DNA of 64,000 nucleotides from Marinobacter sp. SS13-12. Its GTDB lineage: Bacteria > Pseudomonadota > Gammaproteobacteria > Pseudomonadales > Oleiphilaceae. Location: assembly GCF_030227115.1 (NCBI RefSeq), contig NZ_JASSUA010000003.1, positions 416,579-480,578 on the forward strand, given 5' to 3'. Under the pieces are notes generated by a model. That model searched no databases, had not been told where the DNA came from, and worked only from the letters and a program-made list of their open reading frames with translations. Both the position numbers and the translations under genes were made by a program. Positions 1-64,000 of the stretch are shown here, in pieces (positions within the stretch are counted from its first letter, which is position 1; each line of letters begins with the position of its first letter).

Positions 1-800
1 TCGTCCGGTGTTTCTGACATCTGGGGATTTCCCGCCGCCGTTGGTTCGTCTGGCAGCTGGAAATCGGCCTCAGGCGATTCCTCAACGGCTGAGACTTCAA
101 CTATTGCCTCTGCCTCAGGCCCTGTCTTTGTCTCAGGCTCTGCCACCGTCAGTTCTGGTTCTGGTTCAGATTCTGGTTCTGGAATGGATTCCGCCACAGG
201 CTCGGTGGTCTGGGAGGCCAGCTCAGGCTCGGCAGTGGGTTCCCTGGCTGGAACCACTTCGGGTTCGGCCGGCGCGGACGCCACAGGTTCTGGTTCCGGC
301 TTCTCCTGAACGGCTACTTCCGGTTCTGGCTGCACCTCAGGCTCTGGGGCAGGCTGTACTACCCGTTCGGGCTCAGGTTCGGGCTCAGGTTCTGGTTCCG
401 GCTCGGGTGCAGCGGCCATCCGGCGGCTGGCACTGCCCGAACCGAAACGCTCTTCGCTCAAACCTATCGTAGCCATGGCGGCCTTGCGATCGGGAGCGGC
501 ATTATCGCTGATGGTGCTGTTGCTTTCCGGGGCGATCCCCAGCGCGGATAACGTTTGCGGGTCGAGATTGCCAGTAGCCTGCAACTCGTCGTTACCGGAC
601 TGATATTGCCGGATGGCAGAGCGCAGGGTGTTATCCATCCACCCGTCGGCCTTGCCGATCTCATGGCCGGCACCATACAGCGCGTTTTCGGCGGCATAGA
701 TGGTCTGAGCGGGGCCGGCCTGAACGGAAACTGCATACAATGAAGCCAACACTGCAGCTGCGGTAATACCGGGTGCCCGGGTAAAGCGTGATTGGCTCAT
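1..800 (-). CDS. Secreted peptidoglycan-binding-like protein with Pro/Glu-rich tail (partial, C-terminus off window)
   Basis: The frame is open from an ATG at 800 to the window edge, giving 266 residues without a stop. GGGAGAG lies just upstream of the ATG. The N-terminus is a signal peptide (about residues 1-28, Ala/Leu/Val core ending near VQA). Residues about 35-90 resemble a PG_binding_1 repeat, with the pattern [12 protein letters not shown] followed by [11 protein letters not shown]. From about residue 128 the protein becomes an extended run of Pro-Glu and Glu-Pro repeats with Ala and Val, typical of periplasm-spanning or cell-wall-threading linkers. A C-terminal domain probably lies outside the window. 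The role is inferred: envelope anchoring to peptidoglycan. The nearest gene is a chemoreceptor transcribed the same way, with no sign of coupling. Confidence 0.7.
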
Positions 801-906
801 GGGTGAATCTCTCCCTGATACTCTACGTAACTTTTTGTTGAGTATTGAAAGTATCAGTAATTCGAGATGTCGCCCATGACGCAGTTAACACCCGTGAAAA
901 TGAACG

Positions 907-2910
907 TTAATTTGATGTCTTGAAGCGGCGCACCACGCTGCCCAGATCTTCCGCCATATCCGCCAGTGATTTACTGGATTGGTTCACATGGGAGATGTCA
1001 TCCGTCAGTTTATCAATGGCACTGCTGCTGGCTTCAACGTTCTGGGTCATCTCGGCGGCCGTTGCCCGCTGCTGCTCGGTGGCACTTGCTACCTGTGTTG
1101 TCATGTCCACAATGCGGTTCACCGCAGCCAGGATGTCCGTCAGCGCCTGGCCTGACTTGCCTGCTTCCTCGCTGGCCTCGCCGGCCATCTGCTTGGCCTT
1201 GCTCATATCCACCACCGCGCCAGCCGCGCCACTCTGCAGATTGGACACGATGCGTTCGATATCTACCGTCGAGTCCTGAACCCGCTTGGCGAGATTGCGC
1301 ACTTCGTCAGCAACAACCGAGAAACCACGGCCTGCCTCACCGGCACGAGCGGCCTCGATGGCGGCATTCAGGGCCAGGAGATTGGTTTGTTCCGCAATAG
1401 CCTGGATCACTTCCAGGACGTTGCCGATTTCACCCGACTCCTGCTCCAGGCGCTGGATACGCTTTGAACCTTCTTCAACCTGCTCCGCGAGCCTGTTCAC
1501 GGATTTCACCGCCGTTAAAACCGTCGATTGCCCGGTGCCTGCCAACTCGGCAGCCTGGCGTGCGGATTCATCGGTATCACTTGTATTGGAGGCAATCTCG
1601 TCCGACGTAGAGACCATTTCCTGCATGGCTGCTGACACCTGGGTGACCTGATCTCTCTGTTGCTCGGCATTTGCGGTGGTACTGTCGGTAATGCCGGACA
1701 ACGATTCGGATTCGGTGCTGAGTTTTCGCGATGAAACAACAATCTTCGAAATGATGTCTTCCAGGGTTTCCAGGAACGAATTCACGGCAGCAATAAAGTC
1801 GCCGATCTCATCCGGGCGTCCTGTGGTCAGGCGGGTGGAGACATCGCCGTTGTTATTACCAATGTTCTCCAGGTAGCCCAGGATTTCTGCTCGCGCACGC
1901 TTCACGCTGGCCCCCATCATTCGGCTCATCAGCAGTGCAACTACCAGGCCCAGAACAATGGAAATGACAAAGGCGGCAAGTATCAGTGTCAGTGCGGTTT
2001 CGGTTTCCGCTTCTGCCTCGTCCGCCACTGCTTCCAGTGAAGTGAATACTTTTTGTTCAAGATCCCGCGCCAGACCGGTAATCTGCGGCCCCAGTACATC
2101 AAGCTTGTCCTCTTTCGTGCGGATCATCGTTTTTTGCTGAATCAACAACTTGTCGACCGATGCCTGGTAGTTCTCGAGCGCCTCAATGGCCGTATCAAAA
2201 TACTGCCTGACGTAATCCGGCACCGTATCCATATCCAGAAACTCCAGGGCATCCGAGACATCCTCCATGGCATAACCGAGGGCCGTTTCCGAGGACTCGT
2301 TACCGTCTGCGAAGAAACGCTGTGCCGCCATCCGCATCAGGAGCGTGTCGTGAATCAACTGCTCCAGAACCACTCGCAAGCGGCTGTCAGGCTCACGGTT
2401 GGTAACCCCGTCAATGGCTCTGCGCAGTGCTTCCGACGCATCGGGGCCGTATTGGTCGAGTTCATTGGCAATGATGGATTTCACTTGCTGTTTGGCGGGT
2501 ACCAATTCGTTCTTGAAGACACCCACAAACTGCAGGGTTGCCTGCTCAATTTCTCCGACAAGCCGTGTCCGCTCCGCATTATCAATAGCCTGCCTGGCGT
2601 CCGAAAGTTCTTTCAGAAAATCCGATTCAAGCTGCTCGAAGCGGGACAGAATGTCATCGTTACCGGTGTCGTAGTAATCAAACACCCTCAATCGCATGTT
2701 GTAGAGATTGATCAGGACACCTGTGGCAATAGACGTTTCCGGGGCCAGGTCCCTGGCAACGGTGCCCATGCGCTCGTCCAGCACCTGGAATTCCCTGACA
2801 CTGTAGAAAATGACGAGGGCAAACAATAGAAGAATGAATACAGGAGCAATCAGGAGTTTCCCGCTTACACCAAGACGACGCTCAATTCCTTGAAATGTAT
2901 TTACAGCCAC
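907..2910 (-). CDS. Methyl-accepting chemotaxis protein
   Basis: A transmembrane chemoreceptor of 667 residues. TM1 lies at about 18-38, followed by a long helical periplasmic sensor region (about 40-300), TM2 at about 306-328, a HAMP segment (about 330-385) and the cytoplasmic signalling domain. The conserved hairpin tip is clear ([19 protein letters not shown], then [15 protein letters not shown]) and binds CheA/CheW in this family. The sensor is all-helical and longer than the usual four-helix bundle. The gene lies 87 bp downstream of a periplasmic binding protein gene on the same strand, so the two are probably co-transcribed and the binding protein may present the ligand. The ligand is unknown. 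Confidence 0.95.
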
Positions 2911-2997
2911 TGGTCTGCCTCTTTTCCCATGCTCGATGTCTTGCTTAACGACTGGCCGGGGATAATCTCCAGCCCATCGCCTCGAATTTATTCAACT

Positions 2998-3963
2998 CTA
3001 TTCAACAAACTTCGCCTGGCTGGCGATCATGGGTGAGAGTTTCAGGTTCCAGTGTTTCATGCCGCTATCGCTGTAAACATAATGCCCGCTCAAGGAGTTC
3101 ATTTTCGGAATGCGGTTCGGCTTGACCCCATTGAGTATCAGTGACGCGAGGCGGGATGCAGTAAGGCCTTCCTGATGGGCGGAGATGGTGAAGCCACCAA
3201 TGGCTTGCTGCTCTCCAATGAAAATATCCCAGAACGAGAAGATGGGAACCTGGCTACGTGTAAATGCCTCACCGATCAGGTCTTTCGGCTCGATATAGTT
3301 TTCCTCGGCGTCCCGGATGGTGTGGTGCGTACCGACCACGATGGCGTCATACTGTTCGTGGGCACTGAAAACCGCCTGCAACCAGGTGTCTTTGTCGTTG
3401 GTGAGGACAATGTCCAGTTGTGAGCCATACACCTCGGCGCTTCGCTTTTCGCCAAAGTATTCATTGACTGCATTACGCATGGTTGGTGAATCATCCATCA
3501 ATACGAGGAAACGTTCATCCACCCTCAGTACCTTCTGCAAGTGGCGAATGCTCTCTGCGAAAAACGGACGCTCCAATATGCCTGCGACCAACTCATGTTC
3601 CAGGGTAGGGTGTTGGGCAGGCCCGCCATTGACCCCCAGGAATACAACAGGAATCTGCTTCTCGACCAGGTGGCTCGCCATCAGTGAAAATGCATTGTCA
3701 TCGCCGAGGATGGCAACGTCGGGCTGAAGCTGTGAAATCGATTGCTGGATACTGGCAACTTTCTGTGGCCATTCAGATTTGGGTAAACGTTTGGTGTCCA
3801 GTTCAAAGATATGGATGTCATGGTCATCGCCAAGTACCGACTGGACGGCATCGACGTAATCCGCATCCCATTTGTATCCCAGGTGGTAGCTTTGAATGAC
3901 GACGACGGTTTTCGCAAAACACAGGGGGCTTGCCAGCAAAAGGGCCAGGAGGAAAAAGCGCAT
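2998..3963 (-). CDS. Periplasmic substrate-binding protein (ABC_sub_bind-like)
   Basis: This 321-residue protein has a signal peptide ending near LCFA (about residue 17) and an alternating alpha/beta periplasmic-binding fold with GDDNAFSLMASHLVEKQIP and a conserved-looking FLGVNGG segment. It resembles the ABC_sub_bind family (PF04392 type) of solute receptors. No permease or ATPase gene is nearby. The next gene downstream on the same strand is a chemoreceptor, which suggests a sensing role rather than transport. The closest alternative is an unassigned ABC transporter receptor. The substrate cannot be read from the sequence. Confidence 0.8.
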   Translation of the reverse strand: MRFFLLALLLASPLCFAKTVVVIQSYHLGYKWDADYVDAVQSVLGDDHDIHIFELDTKRLPKSEWPQKVASIQQSISQLQPDVAILGDDNAFSLMASHLVEKQIPVVFLGVNGGPAQHPTLEHELVAGILERPFFAESIRHLQKVLRVDERFLVLMDDSPTMRNAVNEYFGEKRSAEVYGSQLDIVLTNDKDTWLQAVFSAHEQYDAIVVGTHHTIRDAEENYIEPKDLIGEAFTRSQVPIFSFWDIFIGEQQAIGGFTISAHQEGLTASRLASLILNGVKPNRIPKMNSLSGHYVYSDSGMKHWNLKLSPMIASQAKFVE

Positions 3964-4154
3964 GGAAGTACCTTATTGTTATCTGAACGACGGATATACA
4001 CCCGTTCTTTCTTGTTGGTGACGCGTAGTTTTTATAATTATCAGAGCCTCCCTAACAGAAACTGTGCCAGTTTCTCAGCGCACTGTTTTTTCGGGTTTTT
4101 TACGACAGTTCAGTGATAAATTAGCGATGACACAGGCATGGTTGTCTGGTTCTC

Positions 4155-4223
4155 GGGACAATTCCCTGAATTTCGGGATAAAAGTGTCGGCTTATAAGGA
4201 CATCTACGTCCTGAATTACGGAC
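4155..4223. promoter_or_regulatory. Two related dyad motifs in the 388-bp gap between the binding-protein gene and mqo
   Basis: TCCCTGAATTTCGGGA (4163-4178) and GTCCTGAATTACGGAC (4208-4223) share a TGAATT core flanked by short inverted arms, with starts 45 bp apart. Each is preceded by another matching arm (GGGA at 4155, GGAC at 4198). The pair lies about 130-190 bp upstream of mqo and could serve mqo or the divergent binding-protein/chemoreceptor operon. The binding protein is unknown. No gene was found in the rest of the gap (3964-4351). Confidence 0.4.
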
Positions 4224-4351
4224 ATCCATCAGGGAACCTGGCGCGTAGGGTCCGGTAGTGGAAGTCATGATGTAAAGCCACGGTACCACTGCTGTAAAAA
4301 AGCCAAATCATCAGATACCCTGAAAATCATCAAAACTGGCGAGAAGACTTT

Positions 4352-5806
4352 ATGAACGTAGTCATTATTGGTGCGGGGATTATGGGAACCACTTTTGCCA
4401 CCCTGGCAAAAAAACTGGCACCGGATCTGGATATCACCATTCTGGAGCGGCTGGACGGTCCCGGCGCGGGAAACTCTTCTGCATTCTGGAACGCCGGAAC
4501 GGGCCATGAGGCCAACTGTGAGCTTAACTATACCCCGGTGGATGAAGAGGTCATTTCAGTTGAAAAAGCCTTGAAGATCCATGCGCAGTTTAACGTTGCC
4601 AAGCAGTTCTGGGCGCATTTGATCGAAAAGGGCGCCATCAAAGACCCTAAGACTTTTATTAATCAAACCAAACACTGCACCATCGTTTCCGAATCTGCCA
4701 TTGAAGAACTGAAATTGCGTTTCAAGGAAATGTCGGCTCATCATTTTTTTGAGCACATGCGTTACTCGGAAGACTTTGATGAAATAGAAAGCTGGATTCC
4801 TTACACCATGGAAGAGCGTCCTCGCCATGAAAAGATGGCGGCTACCGTCATCGAGACAGGCACAGACGTTAACTTTGGTGCGTTAACGGCGCAAATGGCG
4901 GCACATGCAGTGAATGATCTGGGTGTAAAAATTGAATATGGCACTCACGTCAAGCGCGTACACAAGAGCCCGACCGGCCGCTGGGTTATCGAGGCTGTTA
5001 ATAAAGGTGAGCCCATTCAGCACCGGGCAGATGTGCTGTTTGTAGGGGCCGGTGGGGGCGCATTTCCACTCCTGAAAAGGAGCCACCTGCCGTTTCGTAG
5101 CCGGTTCACAGGATTTCCTGTCGGCGGTCGGTTCTTGCGGGCAGCGATCAGTGAAGAACAGGCGAAACATTACACGGCCAAAACCTATGGCAAAGCCAAA
5201 GTCGGCGCGCCTCCCATGTCTGTTCCGCACCTCGACCTGCGCGTGGTGGATGGTAAGCACTATTTGCTTTTCGGCCCTTTCGCGTCATTCAAACCGGTTC
5301 TCGAGAGAGGCCGTGGATTTTTCGATTACCTGACTTCAATGCGCCTGCATGATATTCCCGGCTTGCTTAACGTTGCCCTGGAGCATTTCCCACTGGTCAA
5401 ATATCTGATTTCGGAGAGCTTCAAAGGCGAGAAAAGCATGTTCGAGGAACTGGACAGCTTTGCTCCGGGCTTGAGTAAAAAGTTTGACTGGAAACCGATT
5501 GAAGCGGGCCAGCGCGTGCAAATCATCAAAGACGGAGATCTGCAGATGGGCACAGAAATCCTTGTGTCCACAGACAAAACCTACGGGACACTCCTGGGGG
5601 CGTCGCCCGGCGCATCGGTTTCGCCTGAGGTGATGTTGCGCTGTCTCGAGCAATTGATACCGTCGGTTTTTTCCAAAGAAGAAGCCAGGAAAAAGAGGAA
5701 CGAGATTTTTCCGGAGGACGATCTGGATACCTTGATCAATCAACCTGATCGTTACCGGGAAATTCGCGATGCAGTCAACCAACAGTTGGGCATAACCCGG
5801 CCCTGA
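4352..5806 (+). CDS. mqo: Malate:quinone oxidoreductase
   Basis: FAD-dependent peripheral membrane enzyme that oxidises malate to oxaloacetate and passes electrons to the quinone pool, bypassing NAD-linked malate dehydrogenase. The 484-residue protein starts with a Rossmann FAD motif (VVIIGAGIMG) followed by the family-typical segment SAFWNAGTGHEANCELNYTP. A second signature is FVGAGGGAFPLLKRS in the middle. The length is slightly below the usual 490-550 residues but no domain is missing. The gene is monocistronic, with a dyad-containing upstream region, and converges with the following photoreceptor gene. Confidence 0.93.
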   Translation: MNVVIIGAGIMGTTFATLAKKLAPDLDITILERLDGPGAGNSSAFWNAGTGHEANCELNYTPVDEEVISVEKALKIHAQFNVAKQFWAHLIEKGAIKDPKTFINQTKHCTIVSESAIEELKLRFKEMSAHHFFEHMRYSEDFDEIESWIPYTMEERPRHEKMAATVIETGTDVNFGALTAQMAAHAVNDLGVKIEYGTHVKRVHKSPTGRWVIEAVNKGEPIQHRADVLFVGAGGGAFPLLKRSHLPFRSRFTGFPVGGRFLRAAISEEQAKHYTAKTYGKAKVGAPPMSVPHLDLRVVDGKHYLLFGPFASFKPVLERGRGFFDYLTSMRLHDIPGLLNVALEHFPLVKYLISESFKGEKSMFEELDSFAPGLSKKFDWKPIEAGQRVQIIKDGDLQMGTEILVSTDKTYGTLLGASPGASVSPEVMLRCLEQLIPSVFSKEEARKKRNEIFPEDDLDTLINQPDRYREIRDAVNQQLGITRP

Positions 5807-5829
5807 CTGTGTCCCGGGACCAGGGGGTT

Positions 5830-8283
5830 TCACGAGTATCGCTTCTGGTCGATCAGTAATTGACGCCAGCTGGGCTCTGGTACCGCGTGGCTGTAGTGAA
5901 AACCCTGACCTTTTTTGCATCCAAGGTGCTGCAAGGTTGCTATATCTTTCGTTAATTCAATACCTTCAGCAACGACAACGGCATCAATCGCCGCGGCGAT
6001 GAAGATAATTGCCTTGACGATGGCCTGGGCGTAAGGCCCATCGTCCAGTTGCGAAACAAAGCTCTTGTCGATTTTGATTTCGTCGAAAAAGTAGTCGTTC
6101 AAATGCGCCAGTGACGAATAGCCCGTTCCGAAATCGTCGAGGGACAGGCGGACCCCCATTGCGCTGAGGGCCTCCAGATCCTTCTTCAAATCACGACCAT
6201 GGTGCTCGAAAACGCTTTCGGTGATCTCCAGGGTCAGTTCCCCCGGGGCGATATTGTACTCGGTTAACGCCTGGCGAACCCTGTCGGGAACAGAACCGAG
6301 CTGAAACTGGATCAACGATAGATTGATCGAAACCGGGCAGACTGCAAGCCCCGCATCTCGCCAGGCCTTGAGATCCCTGCACGCCTGGCGGAGCACCCAG
6401 TCCCCCAGAGGCCCGATGAGCTGGCTTTGTTCAGCCAGCGGGATGAACAGGCCTGGAGGGATAAAGCCTGCCTGCGGATGATTCCAGCGCAACAGGGCTT
6501 CCGCTGAGATGATACAGCCGCTCGCCAGATCGACCTGAGGCTGGTAGTAAAGCTCAAGTTGATCGGCTTCTAGGGCGCGCCGTAGCTTCGTTGTCAGGTC
6601 CACGGTTTCGCGGGTTTTCTGCTGGAGGGCTTTCGTGTATTGGGTCCAGGGCAGCGCCGGATTATGCTGGCTTCGATGCATCGCTAATGCGGCGTCTGTC
6701 ATCAACTTTCTGGCATCGCCGGCGCTGCTACGGATTCGGGCATAGCCGAACGATGCCTCGACGTGGAAAGCAAAGCCTCTGATTTCGAATGGCACGTCGA
6801 AGACAGCCGCCATGCACTTTCGTAATTGACGCTTCGTGCGCTGGTGCTCAAGGAGGGTAAGCACGGTGAATTCATCACCTCCGGTGCGTGCAATCAGACC
6901 ACTGTGACCTATCTCCGCCGTCAAACGACGGGCAGCCTCCCGCAGTACCTCATCTCCGACGTCATAACCCCGGGTATTGTTTATTTCCCTGAGCGCCTTT
7001 ATGTCCACCACTACCACAGGGCTCGCCGGATGAAGGTTCATCGCTTTCAAGAGCTCGTCCAGGCGATGGGCGAAGCCTTCCGGAGTCAGAAGACCGGTCA
7101 GCCGGTCCTCATAGGCGGCACGCTCAACTTCCTTCTCGGCACGTTTCAGTTCAGTGATTTCCTGTGAAGCGGCGATCCACTCGATCAGATGATTATTGTC
7201 ATCGAACACGGGCGTGACGCAATCCAGAAACCACCTCGGAGATGAACTTTGACCGGATAATTCATAGACCACTTCAAACGGTGTCACGGTCCTGAGGGCT
7301 TCGATCCATCGGTCGTGGAACGCCAGTGCTGCCTCTGGCGTCAGGGCGCCGCGGATGGCTGCCAGATCGGGCGGACCGCTCACGGATGACAGGCCGGCCA
7401 GCTCTAACCATTTTTCGGGTACGTCCTTGAGTTCGCCTTTCCCATTCATGAGCCAGATGTATCCGGATTGCGTTCTGATCAGGCTTTCGTAGCGGCGCTT
7501 TTGCCGAGCCAGCGACTCGAGGGCCAAGTGCTCCCTGGTGACATCGAGCTGAATACCGATTATGTGAGAGAGGGTGCCATCATTGGTACGGATAGCTCTT
7601 AGCTTGACCCTGTTTTCGAAGGGTTCACCGTTTCGGCGGAAGTTGGTTACCACAGCTGTGCAGTCTGTACCACGGGCGAGGGCGTTGCGAATAATCCGAA
7701 GACCGGGCTGATCGTGAAGATCTCCCTGCAGGAAGCGGCAGTTGCGACCCAATAATTCCGCTCTTGAATAGCCCGTCATACGCTCGAACGCGGCGTTGGC
7801 ATAGACTAGGGGGGTGTCTTCAAGGCCAGGATCAGCGATGGTCACGCCGCATTCGATTTCCGCAAAAGCAGCTGCCAGAAATGGCGTTTGCCTCAGAAAC
7901 ATCAGTTCATTGGCGGCTTCTGTTGCCAGGGAGTGCAAGAGCGCCACCGCGCGGTCGCAATCGGTGAGGTGCTCGCCTGCAAACGCAATCACAGTTGTTA
8001 ATGATTGTTGGTGGGGGAGACTCAGGGGTTCGACTGCAATGAAGGCGGCTGCGGCCAGAGCCGTGTCGGGTGGCGGCACTTCTGTCCTGGGAATCCCGTC
8101 AGCCAGTGTTGCCTGAACGCTGTCGAGCGACAGCAGTAGCTGGGCGGCTTCGGGGTCGCCGATATAATGATCCGGAGATTCCCTGTCTTTGACAACGATT
8201 GCCGCGCAAACCACAGAGCAGGCCATCGCTAACGCTTCGGTGAGGTCAGTGAACAACTCGTCGTTGTCGGGCGTCCCTGCCAT
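5830..8283 (-). CDS. LOV-PAS-GGDEF-EAL protein (blue-light-responsive c-di-GMP enzyme)
   Basis: The start at 8283 is chosen for the AGGAGAGA just upstream; the frame is open 53 codons further but no equally good start was seen. It encodes 817 residues. After a Cys-containing N-terminal region (about 1-135) comes a LOV domain (about 140-250). LOV hallmarks are present: GRNCRFLQG with the adduct-forming Cys182, NFRRNGEPFEN, and Gln245 in IIGIQLDVT. A second PAS domain follows (about 262-385), then GGDEF with an intact GGDEF at 468-472, then EAL with intact EALLRWNHP (595 on) and DDFGTGYSSLAHL. All these motifs suggest competence for FMN binding, and for diguanylate cyclase or phosphodiesterase activity. 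Which output dominates cannot be told from sequence. Confidence 0.93.
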   Translation of the reverse strand: MAGTPDNDELFTDLTEALAMACSVVCAAIVVKDRESPDHYIGDPEAAQLLLSLDSVQATLADGIPRTEVPPPDTALAAAAFIAVEPLSLPHQQSLTTVIAFAGEHLTDCDRAVALLHSLATEAANELMFLRQTPFLAAAFAEIECGVTIADPGLEDTPLVYANAAFERMTGYSRAELLGRNCRFLQGDLHDQPGLRIIRNALARGTDCTAVVTNFRRNGEPFENRVKLRAIRTNDGTLSHIIGIQLDVTREHLALESLARQKRRYESLIRTQSGYIWLMNGKGELKDVPEKWLELAGLSSVSGPPDLAAIRGALTPEAALAFHDRWIEALRTVTPFEVVYELSGQSSSPRWFLDCVTPVFDDNNHLIEWIAASQEITELKRAEKEVERAAYEDRLTGLLTPEGFAHRLDELLKAMNLHPASPVVVVDIKALREINNTRGYDVGDEVLREAARRLTAEIGHSGLIARTGGDEFTVLTLLEHQRTKRQLRKCMAAVFDVPFEIRGFAFHVEASFGYARIRSSAGDARKLMTDAALAMHRSQHNPALPWTQYTKALQQKTRETVDLTTKLRRALEADQLELYYQPQVDLASGCIISAEALLRWNHPQAGFIPPGLFIPLAEQSQLIGPLGDWVLRQACRDLKAWRDAGLAVCPVSINLSLIQFQLGSVPDRVRQALTEYNIAPGELTLEITESVFEHHGRDLKKDLEALSAMGVRLSLDDFGTGYSSLAHLNDYFFDEIKIDKSFVSQLDDGPYAQAIVKAIIFIAAAIDAVVVAEGIELTKDIATLQHLGCKKGQGFHYSHAVPEPSWRQLLIDQKRYS

Positions 8284-8607
8284 AGATCTCTCCTGAAAAT
8301 TGCTGTTACACGATTGAATTGGCAATGCTACGGAGGAAACTGTTGCTGTGTTCCTGTCAGCAACCGCTCCTTGCACAAAGATAGTACCTGAAAGCAAAAT
8401 TTTTAACCGGAGTTTGAGCGGCTGCGCAGCGAGGCCGCGCATTACCTAACCGGATTGTAACGACTCGGCAATCAACTGCCCCCCAGTATTGGTTGTATAA
8501 TGACCAGCGGCTATTTAGGCGTTACCGGGTCAGGGACATTCTTTGTCGCTCATCTTTTCAAGCAATGCCTTCCCTCTCCGGTGTTGCCAAGCAAGCAGGA
8601 AACTGTC

Positions 8608-9156
8608 ATGGCAACCCTTGATACCGATTCCAGAAGAATCCCCCTGGCCCAGTTGGACATCCCACTGGAAAGAGATCTTTTTCTTCGCAATTTGATACGT
8701 GAACTGTCCGGTGTGCTGGAAGACGTCGTGGGGCTCAGAGAGGCCGCGGGGTTTATCAGTATCGTTGGCCAGAATATGGGGAATCAGATGGACCTTGATT
8801 ATAAAGAGGCCCTGGGTGTTTCCAGGCTAACCCGTTCCCAGGTTGCCGACGTGCTCGTGGACCTGAAACGCAGAATCAAGGGCGACTTCTACATTGTCGA
8901 ACAGAATGACGATCGCATTGTGCTTGGTAACCGGGCCTGTCCTTTTGTTGAGAAGGTAGTCGGGCGCACTTCCATGTGCATGATGACCAGTAATGTGTTT
9001 GGCATCATCGCCTCTCAAAGTCTTGGTTACGCCAAAGTCACGCTGGAAGAGACGATAGCCCGGGGCGATCAGGGGTGTCGGGTCGTCGTTCATCTTAAAT
9101 CCAACGCAGAGTCTGAAGCTGCGTCAGGCCAGGAATATTTTGAGTCTTTAACTTGA
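8608..9156 (+). CDS. MetOD1 (methanogen output domain 1)-like protein
   Basis: This 182-residue soluble protein starts at the ATG at 8608, preceded by AGGAAAC; the open frame extends 36 codons upstream without a better start. It has an N-terminal helical region and a domain with a CPF motif ([12 protein letters not shown]) followed by [16 protein letters not shown] and [15 protein letters not shown]. This pattern matches what I remember of the MetOD1 family, found with histidine kinases and signalling enzymes, with conserved Cys residues of unknown function. The TGA stop overlaps the ATG of the next gene, a GGDEF/EAL protein, by one base, so the two are translationally coupled. It may be a sensory partner of that protein. 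Confidence 0.75.
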
Positions 9157-11312
9157 TGGCTGATTCGGATATGAATCATAAATCGCTGGAAAACCTGCTT
9201 CCCGAGCCACTACTTCTGCTTTCCGCCCAGGGCCGGGTTGTTGATATGAACCATGCTGCCCGGAACGCATTCACTGCTCTGGATAATGGACACCAACTGC
9301 ATAAACTGGCTAACGATCCGGCCAGGCTGGACTCCTCGATAAGACTCTGGGTCCGGAGTGGGGATTTTATTCGCGGCCTGGTCACCATCAGTAGCGCCAT
9401 CGGCGAACGATACATTACCTACGGAGCCAGACTTCGTGCAGACAAGGGCTCAACTGCTCAGGTTATCGTGCGCTGTTATGTCGAGAGTAAGGCCAACCAG
9501 CGTTTTGTCGAGATCACCCGGCGCGTAAATGCCCTGAATCGGGAGATCGCTCGTCGCAAGAGGGTAGAAAGCCAGCTGTTTGCTGAAAAAGAACTGGCAC
9601 AGGTCACACTGCATTCCATCGGCGATGCCGTCATCACGACTGACAAAGAAGGTCGGATCAACTATCTGAATCCCGTTGCAGAAGAACTTACTGGCTGGTC
9701 TGCAGCCGAAGCCCGGGGGCTTCTGATGCCCGAGGTTTTCCGTATTATCAATGAGCAGACTCGCGAGCCGGTGGAGAATCCGGTAGTGCGGGTATTAGCC
9801 GGTGGCCAAACTGTGGGAGTGGCTAGTCAAACGGTGCTGCTGCACCGGGATGGTACAGAGTTTGCCATTGAAGATTCGGCTGCGCCCATTCGGGACAGGG
9901 ATGGGCGGATTATCGGGACTGTCATGGTCTTCCAGGATGTCACCCATGCCCGCAGGCTGGCGGCAGAGGTGGCACACCAGGCAAACCACGACAATCTTAC
10001 AGGGTTACTTAACCGGCATGCATTTGAACAACGTCTGCGTAGCCTGCTGGATGCACCCTTGGGACTGGATGGCTCCCACAGCCTTATGTTTATCGATCTC
10101 GACCAGTTCAAGGTGATCAACGATACCTGTGGACACATGGCGGGTGATGCCTTGTTGCGCGTTCTGGGGCCCGTTTTCAAGAAACACCTCAGGCAGTCTG
10201 ACCTGCTGGCACGCCTGGGTGGCGACGAATTCGGCGTATTGCTGCAGGATTGTCCCGCGCCCGTAGCCAAGCGGATTGCCAGAGCTCTCAAAGAAGAGAT
10301 CGAGGACCTAAATTTTACCTGGGAAGGCAAGCCCTTCCGCGTCGGCCTGAGCATTGGCCAGGTTAACTTCAGCGACAATAGCTGGTCGCTGGCCGACCTG
10401 CTCAGCGCCGCCGACAACGCTTGCTACCTGGCCAAGGAAAATGGCCGCAACCGGATCCATCTCTACAGCATGGACGACCAGGCTCTTGCTCGCAGGTTTC
10501 GACAAACGCAATGGGTGGGGCGTATCAGTGAAGCGTTTGAGGAAAACAGGTTCCGCCTGCATTGCCAGGCCATCGTGCCAACCTCCGTACCTTCGGCACA
10601 GTCTGAAGAGGGCGCGCATTTCGAGCTGTTGCTCCGTCTCCACGATAAAGACGGGAAACTGGTACTGCCCATGGCTTTTATCCCGGCCGCGGAACGTTTT
10701 AGCCTGATGGTCAGAATCGATCGATGGGTGATCCAGACGGCCTTCGCCAAGCTTGCAAAAGCCGGCCCCGGGCACGTTGCGACCTGCAGCATTAACCTGT
10801 CCGGGGCATCCCTGGGGGATGAGGGCTTCCTGTCGTTTATAAACGAATGTTTTGCGCGCTTTGATGTTTCCCCGCGGATTATCTGCTTTGAGATTACCGA
10901 AACGGAGGCCATAGCGAATCTGACCAGGGCACGTTTTATTATCCAGAGCCTGAAGACACTCGGATGCCGCTTTTCCCTCGACGATTTCGGTAGCGGGATG
11001 TCGTCCTTTGGCTACCTGAAAAACCTGCCAGTGGACTACCTTAAAATCGATGGCACGTTTATCAGGAACCTAGTAAGCGATCCCATTGACCATGCCATGG
11101 TGACGGCCATCAACAATATTGGCCATGTGATGGGATTGAAGACGATTGCCGAATTCGTCGAGAGCGCCAGTGTCTTGCGGTTGCTGAATGAACTTGGTGT
11201 GAACTACGTGCAGGGCTACTATATTGCAAGGCCCGAACCTCTTGAGACCTACCTTGCAAAATTGAAGTCACCAGCGAGTCATGGCCTTGGGGTAGCAAAG
11301 ACAGGGCGCTGA
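9156..11312 (+). CDS. PAS-GGDEF-EAL diguanylate cyclase/phosphodiesterase
   Basis: The 718-residue protein has an N-terminal PAS-like region, a second PAS domain (around LHSIGDAVITTDKEGRINYL), a GGDEF domain with intact RLGGDEFGVLL, and an EAL domain. In the EAL domain the signature reads FELLLRLHD, so EAL itself is ELL; the other catalytic segments (EITETEAIANL, LDDFGSGMSSFGYL, LKIDGTF) are present. Phosphodiesterase activity is therefore plausible but not certain. No membrane segment was seen. The ATG at 9156 overlaps the upstream stop; an in-frame TTG at 9153 and an ATG at 9171 are possible alternatives. It forms a two-gene operon with the MetOD1 gene. Confidence 0.9.
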   Translation: MADSDMNHKSLENLLPEPLLLLSAQGRVVDMNHAARNAFTALDNGHQLHKLANDPARLDSSIRLWVRSGDFIRGLVTISSAIGERYITYGARLRADKGSTAQVIVRCYVESKANQRFVEITRRVNALNREIARRKRVESQLFAEKELAQVTLHSIGDAVITTDKEGRINYLNPVAEELTGWSAAEARGLLMPEVFRIINEQTREPVENPVVRVLAGGQTVGVASQTVLLHRDGTEFAIEDSAAPIRDRDGRIIGTVMVFQDVTHARRLAAEVAHQANHDNLTGLLNRHAFEQRLRSLLDAPLGLDGSHSLMFIDLDQFKVINDTCGHMAGDALLRVLGPVFKKHLRQSDLLARLGGDEFGVLLQDCPAPVAKRIARALKEEIEDLNFTWEGKPFRVGLSIGQVNFSDNSWSLADLLSAADNACYLAKENGRNRIHLYSMDDQALARRFRQTQWVGRISEAFEENRFRLHCQAIVPTSVPSAQSEEGAHFELLLRLHDKDGKLVLPMAFIPAAERFSLMVRIDRWVIQTAFAKLAKAGPGHVATCSINLSGASLGDEGFLSFINECFARFDVSPRIICFEITETEAIANLTRARFIIQSLKTLGCRFSLDDFGSGMSSFGYLKNLPVDYLKIDGTFIRNLVSDPIDHAMVTAINNIGHVMGLKTIAEFVESASVLRLLNELGVNYVQGYYIARPEPLETYLAKLKSPASHGLGVAKTGR

Positions 11313-11338
11313 TCCACCCAACCCGCAGGGAGAAGTCT

Positions 11339-13087
11339 ATGGACCGCCGAATCAATGTAACGTCGCCATTGGTCATCCTCCACGGCGACGAAATGGCCCA
11401 GGTTGCTTTCGAGCGGATTCTCGAAAAATTCGTTACTGGGCGCCTGGACATCCGGCTCGAGGAAATCGACCTGTCCGCGGAACACCGACTACTGACCAAT
11501 GGTCAGGCAGTGACTGACGCCATCGAAGCCCTTCAGCGCCATGGGGTAGGGGTGAAGAACGCCGGCATGACCGTCAACCGACAGCAACTGGAGGAGCTGC
11601 TCCGCAAGCATCCTGATGTGGACTCCGGCAACCTTCACCCACTGGCCACCAAATCCCCGAACGGCGCCATCCGCAAAGGCATCAGCGGCAATATCACCCG
11701 TGAGGACATCCAGTTCCGCAATCTCAACATCAGCCGCCCGGACTGGATCGGTCGCGACATCGAAGTAGACACCATGGAATTCGGCGGCATCAAGGACAGC
11801 TTCAACCAGTTGTCCCAGGCTACCGGCGTGGTCAAACTGATGTTTGTGGGCAGCAGTGGCGACCCGGTGGAATTGCACCGCCGTGAAGTCCGCAAGGGTG
11901 ACCCCTGGCTACTGGCCACCAACGACGTTGAGGACGTAAAAGCCTGGGCTCATCGCTTCTTCCAGCGCGCCATCGACGAGAAAAGGGATGTCTACCTGGG
12001 CCTGAAAGACACCGTTATTCCCGGCTACGACGGAGCCATGCGTACGGTGATCGAAGACATCTACACCAACGATTACCGCGAGCAGATCAAGGAGCTTGGG
12101 CTCAACTACTACTACGAGCTGATTGATGCCCAGGCTGCGCGCATTGTCTCCAACCCGCCAGAGCGTGCACTGTGGGGCGTACCCGACAATACCACCGGGC
12201 GTAAGCTGTTCAAACTGGTCAACCACCTGCGGGAGTTCGGCATTCCCAGTCGCGGTGCCCACGTGTCCATTTCCCGCATGAGCGCAGGGGGCGGCGACCA
12301 GTACGGCAGCTTCAACATGCCGGCGCAGGAAAACGGCATCCTCAAGGTGATCGTTGATGGCGACGAGAAGCACGCCCGCCGTGTCATGAAAGGTGACCCC
12401 ATTCTGCTCATGTCCAACGATCGTGAAGCCATCAAGGACTGGGTGTCCCAGGTGTTCCGCGACGCCTCCCGCAAGGACAAAGAGGTCTATTTCGGCCTCA
12501 AGCGCGAGTACATGGAATACGACGAAGTCTTCAGCGACGTTATTACCGAAGTGCGGCGGGAACTGGCCCGGGATCACACGCCTCCGCCATCTTTCATGAT
12601 CATGCGTCCGTCCAGCCAGCTCAAGAAGATGATTACCGATCCCCCGAGAAACGCCCTCTATCCGTCCCAGAACCTGGACGGCGACATCTTTTCGGACATC
12701 TCTGCTGCACTCGGCGGCAGCCTGGCTACCGCCAGCTCCATCATCGAGAGCAAGGACGGCACCATGCTCTTTGAGGCGCCCCATGGCACCGCCCATGACC
12801 TCTACCTGAAATACCTGGAGAGCGACGGCCGCGACGCGCACTTTAATCCTTCAGCCCTGGTTTTCGCCCTCGCCAATGCCCTGGAAACCCTCGGTGAGCG
12901 CGAGGGCAATGCGCCCCTGAGTGAATACGCCGTCAACCTCAAGGCGGCACTGACCGACACCGTCGACAGAGGCATTGTCACCGCCGATCTCAAGGGCAAG
13001 ACCGTCGATCCGGATTCGGAGCAGGTGGTGGATATGGCAGGCTTTCTGGACGCTGTAGAAGCCGCGCTCCAGTCATTTTCAGCTTGA
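11339..13087 (+). CDS. icd: Isocitrate dehydrogenase, long internally duplicated type
   Basis: TCA-cycle enzyme that oxidatively decarboxylates isocitrate, probably with NADP. The 582-residue protein has the substrate-binding KSPNGAIR segment typical of the eukaryote-like IDH group, then IGRDIEVDTMEFGG, PGYDGAM, NLDGDIFSDISAALGGS and a cofactor loop APHGTAHD. It is about 170 residues longer than ordinary enzymes because a segment is repeated: about 163-297 and 332-459 align with each other (GDPWLLATNDVEDVKAW with GDPILLMSNDREAIKDW, RDVYLGLK with KEVYFGLK). Homologs of similar length exist in related marine bacteria as far as I recall. Cofactor specificity is not resolved. AGGGAG precedes the ATG. 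Confidence 0.82.
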   Translation: MDRRINVTSPLVILHGDEMAQVAFERILEKFVTGRLDIRLEEIDLSAEHRLLTNGQAVTDAIEALQRHGVGVKNAGMTVNRQQLEELLRKHPDVDSGNLHPLATKSPNGAIRKGISGNITREDIQFRNLNISRPDWIGRDIEVDTMEFGGIKDSFNQLSQATGVVKLMFVGSSGDPVELHRREVRKGDPWLLATNDVEDVKAWAHRFFQRAIDEKRDVYLGLKDTVIPGYDGAMRTVIEDIYTNDYREQIKELGLNYYYELIDAQAARIVSNPPERALWGVPDNTTGRKLFKLVNHLREFGIPSRGAHVSISRMSAGGGDQYGSFNMPAQENGILKVIVDGDEKHARRVMKGDPILLMSNDREAIKDWVSQVFRDASRKDKEVYFGLKREYMEYDEVFSDVITEVRRELARDHTPPPSFMIMRPSSQLKKMITDPPRNALYPSQNLDGDIFSDISAALGGSLATASSIIESKDGTMLFEAPHGTAHDLYLKYLESDGRDAHFNPSALVFALANALETLGEREGNAPLSEYAVNLKAALTDTVDRGIVTADLKGKTVDPDSEQVVDMAGFLDAVEAALQSFSA

Positions 13088-13229
13088 CCAATCCTGTCAG
13101 GCGGCCTTAACTTGAGGCTACGGTACTGCCGGCAGGCGCCAGTTCACACGGCGCCGCCGGGCAGGATTCAGGCACCGGTGGTTGGCCATTGATGGCCACG
13201 GGCAAAACCTATAAGCAGGGAACGCCGCC

Positions 13230-14558
13230 ATGTCACACGCGGAAGAGCTTTACCCGACTCTCGTTGTGGAAGCCAATGCGCCAGAAGACTGGCTGGATGC
13301 CTTCAGGGAGGTACGGCTCGCCAGCGAACAGTTGTGCGGGCCGCTGGAGACGGAAGATTACGTCATACAGAGCATGGATGACGTCAGCCCGCCCAAATGG
13401 CACCTTGCCCACGTTACCTGGTTCTTCGAGACCTTCCTGCTCAAGCCGTTCCTGAAGGGGTATGTGCCCCTGAACGAGGCTTATGACCATCTGTTCAATT
13501 CCTATTACGAAACCCACAGCAACCCCTTTCCCCGGCCCCGGCGAGGCTTGCTGTCCCGTCCGACCGTAGCCAACGTCTATCGTTACCGCCGTTACGTGGA
13601 TGACGCTATGGGATTGCTACTGAATAACCCGCCTGCGGAGCATAGCCAGGCCATTGCAGAACGGGTCTGTCTGGGCATCCACCATGAACAGCAGCACCAG
13701 GAACTGCTGGCCATGGATATCAAGCACATACTGGCCCAGAACCCGCTGCAACCGGCCTACAGCAAACGTTTGCACGCCCCGCCCGGTGGGCAGCCGGTGC
13801 CCATGGGCTGGCGGGCCTACGAAGGCGGACTGGTTACCATTGGCCTGGAACAGGATGGGGGCAAGTTTGCGTTTGACAATGAACGGCCGGCCCATCGCCA
13901 GTACCTTGAACCCTTCGAGCTGGCAACGCGCCCGGTGACTAACCAGGACTATATGCATTTTATGGAGCAGGGCGGTTATCAGGACCCGGCATTGTGGCTC
14001 TCGGACGGCTGGCACCTGATCCGGGAGAACGGCTGGATTGCGCCCCTGTATTGGGCCCGGGAGGGGGAGCAGTGGTACCACTTCACCCTGACCGGGTGGC
14101 GCAAGGTAGATCCCCATGCGCCGGTATGCCATGTCAGTTTTTACGAGGCTGATGCCTTCGCACGTTGGGCGGGGGCCCGCTTGCCGACCGAAGCGGAATG
14201 GGAGCAGGCCGCCACCCACACCCGGAACCGGACTGGCAATTTTGCTGAGTGCGGTTATTTGCAGCCCGTTGCCGCGGAGGCTGGCAGTGCGAGCAACCCC
14301 CTTGATGCGCCGTTGCAGATGTTTGGCGATGTCTGGGAATGGACGGGGAGCGCCTACCGGCCCTATCCGGGGTTCAGGACGCTCGCCGGCAGCCTCGGTG
14401 AGTACAACGGCAAATTCATGTCCGGGCAGATGGTACTGAGGGGAGGGTGCTGTGCCACGCCGGCCAACCATATCCGCCCCACGTATCGTAACTTCTATCC
14501 CCCATCGGCCCGTTGGGCCTTTTCGGGAATCAGACTTGCCAGGGAGGCCACCCGATGA
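13230..14558 (+). CDS. egtB: Ergothioneine biosynthesis sulfoxide synthase EgtB
   Basis: Non-heme iron enzyme that joins a thiol donor to trimethylhistidine (hercynine) in ergothioneine synthesis. Of 442 residues, the N-terminal half is a DinB-like domain with the iron-ligand motifs WHLAHVTWF and HHEQQHQELL. The C-terminal half is a formylglycine-generating-enzyme-like fold (RLPTEAEWEQAA, MFGDVWEWTGS, VLRGGCCATP). The thiol donor (gamma-glutamylcysteine or cysteine) cannot be told. The stop overlaps the start of egtD by four bases. No egtA, egtC or egtE is in the window. The ATG at 13230 follows AGGGAACG. Confidence 0.95.
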   Translation: MSHAEELYPTLVVEANAPEDWLDAFREVRLASEQLCGPLETEDYVIQSMDDVSPPKWHLAHVTWFFETFLLKPFLKGYVPLNEAYDHLFNSYYETHSNPFPRPRRGLLSRPTVANVYRYRRYVDDAMGLLLNNPPAEHSQAIAERVCLGIHHEQQHQELLAMDIKHILAQNPLQPAYSKRLHAPPGGQPVPMGWRAYEGGLVTIGLEQDGGKFAFDNERPAHRQYLEPFELATRPVTNQDYMHFMEQGGYQDPALWLSDGWHLIRENGWIAPLYWAREGEQWYHFTLTGWRKVDPHAPVCHVSFYEADAFARWAGARLPTEAEWEQAATHTRNRTGNFAECGYLQPVAAEAGSASNPLDAPLQMFGDVWEWTGSAYRPYPGFRTLAGSLGEYNGKFMSGQMVLRGGCCATPANHIRPTYRNFYPPSARWAFSGIRLAREATR

Positions 14559-15529
14559 ACGCGGCAGAGATTCATTTTCACAACCAGTTGCCGGAAGACC
14601 ATTCCCCCACCATGGCAGAAGAAGTGCTCACGGGATTCACCTCCAAGCCGAAGTACTGTTCCCCAAAATACTTTTATGATCAGCAAGGTTCAGCACTTTT
14701 CGAGAAAATATGTGAACTTCCTGAGTATTATCCCACCCGCACCGAGGAAGCTATTCTGACCCGTGCCATGCCCGAGATCGCGGCTCTGGCTGGCGAGGAT
14801 GCAACCCTGGTGGAATTCGGCAGCGGTGCCAGTCGAAAAGTGCGGCTGTTACTGGAATCCATGTCGGTGCAACGTTACCTGGGTATCGACATATCCCGGG
14901 AGTTCCTGCTCGAAAGCACCCGGCGTCTGGCGGCGGACTATCCCTGGCTGGAGGTCCACGCCGCCTGTGCCGACTTTACCCGGGGCATAGCCCTGCCAGA
15001 AGCGATCGATCCCCAGCGATTGGTGGGTTTCTTCCCCGGATCAAGCATCGGCAATTTTACGCCGGACGCCGCAGAGGGCTTTCTTGACAGCCTGCATCGA
15101 CTGCTACCACCGGGTAGTGGACTGTTAATCGGCGTTGACCTGGTGAAGGACCATCAGACACTGGAAGCTGCCTACAATGATGCCGACGGCATTACCGCGG
15201 CGTTCAACCTGAACCTGCTTGACCGTTTTCAGCGGGAACTGGGGATCGCCTTCCGCCGGGAACTGTTCCGTCACCGGGCTTTCTTCAACGCAGAAAAATC
15301 CCGCATCGAAATGCACCTGGACAGCCGGATTGCTCAGGTATTGCACCTGAATGGGCACACCATCCGTTTCCGCGAGGGTGAATCGATCCACACGGAGAAC
15401 TCCTACAAATATTCTGTGCCGGGCTTTCAGAGGCTGGCCGCCCGCGCCGGTTTCGCGAGCCGTAAGGTGTGGATGGACGAGCATGGGCTGTTCAGCGTTC
15501 ATTACCTTACAGCCTCCCCGGGCGAGTAA
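14555..15529 (+). CDS. egtD: L-histidine N(alpha)-methyltransferase EgtD
   Basis: SAM-dependent enzyme that trimethylates the histidine amino group to give hercynine, the substrate of EgtB. The product is 324 residues, the usual family length. Visible features are SKPKYCSPKYFYDQQGSALF near the N-terminus, the SAM-binding LVEFGSGASRK, and LVGFFPGSSIGNF. The start is the ATG at 14555, whose ATGA overlaps the egtB stop; the frame is open 14 codons upstream but within egtB. The pair egtB-egtD is sufficient for the two committed steps. The C-S lyase step must be supplied elsewhere. Confidence 0.95.
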   Translation: MNAAEIHFHNQLPEDHSPTMAEEVLTGFTSKPKYCSPKYFYDQQGSALFEKICELPEYYPTRTEEAILTRAMPEIAALAGEDATLVEFGSGASRKVRLLLESMSVQRYLGIDISREFLLESTRRLAADYPWLEVHAACADFTRGIALPEAIDPQRLVGFFPGSSIGNFTPDAAEGFLDSLHRLLPPGSGLLIGVDLVKDHQTLEAAYNDADGITAAFNLNLLDRFQRELGIAFRRELFRHRAFFNAEKSRIEMHLDSRIAQVLHLNGHTIRFREGESIHTENSYKYSVPGFQRLAARAGFASRKVWMDEHGLFSVHYLTASPGE

Positions 15530-15586
15530 CGTCGGCCGAGGTCTGCCGTTGAACAGGAAGTCCAATAATCTTGGAGGGTCGATCAA

Positions 15587-15817
15587 ATGCCTTACGACAG
15601 TAATTCAGAGTTGCCCGACCGCGTCCGTAATAACCTGCCATCCCATGCCCAGGAAATCTACCGGAATGCTTTTAACTCCGCCTGGGAAGAATACCGCAAG
15701 CCGGAGGATCGCCGTGGCGATTCAGACCGGGAAGAAACCGCTCATAAGGTGGCCTGGTCTGCAGTGAAAAAGGAGTATCACAAGGAAGGCGAGAAATGGG
15801 TTAGGGATAAATCCTGA
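15587..15817 (+). CDS. chaB: ChaB-family protein
   Basis: A small 76-residue soluble protein with the ChaB pattern: LPDRVRNNLPSHAQEIYRNA, then FNSAWEEY, and a basic tail HKVAWSAVKKEYHKEGEKW. ChaB was named as a regulator of the Na+/Ca2+ antiporter ChaA, but no chaA is here and the function is uncertain. GGAGGGTC precedes the ATG. It lies 57 bp after egtD on the same strand and ends before a strong hairpin. Confidence 0.85.
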   Translation: MPYDSNSELPDRVRNNLPSHAQEIYRNAFNSAWEEYRKPEDRRGDSDREETAHKVAWSAVKKEYHKEGEKWVRDKS

Positions 15818-15840
15818 ATTTCTGAAGAGGCAGCAGGGTG

Positions 15841-15864
15841 AATGCGGGCTCTGCAGCCCGCATT
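15841..15864. terminator. Hairpin between convergent chaB and DUF6448 genes
   Basis: A perfect 10-bp stem, AATGCGGGCT with AGCCCGCATT, closes a 4-base loop. The T-tract after it is weak on the plus strand (GTGTTCTT). The symmetric position between two convergent genes suggests a bidirectional terminator. Confidence 0.65.
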
Positions 15865-15886
15865 GTGTTCTTGGCAAGGAGGGGGC

Positions 15887-16471
15887 TCAGTGCCCTTCGC
15901 TGCCACCCGCTGCACCGTGTACGCCTTCGACGTAGTGGATGTAGCTGACGTAGTCAGTGACGAAATCACGTCCCTCCTCTACGCTCTGATCGGCGCGCGC
16001 CTGTGCGTTTCGCGCCTCCTTATAACGCTCGCGAATACCGTCTTCGATCTTGCGGGTGATGTTTGCGACCAGGCGATCAATCTGTCCGTTCTCCAGCGCC
16101 GCATCCGCCGCCATCAGTCCCGGGTCGATCTGCCCGGAAGGCTTGATGCCGGTGAACGGCGCACCTTCCGAGGCACGATGAACCTTCACGAGAGTCGCGA
16201 ACAGATGCCGGTCGGCGATGTCCCGCGTGGTCTCGTTCTGGCCCCGGACTTTGCGCACGTCTGCAAACACGCGCCTGATTTCTGCCTCATCCTCGGCGGG
16301 TACCCATTTGAGCAGAGGCGTAACATCGCCCGCCTCGAGCGCTGTGCGGGCCTCGGTAATCACCGGGCCATCCAGGGCATCGCAATGCGCCTGGGCGCTG
16401 CCAGCAAATACCAGACTGAAGATGGCGGCCGCACCTGCGGTAAGGGTGGTTTTCCGTAGCTTGGTTTTCAT
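15887..16471 (-). CDS. DUF6448 family exported protein
   Basis: The start at 16471 is set by AGGAG upstream; the longer open frame upstream has no signal. The 194-residue protein has a signal peptide (about residues 1-29, ending SAQAH). The mature part starts HCDALDGPVITEARTALEAG and contains WVPAEDEAEIRRVF, ADRHLFATLVKVHRASEG and GAPFTGIKPSG, which match the DUF6448 family as I recall it. Function is unknown. A His-rich end (GVHGAAGGSEGH) could bind metal. The gene is 203 bp downstream of the membrane-AraC gene on the same strand, so it may be its target. Confidence 0.75.
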   Translation of the reverse strand: MKTKLRKTTLTAGAAAIFSLVFAGSAQAHCDALDGPVITEARTALEAGDVTPLLKWVPAEDEAEIRRVFADVRKVRGQNETTRDIADRHLFATLVKVHRASEGAPFTGIKPSGQIDPGLMAADAALENGQIDRLVANITRKIEDGIRERYKEARNAQARADQSVEEGRDFVTDYVSYIHYVEGVHGAAGGSEGH

Positions 16472-16674
16472 AGACGTTCTCCTCGTATTGCGTTGATTCT
16501 CGCGATTACCGGATTCGGTACCGCTTGGAAACCAGCGTAGGGAGAAGCTCTCGGAAAAGCGTTCGCGAGCGTGAAATCGGCCCTCTGTCGAAATCTTGGT
16601 AAAATCCAATAAAAACAGTTGCCTGGAGGTTCGAACTTCCCGAAAACCGAAACTCGAACCGATTGGCGTGGCGT

Positions 16675-17826
16675 TCAGGGCTGAGGCTCGGCACCAATGT
16701 TCCCCTGGAGGGCGCGATGGCGATATTCACTGGGAGTAAGCCCGGTATCGTTCTTGAAGGCCGTGTTGAATACGGACTTCGAGTTGAAGCCAGAATCGTA
16801 CATGACTTGCAGGATATTCGACGTGTTTGCCGGGTCGGCCAGTCGTGCTTTCGCTTCCGCCAGGCGATAGCCGCTGACGAACTCGAAGAAGTTGCACCCG
16901 AAGCCCTGGTTGATCACCCGCGAGACTTCTTTTGGATGCGCATCGACTTTCCGGGCGAGCTGCTCCAGGGTCAGGTTAGAGTGGAGGTGCGGCTTGTTCT
17001 CGCGCATCTTCCACTCCAGCCGTTCCTTCAACGCCTGATCGAACTGCGGTGGCGTCTCCTCCGCCAACAACGCAGCCTGGTCGGCTGCGAGTCCCGAGAA
17101 GATGACCGGTTGGCGAAGGGAATTCACCATCAGAAAGTTGATGAAGACGAAGCCGGTCACCGCGCCAGCACCGGCTACCCACTCCGTTCCCGGCGCGCTT
17201 CTGAACACGTGTGCGGTGAGGCAGTAGAGCATACTCACTGTCCAGGCCACCGCGTAGCCGATCAGGAGCATCCGCAGCCACGCGAGTTGCTTGTTCTCGA
17301 TGCTGGAAAATATCTGCCGAAGGCCGATGCCGAAGCGGGTGATTGCGCGAATCGTGGCGTACAGATAACCGAGGAAGACGGCGTGGATCGCCACCGCGAG
17401 GAGGGGTGAGGTCAGCACGCCCGGATGGTCCCGCTCCAGCAGGATCTGCACTTTGGTCCCGGTTGGCTGCAGATAATACTCGACCAGGAAGATGGCGCCG
17501 ACAACCCAGAACAGCAGGGTATGAACGAGGTGCTCCTTGCGTAACCGGAAGTCCTGATACATCAGCGACTGCGCATACAGATAGAGTGTCCCCGCTTGCA
17601 GAAGCCCGATGAGCGTCCCGAGGTAGGCGAAGTTGGGGTGTTCGAGCGCGAGCCCGCTGCTGTAAAGGAAGATTTCGCCAAGCCCGGCGGCGAAGAAAAC
17701 CAGCGTAGCGACCAGGAGCCGATTGCTGATGAGCCCGACGTTAAAGGGAAGCATCAGAAAAATGGCCAGACTCAGGGACTGAATGATGCTCGTCAACAAC
17801 ACGAGGTCAGTAAGTGTCAGATACAT
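16675..17826 (-). CDS. AraC-family regulator with N-terminal membrane domain
   Basis: The 383-residue protein has about seven hydrophobic helices in residues 1-245 and a C-terminal AraC/XylS double helix-turn-helix (about 280-370). The DNA-binding part shows LTLEQLARKVDAHPKEVSRVI, then NFFEFVSGYRLAEAKARL and SGFNSKSVFNTAFKNDTGLTPSEYR. This layout is a membrane-tethered transcription factor. The start overlaps the end of the upstream histidine kinase gene by 10 bases, so it is the third gene of a regulator-kinase-AraC operon. The membrane part may sense an envelope signal; the targets are unknown. Confidence 0.88.
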   Translation of the reverse strand: MYLTLTDLVLLTSIIQSLSLAIFLMLPFNVGLISNRLLVATLVFFAAGLGEIFLYSSGLALEHPNFAYLGTLIGLLQAGTLYLYAQSLMYQDFRLRKEHLVHTLLFWVVGAIFLVEYYLQPTGTKVQILLERDHPGVLTSPLLAVAIHAVFLGYLYATIRAITRFGIGLRQIFSSIENKQLAWLRMLLIGYAVAWTVSMLYCLTAHVFRSAPGTEWVAGAGAVTGFVFINFLMVNSLRQPVIFSGLAADQAALLAEETPPQFDQALKERLEWKMRENKPHLHSNLTLEQLARKVDAHPKEVSRVINQGFGCNFFEFVSGYRLAEAKARLADPANTSNILQVMYDSGFNSKSVFNTAFKNDTGLTPSEYRHRALQGNIGAEPQP

Positions 17827-19142
17827 GCCACGTTCAGCTCCGCTTCAAAACCGTCCTGCCGTCCTGTTGCCGGTGACTGCAAATGCAATGTCATACCTGC
17901 ACCTGTGGCAATCGCGTCTGCAATGGCCAGGCCCAGGCCGGAACCCGTCGCATCTGTTTTTGAGCGTGCAAACCGGTTCCTTAACCGGGCAAGCTGGTCC
18001 TGAGGCACTAGGTTACCGCCATTGCTCACCCTCAACGTTCCATCCGCTGCCATGCTGATCTCAACTTGCTGTTCGGGGGAGCCATGCTTTAGCGCATTCT
18101 CAATCAGGTTACGAACAAGGATGGCGAAGGCATCGGGATCGAGGAAGGAGTTCACTTCGCTCTCGGGCAGGGTCAGCGTCATTCGTCCTGGTGCGTGGCT
18201 CTCAAAATCACCGACAATCATTGCCAGTATGGGCACAAGATCGTGCCGGTTCTGTGATATGGCGCCGGCTCCTTCGGCTTTCGCCAGTTCGAGCAGCTTT
18301 CCGGACAGGACCGACAGGCTGCGCAGAGATTTCTCAATATCGGCAACATCAGCTTTCAGTTGGTCACTTTGAACCCGGGTTTTCAGCCGCTGCACTTTGG
18401 CCAGTGCTGTTGCCAGTGGTGTCCTCAATTCATGGGCACTGTTCGCCGTAAAACTCCGTTCTGTCTCCAGCGCGCGGTGTAACCGTTCCAGCAGCCGGTT
18501 GACGGCCAGGGCAATAGGTTCAAATTCCTGTGGTAACTGATCCCCGGCAACAGGTGAGAGATCTCCGGCGCCACGGAATTCTATGGACTGCTGGAAATCG
18601 ACAACCTTGCGCAAGGAAAGCCGGACGATCCACCAGATACCCAGCAGGCTGACCGGGATCAGGAAGGTTAAAGGCATCAGCAATGCCAGGCCTGCTTCCA
18701 GCGCGGCTTCACGGCGGTGAGCCAGAGGTTCGGCTACCTCGAGGTAGATAGTCTCGCTGACGGCCGATGCTCCGTATATCCGGTGTGTCGACGTGTTCGA
18801 GAAGCCTTCCTGTGGCAATGGGCCAAAAACCCCGGGATCGGCGTCGTGAGACTGGAGCAGGAGGTTGCCTTGCCGGTCTCTGACCAGGTAAGTGAGGTAT
18901 TCGTCGTGGTCTTTCAGGGCAGGGGCCCTTTGATTACTGGCTCCGTTTTCCCGGTTCAGGATGTCGGTGACGGCCAGCGGCAGAATGCGTTGCGCGGTTT
19001 CTTCAAGGGCGCTGTCAAACACTTCATTCATTTCGTGCTGCGCCACGAGTCCGGAAGCGGTAACGCCTAGCAGCCAGAGCAGGGTGACTCCGAGCGTGAG
19101 GCCGATGCCCAGGCTTTTCTGTAAGCTGGTTTTATTGGTCAT
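17817..19142 (-). CDS. Sensor histidine kinase (QseC-like)
   Basis: Membrane sensor kinase of 441 residues: TM1 at about 12-33, a periplasmic loop, TM2 at about 150-172, a HAMP-like segment, then HisKA with SFTANSAHELRTPLATALAK (phosphoacceptor His) and a HATPase_c domain (NLIENALKHG, GLGLAIADAIA). It is paired with the OmpR-type regulator just upstream; their reading frames overlap by 11 bases. The stimulus is unknown. Given the divergent redox operon, metal or redox stress is a reasonable guess. Confidence 0.92.
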   Translation of the reverse strand: MTNKTSLQKSLGIGLTLGVTLLWLLGVTASGLVAQHEMNEVFDSALEETAQRILPLAVTDILNRENGASNQRAPALKDHDEYLTYLVRDRQGNLLLQSHDADPGVFGPLPQEGFSNTSTHRIYGASAVSETIYLEVAEPLAHRREAALEAGLALLMPLTFLIPVSLLGIWWIVRLSLRKVVDFQQSIEFRGAGDLSPVAGDQLPQEFEPIALAVNRLLERLHRALETERSFTANSAHELRTPLATALAKVQRLKTRVQSDQLKADVADIEKSLRSLSVLSGKLLELAKAEGAGAISQNRHDLVPILAMIVGDFESHAPGRMTLTLPESEVNSFLDPDAFAILVRNLIENALKHGSPEQQVEISMAADGTLRVSNGGNLVPQDQLARLRNRFARSKTDATGSGLGLAIADAIATGAGMTLHLQSPATGRQDGFEAELNVACI

Positions 19143-19797
19143 GTGTTTCCAGACGGTAGCCCATGCCCCTGACGGTTACGATCGCGTCCCGCCCCAGTTT
19201 TTTGCGCAGACGGCTGACATAGACCTCAATGGTGTTACTTTCAATTTCTGCTCCGAAGGCGTAAAGACGATCCTCCAGTTGCGACCGCGATAATAGCATT
19301 CCGGGTCGGTGGATGAAGCCCTCGAACAGGGCCCACTCCCGGGCAGTAAGTTCCACTGGCTGGCCATTGCGACTGATACGGTGATCACCAAGATCGACCT
19401 CCAGATCACCCACGCGAATCAGCGGGTTCGGATTGCCCCGGTACCGACGGGCTACCGCGGCCACACGGGCCGACAGCTCGGAAAGATCAAAGGGTTTTAC
19501 CAGATAGTCGTCGGCGCCGGCGTTCAGTCCTTCAATCCGGTCAGACACCTGATCCCTGGCGGTGAGGATGATCACGGGTGTCGTTTTTCCGGCTGTCCTC
19601 AGCTTCCTCAAAAACCCGAACCCATGGCCGTCCGGCAGGATCAGATCAAGCAAAATCAGGTCGTAGGCTGTGGTCTGAACTGTCGTTTCGGCAAAGGCCA
19701 GGGTCTGCACCCAGTCCACTGCGTGGCCGTCATCCGCAATCTGATCCCGCACCGCTTCGCCAAGCCCCTCGGTATCCTCAACCAACAGTACCCGCAT
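19132..19797 (-). CDS. OmpR-family response regulator
   Basis: 221 residues: a receiver domain with acidic pocket (VEDTEGL), phosphoacceptor in LILLDLILPDGHG, switch residues and Lys in DDYLVKPFDLSELSARV, then a winged-helix DNA-binding domain (LTAREWALFEGFIHRPG, VYVSRLRKKLG). It resembles QseB/PmrA-type regulators. It is the first gene of an overlapping three-gene operon and is divergent from the ferric-reductase-like operon across a 142-bp region with a large dyad. It therefore most likely regulates both directions. Confidence 0.93.
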   Translation of the reverse strand: MRVLLVEDTEGLGEAVRDQIADDGHAVDWVQTLAFAETTVQTTAYDLILLDLILPDGHGFGFLRKLRTAGKTTPVIILTARDQVSDRIEGLNAGADDYLVKPFDLSELSARVAAVARRYRGNPNPLIRVGDLEVDLGDHRISRNGQPVELTAREWALFEGFIHRPGMLLSRSQLEDRLYAFGAEIESNTIEVYVSRLRKKLGRDAIVTVRGMGYRLETHDQ

Positions 19798-19841
19798 AGT
19801 TCACCTCTGATCCAGCCCTGGGAGAAAGATACTACAGCCGG

Positions 19842-19888
19842 AACCTGACAGCTGCCTGAATGGCTGACCTTCAGGTGGCTGTCAGGTT
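19842..19888. promoter_or_regulatory. 47-bp near-perfect inverted repeat in divergent promoter region
   Basis: Two 19-bp arms, AACCTGACAGCTGCCTGAA (19842-19860) and TTCAGGTGGCTGTCAGGTT (19870-19888), match as inverted repeats at 17 of 19 positions around a 9-bp centre. It lies between the response-regulator gene (start 19797) and the redox operon (start 19940). It is a likely binding site for the OmpR-type regulator encoded beside it. Confidence 0.65.
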
Positions 19889-19939
19889 TGGGAGATAGCC
19901 TTACCTCAATTATTTCAGCTGTCTTTCGGAGGAGAGGTC

Positions 19940-21250
19940 ATGATCCGGATCATTTTACCTTTTATTATCCTGGTTTCCGGCCTCTGGGCCTGGAATCTGG
20001 CTGCAGGCCCGGACGCCGGTACCCCCTGGGGCGTTTATAAACAGAGCCTGCTACTCAGCGGGTGGTTGGCCATCGCCTTGATGTCGCTGGCCATGATGCT
20101 GGCGCTGCGACCTGCCTGGCTGGAACGACCGCTGGGCGGACTGGACAAGATCTATCACACCCATAAGTGGGCCGGCATTCTGGCCGTGGTATTCGCCGCT
20201 GCCCACTGGCTGATTGAAATGGGCGATGACGTAATCGAGTCGGTTTTCGGCGAAGCCGGTGAGCATGAGCCGCATTATTCCGGGTTTATAGACACCATGC
20301 GCGATGCTGCCGAAGACATTGGCGAGTTTGCCATTTATCTGTTGTTCGCCATGTTGCTGATTACCCTGTGGCGCAGGTTCCCCTACAAATACTGGCGCTA
20401 CCTGCACCGGGTTATGCCCGCGCTTTACCTGTTGCTTGCCTTCCATGCAGCCTGGCTCGCTCCGCTGCAATGGTGGCAGCAGCCCATTGGTGTGCTGATG
20501 GCCATCCTGCTCCTGGGCGGGAGCATCGCCAGCGGGCTTTCGCTGGCTGGCAGAGTTGGTCGACATCGCCAGGTTCGAGGCACGATTACCGCGATCAACA
20601 CTCCGGCTCCGGATGTCACCGAGGTTACCTGCCATTTGGGGCAAGCATGGAGAGGGCATCGTGCGGGGCAGTTTGCATTCGTGACCTTTGACACCCTGGA
20701 AGGAGCCCACCCGTTCACTATTGCCAGTGCCGATCGGGGAGATGGCAGGGTTACATTCCTTATTAAATCGCTCGGAGACTTTACCCGCAATCTCAGCCAG
20801 AAAATCAGGGCAGGGCAAACGGTGACGGTTGAGGGCCCCTACGGCTGCTTTAACTTCGACCGAAGAAAGCGCCATTCTCACCAGATATGGATCGCCGGCG
20901 GCATCGGTGTGACGCCCTTCCTGGCCTGGCTTGAAGGCATTGGCACCAACGCGGTCGCCGCACCGGAGGCAGACCTGCACTACTGCACCCGAAACGCCGA
21001 TCAGGACCCCATCGTGGAACGACTTCGCGAGCATTGCCGGGACTTTCCCGGCATTCATCTGCAGATCCATGACAGCAGCAAGGGTGAGGTGCTCTCGGCG
21101 GAAAAACTGGCTGCCGGTGTGCCTTCCTCTGCAGCTGCAGAAGTCTGGTTCTGCGGCCCGGCAGGCCTGGCGCGGGCAATCAGACAGGGTTTGCGCTCAG
21201 CACCCTTCCGTCTGTCGCGATTCCATAAAGAGGCTTTCCAGTTTCGCTGA
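19940..21250 (+). CDS. Ferric-reductase-like transmembrane flavoprotein
   Basis: Membrane electron-transfer protein of 436 residues. The N-terminal half has about six hydrophobic helices with candidate heme ligands in YHTHKWAGILAVVFAAAHW and RYLHRVMPALYLLLAFHAAW. The C-terminal half is a ferredoxin-NADP reductase module: FAD-binding AHPFTIASAD and NAD-binding IWIAGGIGVTPFLAW, ending with WFCGPAGLA. It would move electrons from cytosolic NAD(P)H through heme to an acceptor on the outer face of the inner membrane. First gene of a four-gene redox operon; GGAGAGG lies before the ATG. Confidence 0.88.
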   Translation: MIRIILPFIILVSGLWAWNLAAGPDAGTPWGVYKQSLLLSGWLAIALMSLAMMLALRPAWLERPLGGLDKIYHTHKWAGILAVVFAAAHWLIEMGDDVIESVFGEAGEHEPHYSGFIDTMRDAAEDIGEFAIYLLFAMLLITLWRRFPYKYWRYLHRVMPALYLLLAFHAAWLAPLQWWQQPIGVLMAILLLGGSIASGLSLAGRVGRHRQVRGTITAINTPAPDVTEVTCHLGQAWRGHRAGQFAFVTFDTLEGAHPFTIASADRGDGRVTFLIKSLGDFTRNLSQKIRAGQTVTVEGPYGCFNFDRRKRHSHQIWIAGGIGVTPFLAWLEGIGTNAVAAPEADLHYCTRNADQDPIVERLREHCRDFPGIHLQIHDSSKGEVLSAEKLAAGVPSSAAAEVWFCGPAGLARAIRQGLRSAPFRLSRFHKEAFQFR

Positions 21251-21338
21251 TCTTTGCGGATCAGGGGCCGGGCGCGTTCAGGCCAGTGTCAGGTAAACCT
21301 CATAGAGTGTTCATTGTGGATTCAACAGGAGACATCCC

Positions 21339-21743
21339 ATGAAAACCAAACCCGTGATTTTAAGCCTCACTTTATTGCTTCTGAGTGCACCACTGTTGGC
21401 TGACGATGACTGTGATGATCCGGTGGCCAATTGGCAGCCGCGGGAGAACCTGCGCCAGAAACTGGAAGCTGAAGGATGGACGGTTTACCGCATCAAGGTG
21501 GATGACGGTTGTTATGAAGTAAAAGGCCTGGCTCCACAGGGCTTCCGCGCAGAGGCGTCTTTTGCTCCGGCCTCCCTGAATCTGATGGAACTGGAGCGGG
21601 AAGAAGACGATGACGACGATGATGATGAAGATAACGATGGCAGATACGGCACCCAGATGCCGGATGCTGCCCGGGGCAAGGGCCAGGGGCCGGTTCCAGA
21701 CAATGGCATTGTCAAGGGTCGCCCCAGCGTAACCGTGGAATAA
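21339..21743 (+). CDS. PepSY-domain exported protein with acidic tract
   Basis: A 134-residue protein with a signal peptide (residues about 1-21, ending PLLAD). A PepSY-like core follows (about 35-75: LRQKLEAEGWTVYRIKVDDG, CYEVKGLAPQGFRAEASF). The middle holds a strongly acidic run of Asp and Glu (about residues 87-101), which could bind cations. AGGAGAC precedes the ATG. PepSY proteins of this size are often partners of membrane redox proteins or proteases. The acidic tract is unusual for the family as far as I know. Confidence 0.75.
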   Translation: MKTKPVILSLTLLLLSAPLLADDDCDDPVANWQPRENLRQKLEAEGWTVYRIKVDDGCYEVKGLAPQGFRAEASFAPASLNLMELEREEDDDDDDDEDNDGRYGTQMPDAARGKGQGPVPDNGIVKGRPSVTVE

Positions 21744-21773
21744 CCCGTCGATGCTTTTTACCGGAGAAACTGT

Positions 21774-22244
21774 ATGAAAACGATTTTATTTGCTCTGGGC
21801 CTGGCGATAGCACTTGCTGTGCCCAGTGTTGCGCAGGCTCGTGAAGTGACGTTCACAACCGAATTACTCGACTACGGTGGCGATGGTGCCTATCTGGCGC
21901 TTTACCTCACGGATGCTGCCGGCAAATACCGGGGCACTCTCTGGGTTTCAGGGAAAAAAACCAAGTACTACAAGCATCTGAGTGGCTGGGCCCGTGGCAG
22001 CAGGCTGAACCCGGCTGAGTACGATGGCCTGACCGGTGCCAGCATAACCAGTGGGCGCACCCTGAAAATCACTCTGGACCTGGACGACGCCCTGATCGAC
22101 AACGGCTACGAAATTCGGGTCGACACTTCCGTTGAAGATATGCGGGATAACCGGGCGGATATCTCCCTACCACTGACCAGCGAAGGTTCCGGAAAACCGG
22201 TAGCCGGGCGTGGTTATGTTCGCTCATTCCGCTACGAATTTTGA
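21774..22244 (+). CDS. DUF2271 exported protein with ApbE-type flavinylation motif
   Basis: A 156-residue protein with a signal peptide ending SVAQA (about residue 21). The core resembles DUF2271. Residues 84-92 read DGLTGASIT, which fits the Dxx(S/T)GA(S/T)xT sequence that ApbE-type FMN transferases modify; the acceptor would be Thr92. The rest (WVSGKKTKYYKHLSGWARG, TLKITLDLDDALIDNG) is beta-rich. Sitting between a PepSY protein and two membrane flavoreductases, it could be a periplasmic flavin carrier. No apbE gene is in the window. The flavinylation is an inference from motif only. Confidence 0.75.
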   Translation: MKTILFALGLAIALAVPSVAQAREVTFTTELLDYGGDGAYLALYLTDAAGKYRGTLWVSGKKTKYYKHLSGWARGSRLNPAEYDGLTGASITSGRTLKITLDLDDALIDNGYEIRVDTSVEDMRDNRADISLPLTSEGSGKPVAGRGYVRSFRYEF

Positions 22245-22266
22245 TCGACTGGCAGGAGCCAAGGTG

Positions 22267-24486
22267 ATGTTACGACAATTGCACCGGTTACCGGGACTGC
22301 TGGCGGCGCTATTCCTGGTAACACTTGCCATTACTGGCGCCATTCTGGCCCTGGCGCCCGCAATGGACAGGGCGGCAGCAGTCATCCCGCCCGCTGGCGA
22401 GGTGAGTGTGGCGGAGTTGGCAGGTCGGGTTGTCGCCCATTACCCGGGAACCGAACAGATTGAGCGGGGCTCTTCCGGCGGAGTGATCGTCTATTACAGC
22501 CGTGATGGCCAGCCTGGAGCTGCTCTCGTCAATCCCTTGACCGGCGAGGGCATTGCACCCTACGAGCCATCGCCTTTTTTTACCTGGATCAAGGACCTTC
22601 ATCGCGCGTTTCTGCTGGATGACGTCGGTCGGGCGCTGGCGGGGGTGATGGCCGCCTTTATGGTGCTTCTGTGCATCTCCGGAATTCTTCTCCTGGTCCG
22701 TCGGACTGGTGGTTGGGCTGGCTTGTTCCGGCCGTTCGCAGGTTCCGGTAACAAACGTGTTCACTCCGAACTGGCACGGTTTGCCGTTCTCGGGTTGCTG
22801 CTGTCCGCATTGACCGGGAGTTATATGTCAGCGCAGCGTTTTGGTTTGCTGCCCGAAACCTTCGAAGCCGGGCCAACGTTCCCCGCTGAAGTTTCTGGGG
22901 GACAACCGGCTCCAGTGGCCAACCTGAGCGCCCTCTCGGAGGTTGATCTCGGCGAATTGCGGGAACTGGTGTTTCCCTATCCGGATGACCCCCGGGATGT
23001 CTATTCCCTGACAACCAGCAGTGGCTCCGGATTTGTTGATCAGGCGACCGGTGAACTGCTGAAGTACCAGCCTCGCTCTGAAAGTAGCGTGTTCCAGCAG
23101 TGGGTAGTCAGTTTGCATACCGGCGAGGGCCTGTGGTGGCTGGGACTGATTCTTGGAGCTGCGGCGCTGACCGTCCCGGTGCTCTCGGTGACCGGAATAG
23201 GTATCTGGTGGCGCCGCCGATCTTCTGAGCAACTACCGGACAATGCCAATGTCTCTCAGGCGGATACCGTTATTCTCGTCGGATCTGAAGGTAATACCAC
23301 CTGGGGTTTTGCCCGGGAACTCCACGCCAGTCTGAACAAGGCGGGTTTCAGGGTGCATTGCAGCGAGATGAACGCATTGGCCGATCATTATCCGCAGGCC
23401 TCCATGCTCTTTGTACTGACCTCCACCTATGGTGACGGTGACGCGCCGACGTCAGCTCGGCGGTTTATGGCCAGGCTCGGGGATTTCAGGGTTAGGGAAA
23501 CGCTGAAATACGCGGTGCTGGGATTTGGCGACAGGCAGTTTCCGAAATTCTGTCAGTTTGCATTGGACGTGGATGCAGGGCTCGCCAGAAAAGGGCTGAC
23601 TCGTCTGCATGGCATTGAGCTGATCAATCGGTGTTCCGCTTCCCAATTCAGCGAGTGGGGAAACAAGATTGGTGAGCTAATTGGTGCTCCGCTTGCGATG
23701 ACCTACGATCCGTTGCCGCCGCCCTCGGTAAAGCTGGAGCTTGTAGAACGGGCGGATTACGGGCTTGCAGTGCAGGCGCCTACCAGCATCCTGCGTTTCA
23801 AGGCAGCAGAGCAGGGCGGTCGGAGGCTGAAGTTTCTCCCCCGAGCTCCCCGAACGTTGCCGTCATTTGAGGCGGGCGACCTGCTCGGTGTGATGCCGCC
23901 ACATGGACAAGCCGCACGATTCTACTCCCTTGCATCTTCTGCGACAGACGGTGTGCTGGAAATATGCGTCCGCAAACAACCCGGTGGTCTTTGCTCCGGA
24001 TATTTGCACCAGCTCAGGCCGGGGGATTGTATTGATGGCTTTGTCCGCCCTAATCCCGGCTTCCGGCCAGCCACTGGTAATACCCCGGTTATCCTGATCG
24101 GAGCCGGTGCAGGGATTGGCCCGCTGACCGGATTTATCCGGAAAAATACCGAACGTCATCCTATGTATCTTTACTGGGGTGGACGCAGCTCGCAGTCGGA
24201 TTTTCTCTATCAGCCCGAATTGGGGCGCTACCTTGAAGACCAGCGTCTGACAGGGCTAAACACGGCGTTCTCGCGATCTGACGAACGTGCCTATGTTCAG
24301 GACAAGCTCAGGCAAGATCAGATCGCGGTACGCCAGATGGTTGAAAAGGGGGCACAGATTCTGGTCTGTGGCGGCAGGGACATGGCCGTTGCGGTAAAAC
24401 AGGTTATTGAGGACATTCTCGAGCCACTGCGCATTGATGTGGAGACGCTTCGAGCTGAGGGGCGGTATCTGGAGGATGTTTACTGA
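22267..24486 (+). CDS. PepSY-TM/flavodoxin/NADPH reductase fusion
   Basis: A 739-residue membrane flavoprotein. The start is the ATG at 22267 after GGCAGGAGC. The N-terminal half (about 1-320) is a PepSY_TM region with several hydrophobic helices and His-containing segments such as WIKDLHRAFLLDDVGRAL and WVVSLHTGEGLWWLGL. It is followed by a flavodoxin-like domain (LVGSEGNTTWGFA, STYGDGDAPTSA, LGFGDRQFPKFC) and a cytochrome-P450-reductase-like FAD/NADPH module (FYSLASSATDG, IGAGAGIGPLTGF, LVCGGRDMAVAVKQ). Related proteins are annotated as PepSY/sulfite-reductase-alpha fusions. It probably reduces an extracytoplasmic acceptor, perhaps iron or the DUF2271 flavoprotein next to it. Last gene of the operon. 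Confidence 0.85.
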   Translation: MLRQLHRLPGLLAALFLVTLAITGAILALAPAMDRAAAVIPPAGEVSVAELAGRVVAHYPGTEQIERGSSGGVIVYYSRDGQPGAALVNPLTGEGIAPYEPSPFFTWIKDLHRAFLLDDVGRALAGVMAAFMVLLCISGILLLVRRTGGWAGLFRPFAGSGNKRVHSELARFAVLGLLLSALTGSYMSAQRFGLLPETFEAGPTFPAEVSGGQPAPVANLSALSEVDLGELRELVFPYPDDPRDVYSLTTSSGSGFVDQATGELLKYQPRSESSVFQQWVVSLHTGEGLWWLGLILGAAALTVPVLSVTGIGIWWRRRSSEQLPDNANVSQADTVILVGSEGNTTWGFARELHASLNKAGFRVHCSEMNALADHYPQASMLFVLTSTYGDGDAPTSARRFMARLGDFRVRETLKYAVLGFGDRQFPKFCQFALDVDAGLARKGLTRLHGIELINRCSASQFSEWGNKIGELIGAPLAMTYDPLPPPSVKLELVERADYGLAVQAPTSILRFKAAEQGGRRLKFLPRAPRTLPSFEAGDLLGVMPPHGQAARFYSLASSATDGVLEICVRKQPGGLCSGYLHQLRPGDCIDGFVRPNPGFRPATGNTPVILIGAGAGIGPLTGFIRKNTERHPMYLYWGGRSSQSDFLYQPELGRYLEDQRLTGLNTAFSRSDERAYVQDKLRQDQIAVRQMVEKGAQILVCGGRDMAVAVKQVIEDILEPLRIDVETLRAEGRYLEDVY

Positions 24487-24588
24487 GTATGCAAACATAC
24501 CCTGGCCCCACCGAAACAAGGAAATCTCCAGTGGCTACCCGATTGCCTACGATGCTGCTAAAGCGTTGAACGGAGTTGCAAGCACAGA

Positions 24589-26703
24589 TCAAGAAGGTTC
24601 TTCCTGGCAGCCCTTTCTTAGCAATGCCTCGAATTCATCCTGGCGTAGGGGCCTGGAAAAAATGTAGCCCTGGGCGTAGTCGCAGCCGACACGGGAGAGG
24701 AATTGCAATTGCTCGTCTGTTTCAACGCCTACTGCAACCACCCGGACGTTAATCGCGTGGGCCATAGCAATGATGCCCTCCAGTATGGGGTCGGCCTCGC
24801 CCCCCTGGCCAGCGTCCTTGATCAGCTCTCTGTCCAGCTTGACGCTGTCCAACTTGAACTCATGAAGAGCCAGCAGGGAGGACGGTTCAATACCAAAACC
24901 GTCAATGGCCAGTTTTAACGGCGACCCTGTCAGCCCCAGGCTCTTGACTGGATTGAATCCGGAGGCTCGAAGGTTGTTGAAAGAGGCCGGGGTGAGTTCC
25001 ATCATGATCCCGCTCTCATCGGCGCTAATTTTTGTCAGCCGCTCCCGCCATTGGTCCACAAGGCTTCTTGTCACAAAGGAGGCGGGTGATTCGTTGACGC
25101 TGATCGAAAGCTCTTGCTCATTCAGCTCGCGCCACCGCAACTGGCAGATTGCTGCCTGCTCCAGTACATAGGCAGTGATGCTGTCCGTCAGGCCGCCTTG
25201 CTCTGTCACGCCGAGAAAGGCGTCCGGAGTCAACAGGCCTTTGCACGGATGATTCCATCGGAGCAACGCTTCTGCCCCGTATATGGCGCCGGTGTGGATG
25301 TCGATGATGGGCTGGTAGTAAACCTCCAGTTGGTTATCCCGGAGGGCATCATACAGTTCCCGGCTTAACCGGATATCTTCTGATTCGCTCTTCGCCATCG
25401 AAGGCGCGTAGACCAGAACCTGGTGGCCTCCCCGTTCTTTGGCGGCGTACATGGCCTGATCGGCATTGTGCATCAGTTGATCGATATCCTTGCCATCATC
25501 GGGGAAAACGGTCAGGCCGATGCTGCCGGAAATGTGTATCCGGTGAGCATCCACGTCAAACGCCTGTTCCAGACTGCTCAGAAAGGCCTTTGCAGCTTCC
25601 TTCGCACCCTCCCGGTCGGTTTCCTTCAGGATCAGGGTAAATTCGTCTCCGCCGAGGCGGGCCACGGTGTCCATGGCCCGCACTATGGTACTCATACGTT
25701 TGGCCACCTGCGCCAGAAGCCGGTCACCGGCTTTGTGGCCGAGCTGGTCGTTAGCCTGTTTGAAGCGGTCCAGGTCGATGAATAGCAGAGCAAAGGAACT
25801 GCCCATTCGTTCGGCCTCCAGCAGGGTCTGCTCAAGTCGATCAAGGAACAGCCGCCGATTGGGGAGGCCGGTCAGCAAATCAAAATTGGCACTTCGCCAG
25901 ACCTGATATTCAGCTTGTTTACGCTCAGTAATATCCCGCGACGTTTTAACCACAGCTTCAATCTCGTTCTGGTCGTTACTGACCGGGACCAACTGGCAGT
26001 CCAGATACAGTTCGCGGCCAGACGGATAACAGTGATGATACTCCCTGAGTTGAGTCTGACCGGTGGAAACGGATTTGGTGATCGCGTCGTGCAACCCTGT
26101 GGCCAGGTCCAGGCCCAGCTCCCATGGGGTTTTACCAATAACCTCCCGGTGCGGCATGTTGACCAGATCGGCCATCGCCGTATTGATAAACAGGTACTTG
26201 CCGTCGGGGTCGAATATTGCGGCGGGGTCCGGAGAGGCTTTCAGCAGAGTTTCGATCAGGCGTGTTTCCTGTTCTTTGAGGGCTGAGAAGCTGGACACTG
26301 AATTGGCAATCAAATGGTCGATGGCCTCATTGAACCGCACCAGTTCAGCGATGTCTTCTGCGGTGAGGCTCTGCTGCTCATCACTCCAGTCCTCGGTAAC
26401 CCTGGCCCGCAGGGAGCGGAATTCCTGAACCATCTGAAACATCGAAAGACCCTGCTCGACACGGTCCATGGCATGGGCTGACGAAGCGGGCGCTTTGACG
26501 TTGCCAAGGGCCTTGCGGGCCAACTCGTCCCGGGTCTGGGGCGCACTCAGGTCTTGGCGTATGAACTCCAGCATCGAACGGGCGTGATCCCTGAGGGCGG
26601 GGCTGTCTTCGCCCTTCAATTGCGGAGCGATGTCCAGTGCGGCTTCTTCCCAGTCTTCAAGCAGTTGCTCCATTTTCGTCTGGATAAATTGAACCAGCTT
26701 CAT
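24589..26703 (-). CDS. RsbRD-PAS-GGDEF-degenerate EAL signalling protein
   Basis: A 704-residue soluble protein. Residues about 1-145 resemble the RsbRD N-terminal helical sensor domain (LLEDWEEAALDIA, DHARSMLEFIRQDL). A PAS domain follows (about 155-270). GGDEF is intact (RLGGDEFTLIL). The C-terminal EAL domain keeps AEALLRWNHP but has lost other catalytic motifs: the usual ExTE segment reads MELTPASF and the usual DDFGTGYSSL reads IDGFGIEPSSLL. Phosphodiesterase activity is unlikely, so it may act as a diguanylate cyclase with a c-di-GMP-binding or regulatory EAL. It is convergent with the redox operon. Confidence 0.9.
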   Translation of the reverse strand: MKLVQFIQTKMEQLLEDWEEAALDIAPQLKGEDSPALRDHARSMLEFIRQDLSAPQTRDELARKALGNVKAPASSAHAMDRVEQGLSMFQMVQEFRSLRARVTEDWSDEQQSLTAEDIAELVRFNEAIDHLIANSVSSFSALKEQETRLIETLLKASPDPAAIFDPDGKYLFINTAMADLVNMPHREVIGKTPWELGLDLATGLHDAITKSVSTGQTQLREYHHCYPSGRELYLDCQLVPVSNDQNEIEAVVKTSRDITERKQAEYQVWRSANFDLLTGLPNRRLFLDRLEQTLLEAERMGSSFALLFIDLDRFKQANDQLGHKAGDRLLAQVAKRMSTIVRAMDTVARLGGDEFTLILKETDREGAKEAAKAFLSSLEQAFDVDAHRIHISGSIGLTVFPDDGKDIDQLMHNADQAMYAAKERGGHQVLVYAPSMAKSESEDIRLSRELYDALRDNQLEVYYQPIIDIHTGAIYGAEALLRWNHPCKGLLTPDAFLGVTEQGGLTDSITAYVLEQAAICQLRWRELNEQELSISVNESPASFVTRSLVDQWRERLTKISADESGIMMELTPASFNNLRASGFNPVKSLGLTGSPLKLAIDGFGIEPSSLLALHEFKLDSVKLDRELIKDAGQGGEADPILEGIIAMAHAINVRVVAVGVETDEQLQFLSRVGCDYAQGYIFSRPLRQDEFEALLRKGCQEEPS

Positions 26704-26912
26704 AGTGAATGGCCTCCTCCATGATAGGGCGGCGCGTACCGAAATGGTTCACAAGCCGTCAACATCCGTGGCCCGTGTAGCCCGTTAAACGTGGTTTCAG
26801 AACCCATGTCAGGGGGTACATGTCGACTATAGATAGGGCAATCAATCCGGGCAAGCTTAGGAACATGAACAACAGGCAACTCCAACAGCCAGGAAAACAC
26901 CGCAGCCCTGAT

Positions 26913-27656
26913 TCAGGCACTGTGTGTGCCTGCACAAAACCATTCCAGAAAACGGTAGCCAACACCAGGTTCCGTCTGGATATAATTCTGCTCTGTCGGG
27001 TCATCCCCGAGCTTTTGCCTGAGCCTGCCGATCAGGATTCGAAGATAATGGGTATCTTTGGTATGGGTCGGACCCCAGATATCCTTCAAAAGTTGGGACT
27101 GAGTGACGATCTTCCCGGACGCCAGCATCAGAACCTTCAGCACTGCGAATTCTTTCGGGGTTAACCTGACAGACTCTCCATTCACCGCGATCTTTCGCAG
27201 GGAGAGATCAATGTGCAATGCGCCATCATCAAAAATCACCGGAGCCTCAGTGAGTGGCCTGCTGTTCCGTTCACAGTTGCGCAGCTGGGTTCTGACCCGG
27301 GCCAATAATTCATCCACGCCGAACGGCTTGGTAACGTAGTCGTTAGCGCCCAGGTCGAGAGCTTTTACTTTCTCCAGCTCCTGGTCCCGAACAGACAGAA
27401 CAATAACCGGAACCGACGACCGTTCACGCAGAGCGGCAAGGACGTCAGAACCGTCCATATCCGGCAACCCCAGATCCAGAATTACGAGCCCGGGCGAGTG
27501 TCTGGCGCACAGGGCCAGGCCGGTTTCGCCAGTTTCAGCTTCCAGTATCTCGTAGCCCTCGGTTTTCAGGCTGATACGCAGGAAATGTCGAATCTGCGGT
27601 TCATCGTCGATAATCAGGATGCCCGGCTTTTCCCGGTTATGTGTTGATTCAGTCAT
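26913..27656 (-). CDS. kdpE: KdpE-like response regulator
   Basis: OmpR-family regulator of 247 residues: receiver with ILIIDDEPQIRHFLRISLKTE, phosphoacceptor in LVILDLGLPDMDG and GANDYVTKPF, then a winged helix with LTPKEFAVLKVLMLASG and LRQKLGDDP. The Q-I-R-x-F-L signature near the N-terminus is typical of KdpE. The start overlaps the kdpD stop by four bases. No kdpFABC is nearby; the divergent gene is trkH, so the likely target is Trk-type uptake. The final residues differ from E. coli KdpE. Confidence 0.9.
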   Translation of the reverse strand: MTESTHNREKPGILIIDDEPQIRHFLRISLKTEGYEILEAETGETGLALCARHSPGLVILDLGLPDMDGSDVLAALRERSSVPVIVLSVRDQELEKVKALDLGANDYVTKPFGVDELLARVRTQLRNCERNSRPLTEAPVIFDDGALHIDLSLRKIAVNGESVRLTPKEFAVLKVLMLASGKIVTQSQLLKDIWGPTHTKDTHYLRILIGRLRQKLGDDPTEQNYIQTEPGVGYRFLEWFCAGTHSA

Positions 27657-29614
27657 TCAATGGATTCCCGGTCAGATTCCTGTTCCGGTGATTCTATCAG
27701 GGGGAGGGTAATTTCTATGGTGGCTCCCCGATTGTCGGGGCCCGCCAGTGCCTGAATGCGCCCGCCATGGGCGGCAACCATGCCGTGGCAGATGGCGAGC
27801 CCAAGACCGCTGCCATGGGGGCTGCGATCGCCTTCACCACCGGTAAAGAACCTATCGAACACCTGGCCTCTCTGGTGCTCGGGGATGCCTGGCCCTTCAT
27901 CAGCGATGGTGATAACCAGTTCATCCATTTCCCGATAGGCACGGATGCTCAGAGTTGATCCGTCCGGGGCGAATTTTGCAGCGTTCTCAATGACATTTAC
28001 CAGCGCTTGCTCGATCAGGGCAGGGTGCACGAAGAGCAAGGGCAGATCATCAGCCACATCCCGCTCCACCCCGACTCTGGCCATCATGCTTTTCGTGCGC
28101 CTCAGAGCTGACGACAGGATGTCAGTCAGTGCGATCCAGTCTCTTTCTATCTCGAGAGTTCCGTGGCCAAGTTTTGTCATGTCGAGCAAGTTACGGATAT
28201 AGCGATCCAGTCGCTCACCCTCGCCGAGAACGGAATCCAACAGGCTTTCCCTGTCTTCATCAGACAGCCGATTCGACATGGATTTCAACGTGCTCGCGGA
28301 ACCAATCATTGAAGCGAGGGGCGTTCTCAGATCGTGAGAAATTGATGAAAGCAGGGCAGAGCGCAATCGTTCCGTTTCCTCAGCAACCCGGGAGGCGGAA
28401 AGATTGGCGGCCAGCTGCGTTCGAAACCAGGCCAGTCCCAATTGATGCACATAGACGCCAATGGCAAGTCCCCGGTAATACTCAGGCGTCATACTGTCTA
28501 CCCGCAGTCCCAGAACTGCGTAGACCTCACCATCTGCCTCGATAGGTTCAAACCGCCAAGGCAGACGGTTTATGGTATCCGAGAATGCACCACTGGGCTT
28601 TCCGTTACGCATGGCCCAGTCGATAGCAGAGTAGGCGGCCTCATTGAGCGTATGGGTCGGCCCACCTTGCGTGACCAGTTCGAGGTCACCCTTGTCCTGG
28701 CCAGGTTTAACAATAACGAGTGGTATCTTCAGTTGTGCGTACAGAGCTTCGATCGCTTCGTGCTGCACCGTTGTAATGTCCGGTGCGGAGGCCAGGCGAC
28801 GGGTGAAGTGGAGGTGGGCGTCCGTCAGGTCATTTGAAGCACGCAGCATCTGAACCTGGTCTCTGAGCCTGCCTGCAAGGTTCCCGCCCATGACCGCGAC
28901 AATCAGAAAGAGGACGACGGTCAGCAGCTCATCCGTCTCCACCATGTGGAAGGTCAGCCGGGGTTCGGTGAAAAAATAGTTATAGGTCAGAAAGCTCAAC
29001 ACAGCAGCAAACAATGCGGGGCGAATACCTGTTCGGGCTGCGACCCAAAGCACAGAGGTCAGGAAGATCAGGGACAGGTTGCCCAGAGGCAGCGCATTCT
29101 CGAGCCCCATTGAAACCGCCGTAGCGGCACCGACACTGGCCACCGCCCAGGCATAGTCACTCCATTCGGTATACGTGTTGAGATGTTCGACCAGATGGCG
29201 GCGCGGTTTGCGCGGGGCAGGGACGAAGGTGATGTCGAACGTTTCGGCCTGCTTCAGCAGTCGGCGACCGGTGGATTGGCGGAAGTCCCACCAGCGGCTG
29301 TAAGATCGGCCCAGAATCAATGTGGTGATGTTCTGCTCTTTTGCGAATGCCAGGAGCTCTTCTGCGACGTTATGGCCCCGAAGTCGCCTTACCTCCGCAC
29401 CTGATCTGGAAGCCAGTTCAAGTATCTGCTCCAGACGCTGCCGTTCCGCGGGCCCTGCACGTCCATTGTCGACGGTTACAACGGTCCAGTGTGCTTTGCC
29501 GCGATTGGCCAGTCGCCGTCCTGCCCGAACCAGTGCTTCGCCTTGGCCCGAGCCATCAACAGCGACCAGATAAGCCTCCGGTTTGCTCTCGGATTTGCAC
29601 TCTATGGATGTCAT
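27653..29614 (-). CDS. kdpD: Short KdpD-like sensor kinase lacking the N-terminal KdpD domain
   Basis: A 653-residue membrane sensor. It starts directly with a universal-stress-protein-like domain (about 12-130: YLVAVDGSGQGEALVRAGRR, LILGRSYSRWW). Four transmembrane helices follow (about 150-250, DUF4118), then a GAF-like region, HisKA (SSISHDLRTPLASMIGSAS) and HATPase_c (GLGLAICHGMVAAHGG). Full-length KdpD of about 900 residues carries an extra N-terminal Walker-type KdpD domain, which is absent here. It probably responds to K+ or turgor and phosphorylates the adjacent KdpE. AGAGG lies before the ATG at 29614. Confidence 0.88.
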   Translation of the reverse strand: MTSIECKSESKPEAYLVAVDGSGQGEALVRAGRRLANRGKAHWTVVTVDNGRAGPAERQRLEQILELASRSGAEVRRLRGHNVAEELLAFAKEQNITTLILGRSYSRWWDFRQSTGRRLLKQAETFDITFVPAPRKPRRHLVEHLNTYTEWSDYAWAVASVGAATAVSMGLENALPLGNLSLIFLTSVLWVAARTGIRPALFAAVLSFLTYNYFFTEPRLTFHMVETDELLTVVLFLIVAVMGGNLAGRLRDQVQMLRASNDLTDAHLHFTRRLASAPDITTVQHEAIEALYAQLKIPLVIVKPGQDKGDLELVTQGGPTHTLNEAAYSAIDWAMRNGKPSGAFSDTINRLPWRFEPIEADGEVYAVLGLRVDSMTPEYYRGLAIGVYVHQLGLAWFRTQLAANLSASRVAEETERLRSALLSSISHDLRTPLASMIGSASTLKSMSNRLSDEDRESLLDSVLGEGERLDRYIRNLLDMTKLGHGTLEIERDWIALTDILSSALRRTKSMMARVGVERDVADDLPLLFVHPALIEQALVNVIENAAKFAPDGSTLSIRAYREMDELVITIADEGPGIPEHQRGQVFDRFFTGGEGDRSPHGSGLGLAICHGMVAAHGGRIQALAGPDNRGATIEITLPLIESPEQESDRESIE

Positions 29615-29923
29615 GCAGCCTCTGTACGACGGGAAGCTCTGTCTGCACCAGGAATCGCCCTTGAGTTCGCTTCTGGCCCCGTAAAAATACCGTAAAAATT
29701 GACTACTTGCCGTCCTAAATTTCCTGTAGATATGGTTTGCTTACGCCTTTCCAGGAAAGTCCGGTCTTAAATAGGAGTAGGGGCGTGCAGCAGATTACGT
29801 TGATACTCACCCAAAAGCAGGTTTGTGCTCCGCCAGTATTCCAAGGTATGCAAAATTCACCGGGGCAGCAATGGGAATAGCATTACCGGAAAAGATTCGT
29901 GAAATGTCGGGACGATCCTGAAT
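29615..29923. promoter_or_regulatory. Divergent kdpD/trkH intergenic region
   Basis: This 309-bp gap holds no gene that I can support. By position it must contain the promoters of the kdpDE operon and of trkH and is the most likely binding region for KdpE. No convincing -35/-10 pair with good spacing was found by eye. A short direct repeat of GTAAAAAT lies at about 29681 and 29692. Confidence 0.4.
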
Positions 29924-31378
29924 ATGGCGCTGTTCAATATACTGCCTGTCGTTCAAATTCTTGGATTCTTGCTGATTCTCCTCAGCTTTTTGATGACGCT
30001 CCCGGTAAATCTATTGATGTTCGGTGAGACACCGGATTGGCTGGCCTTCGTAAAATCGGCAAGCATATGTTTTGGCGTTGGCTTGCTCTGTTTCCTCAGC
30101 GCTGGCCGAAAACGGCACGCACTCAAACAACGACAGATGTTTATCCTCACCGTCTCGGCCTGGATTTTCATTCCCTTGTTTTCGAGCCTGCCCTTGCTTT
30201 TGAGTGACCTGAAACTCAGCGTTACCGATGCCTTCTTCGAAAGTATTTCTGGCGTGACAACTACGGGCTCCACTGTATTGAGTGGCCTTGACCAATTGCC
30301 GGACGATATTTTGCTTTGGCGCTCAATCATGCAGTGGATGGGCGGCATCGGAATCATTGGGATGGCCGTCGCAATTCTGCCATTTCTGAGAATAGGTGGC
30401 ATGCGACTGTTTGCTACGGAATCGTCCGAATGGGCGGAAAAAGCGGTACCACGCACTAACCGCCTGGCTCGCGGGCTTGTATTCAGTTACCTGATTCTTA
30501 CGGCAGGTTGCATATCTGTGTATTGGCTATTGGGAATGGATCTGTTCAATGCACTCAACCATGCTCTGACCACGGTGTCGACAGGCGGGTACTCCACGTC
30601 CGACAGCTCAATGGGGCAGTACGATCAGCTTTCCATTCTTTTTGCGTCGACTATCTTCATGATGCTTGGTGGCATTCCATTCTTTCTGTTTGTCAGACTG
30701 CTGAATGGCCAGGTTCAGCCGCTACTGAGAGATCAACAGATCCATTTTTTCCTCAAATTTTTGCTGGTGATCGCGAGTGTAATTGCTTTTTACCGTATTG
30801 TGACTGACGGGACGGTTCCACTGGATGCCTTTGTCCATGCTTTATTTAATGTGACATCAGTGGTCACCACAACAGGGTATGCCTCGCAGGATTATTCGTT
30901 GTGGGGCCCATTCGTTATCGTATTGTTCTTTTTCCTGACATTTGTAGGTGGTTGTTCTGGTTCCACCAGCGGTGGAATGAAGATGTTCCGCTTTCAGCTG
31001 TCGATGCTACTTTTAAGAGAGCAGGTGCTTCGACTGTTGCACCCGAATGCGGTCATCGCCAGACACTACAATGGGCGTATTATCAGTGACGAAATTGTCG
31101 CTTCCAGTGTCGCGTTCTCTTTTATATTCCTGGCAACCCTGGCAGTGGTCGCCGCGATCCTGGCACTGTTGGGGCTTGATCTGACCACTAGCCTCACTGG
31201 TGCGGCAACTGCATTGGCAAACGTCGGTCCGGGACTGGGGGATATCATCGGCCCGGCAGGTAACTTCCAGCCATTGCCGGATGCAGCCAAATGGGTATTG
31301 ATGATGGCAATGCTGTTGGGGCGGCTGGAGCTTCTGAGTGTGTTTGTTATGTTTTCACCGCAATTCTGGCGTAGTTGA
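29924..31378 (+). CDS. trkH: TrkH-family potassium uptake protein
   Basis: Membrane subunit of the Trk potassium transporter, 484 residues with about ten hydrophobic segments. The four pore-loop signatures with the filter Gly are visible: VTTTGSTVL, VSTGGYSTS, VTTTGYASQ and LANVGPGLG. Family landmarks SIMQWMGGIGIIGMAVAILP and GGCSGSTSGGMKMFR are present. TrkH normally works with the NAD-binding TrkA protein, which is not in this window. It is divergent from kdpDE, suggesting K+-responsive control. Confidence 0.95.
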   Translation: MALFNILPVVQILGFLLILLSFLMTLPVNLLMFGETPDWLAFVKSASICFGVGLLCFLSAGRKRHALKQRQMFILTVSAWIFIPLFSSLPLLLSDLKLSVTDAFFESISGVTTTGSTVLSGLDQLPDDILLWRSIMQWMGGIGIIGMAVAILPFLRIGGMRLFATESSEWAEKAVPRTNRLARGLVFSYLILTAGCISVYWLLGMDLFNALNHALTTVSTGGYSTSDSSMGQYDQLSILFASTIFMMLGGIPFFLFVRLLNGQVQPLLRDQQIHFFLKFLLVIASVIAFYRIVTDGTVPLDAFVHALFNVTSVVTTTGYASQDYSLWGPFVIVLFFFLTFVGGCSGSTSGGMKMFRFQLSMLLLREQVLRLLHPNAVIARHYNGRIISDEIVASSVAFSFIFLATLAVVAAILALLGLDLTTSLTGAATALANVGPGLGDIIGPAGNFQPLPDAAKWVLMMAMLLGRLELLSVFVMFSPQFWRS

Positions 31379-31489
31379 TCAGATGACCACACAAAGCGCG
31401 ATATCCGACTACCATCGTTCATAAACGCGCTGAATTTTGTCTACAATGAATGGACATTCCCACGACAGTTGGCCAGAGGATAGATAAAG

Positions 31490-31900
31490 ATGAAGCGACC
31501 AAAGCATCTGCAGGATTTGATCAAGCAGCTCTCGCCAAAAGTGGACTCGACGACCTATGTCTATTGCACAGTGCCGCACGCAAAGTATGGCGAGCTGGAA
31601 AAACTGAAACCCATTGTCAGCATTGCCGAACTGGAAGGTCTTACCCTGGTCATTCCTCTGGATCAGGCCAAAGCCGAGGGCCTGGACTACTACAGGGTGT
31701 TCCGACGCATTACGCTCGAGGGCCACTCCAGTCTTGAAGCCCTGGGGCTCACATCCGTAGTAACGAGCCTGCTTGCAGAGCGGGGCATTACCACCAATGT
31801 CATAGCAGGGTTTTATCATGATCACATGTTCGTACCCAGTGATCGGATTGATGAGGCGATGGAGGCATTGAAGGATCTGGCCAGCAATCCCGACGGTTAA
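31490..31900 (+). CDS. ACT-domain protein (tandem ACT-like)
   Basis: A 136-residue soluble protein with the segment YVYCTVPHAKYGELEKLKP and a second half with LTSVVTSLLAERGITTNVIAGFYHDHMFVP, characteristic of the small ACT_3/ACT_7 (DUF2241-type) proteins. Such proteins are presumed to bind small ligands, perhaps amino acids. The role is unknown. AGATAAAG precedes the ATG. It is 111 bp downstream of trkH and probably separate. Confidence 0.85.
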   Translation: MKRPKHLQDLIKQLSPKVDSTTYVYCTVPHAKYGELEKLKPIVSIAELEGLTLVIPLDQAKAEGLDYYRVFRRITLEGHSSLEALGLTSVVTSLLAERGITTNVIAGFYHDHMFVPSDRIDEAMEALKDLASNPDG

Positions 31901-32106
31901 AGGTGGGGGGCCGACCAGAGAAAGTAAAGGATTTTATTCTCAGGTAAGCTATTTTTAAATTAAGTCTAATTCCACGTCTTGGTAAACATCATTGGAACGG
32001 CAGTTGGAATTTCGCAACATCGAGATAGGCTAGTGTTCGATGGTGTTGAGGTCCTTCGGCAACCAGCCTCACGGTTATAGCTTCTTAACCCGTTTAAGGA
32101 GAAGTC

Positions 32107-32646
32107 ATGGCTGGCATAGAGGAAATGATTGACGACATACTGCGTCGCGAAGGCGGTTATGTCGACCACCCCGCCGATCGCGGCGGGCCCACCAAATTTG
32201 GGATTACCCAAAACACCCTGTCCCGTTACATCGGCCGCGCCGCGTTAAAAAGCGAAGTCAGAAATCTCAGTGAAGACGTGGCCCGGGATATCTACGAGAG
32301 CAACTACTTCGAAGGCCCGCGCATCCACCGCTTGCCGGAAGAAATCCAGCCGTTTATTTTCGATTGCGCGGTCAACCACGGCCCGCGGCGGGCGATAAAA
32401 TTCGTGCAAAGTGTGATCAACCAGGCCGGTAAGGAACCGCCCCTGGACGAGGACGGCGCCATGGGCCCCAACACCGCCAAAGCCGCTGCCTGGGCCCAAA
32501 ACGTCATGGGCGACTATTTTCTCAAAGCCTTATTGGAAGAGCGACGCAACTTTTACCGCACCATCGTCGCTTCCCGTCCCTCCCAGGAAGTTTTCCTCCG
32601 AGGTTGGATGAACCGTGTCGCCGAATTTGAGCAGGAGGTAGCCTGA
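32107..32646 (+). CDS. Glycoside hydrolase family 108 endolysin-like protein
   Basis: Predicted N-acetylmuramidase of 179 residues that cleaves peptidoglycan. The N-terminus has the catalytic Glu in LRREGGYVDHPADRGGPT, followed by KFGITQNTLSRYIGR. The C-terminal part shows the peptidoglycan-binding-like FIFDCAVNHGPRRAIKFVQ and DGAMGPNTAKAA. No signal peptide is visible, so export would need a holin; one is encoded directly downstream. The stop TGA overlaps the next ATG by one base. AAGGAGAAG lies before the start. No phage structural genes are nearby. Confidence 0.9.
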   Translation: MAGIEEMIDDILRREGGYVDHPADRGGPTKFGITQNTLSRYIGRAALKSEVRNLSEDVARDIYESNYFEGPRIHRLPEEIQPFIFDCAVNHGPRRAIKFVQSVINQAGKEPPLDEDGAMGPNTAKAAAWAQNVMGDYFLKALLEERRNFYRTIVASRPSQEVFLRGWMNRVAEFEQEVA

Positions 32647-33236
32647 TGGCCTGGTGGAGCGCAATCGGCGATGTTTTCAGAGGTAGCAAGGAAGTTGTCG
32701 AGGTTTTCAAGCCCAACGCCACCGAAAAAGAACAACACCGCCACAACGAAGTCATGGCCGACCTCGACCGCGACAAAGCCGTAATGGGGCAATTCGCCGC
32801 TGAGTTCGTCGACCGGAAAAATCGCACCTGGTGGGATTCGCTAATCGACGGATTAAATCGCTCGGTGCGCCCGGTCATCACCTTCGGCGTCCTGGCGTTT
32901 TTTATTATCGCACCCTTAAGCCCGGAAAAGTTCCTTCTGATAGCCCAATCCTACAGCCTCATGCCCACCGGCTACTGGGCGTTGCTGAGTGTTATCATCG
33001 GTTTCTATTTCGGCGGGCGCATGCAACTAAAATCCCAGGATATGGCAGTAAGAAAAGACGCCGTGCAGGCTGCCAAAAACCTGGTCGTGATGCGCAAGGA
33101 ATTTCGGCAATTAGACGAGGAGGACGACAGCAAGGAATCGAAAATCTTCGAAGCCGCCGTGGCCGAGCAGGGAACTCGGCCGAGCAATAAAGTGGTCGCG
33201 GAGTGGTTGGCGATGAAGAAGCCGGCGCATGATTGA
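32646..33236 (+). CDS. Holin of the three-transmembrane type
   Basis: A 196-residue protein with an amphipathic basic/acidic N-terminus (about 1-70), two to three hydrophobic segments (about 80-123: VRPVITFGVLAFFIIAPLS, YWALLSVIIGFYFGGRM) and a charged C-terminal tail of about 70 residues. This matches the Holin_3TMs type as I remember it, which is paired with GH108 endolysins in phages and some gene transfer agents. It is translationally coupled to the endolysin gene. The charged tail is longer than I would expect. Confidence 0.75.
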   Translation: MAWWSAIGDVFRGSKEVVEVFKPNATEKEQHRHNEVMADLDRDKAVMGQFAAEFVDRKNRTWWDSLIDGLNRSVRPVITFGVLAFFIIAPLSPEKFLLIAQSYSLMPTGYWALLSVIIGFYFGGRMQLKSQDMAVRKDAVQAAKNLVVMRKEFRQLDEEDDSKESKIFEAAVAEQGTRPSNKVVAEWLAMKKPAHD

Positions 33237-33345
33237 GCGGCAGATCCCCTGGTTGCTTCGGGCATAAGTATAACCATGCTCGTAGACTTGGCGAGATGGG
33301 TGCGGCCCTGAGAACGTTACGCTGATAAATGTGAGGTAGAAGTCG

Positions 33346-34260
33346 GTGAGCAACATGCTTCCAACACTAGAGCAGGAATGCAACGCCCTACAGGCGCCCT
33401 GCAAAGCAATCGAGTTGTTGCTGACGCCAAGGGTCGCAGATCTTGGTGGTTTCTCCGTGCGTCGTTTGTTACCGACTGCGAAGAGAAAAATGGTTGGCCC
33501 CTGGATATTCTTTGATGAGATGGGGCCTGCGACGTTTTCCGCCGGAGAGGGAATCAATGTCTTACCTCATCCGCACATAGGCATTGCCACTGTGACCTAC
33601 CTGTTCGAGGGTGAAATACTACATCGGGATTCGGTAGGTAGTTTGCAGTCCATTCGCCCCGGTGACATCAACCTGATGGTGGCGGGCAGGGGCATAGCTC
33701 ATTCTGAACGGGAGCGACCTGAGATAACCAATGTTGACCATGGCCTCCACGGACTTCAGCTTTGGTTGGCTCTGCCTGATCAGGATGAGGAAACCGAGCC
33801 TTCATTCCATCACTACAGTGAGCACGAGATTCCTGCGATGGAAGTTGATGGGGTGCCGGTACGCGTAATGATCGGCAGTGCCTGGGGAGTGACATCGCCC
33901 GTGCTTCAATTTGCCGATACCCTCTATGCCGAAGCTTCACTGAAGGCTGGCCAGGCTCTCGAATTGCCAGATGCTCCGGAGCGCGCTGTATACGTCGTTC
34001 AGGGCTCGCTCGACGCAGCGGGCACAAATTTACCCACTCACAGCATGGCGATAGTGTCTGCCGGTGAGACGGTATCCATCACTGCCGCGGAAAACTCCCG
34101 TATCGTCTTGATTGGAGGTAAACCGGTAGGGCGGCGATTTATAGAGTGGAATTTCGTATCTTCCCGGAAGGAACGTATCGCTCAGGCAAAAAATGACTGG
34201 CGTGATGGGAGGTTTGCCAAAGTACTCGGAGACGAAAACGAATTTATACCACTACCCTGA
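33346..34260 (+). CDS. Pirin-family protein
   Basis: A 304-residue bicupin. The first cupin carries the family metal-binding pattern: NVLPHPHIGIATVTYLFEGE, ILHRDSVGS, IRPGDINLMVAGRGIAHSE. The C-terminal cupin is recognisable but less conserved. Pirins bind iron or other metals and some have quercetinase activity; the substrate here is unknown. The GTG at 33346 is used because GAGGT lies 8 bases upstream; the ATG at 33355 is an alternative. The gene is monocistronic. Confidence 0.92.
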   Translation: MSNMLPTLEQECNALQAPCKAIELLLTPRVADLGGFSVRRLLPTAKRKMVGPWIFFDEMGPATFSAGEGINVLPHPHIGIATVTYLFEGEILHRDSVGSLQSIRPGDINLMVAGRGIAHSERERPEITNVDHGLHGLQLWLALPDQDEETEPSFHHYSEHEIPAMEVDGVPVRVMIGSAWGVTSPVLQFADTLYAEASLKAGQALELPDAPERAVYVVQGSLDAAGTNLPTHSMAIVSAGETVSITAAENSRIVLIGGKPVGRRFIEWNFVSSRKERIAQAKNDWRDGRFAKVLGDENEFIPLP

Positions 34261-34365
34261 ACGTCCACTAATGACGCTCAATCACGAGAATAATCGATTG
34301 GAGAAATTGGCCGTCCGGCTCAAAGGGAGGCCGCTCAGGCGGGGCGCTTTCAGCGGCTCCTGAAA

Positions 34366-34482
34366 TCAATGTCCCAGTACATCGGTTTCGTTTTTCTTTG
34401 CGTTTTTCTCCTTTTTCTTTTCCTTGGGGGTTAAAAGTGGTTTCTTTTTAGTGTCTTTTTTTCTGTCCTGGCTTTTACTCAT
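34366..34482 (-). CDS. Short lysine-rich protein
   Basis: A 38-residue ORF, starting at the ATG at 34482 after AGGTGG. It is dominated by Lys and acidic residues (KKKPLLTPKEKKKEKNAKK) and has no hydrophobic segment. Similar small Lys-rich proteins are common hypothetical genes in Pseudomonas-like genomes; the function is unknown, perhaps nucleic-acid binding. The frame is open far upstream on this strand but that part has no coding look. Confidence 0.45.
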   Translation of the reverse strand: MSKSQDRKKDTKKKPLLTPKEKKKEKNAKKNETDVLGH

Positions 34483-34806
34483 GCGGTCTGTCCACCTATG
34501 TCTGATGCCCATGCTTTCAGCATCCAGTATGAACCCAATTTCGAGTAACTGATAGGATTTAGAGCGTGGCTCACACAAAAGGACGCACTTGATGACCAAC
34601 GGTCTCACTGGCAAAAAACGTTCATTCAAAAACCGGAAATGTTTGGCAGTCAACCAAGCCTGCCTGCCCGAGTGTCCGTGGAGCTGTTCGCAAGGGAAGG
34701 AATAAACCGGATTCTTGAATCGGCCAGAAGAACAGCGCCATCGACGAGCTATTGCCGTACAACTGGAGGTTGGCCATTCCTGACAAGGTATAATGGCCGG
34801 ATGCTT

Positions 34807-34861
34807 ACTCGTAACCGACATTGCTAAGCAGTGAGCGGGTCAATGATTGGGGGGCAGGTCA
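34807..34861 (+). repeat. Solo end of an IS3-family element
   Basis: GGGGGGCAGGTCA (34849-34861) is the reverse complement of the terminal sequence TGACCTGCCCCC found at 63560. The adjoining GTAACCGACATTGCTA (34811-34826) matches GTAACGGACATTACTA at the end of the transposase gene there (complement of about 63594-63609). So about 55 bp of a related IS end survives without a transposase. The rest of 34483-34882 shows no other gene. Confidence 0.55.
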
Positions 34862-34882
34862 ATTCTGGCTTCGAGACAATTG

Positions 34883-35014
34883 CTAGCCGATCAATTGATT
34901 TTCGTTATGCTTCTCAATGACCTGAGTTTTGCCGACAGCATAACTGAGTGTAACGGCTAGAGTGAAAAATGCCGCCAAGCCGCCAAACAGAGTAATTACA
35001 GGGATAATGTTCAT
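34883..35014 (-). CDS. Small single-pass membrane protein
   Basis: A 43-residue ORF starting at the ATG at 35014, with GGAGG 11 bases upstream. Residues about 2-26 form one hydrophobic helix (IIPVITLFGGLAAFFTLAVT) followed by a short hydrophilic tail. I do not recognise it. It could be one of the many small membrane proteins missed by gene finders; support is the ribosome site and the hydrophobic pattern. The 359 bp from 35015 to 35373 contain no further gene that I can support. Confidence 0.4.
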   Translation of the reverse strand: MNIIPVITLFGGLAAFFTLAVTLSYAVGKTQVIEKHNENQLIG

Positions 35015-35373
35015 CAGTTCAGAAACCTCCAGTGGTTTGTCGTTGGGGCGTGCTCCCGTTTCCAGAAGCCTTTCCAATCGATCAGGATCAGCGAACACAA
35101 TTCGTCGGTTGCCTCATAGTGTTCAAGCTCATCATTAGTGTACTAGGAAGAGGCTCTTCAAGGCGTATGAAGAAACCATTACTCGGCGTATGCAAATACC
35201 CGTATCTTACCCGCTTTGCCTAGACCACCAAGCAAAGCACATGTATTCGCCGGTTACGGCCTTTTCCAGGTGCCCGCTGCTTTTAGTTACACCTTCTTTG
35301 GTTGTTGAAACTGCTTTACTATGGCGGTGAAGTGGTGAAGCTTTAACCAAGCTTATAATCAGAGGGTGAGACT

Positions 35374-35871
35374 ATGAAACATTCTCCTGATTTAAAACCA
35401 AGCCTCTCTGAAAGTTTTTCATCTCTAGTTTCAAGTCACGCGTTTGTTTGGCTAGTGATCCCGCTGTTTTTTTTCGCCATATCGCATTACTCGCTCGCTG
35501 AGGACCTGACTCCAGTGCCTATGGCGTCGCTGGATGGGAAAGCCTTCAAGAGCAAGCTCGGGCCCGTGGGGAAGCCCATGGACGTCGACGACATCCTGGT
35601 TTTCGAAGACGGCCAGTTCGTATCCAAGGAGTGCGAGCGGCGCTGCGGCTATGCAAAGGTCGATTACTGGGTGAGAAGGGCTCAGGATGGCGCTATTGAG
35701 ATGCGAGCAGACGTGCCGTGTACGGAGTCTGACGCGATGATGCACTGGCGGGGTACCGTGCGCGGGGACAATATCGAAGGCTCCTTTACATGGGTAAACA
35801 AGCGTTGGTACTGGAACTTTGAAAAAGAGTTCCGGTTCAAGGGTCGGTTGGTGGAGGCCGACAGTCCATGA
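35374..35871 (+). CDS. Exported protein of unknown function
   Basis: A 165-residue protein with a hydrophobic segment at about 22-43 ending SLAED, either a signal peptide or an anchor. The mature part is beta-rich with paired Cys (KECERRCGYAKVDYW and ADVPCTESD), and the motif GTVRGDNIEGSFTW looks like the lipocalin-like strand repeats of secreted ligand-binding proteins. I do not recognise the family. The ATG follows AGAGGGTGAG. Its stop overlaps the start of the next membrane protein by four bases (ATGA), so they form an operon. Confidence 0.65.
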   Translation: MKHSPDLKPSLSESFSSLVSSHAFVWLVIPLFFFAISHYSLAEDLTPVPMASLDGKAFKSKLGPVGKPMDVDDILVFEDGQFVSKECERRCGYAKVDYWVRRAQDGAIEMRADVPCTESDAMMHWRGTVRGDNIEGSFTWVNKRWYWNFEKEFRFKGRLVEADSP

Positions 35872-36548
35872 TCCGGCCGGCCATGCCAGCCGAGCGACGT
35901 TTGGCAGGGCTACTGAAGCTTTCGATTCTGATCGGAATTATTGTCGGGGGCAACCTGCTGACGCGGGGCGTTATTGATGGTCTGGAGGTGGATATTCGGC
36001 CATCGAACGAGCCCATGCTGCATAAGCTCATCATGACCTCCATGGCCGCTTACATCCTCTTGATGGCGCTTCCGTTTGTGCCTGGTGTTGAGATCGGGCT
36101 GGCACTGATGATGATCCTCGGGCCTGAGATCGTGCCCTTGGTGTATGGATGCACTCTGACTTCTCTTTTTCTGGCCTTTCTTGTTGGACGGTTTTTACCG
36201 GAACAAGCTCTCACCCGGTTTTTGCGAGAAGTGCATCTCGTCCGGGCGGCCACGTTTTTGGAGACATTCCACGGGCTTGATACCGGACAAAGACTGGCCT
36301 GTCTGACCGAAAAATCGCCCCAGAGATGGGGTCCGTGGCTCTTGAAGCACCGCTACCTGACTCTGATGCTCGCCATCAACCTCCCGGGCAATATAGTTCT
36401 GGGCGGAGGGGGTGGGCTGGCGCTGGCGGCCGGAATGAGCAGGATGTTTGCCATTCCCCGCTTCATACTGGTTGTGGCGGTTGCGATTTCACCCATGCCG
36501 CTGTTTCTGATGGTAGTCGGAGATAGAATTGCAAATTGGCCGATTTAA
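35868..36548 (+). CDS. Multi-pass membrane protein, possibly VTT/DedA-like
   Basis: A 226-residue protein with about five hydrophobic helices. Residues about 58-110 (LPFVPGVEIGLALMMILGPE, then VYGCTLTSLFLAFLVGRFL) resemble the re-entrant F/V-PG-E segment of SNARE-associated (VTT) proteins. The C-terminal half has LAINLPGNIVLGGGGGLALA, again re-entrant in look. A lipid-scramblase or transport role is possible but not shown. It is translationally coupled to the exported protein upstream. Confidence 0.65.
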   Translation: MIRPAMPAERRLAGLLKLSILIGIIVGGNLLTRGVIDGLEVDIRPSNEPMLHKLIMTSMAAYILLMALPFVPGVEIGLALMMILGPEIVPLVYGCTLTSLFLAFLVGRFLPEQALTRFLREVHLVRAATFLETFHGLDTGQRLACLTEKSPQRWGPWLLKHRYLTLMLAINLPGNIVLGGGGGLALAAGMSRMFAIPRFILVVAVAISPMPLFLMVVGDRIANWPI

Positions 36549-36633
36549 GTGAATCTCGGTCGAATAGGAATAAACATGTTGCGCTTTGAAATTCCGAGTG
36601 GACTTCCCCCGATACGCATGACACACCCCAGCC

Positions 36634-36800
36634 TCAAACGGAGGCCATCTCAAAGGCCTCCGGGCTGACGCCACCCAGGTGGGTATGACGTCGGACTCGG
36701 TTATAAAAGACTTCGATGTAGTCGAACACATCTGCTTTTGCCAGGTCACGGGTTTTGTAGATCCCTCGGAATCGAGTTGCCTCAGCCCGGAGCAATCGGC
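36634..36800 (-). pseudogene. IS3-family transposase C-terminal remnant
   Basis: On the minus strand this frame reads AEATRFRGIYKTRDLAKADV, followed by FDYIEVFYNRVRRHTHLGGV and SPEAFEMASV, then a stop at 36634. The FYNRVRRHTHLGGVSPEAFE segment is the end of an IS3-family OrfB DDE transposase. The rest of the gene, with the catalytic DDE residues, is missing. It differs from the IS end at the right edge of the window. Confidence 0.75.
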
Positions 36801-36912
36801 TGTATTTATTTGATGAACCGCTGGGAGATTATCAACGCCAATGTGACTAAAAAGTGGCTGAAATGTGAGTGCTGCATCAAAGCCAGATCGTATTAAACTT
36901 CTCTCAGAATCA

Positions 36913-37788
36913 TCAAAATTCAACCTCAGCGATTTCTTTGAGGGCTCCTCGTCCTCCGGCAAACAGATTCTCGATCTTGCCGCTTGCGCCAATATCCAAA
37001 CGTACATTGATAACGCTAGGTGAGGGCGGTGACATCCAGCGTCCCTGCTCCAGCAGGAACTCCTGTTTGTCGAAGCCGATATGCTCTCGCAGGTAACATG
37101 CCAATGGGCCAGCAGCCATGCCTGTTGCGGACTCTTCCTGGATTCCATACCGGGGCGCGAACATTCGGGATCCCGCATCTCGTCCATTTCCGACACTATC
37201 GAAGGAAAATATGTAAAGTCCGATCAGATCAAGAGCATCACTGAGCTTTTCGATCAACGCAAAATCTGGCTCGAGACTCTGGATTACTCCAGCGTCCTGA
37301 ATGCCTACGACTACAAAGCTATTTCCTGTATTAACCAGTGTCGGCTTGGTACCCGCAATTAGATCAGCGCTGGCTATCCCTAGCGCCTGGAGCGTCAAGC
37401 GATGAACGTCATCAGTGAGTTGCTCATAATGGGGGGCTTTTTGCTCCATATACGCTGACTCACTCTCCATCTTTATCGACCTGCGTCCATCAATCGTCTC
37501 TTTGGATGACTCGTCGCTTGCAAGCAGGCCGTTCTGACGCAAATAACTGAATGTCGCGATCGTTGCGTGGCCGCAGTGAGCGATCTGTTGGGTTGGCGTA
37601 TAGAATTCCAGCTTTATGTCTGCCAGCTCAGACGGGGATACAAACGCCGTCTCCGACAAACCGACAGCCGCCGCGATCCTCTGTTTTTGCTCAGAATCAA
37701 ACCGTTCGGCGTTCAACACAACACCTGCCGGGTTGCCGCCGGAATCACCGTCAACAAAAGCACTTACAATTGGGACTTGAATTTTCAT
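36913..37788 (-). CDS. PhzF-family isomerase-like protein
   Basis: A 291-residue protein of the diaminopimelate-epimerase fold. The PhzF signatures are DGDSGGNPAGVVLNA near the N-terminus, the catalytic Glu46 in VGLSETAFV, and the paired domain motif QQIAHCGHATIAT. ESATGMAAGPLACYL closes the second half. PhzF isomerises a dihydro-anthranilate in phenazine synthesis; most homologs are not in phenazine clusters and have unknown substrates. No phenazine genes are here. The stop-side neighbour is an IS remnant; upstream is a DUF1127 gene on the same strand. Confidence 0.92.
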   Translation of the reverse strand: MKIQVPIVSAFVDGDSGGNPAGVVLNAERFDSEQKQRIAAAVGLSETAFVSPSELADIKLEFYTPTQQIAHCGHATIATFSYLRQNGLLASDESSKETIDGRRSIKMESESAYMEQKAPHYEQLTDDVHRLTLQALGIASADLIAGTKPTLVNTGNSFVVVGIQDAGVIQSLEPDFALIEKLSDALDLIGLYIFSFDSVGNGRDAGSRMFAPRYGIQEESATGMAAGPLACYLREHIGFDKQEFLLEQGRWMSPPSPSVINVRLDIGASGKIENLFAGGRGALKEIAEVEF

Positions 37789-37801
37789 GGTCGGCGCTCC
37801 T

Positions 37802-38014
37802 TCAGTTCTTCCAGAATGGCTTTGTGTATTCCTGCTCGACCTGGCTCCTGGAGATTCCTATATCCTTGAGCATGAAATCTGACAGGGCGGTGAGCTCTTT
37901 ATGGCCTCGGTATTTCATTCGCCACTTCATAAGAAGAGCGGTTACGTTGAATTTAACTGTGTTCGCCCGTGAAGGACCTTCAGCTCCTTTGGTAGCAATC
38001 GCATCAAGTGACAT
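37802..38014 (-). CDS. DUF1127-family small protein
   Basis: A 70-residue protein. The start at 38014 has GAGGAG upstream. The C-terminal half shows the DUF1127 pattern (ELTALSDFMLKDIGISRSQV, then a FWKN-type end). DUF1127 proteins in alphaproteobacteria bind RNA and act in phosphate or carbon regulation; here the function is unknown. It precedes the PhzF gene by 13 bp and is probably co-transcribed, divergent from the LysR gene. Confidence 0.85.
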   Translation of the reverse strand: MSLDAIATKGAEGPSRANTVKFNVTALLMKWRMKYRGHKELTALSDFMLKDIGISRSQVEQEYTKPFWKN

Positions 38015-38100
38015 TTTAGGCTCCTCTGTTCGTTGTTTTCGTCGGTTAAATTCTTTCAATGACTGGTGTCCGGAACAAACAGAAAAAATTCGTCTATGCT

Positions 38101-38115
38101 TAATTAAAAATTAAC
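38101..38115. promoter_or_regulatory. AT-rich dyad in DUF1127-phzF / LysR divergent region
   Basis: TTAATT and AATTAA form an inverted repeat around AAA, 20 bp upstream of the LysR start. LysR regulators usually bind AT-rich dyads in their own divergent promoter, so this is a candidate site. It could equally be a promoter -10 region. Confidence 0.35.
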
Positions 38116-38134
38116 CGTAAACAGAGTGGAGCCA

Positions 38135-39022
38135 ATGCAGAAACTACCTCCGCTAAGGGCATTGCAGGCATTTCGATACGCGGCGAGAGAGCTAAGCTTC
38201 AAGTCGGCAGCTGACGCCCTGAACATTTCCCAGGCAGCCGTCAGTACCCACATTCGAGGCCTGGAAGAGTTTCTGGGTTTGAAGTTATTTGTCCGTTTGA
38301 CCCGCGAAGTGCAATTAACGCATGAAGGCAGGGCGCTTTCAGGGTATGTGGAGACGGGCTTTCAGGAGCTGGAAAGGGGCATAGCGCTGTTTGCGCCAAA
38401 TGCTGATCCCGGACGCCTAACAGTAGCAACGGTGCCATCCTTTGCCAGTCGGTGGCTGGTACCCAGAATCGATTCGTTTCAGAAGGCTCACCCAGAGATC
38501 CAACTAAGCCTGCAACCCAACCTCCAGTTAGTCGGTTTTCAGGGTGATGGCGTGGATCTGGCGATCCGTTTTGGTAAAGGTGATTATCCGGGGCTTGAAT
38601 CCAGGCTGTTACTGGAGGAAAAGCTACTGCCGGTGTGTCACAGCAGGCTCGTTGAAAACAGCGATGTGACACCTGAGAGTCTGATAACACTTCCGTGGCT
38701 TATCGATGAATCGATCGACATGCAAAGCTCGTGGATAGCGTTTCAGGAAGAACTCGGCATCGAAATACCGGACAGATCCATAACACTACGAGTAACAGAG
38801 GGAACGACGCTCGTAGAAGCAGTGCTTGCCGGCAGGGGTATTGCATTGATGCGATACAGCCTAGTTGCTGACCTTCTCAAAGCGGGCCTGCTTCAGTGCC
38901 CGATCAATATTTCAGTGCCGGCGGAATACCAGTATTACCTGGTTGCACCGGAAGCAAAATTTCGCACGGATAAGGTTCGCGCCTTCGTTTCGTGGATTAT
39001 TGGGGAAGTAGGTTCCGGGTAA
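38135..39022 (+). CDS. LysR-family regulator (GcvA-like)
   Basis: A 295-residue transcription factor. The N-terminal winged helix reads LPPLRALQAFRYAARELSFK, then AADALNISQAAVSTHIRGLE, the GcvA subgroup style. The C-terminal ligand domain follows (LTVATVPSFASRWLVPRI). The start is the ATG at 38135 with TGGAG six bases upstream; a GTG at 38126 is possible. It is divergent from DUF1127-phzF and probably regulates them. The ligand is unknown. Confidence 0.9.
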   Translation: MQKLPPLRALQAFRYAARELSFKSAADALNISQAAVSTHIRGLEEFLGLKLFVRLTREVQLTHEGRALSGYVETGFQELERGIALFAPNADPGRLTVATVPSFASRWLVPRIDSFQKAHPEIQLSLQPNLQLVGFQGDGVDLAIRFGKGDYPGLESRLLLEEKLLPVCHSRLVENSDVTPESLITLPWLIDESIDMQSSWIAFQEELGIEIPDRSITLRVTEGTTLVEAVLAGRGIALMRYSLVADLLKAGLLQCPINISVPAEYQYYLVAPEAKFRTDKVRAFVSWIIGEVGSG

Positions 39023-39294
39023 GGCTTTGCGAGGGAGTGCTCCAGCTGGACGACCACAGAAAGAACTAAACATCGCTCAACCACAAATCAACAGCTTGCA
39101 ATACTCATTCCACGCAAAGTACTAAACAAACTTAAAGTAAATTCTAGAATACAGGGATTGATGAATCGTGCTAATAGGACCGACCCGCGAAGACTAATAA
39201 TACTCTCTGGTATGCGCTGTCAGTAGCAACTACTCTAAATATATTTGGTTCACGATACACCCCGAGCCCGATCAAATCAGGATGGGAGAGATTG

Positions 39295-39756
39295 ATGATT
39301 AGCCTGACCATAAACGGACAACAGCATGAGCTGGACGTACCTGACGACATGCCCCTGCTTTGGGCTATTCGTGATGTCGTTGGCATGAAAGGTACGAAAT
39401 TCGGATGCGGCATCGCCCAATGCGGTGCCTGTACAGTGCACATCGATGGAGAGGCAACGCGCTCCTGCGTGACACCCGTATCTGCTGCCCAAGGGGAGAT
39501 CACCACTATAGAGGCCATGGCCGACGACGCCGTTGGCCAGAAAGTGCAGCAGGCCTGGCTGGACCTGGGCGTAGCGCAGTGTGGTTATTGCCAGGGCGGC
39601 CAGATCATGAATGCCACGGCTCTGCTCAAGAAAACCCCGGAACCGGATACCCAGGAAATCGTCGACGCCATGGCCGGTAACCTGTGTCGGTGTGGTACCT
39701 ACAATCGCATCCTTGCCGCCATAGAACGGGCCGCGGGTAAGGAGACCAGCTCATGA
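39295..39756 (+). CDS. iorA: Molybdo-hydroxylase [2Fe-2S] subunit (IorA-like)
   Basis: Small electron-transfer subunit (153 residues) of a xanthine-dehydrogenase-family hydroxylase. The plant-type cluster ligands are in KFGCGIAQCGACTVHIDG and the following ATRSC. The second cluster ligands are in CGYCQGGQIM and NLCRCGTY. This matches the isoquinoline 1-oxidoreductase alpha subunit layout. GGGAGAG lies before the ATG at 39295. The stop overlaps the large-subunit start by four bases. The 272 bp before it (39023-39294) show no gene. Confidence 0.92.
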   Translation: MISLTINGQQHELDVPDDMPLLWAIRDVVGMKGTKFGCGIAQCGACTVHIDGEATRSCVTPVSAAQGEITTIEAMADDAVGQKVQQAWLDLGVAQCGYCQGGQIMNATALLKKTPEPDTQEIVDAMAGNLCRCGTYNRILAAIERAAGKETSS

Positions 39757-42089
39757 ACCAGTCAAACGATACACTGCTGCTTGCCAACGTTAGCCGCCGC
39801 GGCCTATTGAAAGGTCTGGCAGGGGGCTCGGCTCTCTTACTGGCTGCCCGCTGGGATATCGGGCTGGCTAATGAACAGGCCCAGTTCGGTGCCGGCGCTA
39901 TGCCGGGTGGCTGGGTGGATAACCCGAACGTGTTTATCCACATCGACTCTGACGGCACGGTCACCATCATCAACAACCGTGCCGAAATGGGGCAGGGCAT
40001 CCGCACCAGTCTGGCCATGGTGGCTGCCGATGAGCTTGGTGCAGACTGGGAGCGGGTTCAGGCGCGTCAGGCCGACGGGGATCAGGACAAATACGGTAAC
40101 CAGAATACCGACGGCTCCCGCAGCATGCGCCACTGGTTCGACCCCATGCGCCGAGCGGCGGCCGCCGCCAGACTGATGCTTGAGCAGGCCGCAGCCAACC
40201 AGTGGGATGTACCGGTACATGAGGTGCGCGCCGGAATCCACAAGGTGACCCATCCGGCCACCGGACGGGAAATCGGCTTTGGAGACCTTGCGGAAGCGGC
40301 GAGGCAACTGGATGTTCCCGATAGGAGCGCCCTGGTTCTCAAACCCGACAGTGAACTGCGCTTTATCGGCAAGGAATCCGGCCTGATCAATGGCGAACTG
40401 AAATCCGCTCATCCCAAAGCCATTGACGGTGAAGACATTGTCACTGGCAAGGCGGTCTTTGGTGCGGATATTGACCTGGAAAACACGCTGTATGCGGTGG
40501 TGGCCCGTCCACCGGTCTACGGCGCCAAGGTAAAAAGCGTCGACGACAGCGAGGCACTGGAAGTGCCGGGTGTAAAGAAGACGATTCGCATCGAGGGCGC
40601 GGACCAGCCTGCCGCATTCAGTCCGCTCGGCGGCGTCGCCGTGGTGGCCAGTAATACCTGGGCTGCCATGGAAGGACGCAGGGCCCTGAAGATTGAGTGG
40701 GACAACGCGCCGGCGGGGGACAATGCCGACTATACCTCCGATGCTTATCGGGAGTCCCTGGAAAAGGCGGCGCAATCCCCCGGCAAGGTCATCCGCCAGT
40801 CCGGCGATCTCGAGGCTGCTCTGAAAGAGGCCAACAAGCGGGTCTCAGCCACCTATTACATGCCCCATATGGCACAGGCGCCGATGGAGCCGCCGGTGGC
40901 CGTAGTAAAGGTAGAAAACGGCAAGGCTGAAGCCTGGGCGCCGGTCCAGAACCCGAGGGCCACCCGCGAGGGCATCGCGGGACTCCTTGGGATAGACATG
41001 GAAAATGTCATTGTTCACCAGACATTGCTTGGGGGCGGCTTCGGGCGCAAGTCCAAACCGGATTTCGTGATTGAAGCGGCTCGCGTGGCGAAGGAGTTTG
41101 AGGGCCAGCCCATCAAACTGCAGTGGTCCCGGGAGGACGATATCCAACACGCCTACTTCCATGCGGTCTCTGTCGACTATCTGGAAGCTGGCCTGGACGG
41201 GGAGGGCAAAGCGACCAGTTGGCGCCATCGCACCCTGTCGCCCAGCATCGCGTCACTCTTTGCTCCGGACCCCAAGCACAAAGGGGAGTTTGAGCTGGGT
41301 ATGGGCTTCAACACCATGCCCTTCAGTATTCCCGCTATACGACTGGAAAACCCGCCGGCACCTGCCCATGTCCGCATTGGCTGGTTCCGGTCGGTTTATA
41401 ACCTTCCCCATGCCTGGGCTATCCAGAGCTTTGCCCATGAAATGGCGGAAGCGGCCGGCAAGGACCATCGGGACTACGTGCTGGACCTGCTTGGCCCCGG
41501 GCGCGAGGTCCATAACCTGACCGTCGGCGATGGCTGGAATTACGGCGAGGATCCGGACATGCATCCCATCGATGTGGCGCGGATGCGCAGGGTGATCGAG
41601 CGCGCCACCGAAGAGGCGGGCTGGGGACGTGAACCCCAAAAGGGAAGGGGACTGGGGCTGGCGTTCCACCACAGTTTTGTCTCCTACACCGCCATTGTCT
41701 TTGATGTGGAGGTGGCCGATAACGGCGAATTGACCATTCACCGCGCAGACATTGCCTTCGACTGTGGTCCCCAGGCCAACCCGGAGCGAATCCGGGCCCA
41801 GATGGAAGGCTCGGTGGTGATGGGTATTGGTATTGCCCTGCAAAGCGAGGTGTCCTTCAAGGATGGCGTCGCCCAGCAGAGCAACTTTGACAACTACCTG
41901 ATCCCACGCATGCCGAACGCGCCAAAGGTCGTCCGAGTGCATTTAATCGACAATCCCGATGACGCCATGGGTGGAGTGGGAGAGCCTGGCCTGCCGCCGG
42001 TTGCCCCGGCACTTTGCAATGCAATTTATGCCGCCACTGGAAAACGCATCAGACGTCTTCCCGTTGGCAATCAGTTGCAGGTGAGCTGA
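39753..42089 (+). CDS. iorB: Tat-exported molybdopterin-binding large subunit (IorB-like)
   Basis: A 778-residue catalytic subunit of a single-chain (IorB-type) molybdo-hydroxylase. The N-terminus has a twin-arginine motif SRRGLLK (14-20) and a hydrophobic stretch, implying folded export to the periplasm. The molybdopterin region is seen as GGGFGRKSKPDFVIEA, and the conserved Glu near the C-terminus is in GGVGEPGLPPVAPAL. Substrates of the family are N-heteroaromatics or aldehydes; this one is unassigned. It forms an operon with iorA and xdhC. Confidence 0.93.
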   Translation: MNQSNDTLLLANVSRRGLLKGLAGGSALLLAARWDIGLANEQAQFGAGAMPGGWVDNPNVFIHIDSDGTVTIINNRAEMGQGIRTSLAMVAADELGADWERVQARQADGDQDKYGNQNTDGSRSMRHWFDPMRRAAAAARLMLEQAAANQWDVPVHEVRAGIHKVTHPATGREIGFGDLAEAARQLDVPDRSALVLKPDSELRFIGKESGLINGELKSAHPKAIDGEDIVTGKAVFGADIDLENTLYAVVARPPVYGAKVKSVDDSEALEVPGVKKTIRIEGADQPAAFSPLGGVAVVASNTWAAMEGRRALKIEWDNAPAGDNADYTSDAYRESLEKAAQSPGKVIRQSGDLEAALKEANKRVSATYYMPHMAQAPMEPPVAVVKVENGKAEAWAPVQNPRATREGIAGLLGIDMENVIVHQTLLGGGFGRKSKPDFVIEAARVAKEFEGQPIKLQWSREDDIQHAYFHAVSVDYLEAGLDGEGKATSWRHRTLSPSIASLFAPDPKHKGEFELGMGFNTMPFSIPAIRLENPPAPAHVRIGWFRSVYNLPHAWAIQSFAHEMAEAAGKDHRDYVLDLLGPGREVHNLTVGDGWNYGEDPDMHPIDVARMRRVIERATEEAGWGREPQKGRGLGLAFHHSFVSYTAIVFDVEVADNGELTIHRADIAFDCGPQANPERIRAQMEGSVVMGIGIALQSEVSFKDGVAQQSNFDNYLIPRMPNAPKVVRVHLIDNPDDAMGGVGEPGLPPVAPALCNAIYAATGKRIRRLPVGNQLQVS

Positions 42090-42094
42090 CTCCT

Positions 42095-43084
42095 ATGCAA
42101 AACCTGGATTATCGGGTAGTTGAACGGGCCATTGAATGGCTTAGGGACGATAGGGCGATCTGGTTGTGCACGGTGGTGTCCACCTTCGGCTCATCGCCCA
42201 GGGAGCCGGGCTCACTCATGGTTGCCACCGCTGACGGGCAGCTTTTGGGCTCACTCTCGGGCGGCTGCGTTGAGGAGGATTTTCTCGCGCGCCTGACCAA
42301 TGGGGAGTATCAGCTTCCAGCCGTTATCGTGCGCTATGGAGCACCTGAAGGCGGCCCCGAAAACGCCCGTGTTCGCTTGCCTTGTGGTGGCATTCTGGAA
42401 GTGCTGGTGGAGCGAATGGCAGCCACCAATGAGAACCTGGCCCATCTGAGGGAAGTCCTGGGAGCACTCGGCGGTGAAAAGGAAGTCGAGCGACAGGTGA
42501 GCCTCACGGATGGCAAAAGCCGGCTTGAACCTGCCTCAGCAACGGGTCCACGTGTAGTCGTAAATGACGGCGAAGAGGTCGTCAGGATTCGGATAGGTCC
42601 GGTCGCCAAACTGATCCTGGCGGGCTATTCAACTGTGGCAGAGGCTTGCGCCAATTTTGCCATCAGCCTCGGTTATCAGGTTGTGTTGTGCGATCCCCGT
42701 GAAGAGGTCACCCGTGATCTTGAACTGCCTGGGGAAGTTGAATTTATTCCGCAGTTGCCCTCGCTTTATATTGCATCACCCGGCACGTGTACGCCGTCCA
42801 CGGCCGTGGTGGCCGTAACCCACGATCCACGCATTGACGATCTGGCCATGATGGCAGCCGTGAAAACCGCTGCCGGCTACATCGGAGTCATGGGTTCGGT
42901 TCGCACATCCCGGGCCCGGGCTGAAAGGCTTCTTCGCACAGGCGGGCTGGGCGCGGCGGAGATTGAGCGCATTCACATGCCCATCGGCCTCGACCTGGGA
43001 AGTAAAACGCCCGCCGAAATTGCGCTGGCTATCATGGCTGACATTGTTCGCGTCAGGCGCGGGCGTGTCCCCGTTAACGTATGA
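42095..43084 (+). CDS. xdhC: XdhC-family molybdenum cofactor maturation protein
   Basis: A 329-residue protein. XdhC-type proteins bind molybdenum cofactor, aid its sulfuration, and insert it into xanthine-dehydrogenase-family enzymes. The N-terminus shows WLCTVVSTFGSSPREPGSLM and the signature LSGGCVEEDFL. The C-terminal Rossmann-like domain contains AGYSTVAEACANFAISLG and GYIGVMGSVRTSRARAERL. The ATG at 42095 is the first after iorB. The stop at 43082-43084 overlaps an ATG at 43081, hinting at a further cistron. A genomic island starts about 50 bp later, so any such gene would be cut. Confidence 0.93.
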   Translation: MQNLDYRVVERAIEWLRDDRAIWLCTVVSTFGSSPREPGSLMVATADGQLLGSLSGGCVEEDFLARLTNGEYQLPAVIVRYGAPEGGPENARVRLPCGGILEVLVERMAATNENLAHLREVLGALGGEKEVERQVSLTDGKSRLEPASATGPRVVVNDGEEVVRIRIGPVAKLILAGYSTVAEACANFAISLGYQVVLCDPREEVTRDLELPGEVEFIPQLPSLYIASPGTCTPSTAVVAVTHDPRIDDLAMMAAVKTAAGYIGVMGSVRTSRARAERLLRTGGLGAAEIERIHMPIGLDLGSKTPAEIALAIMADIVRVRRGRVPVNV

Positions 43085-43134
43085 CTGGCTTCCATGGTTG
43101 GCTGCCTACTGGGCGCCTTGCCGCGCCGTGTACT

Positions 43135-43214
43135 GCGTATAATGTATATTATGTTAAAGCACATGCAGTGTACCGAAAGGTTCATGAGATTTTACCCAGT
43201 ACCGCTCTAACTCA
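43135..43214 (+). repeat. Left terminal direct repeat of the island
   Basis: GCGTATAA (43135-43142), GTTAAA (43153-43158), ATGCAGTGTACCGAAAGG (43163-43180) and TACCGCTCTAAC (43200-43211) recur in the same order and orientation near 57662-57727. The left copy has 10 extra bases after GCGTATAA and one more in the later gap. It lies outside the recombinase gene (start about 43307). Confidence 0.7.
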
Positions 43215-43306
43215 ATATTTGTGCGGTTCTTTGCAAATTCCACCAAAATTTCTCTCCTTTTGTTATGCGCAGTCTTATAGTCGGTTCATAGACACGTAAG
43301 GACAGC

Positions 43307-44728
43307 GTGAAAATGAGTGCCAGGGACCGGTTCCATCTCAAGAAATTTTCCTATCACGGCCAGCTTTCGATCGTCGTAAGTGATACCGGCACGGGCCTGC
43401 CCGCATTGTTGCCGCTTTTGTATCTTCAGACCTGGGGCTTGTCGAAGGCCATCAATACCGTTCAGCAACACATGGTCTCAGTTTGTCAGTGGTACAACTA
43501 TTGGCAGCAAAAGCACAACAGATCGTTTGATGAGGAGTTGTTCGAGAGCTTTCAGCCTGGCTTCCCACTATTAACTCCACTCCAAGCTCTGGACGCAGCT
43601 CTTGTCGATTATCCAGGTTTCGTCATCTTCATCGATTCCGGGAAAAAGTTAACCGACGACCCTTGGCGAGAAGATTACAGGCCGGAGATCGCTGATAGAA
43701 CACGGGATGTCCGTCTAAGTTGTCTGACGCAGTTTTTGCTGTTCTTGGCGAGACGCTACGTTTCATCGCGTTATACCCAGCTCACATCGAGAGAACAAAT
43801 ACTGACACTCGATAGTTATCGAGTGCGCTTTCATGGGGCTCGACGTGAAGCATGTGGACGACTCAATACTCGACAAGGACAGCCTTTCTCCAGAGGGTCT
43901 GAAGGGCAATTAGTCGTCAGAGAGCGAAGTCTGAACGCAGCAGAAGTAAAAGCAATCGCGCTGTGCTCCAGACCGTCGACCTCCAAACAGGATAATCCGC
44001 TGAATCCTTGGCAGAAGCACGTCGACAATAACCAAAAGTCGGTTTTACAGGTGCGAAATCACCTCATTATTAGGCTACTGCTTCATTATGGGCTGCGGAT
44101 CGGAGAACTGTTGCTACTTAGAACAAAGAGCCTAGTTCCTTATGCCTCTGGATCCGGACAAGCGCTGGCAATAACAACATACGACGGTGCGGGGGACCCT
44201 CGAAAAGTTGCGCCCAGGCTCAAAAATGCGTGGTCAGAGCGGTTACTGGAGCTTGCCTCCGAGGACATCAAACTCTGGGAGTTGTACGTCGATCATCTGC
44301 GAGGTATGCCCAGCCCCCCTCACCCCTTTTTACTCGTCAATACACGAAAGAATCACGGCCCTCTGTCTATGCGTGCAGCCCAGAACGTGTTTGATGATCT
44401 CTACCGAACGCTGCAGCAACATTTTCCGGGGCTATGCAGTGTTGAGTTAGGCGGCACGTTGACTGCGCTCCATGCTCACATGTTCCGATTCACCTGGGCA
44501 ACGGATACTTTCGAGGCTTTGGTGGAACAGGATGGCTGCGATTTCGAGACAGCAAAAGACCGGCTGCGCCAGCTCGGAGGATGGAGTCAGACAAGTCCGA
44601 TGCCGCAGAAATATGCCGCCAGATACATTTCCAAGAGCGCAAATGCCGCGAATCTTCGTCGCTTAAAGGCTCAGCGTCGATTGAGCGCCCAGTCGCAAGA
44701 AAAACAAATGGAGCCAGAGTACCGATGA
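43307..44728 (+). CDS. Tyrosine recombinase A of island trio
   Basis: A 473-residue tyrosine-recombinase-type integrase. The catalytic set is visible: Arg in LLLHYGLRIGELLLL, the HxxR-like ALHAHMFRFTWA, a downstream QLGGWSQ box, and the nucleophile Tyr in PQKYAARYISK. The N-terminal 200 residues would be the core-binding domain. The start may be GTG 43307 (AAGGA just upstream) or ATG 43313. The stop overlaps the next gene's ATG. The gene is more AT-rich than the host genes around it, consistent with transfer. Confidence 0.9.
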   Translation: MKMSARDRFHLKKFSYHGQLSIVVSDTGTGLPALLPLLYLQTWGLSKAINTVQQHMVSVCQWYNYWQQKHNRSFDEELFESFQPGFPLLTPLQALDAALVDYPGFVIFIDSGKKLTDDPWREDYRPEIADRTRDVRLSCLTQFLLFLARRYVSSRYTQLTSREQILTLDSYRVRFHGARREACGRLNTRQGQPFSRGSEGQLVVRERSLNAAEVKAIALCSRPSTSKQDNPLNPWQKHVDNNQKSVLQVRNHLIIRLLLHYGLRIGELLLLRTKSLVPYASGSGQALAITTYDGAGDPRKVAPRLKNAWSERLLELASEDIKLWELYVDHLRGMPSPPHPFLLVNTRKNHGPLSMRAAQNVFDDLYRTLQQHFPGLCSVELGGTLTALHAHMFRFTWATDTFEALVEQDGCDFETAKDRLRQLGGWSQTSPMPQKYAARYISKSANAANLRRLKAQRRLSAQSQEKQMEPEYR

Positions 44729-46356
44729 GGGTTTCAGTAAAACCGGGACGAAATAGCGAGCCGACTTCGGCCCAGAGTGCATCGGAGGGCAGGACGGTTC
44801 TAGAAGAGCTGCTCTCCGAAGACTTGGTTCAGGCTATTTCCCAGCGACCAATGAGAAGATTCATCCCGTTATTCGCGCCTGATCCAAATGACACTCAGTA
44901 TCTCGACACTTCCGAACAATCATGGGCTTTGCGGTCATCTGGGAATAATTTTGTCTTTGACTTTGAGCGTTATGCTGAAAAAGCAGCCAAGACCGCAGGT
45001 GATGAGCGTTTCCTCGCAGATCGCACGGTTGCCATCACTCATTTGCTCCGTTGGGCAGCGGGCCGATTTCTGGGATCCTACTCACCTGCATACGCGTTCA
45101 GGCTTCTTGAGTATTGCTCGGTCATGTTCACGGGTTTAAGTGTGTTTGACTCGAAAAACTGCATCGAGCGTCTCAAGAAACTGAAGGAGCGAGACGCCTA
45201 TTTCCCTTGGAAACGATTGATTGCTCTGTGTTGCGAAAATGAGCTCCCGGGATTCTCATCCGATGATTTGTTTGACCTTGAGGCGCTTCAACCATTAACA
45301 CCAAGGGACGAATGGCAAGCTTATTATGATCTTGAACTGAAACTAAAACCGGCAGTCATTCGCTTCATAGAGATGGGTGTAGGTCGTGATCTTGCGATTC
45401 TCCATGATAGAACGACCAGTGAGCTCCGAGGGCTAGCCACGCTTGTCTTGTGTTTAGAGGGTGGCATGCGCCCTGCCCAGCTATTCAAATTGAAAGAAGA
45501 AGACTTCAAGAACCTGCACAATCGCTATTTCTCCATCAGCATACCGCCTGCCAAACAGGCCAAGCGGGTCGACAAGGCTCCATTTGAACTGGATTTGAGC
45601 CCGGAAGCCGGCGCCATCATCCAGGCTTTGATTGATCGATATCGGCCGGATCTGGCAAATGGCCAGCTGTTGCGGCTCCCCGATGGATCCCTGGCTATGG
45701 CGAAAAGCTTCGACAAGGCTCTGAATTCTCGATTGCGAGCCTGGGCCGCCCGGAATTTCGTAGGCCCAATGCCAGAAACCGCCGAGCTCAAGGATTTCCT
45801 ACGTCACCTCCCTCACCTGACGGCCTATGATTTCCGCCACCACGTAGGCCATAGCCTGGCGATGTCTGGCGCATCGGCCGATCAGATTGCCCGAGTACTT
45901 GGCCACAGCAGCACCGTGGCGGCCCGTCACTACATAGCCGCAACGCCGGAATTGGCGGTGATCAAACAAAAAGCTCTTGGTGAAAACGCGGCCTACCAGG
46001 AAATGATGGGCATGATTCTCACTGGTGAAATCGGCGAGGAATCGGATTGGCGCGGCCGGAAAGTCGCGGGCATGGTCGGTAACCGTTTGTTTACAGGCAT
46101 TGGTGGATGCAGTTCCAGCTCCTGCGATTTTGAGCCGGTCCGGAGTTGTTATGGCTGCAGCGACTTCAATCCCTTCCTGGATGGAGACCACGCCGGCGTC
46201 AGGGACGCGTTGAAGGCTGAGGCTGCGAGTCAGCTTGCGATTTCAGACGCCGCCGGCCAAACCCACCGAAATCCTGCCGTTATGCAACTCGAGGGCGTGA
46301 TCGCCGAAGTCCAGGTGGTGATCAATCACTGCAAGCATCGGAAGGGCTGCCAGTGA
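44725..46356 (+). CDS. Tyrosine recombinase B of island trio
   Basis: A 543-residue integrase. The start is the ATG at 44725, overlapping the previous stop by four bases. Active-site segments: Arg in LCLEGGMRPAQLFKL, the box YDFRHHVGHSLA (Tyr replaces the usual His of HxxR), RVLGHSSTVAARHYIAA with His and the nucleophile Tyr. After the catalytic domain comes a Cys-rich tail (GGCSSSSCDFE, then SCYGCSDF), which may bind zinc, as in TnpB-like recombinases. It probably acts with recombinases A and C. The stop overlaps the next GTG. Confidence 0.9.
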   Translation: MRVSVKPGRNSEPTSAQSASEGRTVLEELLSEDLVQAISQRPMRRFIPLFAPDPNDTQYLDTSEQSWALRSSGNNFVFDFERYAEKAAKTAGDERFLADRTVAITHLLRWAAGRFLGSYSPAYAFRLLEYCSVMFTGLSVFDSKNCIERLKKLKERDAYFPWKRLIALCCENELPGFSSDDLFDLEALQPLTPRDEWQAYYDLELKLKPAVIRFIEMGVGRDLAILHDRTTSELRGLATLVLCLEGGMRPAQLFKLKEEDFKNLHNRYFSISIPPAKQAKRVDKAPFELDLSPEAGAIIQALIDRYRPDLANGQLLRLPDGSLAMAKSFDKALNSRLRAWAARNFVGPMPETAELKDFLRHLPHLTAYDFRHHVGHSLAMSGASADQIARVLGHSSTVAARHYIAATPELAVIKQKALGENAAYQEMMGMILTGEIGEESDWRGRKVAGMVGNRLFTGIGGCSSSSCDFEPVRSCYGCSDFNPFLDGDHAGVRDALKAEAASQLAISDAAGQTHRNPAVMQLEGVIAEVQVVINHCKHRKGCQ

Positions 46357-48788
46357 AGCAGGTTATCGAGAATCTTCAGCGCTTCATCCAGGCCCGTCGG
46401 GACTATTATGAGGCCGAGATCGAGCCTGTAACTCAGCAGCCATGGAGTGCGACGACCTGGGGTAATCAAAGCACCGGTTGGCTATCCATTCGAGCGGGAA
46501 AAAGCTCAATGGCTCACACCGAAATTTCCCGCATGAAGGGATTTGAGAGCCAGGTGATCGCCGACAGGGACTATGTCGATTTCATCAAGGCAGTTGTGGT
46601 GCACCAGTATGAGAAAGCCCCGGCCAATAGAAAGCCTTCGCCCCAGAGCCTACTGCTCACCCACCTGACTCTGAAACGCATTTATGCTGGCCTCAGAGCG
46701 ACTCGCCAGCAGACCAATCCAATCTACATCGACACATCGGTCTTCCAGTACATCGACGAAACGCTCGTCTCTGTGGGCTACAAGAACGTCTTCGATGCCA
46801 TGACGAACGCGAATACCGTCCAGCGGCTACTGATCCAGGAAGGCCTGACTTTGACAGCGCCACAGTACGAGCACAAACACACAGCCGATAACAAGAAGAA
46901 CCGCGGTAAGGTCGCACGGAAAGCGGTCAAGGACGGTGTGGTTGATGACCGGTCCAGAGATGACGACGAACAAAGGCTGATCACGTTCGCCGCTCTGAAA
47001 GGCTTTGCCGCGATCACGACCAGCCCTCGCCACTATTGGGAAGAGCTGGGTTGCCGGGTGGTTGACCTTCTGTTCTGCACCGGTCTGCGAGGCGATGAAG
47101 TTCTTTTCCTCCCCCGAGGTTGCTGGGTTACGCGCCCTTTGCAGAGCAAAGAGACGGGGATGCCATTAATCGCTGCAGACGGCTCACCAATGGAGCAACA
47201 CGGAATCCGCTATTACGCCGAGAAGCATGCCGAAAACCGAATCCACTGGTTCGAAAGCAATGCCGCGCCAATTGCCAGGCGGGCTTATCTTCGAATTCTC
47301 GAACTGACGAACCCGTTTCATCAGCACGCTCGGTGGCTCGTTGAATCTGGCGGAAAGCACATCCTGAACTGGAAGGAATCCACCGTTTCCGAGTCGGACC
47401 TGATCAACCAAATCATCGAAAGTAACGTTCGATACACCGAGACGAAAGATGAGCGCCCTCTCTACCAGCGCCTCCAAAATGGTGTTCGCAGTTGGGTTAA
47501 AGCCAGAAAGCTTTCGCCTATTGGATTTCAGACCAAACCCGGGGTTGCCCGGGGTAAGGTTCAAGAGCCCATATACAGTTTTGCCGACGTCGAGGAAGTG
47601 GTGCGATCGTATCTTCCGGATCCGGCAAACCCGATAAATTACGAATTCCTGGTTGGCCAACGCCGCGTCACCATGCGAATCGATGAACTGCTTCTAGTTG
47701 GCCCCAGCAGCCCCATCGGTCTGGCCCGTGGTGCTCGAGTGCTGCCCGCCGTGCAGCCGATGAAACTCGTCGATCTGAATGCCTTCATCGGCGGAAACGC
47801 AGCCAATAAAAGCGTTTTCGATGTCCGGGAGTACACAGAGGAAAACGGTGGCCGTATCGAGTGGAGGTCCCACCATCCGCGCCACAACCTGAACACGTTT
47901 TTAGCGTTAGCCGGTGTGTCAGAGCATCTGCAGGCCATGATCATGGGCAGGATGGACATCACTCAGAACCGCTACTACCAGCACCTCACGGAAAACGAGC
48001 GCCAGTCTGCCCAAAAGCGGTTGATCGAATACCGAAAAACTCCCCTGCCAAGCGCCAACCAACATGGCGATGCCGCGCCGGAGGGTACCGCAAGTTCTGC
48101 CTCTGCCCTGGCTGAACTCGGCGACACCCTGCTCACCGAACTGGTACAGGACCTCGGCATTGCTAAGGCCTCCCTGCAGGATCTCGAGCGCCCCCTACGC
48201 CAGGCGTTTCATGCCTTCGACACCGAAGAGCAAACACTGAACTTTGTTTCCACGGCCCTGGATGCCGACGTTTTGGTTGGCGAATTACAGAACGACTATA
48301 ACCGCGCCAAATCTCAGGATGGCCCGGAGCATGCACAAAACTTTATCGAAACCCACGGCCGCGACTTTCACATCGTGGTAAACGGCGCCTGCACCCGCAA
48401 CCTGGCACTCCATGGATGCCCCAAGAAGCTCAAATGCCTACAGGGCGGCGGTTGTGGCAATCTCCTGGCAACCGGCCGCCCGGGCGAACTGGAGGGGCTG
48501 GAGCGCAACTATACGAACATGGCAGCGCATCTGGAGCAGCTTGAACGGCACCAAGCAAACGACCCCGCTTATGAAGAGGCACTTCAGGAAAGCCGTGAGA
48601 TGACGAGCCAAATGAAAATTACCGTCGAGCGTGCCCGAGAAGCCCGCGACAAGAACCTCGTCTTGCAGGTATTCCCGTCGGGATTACTCCATAACGTATC
48701 TCGCCCGGAAACCCTGGCAGACCGCTTTGCGGCTGCCCTGCCCGACTCGAATCAGCCTCAGGAGGAAAGCCATGGCGCTGCAAGGTGA
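46353..48788 (+). CDS. Tyrosine recombinase C of island trio
   Basis: The largest recombinase, 811 residues, starting at GTG 46353 in a GTGA overlap. The catalytic Arg is in LLFCTGLRGDEVLFL, the HxxR box is RSHHPRHNLNTFLAL, and the nucleophile is in RMDITQNRYYQHL. The C-terminal region carries a Cys/His-rich segment, NGACTRNLALHGCPKKLKC and GGGCGNLL, typical of zinc-binding in these proteins, followed by a charged helical tail. It ends 17 bases inside the small fourth gene. The function within the trio is not defined. Confidence 0.9.
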   Translation: MKQVIENLQRFIQARRDYYEAEIEPVTQQPWSATTWGNQSTGWLSIRAGKSSMAHTEISRMKGFESQVIADRDYVDFIKAVVVHQYEKAPANRKPSPQSLLLTHLTLKRIYAGLRATRQQTNPIYIDTSVFQYIDETLVSVGYKNVFDAMTNANTVQRLLIQEGLTLTAPQYEHKHTADNKKNRGKVARKAVKDGVVDDRSRDDDEQRLITFAALKGFAAITTSPRHYWEELGCRVVDLLFCTGLRGDEVLFLPRGCWVTRPLQSKETGMPLIAADGSPMEQHGIRYYAEKHAENRIHWFESNAAPIARRAYLRILELTNPFHQHARWLVESGGKHILNWKESTVSESDLINQIIESNVRYTETKDERPLYQRLQNGVRSWVKARKLSPIGFQTKPGVARGKVQEPIYSFADVEEVVRSYLPDPANPINYEFLVGQRRVTMRIDELLLVGPSSPIGLARGARVLPAVQPMKLVDLNAFIGGNAANKSVFDVREYTEENGGRIEWRSHHPRHNLNTFLALAGVSEHLQAMIMGRMDITQNRYYQHLTENERQSAQKRLIEYRKTPLPSANQHGDAAPEGTASSASALAELGDTLLTELVQDLGIAKASLQDLERPLRQAFHAFDTEEQTLNFVSTALDADVLVGELQNDYNRAKSQDGPEHAQNFIETHGRDFHIVVNGACTRNLALHGCPKKLKCLQGGGCGNLLATGRPGELEGLERNYTNMAAHLEQLERHQANDPAYEEALQESREMTSQMKITVERAREARDKNLVLQVFPSGLLHNVSRPETLADRFAAALPDSNQPQEESHGAAR

Positions 48789-49221
48789 AAAGCTAACCCA
48801 GGCCATCGAGCATGAACTCATGCTGATGTTGGCGTCCGGCTATGAAGAGGCGGCAATCACGCCAGCGTCCCTCCACAAAAGGCTGGTCGCAAAGACCATC
48901 ATCAAAGGCAAACTCAGCTCGTTGAGCAGCCGCAGGCCTTTAATTGATCGCTATGCCAACCTTCAGATGGAGCGCGCTGGCATAAAAGGCGCCCGCGAGA
49001 AAAGTAGCGCAAAGCGAGGACGAACCCGAGCCGGTTACAAACAGCGTTACGAGGAGGCCCAAGCCGAAATACGGGTTTTGAAGAACAGGCTGGATGGGAA
49101 CATATCGACCATCCTTGACCTGGTTCGATACATCGAATCGACCTCCCCAATTCCAGTGGAGAAGCTTCTCGCTGGTCACCTCCTTGAGGCCTACGCTCAT
49201 TCCCATGGACAAAAACGGTGA
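48772..49221 (+). CDS. Small helical protein completing the recombinase module
   Basis: The start is the ATG at 48772, preceded by AGGAGGAAAG and lying inside the end of recombinase C. The 149-residue product is charged and helical with a coiled-coil-like part (KQRYEEAQAEIRVLKNRLDG). Its position after the recombinases recalls TnpC of Tn554, a small accessory protein affecting orientation and frequency of transposition; sequence homology is not shown. It could be a recombination directionality or DNA-bridging factor. Confidence 0.7.
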   Translation: MALQGEKLTQAIEHELMLMLASGYEEAAITPASLHKRLVAKTIIKGKLSSLSSRRPLIDRYANLQMERAGIKGAREKSSAKRGRTRAGYKQRYEEAQAEIRVLKNRLDGNISTILDLVRYIESTSPIPVEKLLAGHLLEAYAHSHGQKR

Positions 49222-49270
49222 CCAGTGTCACCGTCGGGACCGAACTATGAAGTCGTTTCCTGACAGCCCA

Positions 49271-49290
49271 GAAAACTCACTGCAGTTTTC
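49271..49290 (+). terminator. Possible terminator after the recombinase operon
   Basis: GAAAACT and AGTTTTC form a 7-bp stem around a 6-base loop, followed by ATTTTAAT. It sits 49 bp past the module's last stop and overlaps the convergent DUF1778 gene's end. The stem is short and AT-rich, so support is moderate. Confidence 0.4.
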
Positions 49291-49558
49291 ATTTTAATCT
49301 GAGTCGGTGCTGCATCGCGGAGACCAATGCCTCATTGGCAACGTCTGGAGACGCACAGTTGGCTTGAAAAGCCTGGAATGAGTCGGTGTCTAAGGTGATG
49401 GTTTCAGCCTCCTGGAAAACGCGGTCGGTTTTTTCAAGTATGGCCTGTTCGATAAACCTGTCCAACGTTTCGAAGCCTGCCAAAGAGGCAGCACACCGAG
49501 CACGCTGCTCCGTTACCGGGTTTAATTCCAATGAGTGTCTCGCCGAATCTTTGGACAT
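49289..49558 (-). CDS. Orphan DUF1778 (TacA-type) antitoxin-like protein
   Basis: An 89-residue protein with the DUF1778 ribbon-helix-helix region (LELNPVTEQRARCAASLAGF, then LDRFIEQAILEKTD) and a C-terminal toxin-binding-like part ending in ASPDVANEALVSAMQHRL. DUF1778 proteins are antitoxins of GNAT toxins (TacT), normally the next gene. Downstream on this strand there is only the recombinase module, so the toxin is absent. It may be a relic or an independent repressor. Confidence 0.75.
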   Translation of the reverse strand: MSKDSARHSLELNPVTEQRARCAASLAGFETLDRFIEQAILEKTDRVFQEAETITLDTDSFQAFQANCASPDVANEALVSAMQHRLRLK

Positions 49559-49585
49559 GAACTCCTCGCAGCTACCTGACAGTCA

Positions 49586-51166
49586 CTACGCTGTTGATGA
49601 AACCAACTGTTGCTCCCCCTGATCGGTGAAGGCAGGATCCAGTGCCACGTGTAGGACAGTCCCACGCTTGGAATTGGACATAAAACGTATTTTTCCTCCC
49701 TGCACCTCTGTCATCAATTTTGCAGAATAGGTCCCCAAGCCCGTCCCTTGTGCCTTATTGGCTGTTGTGTACTTGTCGAAAAATGTATCCCTCAAGCTGT
49801 CGGGAATGGTCCCTTTATTATGGATCATCAGATTAATTTTCGCTTTTTTGTTCAACATGATGTAGACGATATGGCCCGGTGGGGAGGCTTCAACGGCATT
49901 CTTAAGTAAATTTCGCAACAGGGAAAGACACAAACTTTCCTCCCCGAGGCAAAAGCAGTTCGGGTCGGGTCGCAGAGATAGACGGACCTGCTTTTGGTTT
50001 GCTTCACTTTTCATTTCTCGAATGACCCTTTTTGCTAATTTGACCAAATCCACGGAAGTCGGCTCAAACCGGTAGACACCTGTCTCCATTTTGTAAAGAT
50101 CAAGGGTTCGGTTCACCATATTGAGAGCGTCAAAACCTGCGTCTCGCATGGTTTCCAATGCGCCCGCGACATGTCTTGCCCATGGTCCATTTTGCAACAA
50201 CGCGTCGGCAGTAGAGATGATGGCGGACAAAGGGCTTTTTATGTCGTGGCGCGTCATACGTTCAACATCCTCTCGCAGGCGGGCGTTCTCCAGCAGAGTA
50301 TCAATGTGGTTACGCAAGTCTTCTTTCGCGTGCCGGATTTGGATGTGTGTCGCGACGCGTGCTTGAAGCAACGTGGGGTCTACCGGTTTGGTGATGTAAT
50401 CAACGCATCCCGACTTGAATCCGCGAGTAATCTCATTTGATGTTGCTTGTGTTGTCAGAAATATAACCGGTATTGCAGCTGTCGAAGGGTCATTTTTTAA
50501 CTGGTGACAGACGTCATAGCCAGTTGTGTCCGGCAGCATTACCTCCATCAGGATGAGGTCTGGTGCCTCAAGAGCACGAACCATTTCCAAGGCTTCCTCT
50601 CCACTGATTGCGGATCTAATTTTATGAAACTGCTTTAGGATGGGCGCAACGGATTTTTCCATCGCTAAGTCGCCCACCAGCATTACCGTGGCGCTTCCAA
50701 AATCGTGACCAAATGCCTCGTTCGGTGTTTCCTGAGTTTCTTCCGCAGCTGGGATGATTTCTGCCGGGCCAGCGTGTTTAACCTGATTCGTAATTTTGTT
50801 GACCCGATACTGGAGATCCGCGTAGGTAAAAGGCTTGATAAGGAACTGGGTAACGCCTTCTTCGATCGCCGCGCTGACCAAAGTCCTGTCGCTTTCGGCC
50901 GTCACCATCATAAAAGGAATGCTGCGCCAGGCAGGTGTTTTTCGTATTATTTTCAGCAGTTCCATGCCATTCATTTTTGGCATGTTGCTATCAGAAATTA
51001 TCAAATCAACGCGATTGGTGGCTAGCAGAGCTAGTGCCTGCTCACCGTTTTCAGCAAGCGAAACGTTGTTCAGCCCCATCAATCGAAGACTATCTTTCAC
51101 CATTTTCCGCATAGCGGCGATGTCCTCTACAACTAAAATGGACATTGACTGAGAAGGAAAAACCAT
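49586..51166 (-). CDS. REC-REC-histidine kinase signalling protein
   Basis: A 526-residue cytosolic protein. The first receiver (about 8-125) has the acidic pocket VVEDIAAMRK, phosphoacceptor Asp59 in IISDSNMPKMNG and Lys in FLIKPF. The second receiver (about 158-275) is abnormal: the acceptor position is Glu208 (LILMEVMLPDTTG) and the acidic pocket reads MLVGDLAME, though the Lys in YITKPVDP is kept. HisKA follows with His307 in MTRHDIKSPLSAI, then HATPase_c (NLLKNAVEASPPG, GTGLGTYSAKLM). AAGGG lies before the ATG. No output domain other than the kinase is present; a partner is unknown. Confidence 0.9.
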   Translation of the reverse strand: MVFPSQSMSILVVEDIAAMRKMVKDSLRLMGLNNVSLAENGEQALALLATNRVDLIISDSNMPKMNGMELLKIIRKTPAWRSIPFMMVTAESDRTLVSAAIEEGVTQFLIKPFTYADLQYRVNKITNQVKHAGPAEIIPAAEETQETPNEAFGHDFGSATVMLVGDLAMEKSVAPILKQFHKIRSAISGEEALEMVRALEAPDLILMEVMLPDTTGYDVCHQLKNDPSTAAIPVIFLTTQATSNEITRGFKSGCVDYITKPVDPTLLQARVATHIQIRHAKEDLRNHIDTLLENARLREDVERMTRHDIKSPLSAIISTADALLQNGPWARHVAGALETMRDAGFDALNMVNRTLDLYKMETGVYRFEPTSVDLVKLAKRVIREMKSEANQKQVRLSLRPDPNCFCLGEESLCLSLLRNLLKNAVEASPPGHIVYIMLNKKAKINLMIHNKGTIPDSLRDTFFDKYTTANKAQGTGLGTYSAKLMTEVQGGKIRFMSNSKRGTVLHVALDPAFTDQGEQQLVSSTA

Positions 51167-51175
51167 GCGGATCCC

Positions 51176-51403
51176 TTATTGGCTTGATGTGGTTCGGTGA
51201 GGGTGTGTAGCTGTTCTCGGAGGTACGCTTGGCCCATTTAGGCGCGTTAGTCCGAAGTTGCACCCAGCAATGGAGCGGATGACCGTCGAGGATTGAAAGG
51301 GAAAAACTGTCCTGGTTATGTTGGTATAATCGCTGGTACCGACACCAGTTATCCATAACCCGTTAAGTGGCGGGGTAACGATTCTTTGCACGTCGTCGGA
51401 CAT
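51176..51403 (-). CDS. Small protein upstream of the REC-REC kinase
   Basis: A 75-residue ORF starting at 51403 with AGGAG seven bases upstream, and ending 9 bp before the kinase start on the same strand. It is rich in Thr and Ser with no clear domain. The ribosome site and spacing favour a real small gene, perhaps co-expressed with the kinase. The family is not recognised. Confidence 0.4.
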   Translation of the reverse strand: MSDDVQRIVTPPLNGLWITGVGTSDYTNITRTVFPFQSSTVIRSIAGCNFGLTRLNGPSVPPRTATHPHRTTSSQ

Positions 51404-51948
51404 ATACCAACTCCTGAAACGCCGAAGTTCAGAATCCCCGCATTTGTCTACATTTTGTCTCTAGCTTAGTCACAGCAATTTTAGAACTCAAATTTCCAGC
51501 CAGCTGTTCCGGTGGTTGATAATTTAAAGTGGCAGCCCTGATGAAATTCGGGGCAAGTGATACGCTCCAATCTTGGCAACGTAGTTGTTGGTTCAGGCCA
51601 AAGGTGCTTCACCTTATGGTCGGCCTGTCGATTAACCCAGTTGACCAACCTCAGCGTAGTGGCTGGGTAAACCGAGGACCGTTTTCGATGTTGCGCCGTC
51701 AGTGTTTGTGTCGGGTTTGAGAAAAATTCCGTGTTTCTAGGCGTCAAAGCAGAGCCTAGGTGTTCTGACAACAGGGAGCCGTAACATTTCGTTACGCAGC
51801 TTTGATTCTTTTTTGAACTACGCTTGTCAGTGTTTGATCGTGAAAAAGCCACGAAGGACGCCGATACCGTGAGCCAATGGGCTCCATAACTGAAGGCGAA
51901 GGTACTACCTAGAATTCGTAAAGACTCATTTATTCACAAGGCAGTCAA
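51404..51948. other. Gene-poor 545-bp stretch inside the island
   Basis: No supported gene was seen here. Short open frames exist on both strands but lack ribosome sites or recognisable domains. It must hold the promoters of the kinase unit (minus) and of the EAL gene (plus). Confidence 0.5.
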
Positions 51949-53670
51949 ATGAATAGAGAGAGCAGTAGCTATCTTCCTACCCTCGAAAACATATGGCACT
52001 CCGAAAAATGGCCACAATTGTCGGGATTGGCTAGAGCGGTTTGCAGGCTACTCGTTATTATTGTTCTATTAACCGCTGGAACCTGGGTTGTTTTCGCCAC
52101 CGGAGGCACCGGTTACGCATATCCTTACGTCATTCTGGTACCGATACTGTTATCCGCTGTTTGGTTTGGGCTGCCCGGGGCAGTGCTCTGCGCGATAACG
52201 GGAGGTATTCTTATTGGCCCGTGGATGCCCCTTGATGTCTCAAATGGCACGTCCCAGTCAATGGACAACTGGCTGGCACGAATCGCTTTCTTTCTTCTCA
52301 TTGGAAGTTTTTCAGCGGGACTTTTTCAAAGCCTGAAACTAGCCAATGAACGCAGGCTTCAGGCGCTCGAAGTCGATCACAAGACCGGACTTCGGACGCA
52401 AGCTGCCCTGACACGAGATATTGAAAGATTGCTTCGACGGGCAAGTCAGGATAAGGCTCCTTCGGCAGCGATACTCTTGGTGAGGATGCAGGACTTGTGG
52501 GAGATTTTGCAGTCCTTGGGCGCTGACACTGCTGAACAGGTGGTGAAAGACCTGGCTGAGCGTATCAGTCAAAATATACAAATACCCCACCAGATTTATC
52601 GATTCAGCAAATCCGAGCTGGCGATTTTATTCTCCGTTGTTTCGTGCAACGACGTGGACCGCCAAGAGGAAGTGGGCTCTGTTTTCGAAGTTGCTCAGAG
52701 GGTTGGTGAAGCGGAAACCATTGTCAAAGGTATTTCGCTCCGTGTCCAGATTGTTGCCGGAAGCTACCTTGTTCGAGAAAACGATCAGAATCCCGAGATT
52801 GTTATCAACCGCGCAAGAACTGGTTTGTCGGTAGCAATTGAGAATAATGTTCCCTACCGCCGTTACGATCCGATGTTCGACCAAAAAACTGCAGAGCGTG
52901 TACAGCTCATAGCGCGGGTCCGCGATGGGTTAGAGAATCAGGAGTTTCAGCTATTCTACCAGCCCAAAATATGTATGCGGTCCGGCCAACTCGTCGGTTC
53001 AGAGGCTTTGCTGCGCTGGTTCGACCGTGAAAACAGAATGGTTATGCCTGGCCTGTTTATGCCCAAGGTTGAAAGTACGACGCTGATAGATCCTGTGACG
53101 CGCTTCGTGATTGCTAGAGCATGCGAAAATATGAGGTCGCAGAATCTCATGCCGGTTAGTGTCAACTTCGCAATCAACAACTTGATGAATCCCTCATTAA
53201 TTAATGATCTGGGGAGGCTGGTTTCTTCATACGGCGTAAGTCCGGAATGCCTTGAAATTGAAATTACGGAAGGCGCACTCATCCAGGATCCTCAACACGC
53301 AAAAGAAGCCGTCGCGAGTCTTCGGGACCAGGGTTTTAAAGTCAGTCTGGATGATTTCGGCACAGGCTATTCTTCGTTTCAGTACCTGACACATCTGCCG
53401 CTGTCCGGATTGAAAATTGACCGGGCTTTTGTCAGTAATCTGGAAGTCAGCGCAGAGGCTCGGACGATCATGGAATCCATGATCTCTATGGCCAAAGCAT
53501 TAAAACTTGAGGTAACGGTAGAGGGTATTGAGACAGAGCAACAAAGGAAAATAGTTACCGATTTGGGCGCAGACCTGGCTCAGGGCTTTCACTACTCGAG
53601 GCCTCTTGCCTTACCTGAGTATCAGCAGTGGGCAAAAGACCGCAAGCGCCTAAAGGCTGACCGACATTGA
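51949..53670 (+). CDS. Membrane EAL phosphodiesterase with degenerate GGDEF
   Basis: A 573-residue protein. An N-terminal DUF4118-like region (about 28-125) has four hydrophobic helices (RLLVIIVLLTAGTWVVFA, LARIAFFLLIGSFSAGLF). A GGDEF-like domain follows, but the GGDEF motif position reads YRFSKSELAIL, so cyclase activity is lost. The EAL domain is intact (GSEALLRWFD, IEITEGALI, LDDFGTGYSSFQYLT, LKIDRAFV, EGIET), implying c-di-GMP hydrolysis. It belongs to the island cargo and has a convergent GGDEF fragment at its end. Confidence 0.9.
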   Translation: MNRESSSYLPTLENIWHSEKWPQLSGLARAVCRLLVIIVLLTAGTWVVFATGGTGYAYPYVILVPILLSAVWFGLPGAVLCAITGGILIGPWMPLDVSNGTSQSMDNWLARIAFFLLIGSFSAGLFQSLKLANERRLQALEVDHKTGLRTQAALTRDIERLLRRASQDKAPSAAILLVRMQDLWEILQSLGADTAEQVVKDLAERISQNIQIPHQIYRFSKSELAILFSVVSCNDVDRQEEVGSVFEVAQRVGEAETIVKGISLRVQIVAGSYLVRENDQNPEIVINRARTGLSVAIENNVPYRRYDPMFDQKTAERVQLIARVRDGLENQEFQLFYQPKICMRSGQLVGSEALLRWFDRENRMVMPGLFMPKVESTTLIDPVTRFVIARACENMRSQNLMPVSVNFAINNLMNPSLINDLGRLVSSYGVSPECLEIEITEGALIQDPQHAKEAVASLRDQGFKVSLDDFGTGYSSFQYLTHLPLSGLKIDRAFVSNLEVSAEARTIMESMISMAKALKLEVTVEGIETEQQRKIVTDLGADLAQGFHYSRPLALPEYQQWAKDRKRLKADRH

Positions 53671-53912
53671 TCTTTTCGCGACTTACAAGGGTTGGCACCA
53701 AGGCAGGCGGGCTTTGCAACTTGTCGATCATCACCTTTCCAGAAGACGCGATTACGCCCGGCTCCCTTGGCACCGTAGACCGCTTGGTCTGCGCGTTTCA
53801 AGGCAGCTTTTAGTGAGGATATGTCGACATCAACCAACGTCACCCCCAGCGAGACCGTATAGTGCAGTTTGCCATCATCACAAATATCCAGATTAACCGG
53901 ATCGCAAACACC
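53622..53912 (-). pseudogene. C-terminal fragment of a GGDEF domain
   Basis: On the minus strand an open segment reads LHYTVSLGVTLVDVD, then LKAALKRADQAVYGAKGAGR and NRVFW, which is the end of a GGDEF domain. Upstream the frame hits a stop at about 53915, so the catalytic half is missing. The last part overlaps the end of the EAL gene. It is a truncated remnant. Confidence 0.7.
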
Positions 53913-53960
53913 CGTTCAGGGTCAGCGCAAAAACAAGACGCACCCGATTTACGGATACCC

Positions 53961-54464
53961 TTATGCTGATTCCCATTCGTCTACATCAAAGGTTTTAAGG
54001 TTTGCCCGCCGGTATTTTGCTATTAGTCCCCACATATCTCGCCCAAGGTAACGATGGCAAGCCCACTGCCAAGAGCGGCTACAACCTCCACCTATCATCA
54101 TTAAAGGGAAATCACACTGAGCTTCTCTGTGCTCTGCAATCCTACGAAGTGTTTTCTTGTCAATTCGGCTCATCTTAGCGAGCCCATTTGGATGGGTGTG
54201 CCAATCTCCAAGATATGTCATTAGGCCTGATGATTTGAGATAGATTTCTTCTAGCTGCTCGCATTGCCAATCGTGGTCAGGCTCAAAATGAATGAAATCA
54301 TGTCTAGCGTTGGGGCCGGGCCCGGTGAAAGCGCAAATAACGGGTATGCCCTTTTCTGATGTATAACCCGCGAGTACGCCACCGGTTTCATAGGGGAAAG
54401 CCCGGTCGGCCTCTAATTCCATGCCCTCGACGACTGAGCAGCTCGCCCATACCGTCTCTCTCAC
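53961..54464 (-). CDS. JAB/MPN (JAMM) metalloprotease of Ub-like cassette
   Basis: A 167-residue predicted zinc isopeptidase. The JAMM residues are Glu26 in YETGGVLAG, and HxHx7SxxD: His89, His91, Ser99, Asp102 in DWHTHPNGLAKMSRID. Cap3 of type II CBASS and bacterial Ub-like operons encode such proteases to remove or process conjugates. The start is taken as GTG 54464, forming a GTGA overlap with the E2-E1 gene stop; a GTG at 54473 is possible. It is the last gene of the cassette. Confidence 0.9.
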   Translation of the reverse strand: MRETVWASCSVVEGMELEADRAFPYETGGVLAGYTSEKGIPVICAFTGPGPNARHDFIHFEPDHDWQCEQLEEIYLKSSGLMTYLGDWHTHPNGLAKMSRIDKKTLRRIAEHREAQCDFPLMMIGGGCSRSWQWACHRYLGRDMWGLIAKYRRANLKTFDVDEWESA

Positions 54465-56218
54465 GGGGAACACCGGTTACAGTGCTGATGTGCTCCCAGT
54501 GAGCTGGTTGTCCATCGAGGGGCGAGAGAGACACCAGTCTTTTTGTCCCAGAAATCACCAACTGCCACGTCCCAATCGAAATCGGGATATCTGCTTTCGT
54601 CGTTATCCGACAGCGTCGCTATGGCCAAACGACATCCCAGAACCACCACTTCCTCACTATCGATACCGGCTCCTATAAACGTTGCCTGGGCGCATCCGCC
54701 CGGTTGTATATCCTCTCCGCCAGAATCAGCCGGGGGCTCTATGGTCTTGTCGCCCAGCGCGTATTGAAAGCAATGCCAGCAGCCTTTTGTTTTGCCAGGC
54801 ACTACTCTGCCCAGAGTCCCACCCGCCGCACCATGTGTTGTGGTAAGCCATAAGTAAGGTTTTTCCATGCTAGCAGTGAGGTCCGCAATGAAATGATTAA
54901 CGCGGTAGCTAGCGCTTGCATCAATCACCAGATCAGCGTGACCAACCAGGTGCTCTAAGACATCCCGGTCGGATTGCTCCCGTGCTCCATGAGGCAGCCC
55001 AATGTTCACATAATGTGGTTGGACCCGAGTGTAAGGGTAATTCGTTTCGATAAAACCAGCTATTGCATGAGTTTTTAATAGGCCTGCAGCTTGCCACCCC
55101 AAGGCCCACCGGATCGTATTACCGACTTGGACAACATCACGGTCAATAAGATGCAATTCACCGACCCCGGCACTGGCCAACTTAAGAGCAAGGGAAGATC
55201 CTAGACTGCCCACTCCAATCAAAACGACTTTTTTGTCTCGAACACTCTGCAAAAAAGGGGCGCGCATGAGCCATGCTTCTTCTCCACCCCAATCTGGCCT
55301 GACAAATGCCGTGCGCAGCCGAGAAGGCCTCGATTTTCGTGCACCTTGCTCAACTCTGATTGCAATGAAAAACCAGTCATCACGGTGCTCTCTCCATTCA
55401 ACTTCGTCTTCGTAGACAAAACCAATAATAATGACTGTTCCTGTCTTTGCTTTCGCAAGACGCTTTCTGAAGTCAATAATGCGGTCTTTGGCATTTTGGA
55501 TAAGCTGAGTTTGCAGCTCTCCTGCGTCTTTGATGGCAGCAACATCAGGAGGCCCCGGCAACCTCATCCAAAACGCCTTATCGCTATCAGTGAAAACCGG
55601 AGGACTCGAAACCCCTGCCAATATAGGCTTGCCTTCAGAGTCTTGTATTTCCTCTATCGCACCGTTTACCACCACGGCTGGATTATCAACTTCTTCGGGC
55701 AACTTCCTTTTCTTCAATTTCAGATATCCATGAGAGATGGTCGGACTGGGCGAGGAGTCGGGGACCACAATCGATGAATGAGGATGGCTTTGAAGAAAAG
55801 CGGAAAATGGCTCGCCGATATGATCTTCAATTTCTGCTTGTAGGTCTGGGTTACCGTTTTTCTGGTTCGTAACGTAAATCTGCGGGAACTGGTCTTCAAC
55901 GAGAGTTGCCAGCCTATCTACACCCGGTCGCCAGTCCTCGTTTTCCCTCTCCAACAGGCAAAGATTGCGATTCCAGGGGTGTTGGTGGCGAGTAAAGAAA
56001 TGGTTCTTCACCGTCACCTGTGGCGGAAAGTAGGGGTAGCTATCCGGGTACTCTGCCGTGAGCTCAAAAGCTACCCCCTCGTGCGTCACCTGTAGGTCTA
56101 TGACCAGGCGTCCTTGTTCCTGGTCATCTTTTCGGATTTCCCACTGGAAGTCTGAGGCTCTTAGCGCATCCAATTCTGCCTCGAATTCTTGAGGGTAGTT
56201 CTGCCACCAGCTAGTCAT
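54461..56218 (-). CDS. E2-E1 fusion (Cap2-like Ub-conjugation enzyme)
   Basis: A 585-residue fusion. The N-terminal part (about 1-120) is an E2-like UBC fold: PDSYPYFPPQVTVKNHFF, HPW (80-82) in the place of HPN, and a catalytic Cys87 in RNLCLLERE. After a linker (about 150-320), the E1/ThiF adenylation domain has the nucleotide loop VVLIGVGSLGSSLAL (Gly335-Gly340) and the acidic LIDRDVVQVGNTIRW. The expected E1 catalytic Cys is Cys509 in QPGGCAQATFIGAG. Two CxxC pairs, 480/483 and 580/583, may bind zinc. It resembles Cap2 of type II CBASS, but no CD-NTase gene is present. The start is 2 bp after the upstream small gene. Confidence 0.92.
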   Translation of the reverse strand: MTSWWQNYPQEFEAELDALRASDFQWEIRKDDQEQGRLVIDLQVTHEGVAFELTAEYPDSYPYFPPQVTVKNHFFTRHQHPWNRNLCLLERENEDWRPGVDRLATLVEDQFPQIYVTNQKNGNPDLQAEIEDHIGEPFSAFLQSHPHSSIVVPDSSPSPTISHGYLKLKKRKLPEEVDNPAVVVNGAIEEIQDSEGKPILAGVSSPPVFTDSDKAFWMRLPGPPDVAAIKDAGELQTQLIQNAKDRIIDFRKRLAKAKTGTVIIIGFVYEDEVEWREHRDDWFFIAIRVEQGARKSRPSRLRTAFVRPDWGGEEAWLMRAPFLQSVRDKKVVLIGVGSLGSSLALKLASAGVGELHLIDRDVVQVGNTIRWALGWQAAGLLKTHAIAGFIETNYPYTRVQPHYVNIGLPHGAREQSDRDVLEHLVGHADLVIDASASYRVNHFIADLTASMEKPYLWLTTTHGAAGGTLGRVVPGKTKGCWHCFQYALGDKTIEPPADSGGEDIQPGGCAQATFIGAGIDSEEVVVLGCRLAIATLSDNDESRYPDFDWDVAVGDFWDKKTGVSLAPRWTTSSLGAHQHCNRCSP

Positions 56219-56220
56219 AA

Positions 56221-56349
56221 TTATCCCACCGGGCGGTGACCGGGCGGTTTGGGGGCACCTTCACCGGGATTTGGCCGATTTCCCGGCGGTCCAGGTGGCA
56301 CATCTGGATGTTCCGGTTTATTGGGGTTGTCAGGTTTTCCTTTACTCAT
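56221..56349 (-). CDS. 42-residue proline-rich protein ending in glycine
   Basis: A short gene on the same strand as the E2-E1 gene, only 2 bp before it. The start is the ATG at 56349, with GAGG about nine bases upstream. Of 42 residues, 14 are Pro and 7 Gly; there is no Cys, aromatic residue or hydrophobic segment. The last residues are GHRPVG. The tight spacing suggests co-translation with E2-E1. It takes the place that a Ubl or CD-NTase gene holds in related operons. It may be a conjugation substrate through its C-terminal Gly; this is inference, and no beta-grasp fold is possible at this length. Confidence 0.7.
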   Translation of the reverse strand: MSKGKPDNPNKPEHPDVPPGPPGNRPNPGEGAPKPPGHRPVG

Positions 56350-56456
56350 AGTGCTAAGCCTCGCTGTTCAACTTACAAGAAATGTGTAGTGATCAAGAAC
56401 TTTGTCACCTGATCACAAAGCAACTTTACGCTCAAACTTTAATCGATGCAATACTT

Positions 56457-56489
56457 TTTATCACGTCATACATTTTATGACGTGATAAA
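56457..56489. promoter_or_regulatory. Perfect 14-bp inverted repeat operator for the WYL regulator
   Basis: TTTATCACGTCATA (56457-56470) and TATGACGTGATAAA (56476-56489) are exact reverse complements around CATTT. The centre lies about 50 bp upstream of the WYL gene and 125 bp upstream of the Pro-rich gene. It is a likely operator controlling both directions. A weaker dyad (GTGATCA and TGATCAC, 56389-56416) lies nearer the cassette start. Confidence 0.75.
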
Positions 56490-56523
56490 TTGTGGTGGTA
56501 GGTGCTAAGCTGTTTCAAACACC

Positions 56524-57414
56524 GTGAGCGATATTGAAATGACTCAACAGCGTGACATCCAGCGAGAACGCCTGTTTTTTATTGAATTTCTTGCGATTTT
56601 TTCGGGCCAAGTGAGCCGAAAAGACCTCGTTACGAGATTTGGAATCAGCGAGCCAGCTGCCACTAAAGACCTTGCTCTGTACGGGGACCTGGCACCAGGA
56701 ATGTTGGAGTATGACCTTCGTAAAAAAGCCTATTTGCTTGGTGGTAGTGAGGAGGATGCCCTTTTTAAGCATGATGTTAATCAGGCTCTTTTTGCGCTGG
56801 TCGGCGAGAGAGCTATCGCTTTGGGGCATGACAGAGCTAGGCGGCTTGAAGGTTGGGTAAGCGGAAGCATCAAGCGAGCATTGCCGTTAGGTTTGGTGTC
56901 TACCATTACACGATGCATCTACCTAAAGCGGAAAATGACTGCCACATACTTGTCTTTGAATAGCGGTAAAAAGACTCGTTTCCTATCGCCACTCGCTCTT
57001 GTCCATGACGGATTGAGATGGCATGTCCGCTGCTTTGACGAGCAAAACGCCGACTTCAGAGACTTTAACCTTACCAGGTTTTACAGTGCTAAGTCGGATT
57101 CCCTGTCTGATGCTTCTCTTGCCCACGACGAAGCATGGAATACAGAAGTCACCTTAGAGTTATCCCCACATCCCAAAGCCGAATTTCCAGATACTATAAG
57201 CCTTGATTATGCTATCGAAGGAAAAGTGAAGACAGTTCAATTAAAAGCGTGTTTGGTCGGATACTTCTTGCGGGAGTGGAATATTGATTTCTCTGATGAA
57301 GCAAAGGGCAACCCAAGGGCCCAACATCTGTACTTAGCCAATAAAATGCAGCTCCTTGGTCAAGGCGTGCCGGAGTGGGCGCTAAAAAGTGACCTGGATG
57401 GCGAACACCAATAA
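56524..57414 (+). CDS. WYL-domain transcription regulator (CapW/BrxR-like)
   Basis: A 296-residue protein. The N-terminal winged helix covers about 12-80 (EFLAIFSGQVSRKDLVTRFG, ISEPAATKDLALYGDLAPGM). Then comes a WYL ligand domain (FLSPLALVHDGLRWHVRCFD, FNLTRF) and a WCX-like C-terminus (ACLVGYFLREWNIDF). CapW and BrxR regulators of this architecture repress CBASS, BREX and other defence operons and bind inverted repeats. It is divergent from the E2-E1 cassette with a perfect dyad between them. The start may be GTG 56524 or ATG 56539. Confidence 0.88.
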   Translation: MSDIEMTQQRDIQRERLFFIEFLAIFSGQVSRKDLVTRFGISEPAATKDLALYGDLAPGMLEYDLRKKAYLLGGSEEDALFKHDVNQALFALVGERAIALGHDRARRLEGWVSGSIKRALPLGLVSTITRCIYLKRKMTATYLSLNSGKKTRFLSPLALVHDGLRWHVRCFDEQNADFRDFNLTRFYSAKSDSLSDASLAHDEAWNTEVTLELSPHPKAEFPDTISLDYAIEGKVKTVQLKACLVGYFLREWNIDFSDEAKGNPRAQHLYLANKMQLLGQGVPEWALKSDLDGEHQ

Positions 57415-57637
57415 GCCCGAGAGGCCATCAGGTTTTACCCCGTTGCCAGCGTTTGCGGCAACCGGGATTCTTCTATCGCAGTGCCAGCCTTTGTTTAGCA
57501 GGCAGCAGCAACCAACGCTCAGCGGGTCGAGTAAGTTCATGAGAAGAGCGATTTTGATGCTGCATGAAGTATCTGGTGAACCAAACCCAGTCGCTATAGA
57601 GCTAGGCCGTTGTTTAAGTGAGATTTATTGGAGTTAG
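57398..57637 (+). CDS. Possible small ORF at the right end of the island
   Basis: A 79-residue open frame, overlapping the end of the WYL gene by 17 bases. It starts MANTNKPERPSG and has no recognised domain; the C-terminal part (MRRAILMLHEVSGEPNPVAI) looks helical. There is no clear ribosome site. It ends just before the right repeat. Confidence 0.25.
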   Translation: MANTNKPERPSGFTPLPAFAATGILLSQCQPLFSRQQQPTLSGSSKFMRRAILMLHEVSGEPNPVAIELGRCLSEIYWS

Positions 57638-57661
57638 TCTAGTTCAATGAACAACACAACC

Positions 57662-57730
57662 GCGTATAAGTTAAATACGATGCAATGTAGAGAAAGGCCC
57701 ACCACTTTTGGCGAATACCGCTCTAACCCA
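57662..57730 (+). repeat. Right terminal direct repeat of the island
   Basis: GCGTATAA (57662-57669), GTTAAA (57670-57675), ATGCAATGTAGAGAAAGG (57680-57697) and TACCGCTCTAAC (57716-57727) match the left-end repeat in order and orientation. Within the 18-base block 15 bases are identical; the 12-base block is identical. Confidence 0.7.
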
Positions 57731-57778
57731 GTAACTCTGAGCTTTCCTGTAAAAACCACCGAAAATCGCCCTTTTGAT

Positions 57779-58603
57779 TTAAAAAACATAAATGAAGCCA
57801 ACACCGATCTCCGCTTCATAATCATTCCGAGATATTGGGCTATCTGAAACGTCACTCCCATAGACTTCGTAAAGAGCTTCACCGAAGATCTGCCAGTTTT
57901 CGTTCAAGTAATTTCGATAGTTAACATTGACACCTGTTGATCTATACCCGCTATCAACATCGGTTTCTGGAAGACCTGAATCTTGGGCTTGCCGTGTGTT
58001 CACACCAAAGTCCCGATTGGCTAACTTACTATCGTGAAAAGTGACAGCAGCGCCAATTTCCCAGCCAGTGCCGTCAGGTTGGCAGCCCAAACAAGTTCCT
58101 GCACCGAAAATCCCTAGTGTGCCGATTTCGCCTGTTAATACACGGCCATCCAAAAAGTAACGCCAATCGTCTGCAAGCGCATGACGCACTTCCAACAGCA
58201 ATGTCACCCCTGAACTCGATTCGCCTAACCCATCCAGTCTGCCATCTTCTGAATCACCCTCTTCACGGCCTTCTTCGTAGCCTACAGAGGCTTGAAACAA
58301 CCAGGTATCCTCGGCCAATGTTCGCCATCCAATGGCTTCACCTGCCCAGAAAAAAAGGTGTTCCCCAGTTCGCCACTGAACAGCCCCAGCCGGATCGACC
58401 TCAAGCTCGAACTCGTCCGAGCCCTCGTAAGCAGTCTCATATTCAACGCTCAGCCCAAGCCCAACACCCCAACCGTCACCATTTGTAAAATCGCCAATAG
58501 AAGGAAGCGGAACGAGAGAGGTTCTCGCCTCCGTCGCATTTACCGATCCAAAACATGAAAGAGCGCCTAGAAATGTGGCGACTTGAAGGACTATTTTTTT
58601 CAT
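57779..58603 (-). CDS. MipA/OmpV-like outer-membrane protein
   Basis: A 274-residue protein beginning at the ATG at 58603, after AGGTGA. A signal peptide ends near SVNA (about residue 23). The mature part is made of amphipathic beta-strands with a terminal aromatic motif (EIGVGFIYVF) typical of outer-membrane barrels. It resembles MipA/OmpV-type proteins, which scaffold murein synthesis or mediate permeability. An internal CLGC pair is unusual for a barrel. It is host flank of the island. Confidence 0.75.
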   Translation of the reverse strand: MKKIVLQVATFLGALSCFGSVNATEARTSLVPLPSIGDFTNGDGWGVGLGLSVEYETAYEGSDEFELEVDPAGAVQWRTGEHLFFWAGEAIGWRTLAEDTWLFQASVGYEEGREEGDSEDGRLDGLGESSSGVTLLLEVRHALADDWRYFLDGRVLTGEIGTLGIFGAGTCLGCQPDGTGWEIGAAVTFHDSKLANRDFGVNTRQAQDSGLPETDVDSGYRSTGVNVNYRNYLNENWQIFGEALYEVYGSDVSDSPISRNDYEAEIGVGFIYVF

Positions 58604-58805
58604 GGTTTTTTCACCTAGCAAGCAGGAGGTGGTAATACGACTTACTCATCACTATAGATGATTATTTTTAACTCGCCTGGCTGCAGCCTATGCCGGAGCA
58701 TTCGTAAAGATCAGGCTGAATACTGTACTCCCCTAATTCCACCCATCTGTACCTGTTCGAAAAATACTGCGGGAATAGAATTTCATGAGGCACCGGAGGT
58801 GAATC

Positions 58806-58997
58806 ATGAATATCGAAACAGTCTTTTCGTCCAGGGTTAAATCCTTTCTGGATCATCACAGAACCCGTACCCGACTGAGAGAACGCCTGAATGGCTTGCC
58901 AGCAAGAGAACTGGATCGGTTGGCATGGGATGTGGGCTTATCCAGAGCCGAACTGCTGCGTGAGGCACACCGCCCATTCTGGAAAACGGTTCGTTAA
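58806..58997 (+). CDS. DUF1127-like small protein
   Basis: A 63-residue basic protein, with GGAGGTG before its ATG. The C-terminal half (LPARELDRLAWDVGLSRAEL, then REAHRPFWK) has the DUF1127 pattern of a helix-turn-helix-like tail ending in an aromatic motif. Function is unknown; alphaproteobacterial homologs bind RNA. It precedes a Crp/Fnr gene by 127 bp. Confidence 0.75.
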   Translation: MNIETVFSSRVKSFLDHHRTRTRLRERLNGLPARELDRLAWDVGLSRAELLREAHRPFWKTVR

Positions 58998-59065
58998 ACC
59001 CAGGCTTCTGTGCGGCTGTCTTTCCGGGCGTGACTGATTTTTAAGGATACAGCGAGCATCTCAAA

Positions 59066-59085
59066 ACTGTACTATATTTTACAGT
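59066..59085. promoter_or_regulatory. Dyad upstream of the Crp/Fnr gene
   Basis: ACTGTA and TACAGT are perfect inverted arms around CTATATTT, 39 bp before the chosen start. The position suits autoregulation. CTGT and ACAG are 10 bases apart, not the 8 of LexA boxes, so a LexA site is unlikely. Confidence 0.45.
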
Positions 59086-59124
59086 ATTTGACATTCCACC
59101 GGTTGGCACATGGAGGATACCGGG

Positions 59125-59868
59125 ATGGCGACGGAATTCGCGTTCTCGCTCGATTCTCAGAAACCGCAATCAAATCATCTGCTGGCCACACTTAAGGCAG
59201 ATAGCATGGCGCGTCTGTGCCCTCACCTGAAGTCCGTCTATCTTTCCGCGGGAGAAGTGCTATACGAGCCTGGCGTGAACATACACCATCTCTATTTTCC
59301 GACCGATTCCATCATTTCACTGCTTTACGTGACCCATGAGGGTGCCTCCACCGAAATCTCCGTGGTTGGTAATGAAGGCGTGCTTGGCGTGCCCTTGTTC
59401 ACAGGTGGAGAGAGCACTTCGAGCCGGGCTGTGGTGCGAAGCGCGGGAGGAGCCTATGCGCTGCCAAGGGAGGTACTGAAGGAGGAGTTTGATCGTCACG
59501 GCAGGCTGATGGAACTCCTGCTGCATTACACACAAACACTGATCACCCAAATGGCGCAGACTGCCGTCTGCAACCGGCATCATCATATCGATCAGCAATT
59601 ATGCCGTTGGTTGCTGATGTCCCTCGACCGACTCCCGGGTAATGCCTTGCAGATGACCCATGAGTTGATCGCAAACATGTTGGGTGTCCGTCGCGAAGGC
59701 GTGACCGAAGCTGCAGGGAAGCTCCAGAAGCTTGGTGTGATCACCTGCGGGCGCGGCCGGATTGAGGTGTTGGACCGCGCACAACTGGAGTCCCTGTGTT
59801 GTGAGTGTTATGCCGTGGTAAAGAAGGAAACTGACCGACTGCTTAACGTTAACTGGGGAGACTCTTAA
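59125..59868 (+). CDS. Crp/Fnr-family transcription regulator
   Basis: A 247-residue regulator. The N-terminal cyclic-nucleotide-binding-like beta-barrel spans about 25-135 (VYLSAGEVLYEPGVNIHHLY, then TEISVVGNEGVLGVPLF). The C-terminal helix-turn-helix is MTHELIANMLGVRREGVTEA. No FNR-type N-terminal cysteines are present, so it is not an iron-sulfur oxygen sensor. ATG 59125 is chosen because GGAGG sits about nine bases before it; ATG 59110 is in frame. The effector is unknown. Confidence 0.9.
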   Translation: MATEFAFSLDSQKPQSNHLLATLKADSMARLCPHLKSVYLSAGEVLYEPGVNIHHLYFPTDSIISLLYVTHEGASTEISVVGNEGVLGVPLFTGGESTSSRAVVRSAGGAYALPREVLKEEFDRHGRLMELLLHYTQTLITQMAQTAVCNRHHHIDQQLCRWLLMSLDRLPGNALQMTHELIANMLGVRREGVTEAAGKLQKLGVITCGRGRIEVLDRAQLESLCCECYAVVKKETDRLLNVNWGDS

Positions 59869-59879
59869 TAAGTCCTCCC

Positions 59880-61880
59880 CTACTCATAACTCGCAGCCCA
59901 ACTGGTGCGCCCCAGCTCCGTGGCGCGTGTCACGTCTGTTTCCGGAACCACTGCCGTATCCCCCAGTTCCCTGGTGTCGTAATGGAACACACACAAGCGA
60001 GAAGCAAACTCAGCGAACGGCAGTGATGCTTCGCCGTGGCGCTCACCATTACGCTCTGTCGAGCAATTAATACCCTGACCCCAGTTCTGGCCACTGTCGT
60101 TGTTGGGGTTGAAAAAGTAGACGCGCATTTCGCCATCGCGATCGAGATTGGCCCGGAGGATGGTTATGGCATGGCGTCCAACCAGGCGCCCTCCACTGTC
60201 GGTGACAGCGATACCGGCTGGTTGCGGATGGATAATGGGTATATTGCCGTTGTAATACGGATGGTAGGAAGCGTAAAAGTGACGGATGAAGTCGTCATAC
60301 TCATGGATTTTGCCTGTTTCCCGGCTTATAACACTGAGAAAGCCATGCCCTACCCACCAGCCATACATCTCCGGGTTAATCCAGCGGTGCAGGTCGTCGT
60401 CGCGTACCCCGCACAGTCGCCCCATCTCGCCATAGATACGGTCAAGGTGAGGTGCGAGAATCAATGAAACCGGATCCACATCGGTTGGAGGCACTTTCGC
60501 AAGGCCGGCTTCCAGGTTCTGCGAGTTAACATGCTGACCCTCGAAACGCATGAGGACATCGTCATCACGGGCGGCCCAGGCCACCAACTGCAACAGAAAA
60601 TCGGCATCGTTGAAGGACCACATGGAAAGGCCTATGACGGACTGACACGTCGGGTTATTACCCTGGCCAACACCCAGTGGCTGCCCCAGAAGGCTCAGTA
60701 CACCCGCGAGAAGATACACTCGCGGCGGGTGCGCATCACCGAAAACCACGCTCAGCCTGTCGGACGCCGCCTGGCACAACTTCAGTTCAAGTTGCCGCCA
60801 AAGGCCTGCAGCCACGGGCGGCGTGAACAGAGCACCACGCTCAAGAAACATGGCCAGGCCATAGACGGCCTGACTGGTTTCCGGGTGGACCACTTCGTCA
60901 ATCAGTTGGAGCACTATCTGACGGTAGCACTGGAGCACATCGTTGCCGGTGATGCTCAGGCCCAATGCCAGGGGTATCAGGTCATCCCGGTTATCCCGCA
61001 GGTGTCGCAACAACATGGGATGGTAGGGAGAAACCATGCCCGTTTCATGCATTGCGCTGGCAAAGCCTTGTGCTTCTTCAGACAACGCGATTTCGTCCAT
61101 GGCAGCCAGGCGTTCGCCGTAGACTGCAAAGCCCGGATCGTCGCGACAGCCCTTGGTTGGGCCGAACAAGGCGCTGACAAGACGCGCTGCTTTGTGCATA
61201 CCGGTGGTATCGATTTCCGGATCAAACAGGCACTTGGCAATCTGGCTGACCATCTGCTTGATGCTATCAGTCTGTATCGGGCGCTGAGCCAGCAAACGGC
61301 GTACTTCGTCCACCAGGCTGTCGAGAATGCTTTCATAGCCCAGCCGGTCGAGCAGAAACTGGTAAAGCGAATTGACGATCTCGCCCAGCCCTTGTGGTCG
61401 TTCCCTGTCCGCTTCGCTCATTTGGCCCGATAGCAGGTCCAGATTCAGTGCTGTCACCTGGGTGAGGAAGTTTTTGGCCTGCTCCGCGGAAATTCCGGGG
61501 TGGCGATAATCGCCCATGGCCACCGCTAGCAGACGAAGTTCACTCAGGGCCTCGATTGCCGTGAAGTCGGGCGCTCCCTGGCGTAGCGTTCGTACGGCGA
61601 GTGCCGGCCGCAGGATGGCAGGTTGGCCCCAGTCACCGTTGGTAAATACGCCCTTGGCCTCCATTGCCGGCACGCGGGCATAAAGCGCGTCCAGTCCGTC
61701 AGGAGCAGCCATAACGTAAAGTGCCGCTTCCAGTACCTCGGTGTTTGGCGCCGCGAGTTCGCTCTGGCGAGCGAGCGCAAGCTGTTCCAGGGCCTCATCA
61801 AACCTGGCAACAGACGTATTGGTGTCTGGTTCAGAACCGGGAATAGTCACATTGTCGTCCTTGCTTGCCTGATGCGCCAT
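59880..61880 (-). CDS. Predicted papain-like cysteine peptidase, large unknown protein
   Basis: A 666-residue soluble protein of no recognised family. The ATG at 61880 is used; the frame is open back to a TTG at 61913. The N-terminal 380 residues are helical. The C-terminal part has candidate catalytic residues for a papain-like fold: Cys412 in GNNPTCQSVIGLSMW, His570 in GRHAITILRANLDRDG and Asn591 in YFFNPNNDSGQNWG. The order Cys-His-Asn fits such enzymes (peptidase, transglutaminase or amidase), but the activity is inferred. It is divergent from an ATP-grasp gene, which may be functionally linked. Confidence 0.6.
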   Translation of the reverse strand: MAHQASKDDNVTIPGSEPDTNTSVARFDEALEQLALARQSELAAPNTEVLEAALYVMAAPDGLDALYARVPAMEAKGVFTNGDWGQPAILRPALAVRTLRQGAPDFTAIEALSELRLLAVAMGDYRHPGISAEQAKNFLTQVTALNLDLLSGQMSEADRERPQGLGEIVNSLYQFLLDRLGYESILDSLVDEVRRLLAQRPIQTDSIKQMVSQIAKCLFDPEIDTTGMHKAARLVSALFGPTKGCRDDPGFAVYGERLAAMDEIALSEEAQGFASAMHETGMVSPYHPMLLRHLRDNRDDLIPLALGLSITGNDVLQCYRQIVLQLIDEVVHPETSQAVYGLAMFLERGALFTPPVAAGLWRQLELKLCQAASDRLSVVFGDAHPPRVYLLAGVLSLLGQPLGVGQGNNPTCQSVIGLSMWSFNDADFLLQLVAWAARDDDVLMRFEGQHVNSQNLEAGLAKVPPTDVDPVSLILAPHLDRIYGEMGRLCGVRDDDLHRWINPEMYGWWVGHGFLSVISRETGKIHEYDDFIRHFYASYHPYYNGNIPIIHPQPAGIAVTDSGGRLVGRHAITILRANLDRDGEMRVYFFNPNNDSGQNWGQGINCSTERNGERHGEASLPFAEFASRLCVFHYDTRELGDTAVVPETDVTRATELGRTSWAASYE

Positions 61881-62095
61881 TTGGAAATTTCCCAACCCCA
61901 ACGATGCTCTCAAGGCGGTTCAGAAGCAAACGGTTCCGGGTCTTTCGTTTCCATTTGTAACTTCATTGACTATATTGGTACTGGTGATTGGGATTATTGA
62001 TCCCCTATAAACGACATTGCCTAAACGCTCAGTTTGTCTGGTGCGCTCCAATGTCGGCGCAGTTTTTCCAGGTAAATCAGCAAGGAGAACATCGA

Positions 62096-63403
62096 ATGTC
62101 TATGACATCGGAAAAAGAGTTACCCAAAGAGGTAGCGGCCTGGCTCGATCCGGAAATGGACTCGGTTAAAGGAACCGAGACTCCGAAAGATCCGAACAAA
62201 GGTTATATCGCCCTGCTTGGCTGGAGCGTCAATGCGATCAAAGCTGCGCAAAAGTTTGACCGCCGTTACGTTGTAGTTGCTCCGGAGTGGGCAGCAGATT
62301 TCTGTACGGCAAACAAGATACCTTTTATCCCGTGGGATTTTATCCGGTTGAATGATCGGTCCATGGAGATTGCCGAAACGCTGAAGGCGGAAGGCGTCGA
62401 TGTCGCCATCCCGCTGTTCGAAGAAACCGTCGAATGGTCGGGTGCCATCAACTCTGTCCTGCTTGACAGCCCCCGCATGTACGGACAGTCGATTCTGTTC
62501 CGTGACAAGGCGCTGATGAAGCGCCGGGCGCAGCTTGGCGGCATTCGTGTGGGGATCTTTGAGGAAGCCCATGAGAAGGACGACATCGTCCGCTTCATGA
62601 AGCGCGTTAACCAGACGCTGCTCAAGCTCGCCGGCGACCCGGATGACCCGATTCACGTCAAGGCATTCGACAAGGCCGGTTGCCTTGGCCACCGGATGAT
62701 CCGCACAGTAGAAGAAATTGACCAGATTCCGGACGAGGAGTATCCCCTGCTGATGGAAAGCCATCTCAGTGGCTGGGAATTTGCGGTTGAAGCGTGGATT
62801 CACGATGGCAAGATCCAGTTTCTCAACATTTCCGAGTATGTAACGCTGGGCTACTCTGTGTTCGTGCCCGCTACAAAGGAACTCGAGAGCTGGCGCAACG
62901 CGATTACCAAGCAGATCGAACTGCTGATCAAGACCTTTGATATCAAGTTCGGCCTGATTCATCCGGAGTACTTCGTCACCGCAGACGGCGAAATGTACTT
63001 CGGTGAAGTTGCCTACCGCCCGCCCGGGTTCAAGGCTTTCGAGCTCATCGAGATGGCCTACGGCTTCAACGCCTATCAGGCATCGATGCTGGTATTCGAT
63101 CCCAAGAGCACGAAAGAGGAAGTGGCTGCATTCTTTCCCAAGGAAGTCGAGGGTGCGAAAGGTTATGCAGGCTGCTTTGGCGTTTATCCACGCCGTCGTG
63201 TGGTCAGCAGACTGGAAATGCCCAAGGAAACCATCGAGCATCCCTATTTCGTGTCACACGAATTGCATGAGCCAACTGAAGAGACCGTTCCCGATCGGTC
63301 AGCCTTCGGTACTCATTGGGGCCTGGTGTTCTTCTTTGGTGACGATCCCATCAAGATGCGGGATCTGCTGAAAGCTCAGGAGGACCTGGACTTCTACGTC
63401 TAG
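62096..63403 (+). CDS. ATP-grasp ligase-like protein
   Basis: A 435-residue protein, starting at the ATG at 62096 with AAGGAG upstream. The N-terminal region is a pre-ATP-grasp Rossmann-like part (GYIALLGWSVNAIKAAQKFD). The ATP-grasp core follows (SILFRDKALMKRRAQLGGIR, LLMESHLSGWEFAVEAWI, KFGLIHPEYFVTADGEMYFG). These ligases couple ATP hydrolysis to carboxylate-amine bond formation. The substrate is unknown. The divergent gene encodes a predicted peptidase/amidase, suggesting a pair that makes and breaks an amide or peptide. A strong terminator follows. Confidence 0.85.
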   Translation: MSMTSEKELPKEVAAWLDPEMDSVKGTETPKDPNKGYIALLGWSVNAIKAAQKFDRRYVVVAPEWAADFCTANKIPFIPWDFIRLNDRSMEIAETLKAEGVDVAIPLFEETVEWSGAINSVLLDSPRMYGQSILFRDKALMKRRAQLGGIRVGIFEEAHEKDDIVRFMKRVNQTLLKLAGDPDDPIHVKAFDKAGCLGHRMIRTVEEIDQIPDEEYPLLMESHLSGWEFAVEAWIHDGKIQFLNISEYVTLGYSVFVPATKELESWRNAITKQIELLIKTFDIKFGLIHPEYFVTADGEMYFGEVAYRPPGFKAFELIEMAYGFNAYQASMLVFDPKSTKEEVAAFFPKEVEGAKGYAGCFGVYPRRRVVSRLEMPKETIEHPYFVSHELHEPTEETVPDRSAFGTHWGLVFFFGDDPIKMRDLLKAQEDLDFYV

Positions 63404-63448
63404 AGGCCCGCCGATCCTTTCCTGAGCTAACGCCATTCACGCAACGAC

Positions 63449-63483
63449 AGTGTCCACTTATTCTTCGGTGGACACTTTTTTTA
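63449..63483 (+). terminator. Rho-independent terminator of the ATP-grasp gene
   Basis: AGTGTCCAC and GTGGACACT form a perfect 9-bp stem around a 10-base loop, followed directly by a run of T. It lies 45 bp after the stop codon. Confidence 0.85.
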
Positions 63484-63559
63484 CTACCTCCCCCCTAATG
63501 TGGCGAGCTGAGCTTTCTATTCAGCAGGCGCTGAAAAAATGCCTTTGGATCGGGTTGAG

Positions 63560-64000
63560 TGACCTGCCCCCAGTCTTTAATCCAACTGCTCCCTAGTAAT
63601 GTCCGTTACTTTTGAATCAGTTTTTCCAAGTCGGAGAGCGGAGGCAAACTCCAAGGGTGTCTGATACCCCAGGGATGAATGCGGACGCTGCTCATTGTAG
63701 TCCAAGCGCCAATTGCTGATCTTCTCACGAGCATGAGCGAGATCCCGAAACCAGTGTTCATTCAGACACTCATCCCGGAATTTTCCGTTAAAGCTCTCGA
63801 CGTAACCATTCTGCATCGGCTTTCCGGGCTGGATCAGCTTCAGTTCAACGCCATGGCGGTAGGCCCATTGATCGAGTGCTGACCCTGACCCCGTATTAGG
63901 TCCACCCAGAGTTGGAAAAATCCGGCTCCAGTTGGTGCTGTTTTCGCCGAGAAACCGCATGTTTCCTGGCGTAGTCCGAGGGCGTGGACCACTCCAATGC
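63560..64000 (-). mobile_element. IS3-family element, end and partial body at window edge
   Basis: The terminal sequence TGACCTGCCCCC (63560-63571) faces inward to a minus-strand transposase whose stop is at 63577. The other end lies beyond 64000 or was lost. The sequence beyond about 63890 is not recognisable as transposase. Confidence 0.7.
63577..63960 (-). pseudogene. IS3-family transposase OrfB, C-terminal part with abnormal 5' portion
   Basis: The reading frame has the IS3 OrfB end: [53 protein letters not shown] and [18 protein letters not shown]. The final catalytic Glu lies in YVESFNGKF. Upstream of ALDQW, where DNGPEF-type residues are expected, the frame reads [12 protein letters not shown], which does not fit. 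The element is probably 5'-truncated or joined to another sequence at about 63890. The rest of the gene is not in the window. Confidence 0.75.

Follow-up and report, generated by a model that had tools for sequence, protein, structure and literature searches.

A fused E2-E1/JAMM operon of Marinobacter with a short Pro-rich peptide as candidate modifier

Several bacterial conjugation systems are relevant to the operon described here. To our knowledge, the known modifiers of E1-E2 systems are folded proteins of the ubiquitin family, except in CBASS, where an entire enzyme takes this part. Bub modifiers are ubiquitin-like. Pup is a small intrinsically disordered protein that serves as a modifier, and the pupylation enzymes are PafA and Dop, not E1, E2 and JAMM. 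JAMM enzymes are of the isopeptidase type. According to Jenson 2023 (PMC10097602), the C-terminal Gly or Ala of the CD-NTase in CBASS is the conjugated residue and the site of Cap3 cleavage; outside operons that contain Cap2 and Cap3, this Gly or Ala is not conserved, and the penultimate residues vary. Iyer et al. 2006 described a type 6c operon of Rhizobium NGR234 with an E2+E1 protein, a JAB protein and a predicted metal-binding protein, and also the 6A-MBL type, in which E2, E1 and JAB form one protein beside a metallo-beta-lactamase (PMC1779556). The Bil modifier has two ubiquitin-like domains, and its E1 and E2 are separate proteins (PMC11354881). Bub operons often carry CapW or CapH+CapP regulators (PMC13373217).

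The operon and its predicted conjugation enzymes

Herein, a window of 64,000 nucleotides from Marinobacter sp. SS13-12 was analysed, and all coordinates refer to it. The first gene of the operon encodes a Pro-rich peptide of 42 aa (56221..56349, minus strand) with the C-terminus ...GAPKPPGHRPVG, the proposed disordered modifier. The gene of the E2-E1 fusion (585 aa, 54461..56218, minus strand) begins 2 nt past the peptide stop codon and is overlapped by 13 nt by the JAMM metalloprotease gene (170 aa, 53961..54473, minus strand). A WYL regulator gene of BrxR/CapW type (296 aa, 56524..57414, plus strand) is divergent from the operon. The three genes form a tight operon, and the arrangement reported in the first-pass annotation is confirmed. 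The cassette is probably a mobile three-gene set of ubiquitin-type attaching and removing enzymes with a tiny peptide, the candidate tag.

The limits taken from the predicted model divide the fusion protein into E2 (about 1-140), a linker domain (about 145-310) and ThiF/E1 (about 310-585). A predicted E2 fold and a predicted E1 fold were recognised by structure model comparison, and the matches listed for the full model in the VIA comparison were E1 domains. The predicted E2 catalytic cysteine, Cys87 (codon 55958..55960, minus strand; HQHPWNRNLCLL), is invariant together with His78 in 43 aligned proteins and in 20 diverse E2 domains. Cys509 (codon 54692..54694, minus strand; QPGGCAQATF), the predicted E1 catalytic cysteine by analogy, is invariant in the 43 aligned proteins.

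Among solved proteins, Cap2 is the closest to the E2-E1 profile (5.4e-23), with a sequence match limited to the E1 part. Other E1 matches included MccB and PaaA by profile, with MccB also found by fold. The best PADLOC model was one of its E1-E2 models (133.9 bits), and the best NCBIfam model was 6A-MBL NF058523, at 79.8 bits versus a cut-off of 320. In the tree, a fully supported branch separates the family from four Cap2 proteins; the support of the family clade itself is 87/81, and a fifth Cap2 forms a very long branch. In two loci (L076 and L080), the annotation splits the E2-E1 gene into two ORFs.

The homolog search scored only 7999 candidates, those sharing most words. The JAMM gene was found in 28 of 28 loci, with its catalytic residues kept in 26 of 26. 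Beyond E2-E1, JAMM and the WYL gene, no cluster of ORFs of at least 70 aa occurred in more than 4 of the 28 loci, and no effector-like, exporter, tailoring, metal or metallo-beta-lactamase gene was common across them.

The cassette resembles type II CBASS in that a Cap2-type E2-E1 fusion (predicted E2 and E1 folds; Cap2 best by profile in the E1 part) is followed by an adjacent Cap3-type JAMM, with a Gly- or Ala-ended candidate substrate gene directly upstream and a CapW-family regulator in some copies. It differs in the upstream slot, where no CD-NTase was found at the cassette locus and a peptide of 40-88 aa with a near-constant RPVG tail is encoded. The pNGR234a locus (L031) of the 2006 type 6c, with its E2-E1 and JAB described at that time, is a family member with the same three genes; however, the Pro-rich peptide is not mentioned in the available parts of that description (PMC1779556), and the additional 6c genes, the metal-binding protein included, are not common to the 28 loci. 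The peptide is also absent from the pNGR234a gene table, which is an incomplete list, and no mention of it was found in the literature searched, which covered sources other than preprints. Like Bil and Bub, the cassette combines a bacterial E1, an E2, a deconjugating enzyme and a small candidate modifier. In the cassette, however, E2 and E1 form one fusion protein, and the 28 loci have neither a conserved gene of the ubiquitin fold nor any further widely common ORF of at least 70 aa. A small candidate modifier, apparently disordered by its composition, would be shared with Pup, whereas the cassette enzymes are ThiF, E2 and JAMM, and no PafA/Dop gene belongs to the common unit of the 28 loci. 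In contrast to 6A-MBL, the JAMM is a separate gene and no metallo-beta-lactamase neighbour is held in common.

The MccB and PaaA matches provide a precedent for short peptides as substrates of a ThiF-type domain. The operon could be a RiPP-like pathway, in which the C-terminus of the peptide would be activated by the ThiF domain, in the manner of MccB with microcin C7, the product would be a small toxin or metabolite, and the JAMM would serve for immunity or maturation. This is very improbable. It is not evident what a fused E2 with invariant His78 and Cys87 would do in a pathway of that kind, only E2-E1, JAMM and WYL (11 of 28 loci) are widely common, with exporter or tailoring genes not among the conserved neighbours, and the conserved portion of the peptide is the tail, the remainder being variable.

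A short peptide in the slot of the CD-NTase

All 32 loci tested, the window included, have a small peptide ORF 5' of the E2-E1 gene; these are not 32 independent events, as several are near copies (L018/L019/L020/L031/L076; L075/L078/L079; L012/L013; L003/L017; L014/L015). Two of the 28 loci start inside the E2-E1 gene and have no upstream DNA, and L015 is truncated by its contig end. Upstream DNA is available for 26 loci, and in 26 of 26 the peptide ORF lies no further than 44 nt from the start of the E2-E1 gene or of the match to it. Further plasmid relatives were then retrieved as a test of the prediction, with H8, H11 and H12 (3 of 13 matches) left out, and the ORF was present in 6 of 6. 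In these six, the annotated E2-E1 start, which is unsure, lies from 134 nt before to 430 nt after the peptide end, and a JAMM is annotated in 4 of 6. The peptide-bearing loci span four phyla, with E2-E1 identity as low as about 27%.

The body of the peptide is variable and Pro- or His-rich, the His-rich peptides being the Burkholderia-group copies, and the tail is usually HRPVG. With a filter that required a PVG/QVG-type ending (ORFs were also listed unfiltered), the tails of the 26 loci were RPVG in 22, and KPVG, RQVG, RPVG followed by R, and RPVG followed by QQ in one each. Among 17 database peptides, a set that partly overlaps with the locus genes, 15 ended in RPVG, one in RPVGQ and one in RPVA. 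Residues past the Gly are thus found in three copies, two from the 26 loci and one from the 17 database peptides. Ubiquitin precursors likewise carry residues after the C-terminal Gly. The window peptide already ends in Gly, so that trimming would be unnecessary for this copy. Of its 42 residues, 14 are Pro (one third), 7 Gly and 4 hydrophobic, a composition from which the peptide is apparently disordered.

The differences at codon positions 1, 2 and 3 were 0.058, 0.038 and 0.585 over the last 12 codons in 16 loci. By this codon pattern, the peptide tail is under strong purifying selection. The DNA pattern of HRPVG with a stop (CGN Arg codons, TAA/TGA stops) has a single match genome-wide, which is the peptide gene, and the peptide ORFs possess their own candidate start codons. 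A chance ORF or a DNA or RNA element was rejected on the third-position pattern together with the presence of the ORF in 32 of the 32 loci tested.

The same genetic data would fit a peptide that acts as a pseudosubstrate or regulator, with its Gly tail plugging the E1 site until it is displaced or cleaved, and with the true modifier or target being a host protein encoded elsewhere. A short substrate-like tail could inhibit, and no other conserved modifier gene is found nearby among ORFs of at least 70 aa. Such a role is quite unlikely, as the JAMM in all 28 loci and the residues past the Gly in some copies better fit a processed, conjugated tag, and the gene in that slot of CBASS loci encodes the conjugated protein.

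The CD-NTase question was examined by PF18144. The whole window genome has no SMODS CD-NTase match. Among 26 genomes or records, 16 had none, 7 had a protein over the cut-off and 3 had weak matches only, in a search that covered loci other than L010, L016 and L075-L080 and with a profile that may overlook some CD-NTase clades. None of the 8 hits over the cut-off in the 7 genomes lies within the cassette locus. As a control, the same slot was inspected in five non-family E2-E1 loci of CBASS-like type, namely 4 of 4 such loci of the phylum sample and L072, which was picked via its SMODS hit; the SMODS loci L069-L071 have no E2-E1 match and were excluded from the count. All five hold an NTase-type ORF, ending in GFA, GFA, GFG, GFA and RLG, the first four being recognised by an ad hoc motif pattern, position and tail, not by profile. 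The peptide thus appears to stand in for the CD-NTase.

The first-pass claim of a conjugated moiety that is not a CD-NTase is well supported by the window genome and by the cassette loci of the genomes with hits; what that reading missed is the Pro-rich ORF as the best candidate for the conjugated moiety. No CD-NTase was found at the cassette loci tested, so the window copy is not a single one that lost its cyclase, and the reading of a lost CD-NTase was rejected on the same ground. A reduced type II CBASS, with the CD-NTase elsewhere in the genome and the small ORF as the remnant tail of a lost cyclase, is scarcely credible. The gene order and enzymes do mirror CD-NTase-Cap2-Cap3, the best PADLOC model is of the E1-E2 type, and SMODS proteins exist in 7 of the 26 genomes or records. 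However, the window genome is without a PF18144 match, 0 of 8 hits fall in a cassette locus, the selected tail belongs to ORFs with candidate starts of their own, and the fully supported branch separates the family from the four Cap2 proteins.

Regulator, distribution and probable mobile island

By its sequence matches, the regulator is a wHTH-WYL protein of BrxR/CapW type: CapW 9c5g at 1.7e-28, BrxR 7t8k at 1.5e-16 and 7qfz ('WYL domain-containing protein') at 3e-46. Its gene occurs in 11 of 28 loci. Within the divergent promoter region, a palindrome of two perfect 14-bp arms with a 5-bp spacer (56457..56489) is a likely operator; arms of this length were reached by 0 of 1000 dinucleotide shuffles, and a palindrome is listed, at an ad hoc threshold, for 4 of the 11 WYL loci.

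The E2-E1 cassette family is rare. One further true member was found in the other 397 genomes of one sample (E <=1e-30), and none in the other 398 and other 384 genomes of two more samples (E <=1e-60). A DNA search of 100 same-genus genomes gave, among the matches listed, only the window's own as covering the E2-E1 gene. A search of 50,697 phage records gave no family match. A pattern was fitted by 25 stretches of viral contigs, none of them confirmed, and the tail pattern had 0 matches there.

The neighbour census covered 138 of 178 ORFs at 23 loci; among the families listed (25 of 101 Pfam and 25 of 162 PADLOC), methylases were found in 3 and integrases in 4 of the 138 ORFs. Restriction genes could be clearly recognised at L001, L017 and L032 only. 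The census and the restriction genes at just three loci speak against a defence island as the rule. Some cassette copies have a restriction system or a toxin-antitoxin pair beside them. The Hymenobacter, Arthrobacter and Paraburkholderia tagetis copies have copper or heavy-metal genes in their vicinity.

Peptide conjugation could be real and serve a stress or metal response instead of phage defence, which is possible but on the unlikely side. The His-rich Burkholderia-group peptides and the metal genes near those three copies are consistent with it, as are the available parts of PMC13373217, by which CapW-type regulators respond to DNA damage and phage protection by Bub operons with such regulators is still to be demonstrated. 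Nevertheless, no metal gene is common across the loci, and other copies stand beside the restriction or toxin-antitoxin genes.

The cassette lies at the right end of an inferred mobile island (43131..57781), where homology breaks off sharply at 57781. Both ends carry a copy of a 99-bp direct repeat, imperfect at 68% (43150..43248 and 57667..57764, both plus strand), and the island has a module of three large recombinase-like ORFs, of candidate tyrosine recombinase type from motif reading, and one small ORF (43307..49221, plus strand). These three features uphold the earlier proposal that the cassette rides on a mobile island. The module DNA is 95% identical in another same-genus genome, and in a same-genus genome without the cassette, sequence like the left end of the island adjoins the 57781 border. 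A tRNA attachment site was rejected, as ARAGORN detects no tRNA in the window.

Proposed mechanism and meaning

The three-gene operon is likely a self-contained ubiquitin-like conjugation system, with the short Pro-rich peptide as its modifier. The E1 domain would adenylate the C-terminal Gly of the peptide (HRPVG-COOH) and load the peptide onto Cys509, from which it would be transferred to Cys87 of the fused E2 and attached to amines, probably lysines, on host or phage proteins. The JAMM would trim precursors with residues past the Gly and strip the peptide from conjugates, and the BrxR/CapW-like repressor would silence the operon as long as stress or infection is absent. In genomic position, and probably also in biochemical role, the peptide corresponds to the type II CBASS CD-NTase with its Gly- or Ala-ended tail. 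The observed basis consists of the gene order, the conservation, the selection on the tail, the conserved catalytic residues, the predicted E2 and E1 folds and a locus at which no CD-NTase was found; the chemical steps, the disorder of the peptide, the targets and the defence role are inferred. Against this modifier reading, a fold-less peptide is unlike the ubiquitin-fold modifiers, its recognition by the E1 would depend on the tail, residues past the Gly are rare and trimming is unnecessary for the window copy, the Cap2 match by sequence is limited to the E1 part, the six further plasmid loci vary in gene spacing and have an annotated JAMM in 4 of 6, and the phage records gave no family match. 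The role is perhaps phage defence, by analogy with the regulator family and from the sporadic distribution and the restriction genes beside some copies.

We lean towards a third kind of modifier for E1-E2-JAMM enzymes, distinct both from the ubiquitin fold and from an enzyme such as a CD-NTase: a disordered Pro/His-rich peptide of 40-88 residues of which the RPVG tail alone is read, a Pup-like tag handled by ubiquitin-like enzymes in a portable three-gene module, probably of immunity, in at least four phyla. If this is true, a tail alone can serve as a modifier, the peptide having no room for a fold, and the family would bridge ubiquitin-type and Pup-type tagging. With three genes, it would also be a minimal conjugation module open to reconstitution in the test tube, and it gives a testable substrate for an operon type predicted in 2006 with no stated modifier.

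Peptide gene with a glycine tail upstream of E2-E1

The small Pro-rich gene that the first-pass annotation placed at the head of the operon proved to be a general feature of the family. A Pro- or His-rich ORF lies directly 5' of E2-E1 in all 26 loci with upstream DNA, the window included. The predicted upstream peptide ORF was also found in 6/6 additional plasmid relatives, including Iamia (Actinomycetota) and Sphingobium. Given our choice of start codons, the lengths of the complete peptides range from 40 to 88 aa; they differ in size and composition towards the N-terminus, and the tail shows little variation. Within the last 12 codons of 16 close loci, pairwise differences were 5.8% at first, 3.8% at second and 58.5% at third positions. 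This predominance of third-position differences indicates that the tail is a protein maintained by selection. Gly is the terminal residue of the tail in 24/26 loci; beyond this Gly, locus L026 carries one more residue and L032 two. In the set of 17 database peptides, a single one carries an additional Gln and another has Ala as its last residue. The window's genome as a whole contains a single match to the HRPVG-stop pattern, and no family for the window peptide was found in Pfam, NCBIfam or PADLOC.

In the Burkholderia group (L003, L005, L006, L007, L011, L017), the N-terminal part of the peptide just 5' of E2-E1 is His-rich and possibly binds metal. Several database E2-E1 entries (P0003, P0004, P0006, P0033, P0060 and others) begin early and carry extra N-termini. 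These look like the peptide gene translated in another frame; such a gene-calling error would conceal the peptide.

The cassette enzymes belong with the type 6c operon predicted by Iyer et al. 2006 (PMC1779556). Section 14 of that paper gives type 6c two uncharacterised companion genes, one of them metal-binding, and the peptide is unmentioned there. The peptide is also absent from the NGR234 plasmid gene table, which is incomplete. Our literature searches listed no paper recognisable as describing it, a result that does not extend to the full text of the most relevant recent work.

Comparison with type II CBASS

The genes widely common to 28 cassette loci were E2-E1 (28/28), JAMM (28/28; 26 through clustering and 2 through profile) and the WYL regulator (11/28). 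No other ORF cluster (at least 70 aa) was present in more than 4 of the 28. JAMM was annotated in 4/6 additional plasmid loci.

Five control loci outside the family were compared, four being non-family E2-E1 matches from the genome sample and one found via a SMODS hit. In every one of them, an NTase-type ORF overlaps or touches the E2-E1 start and a JAMM gene lies 3' of E2-E1, which is the type II CBASS gene order. The NTase-type ORFs end in GFA, GFA, GFG, GFA and RLG. According to Jenson et al. 2023, conservation of a Gly or Ala at the CD-NTase C-terminus is confined to cases with Cap2 and Cap3; the CD-NTase is conjugated via this C-terminus, and Cap3 cleaves at the same place. A Bacillus cereus CBASS cyclase, with the last peptide KPGGFA, is described in PMC11153139 as linked to PspA lysines. 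In the cassette, the peptide occupies the exact position of the CBASS CD-NTase gene, directly 5' of E2-E1.

A PF18144 search of the window's genome found no CD-NTase. PF18144 matched in 10/26 genomes or records, above cut-off in 7; when the positions of the 8 hits in these 7 genomes were checked, none was inside the cassette locus.

E2-E1 family and the putative mobile island

The protein search, scored over the best 7999 candidates, yielded 103 rows. Besides the window's own protein, these comprise 101 relatives (28-53% identity) and, in the last row, P0103, a different ThiF protein. The E2 pair His78/Cys87 is invariant across 43 aligned members, as are the Gly-rich loop residues, Asp359, Asp361, Arg370, Lys382, Asp433 and Cys509 of E1. 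The genome scan gave 22 E2-E1 loci and the plasmid collection 13 records with a match; the phage records searched gave none. Hosts include Pseudomonas, Burkholderia, Paraburkholderia, Polaromonas, Methylotuvimicrobium, Sinorhizobium, Brevundimonas and an Acidobacteriota MAG, together with Hymenobacter, Arthrobacter and Iamia plasmids. A RES/Xre toxin-antitoxin pair adjoins the cassette, upstream, on Sinorhizobium and Sphingobium plasmids (L031, L076, L077). In the tree, a 100/100 branch separates the family from 4/5 Cap2 proteins; the family clade has 87/81 support, with a program warning of long branches.

TSG101 UEV domains were among the fold matches listed for the E2 model (residues 1-134). 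These are E2-like folds solved with PTAP/PSAP peptides. The E2 domain may also grip the Pro-rich body of the peptide.

Homology to G174, a same-genus genome without the cassette, starts sharply at 57781. Immediately left of this border, G174 carries a stretch that resembles window 43131-43277 (70%), where the left end of a recombinase-like module lies (43131-49221; three large ORFs and one small). Another same-genus genome carries the module at 95% identity over 6 kb; for the two module ORFs scanned, NCBIfam had no model. A 99-bp direct repeat (68%) is present at both ends of the putative island. Together, these features suggest that the cassette sits on an island of about 14.6 kb. Beside the island lie two adjacent large genes, of 677 aa (59880-61913) and 471 aa (61988-63403), for which NCBIfam gave a weak match or none.

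Regulator and proposed function

The WYL protein is related to the solved BrxR and CapW structures. The divergent region contains a palindrome with perfect 14-bp arms, matched in length by 0/1000 shuffles. When the 11 WYL loci were scanned, a palindrome was listed at 4, so that an operator common to the loci is no more than possible. CapW is reported to bind 19-24 bp palindromes across the -10 site. A promoter-like site adjoins the window palindrome, such sites being not above chance (2 found vs 3.7 expected).

A conjugated modifier is the simplest explanation of the peptide, inferred from its position, its conservation and the chemistry known from relatives: E1-E2 would join it to targets through its Gly tail, and JAMM would mature the peptide and take it off again. 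A role in defence is favoured by the regulator, the scattered distribution and the neighbours at some loci, restriction genes at some and toxin-antitoxin pairs at others, but other copies have metal genes close by.
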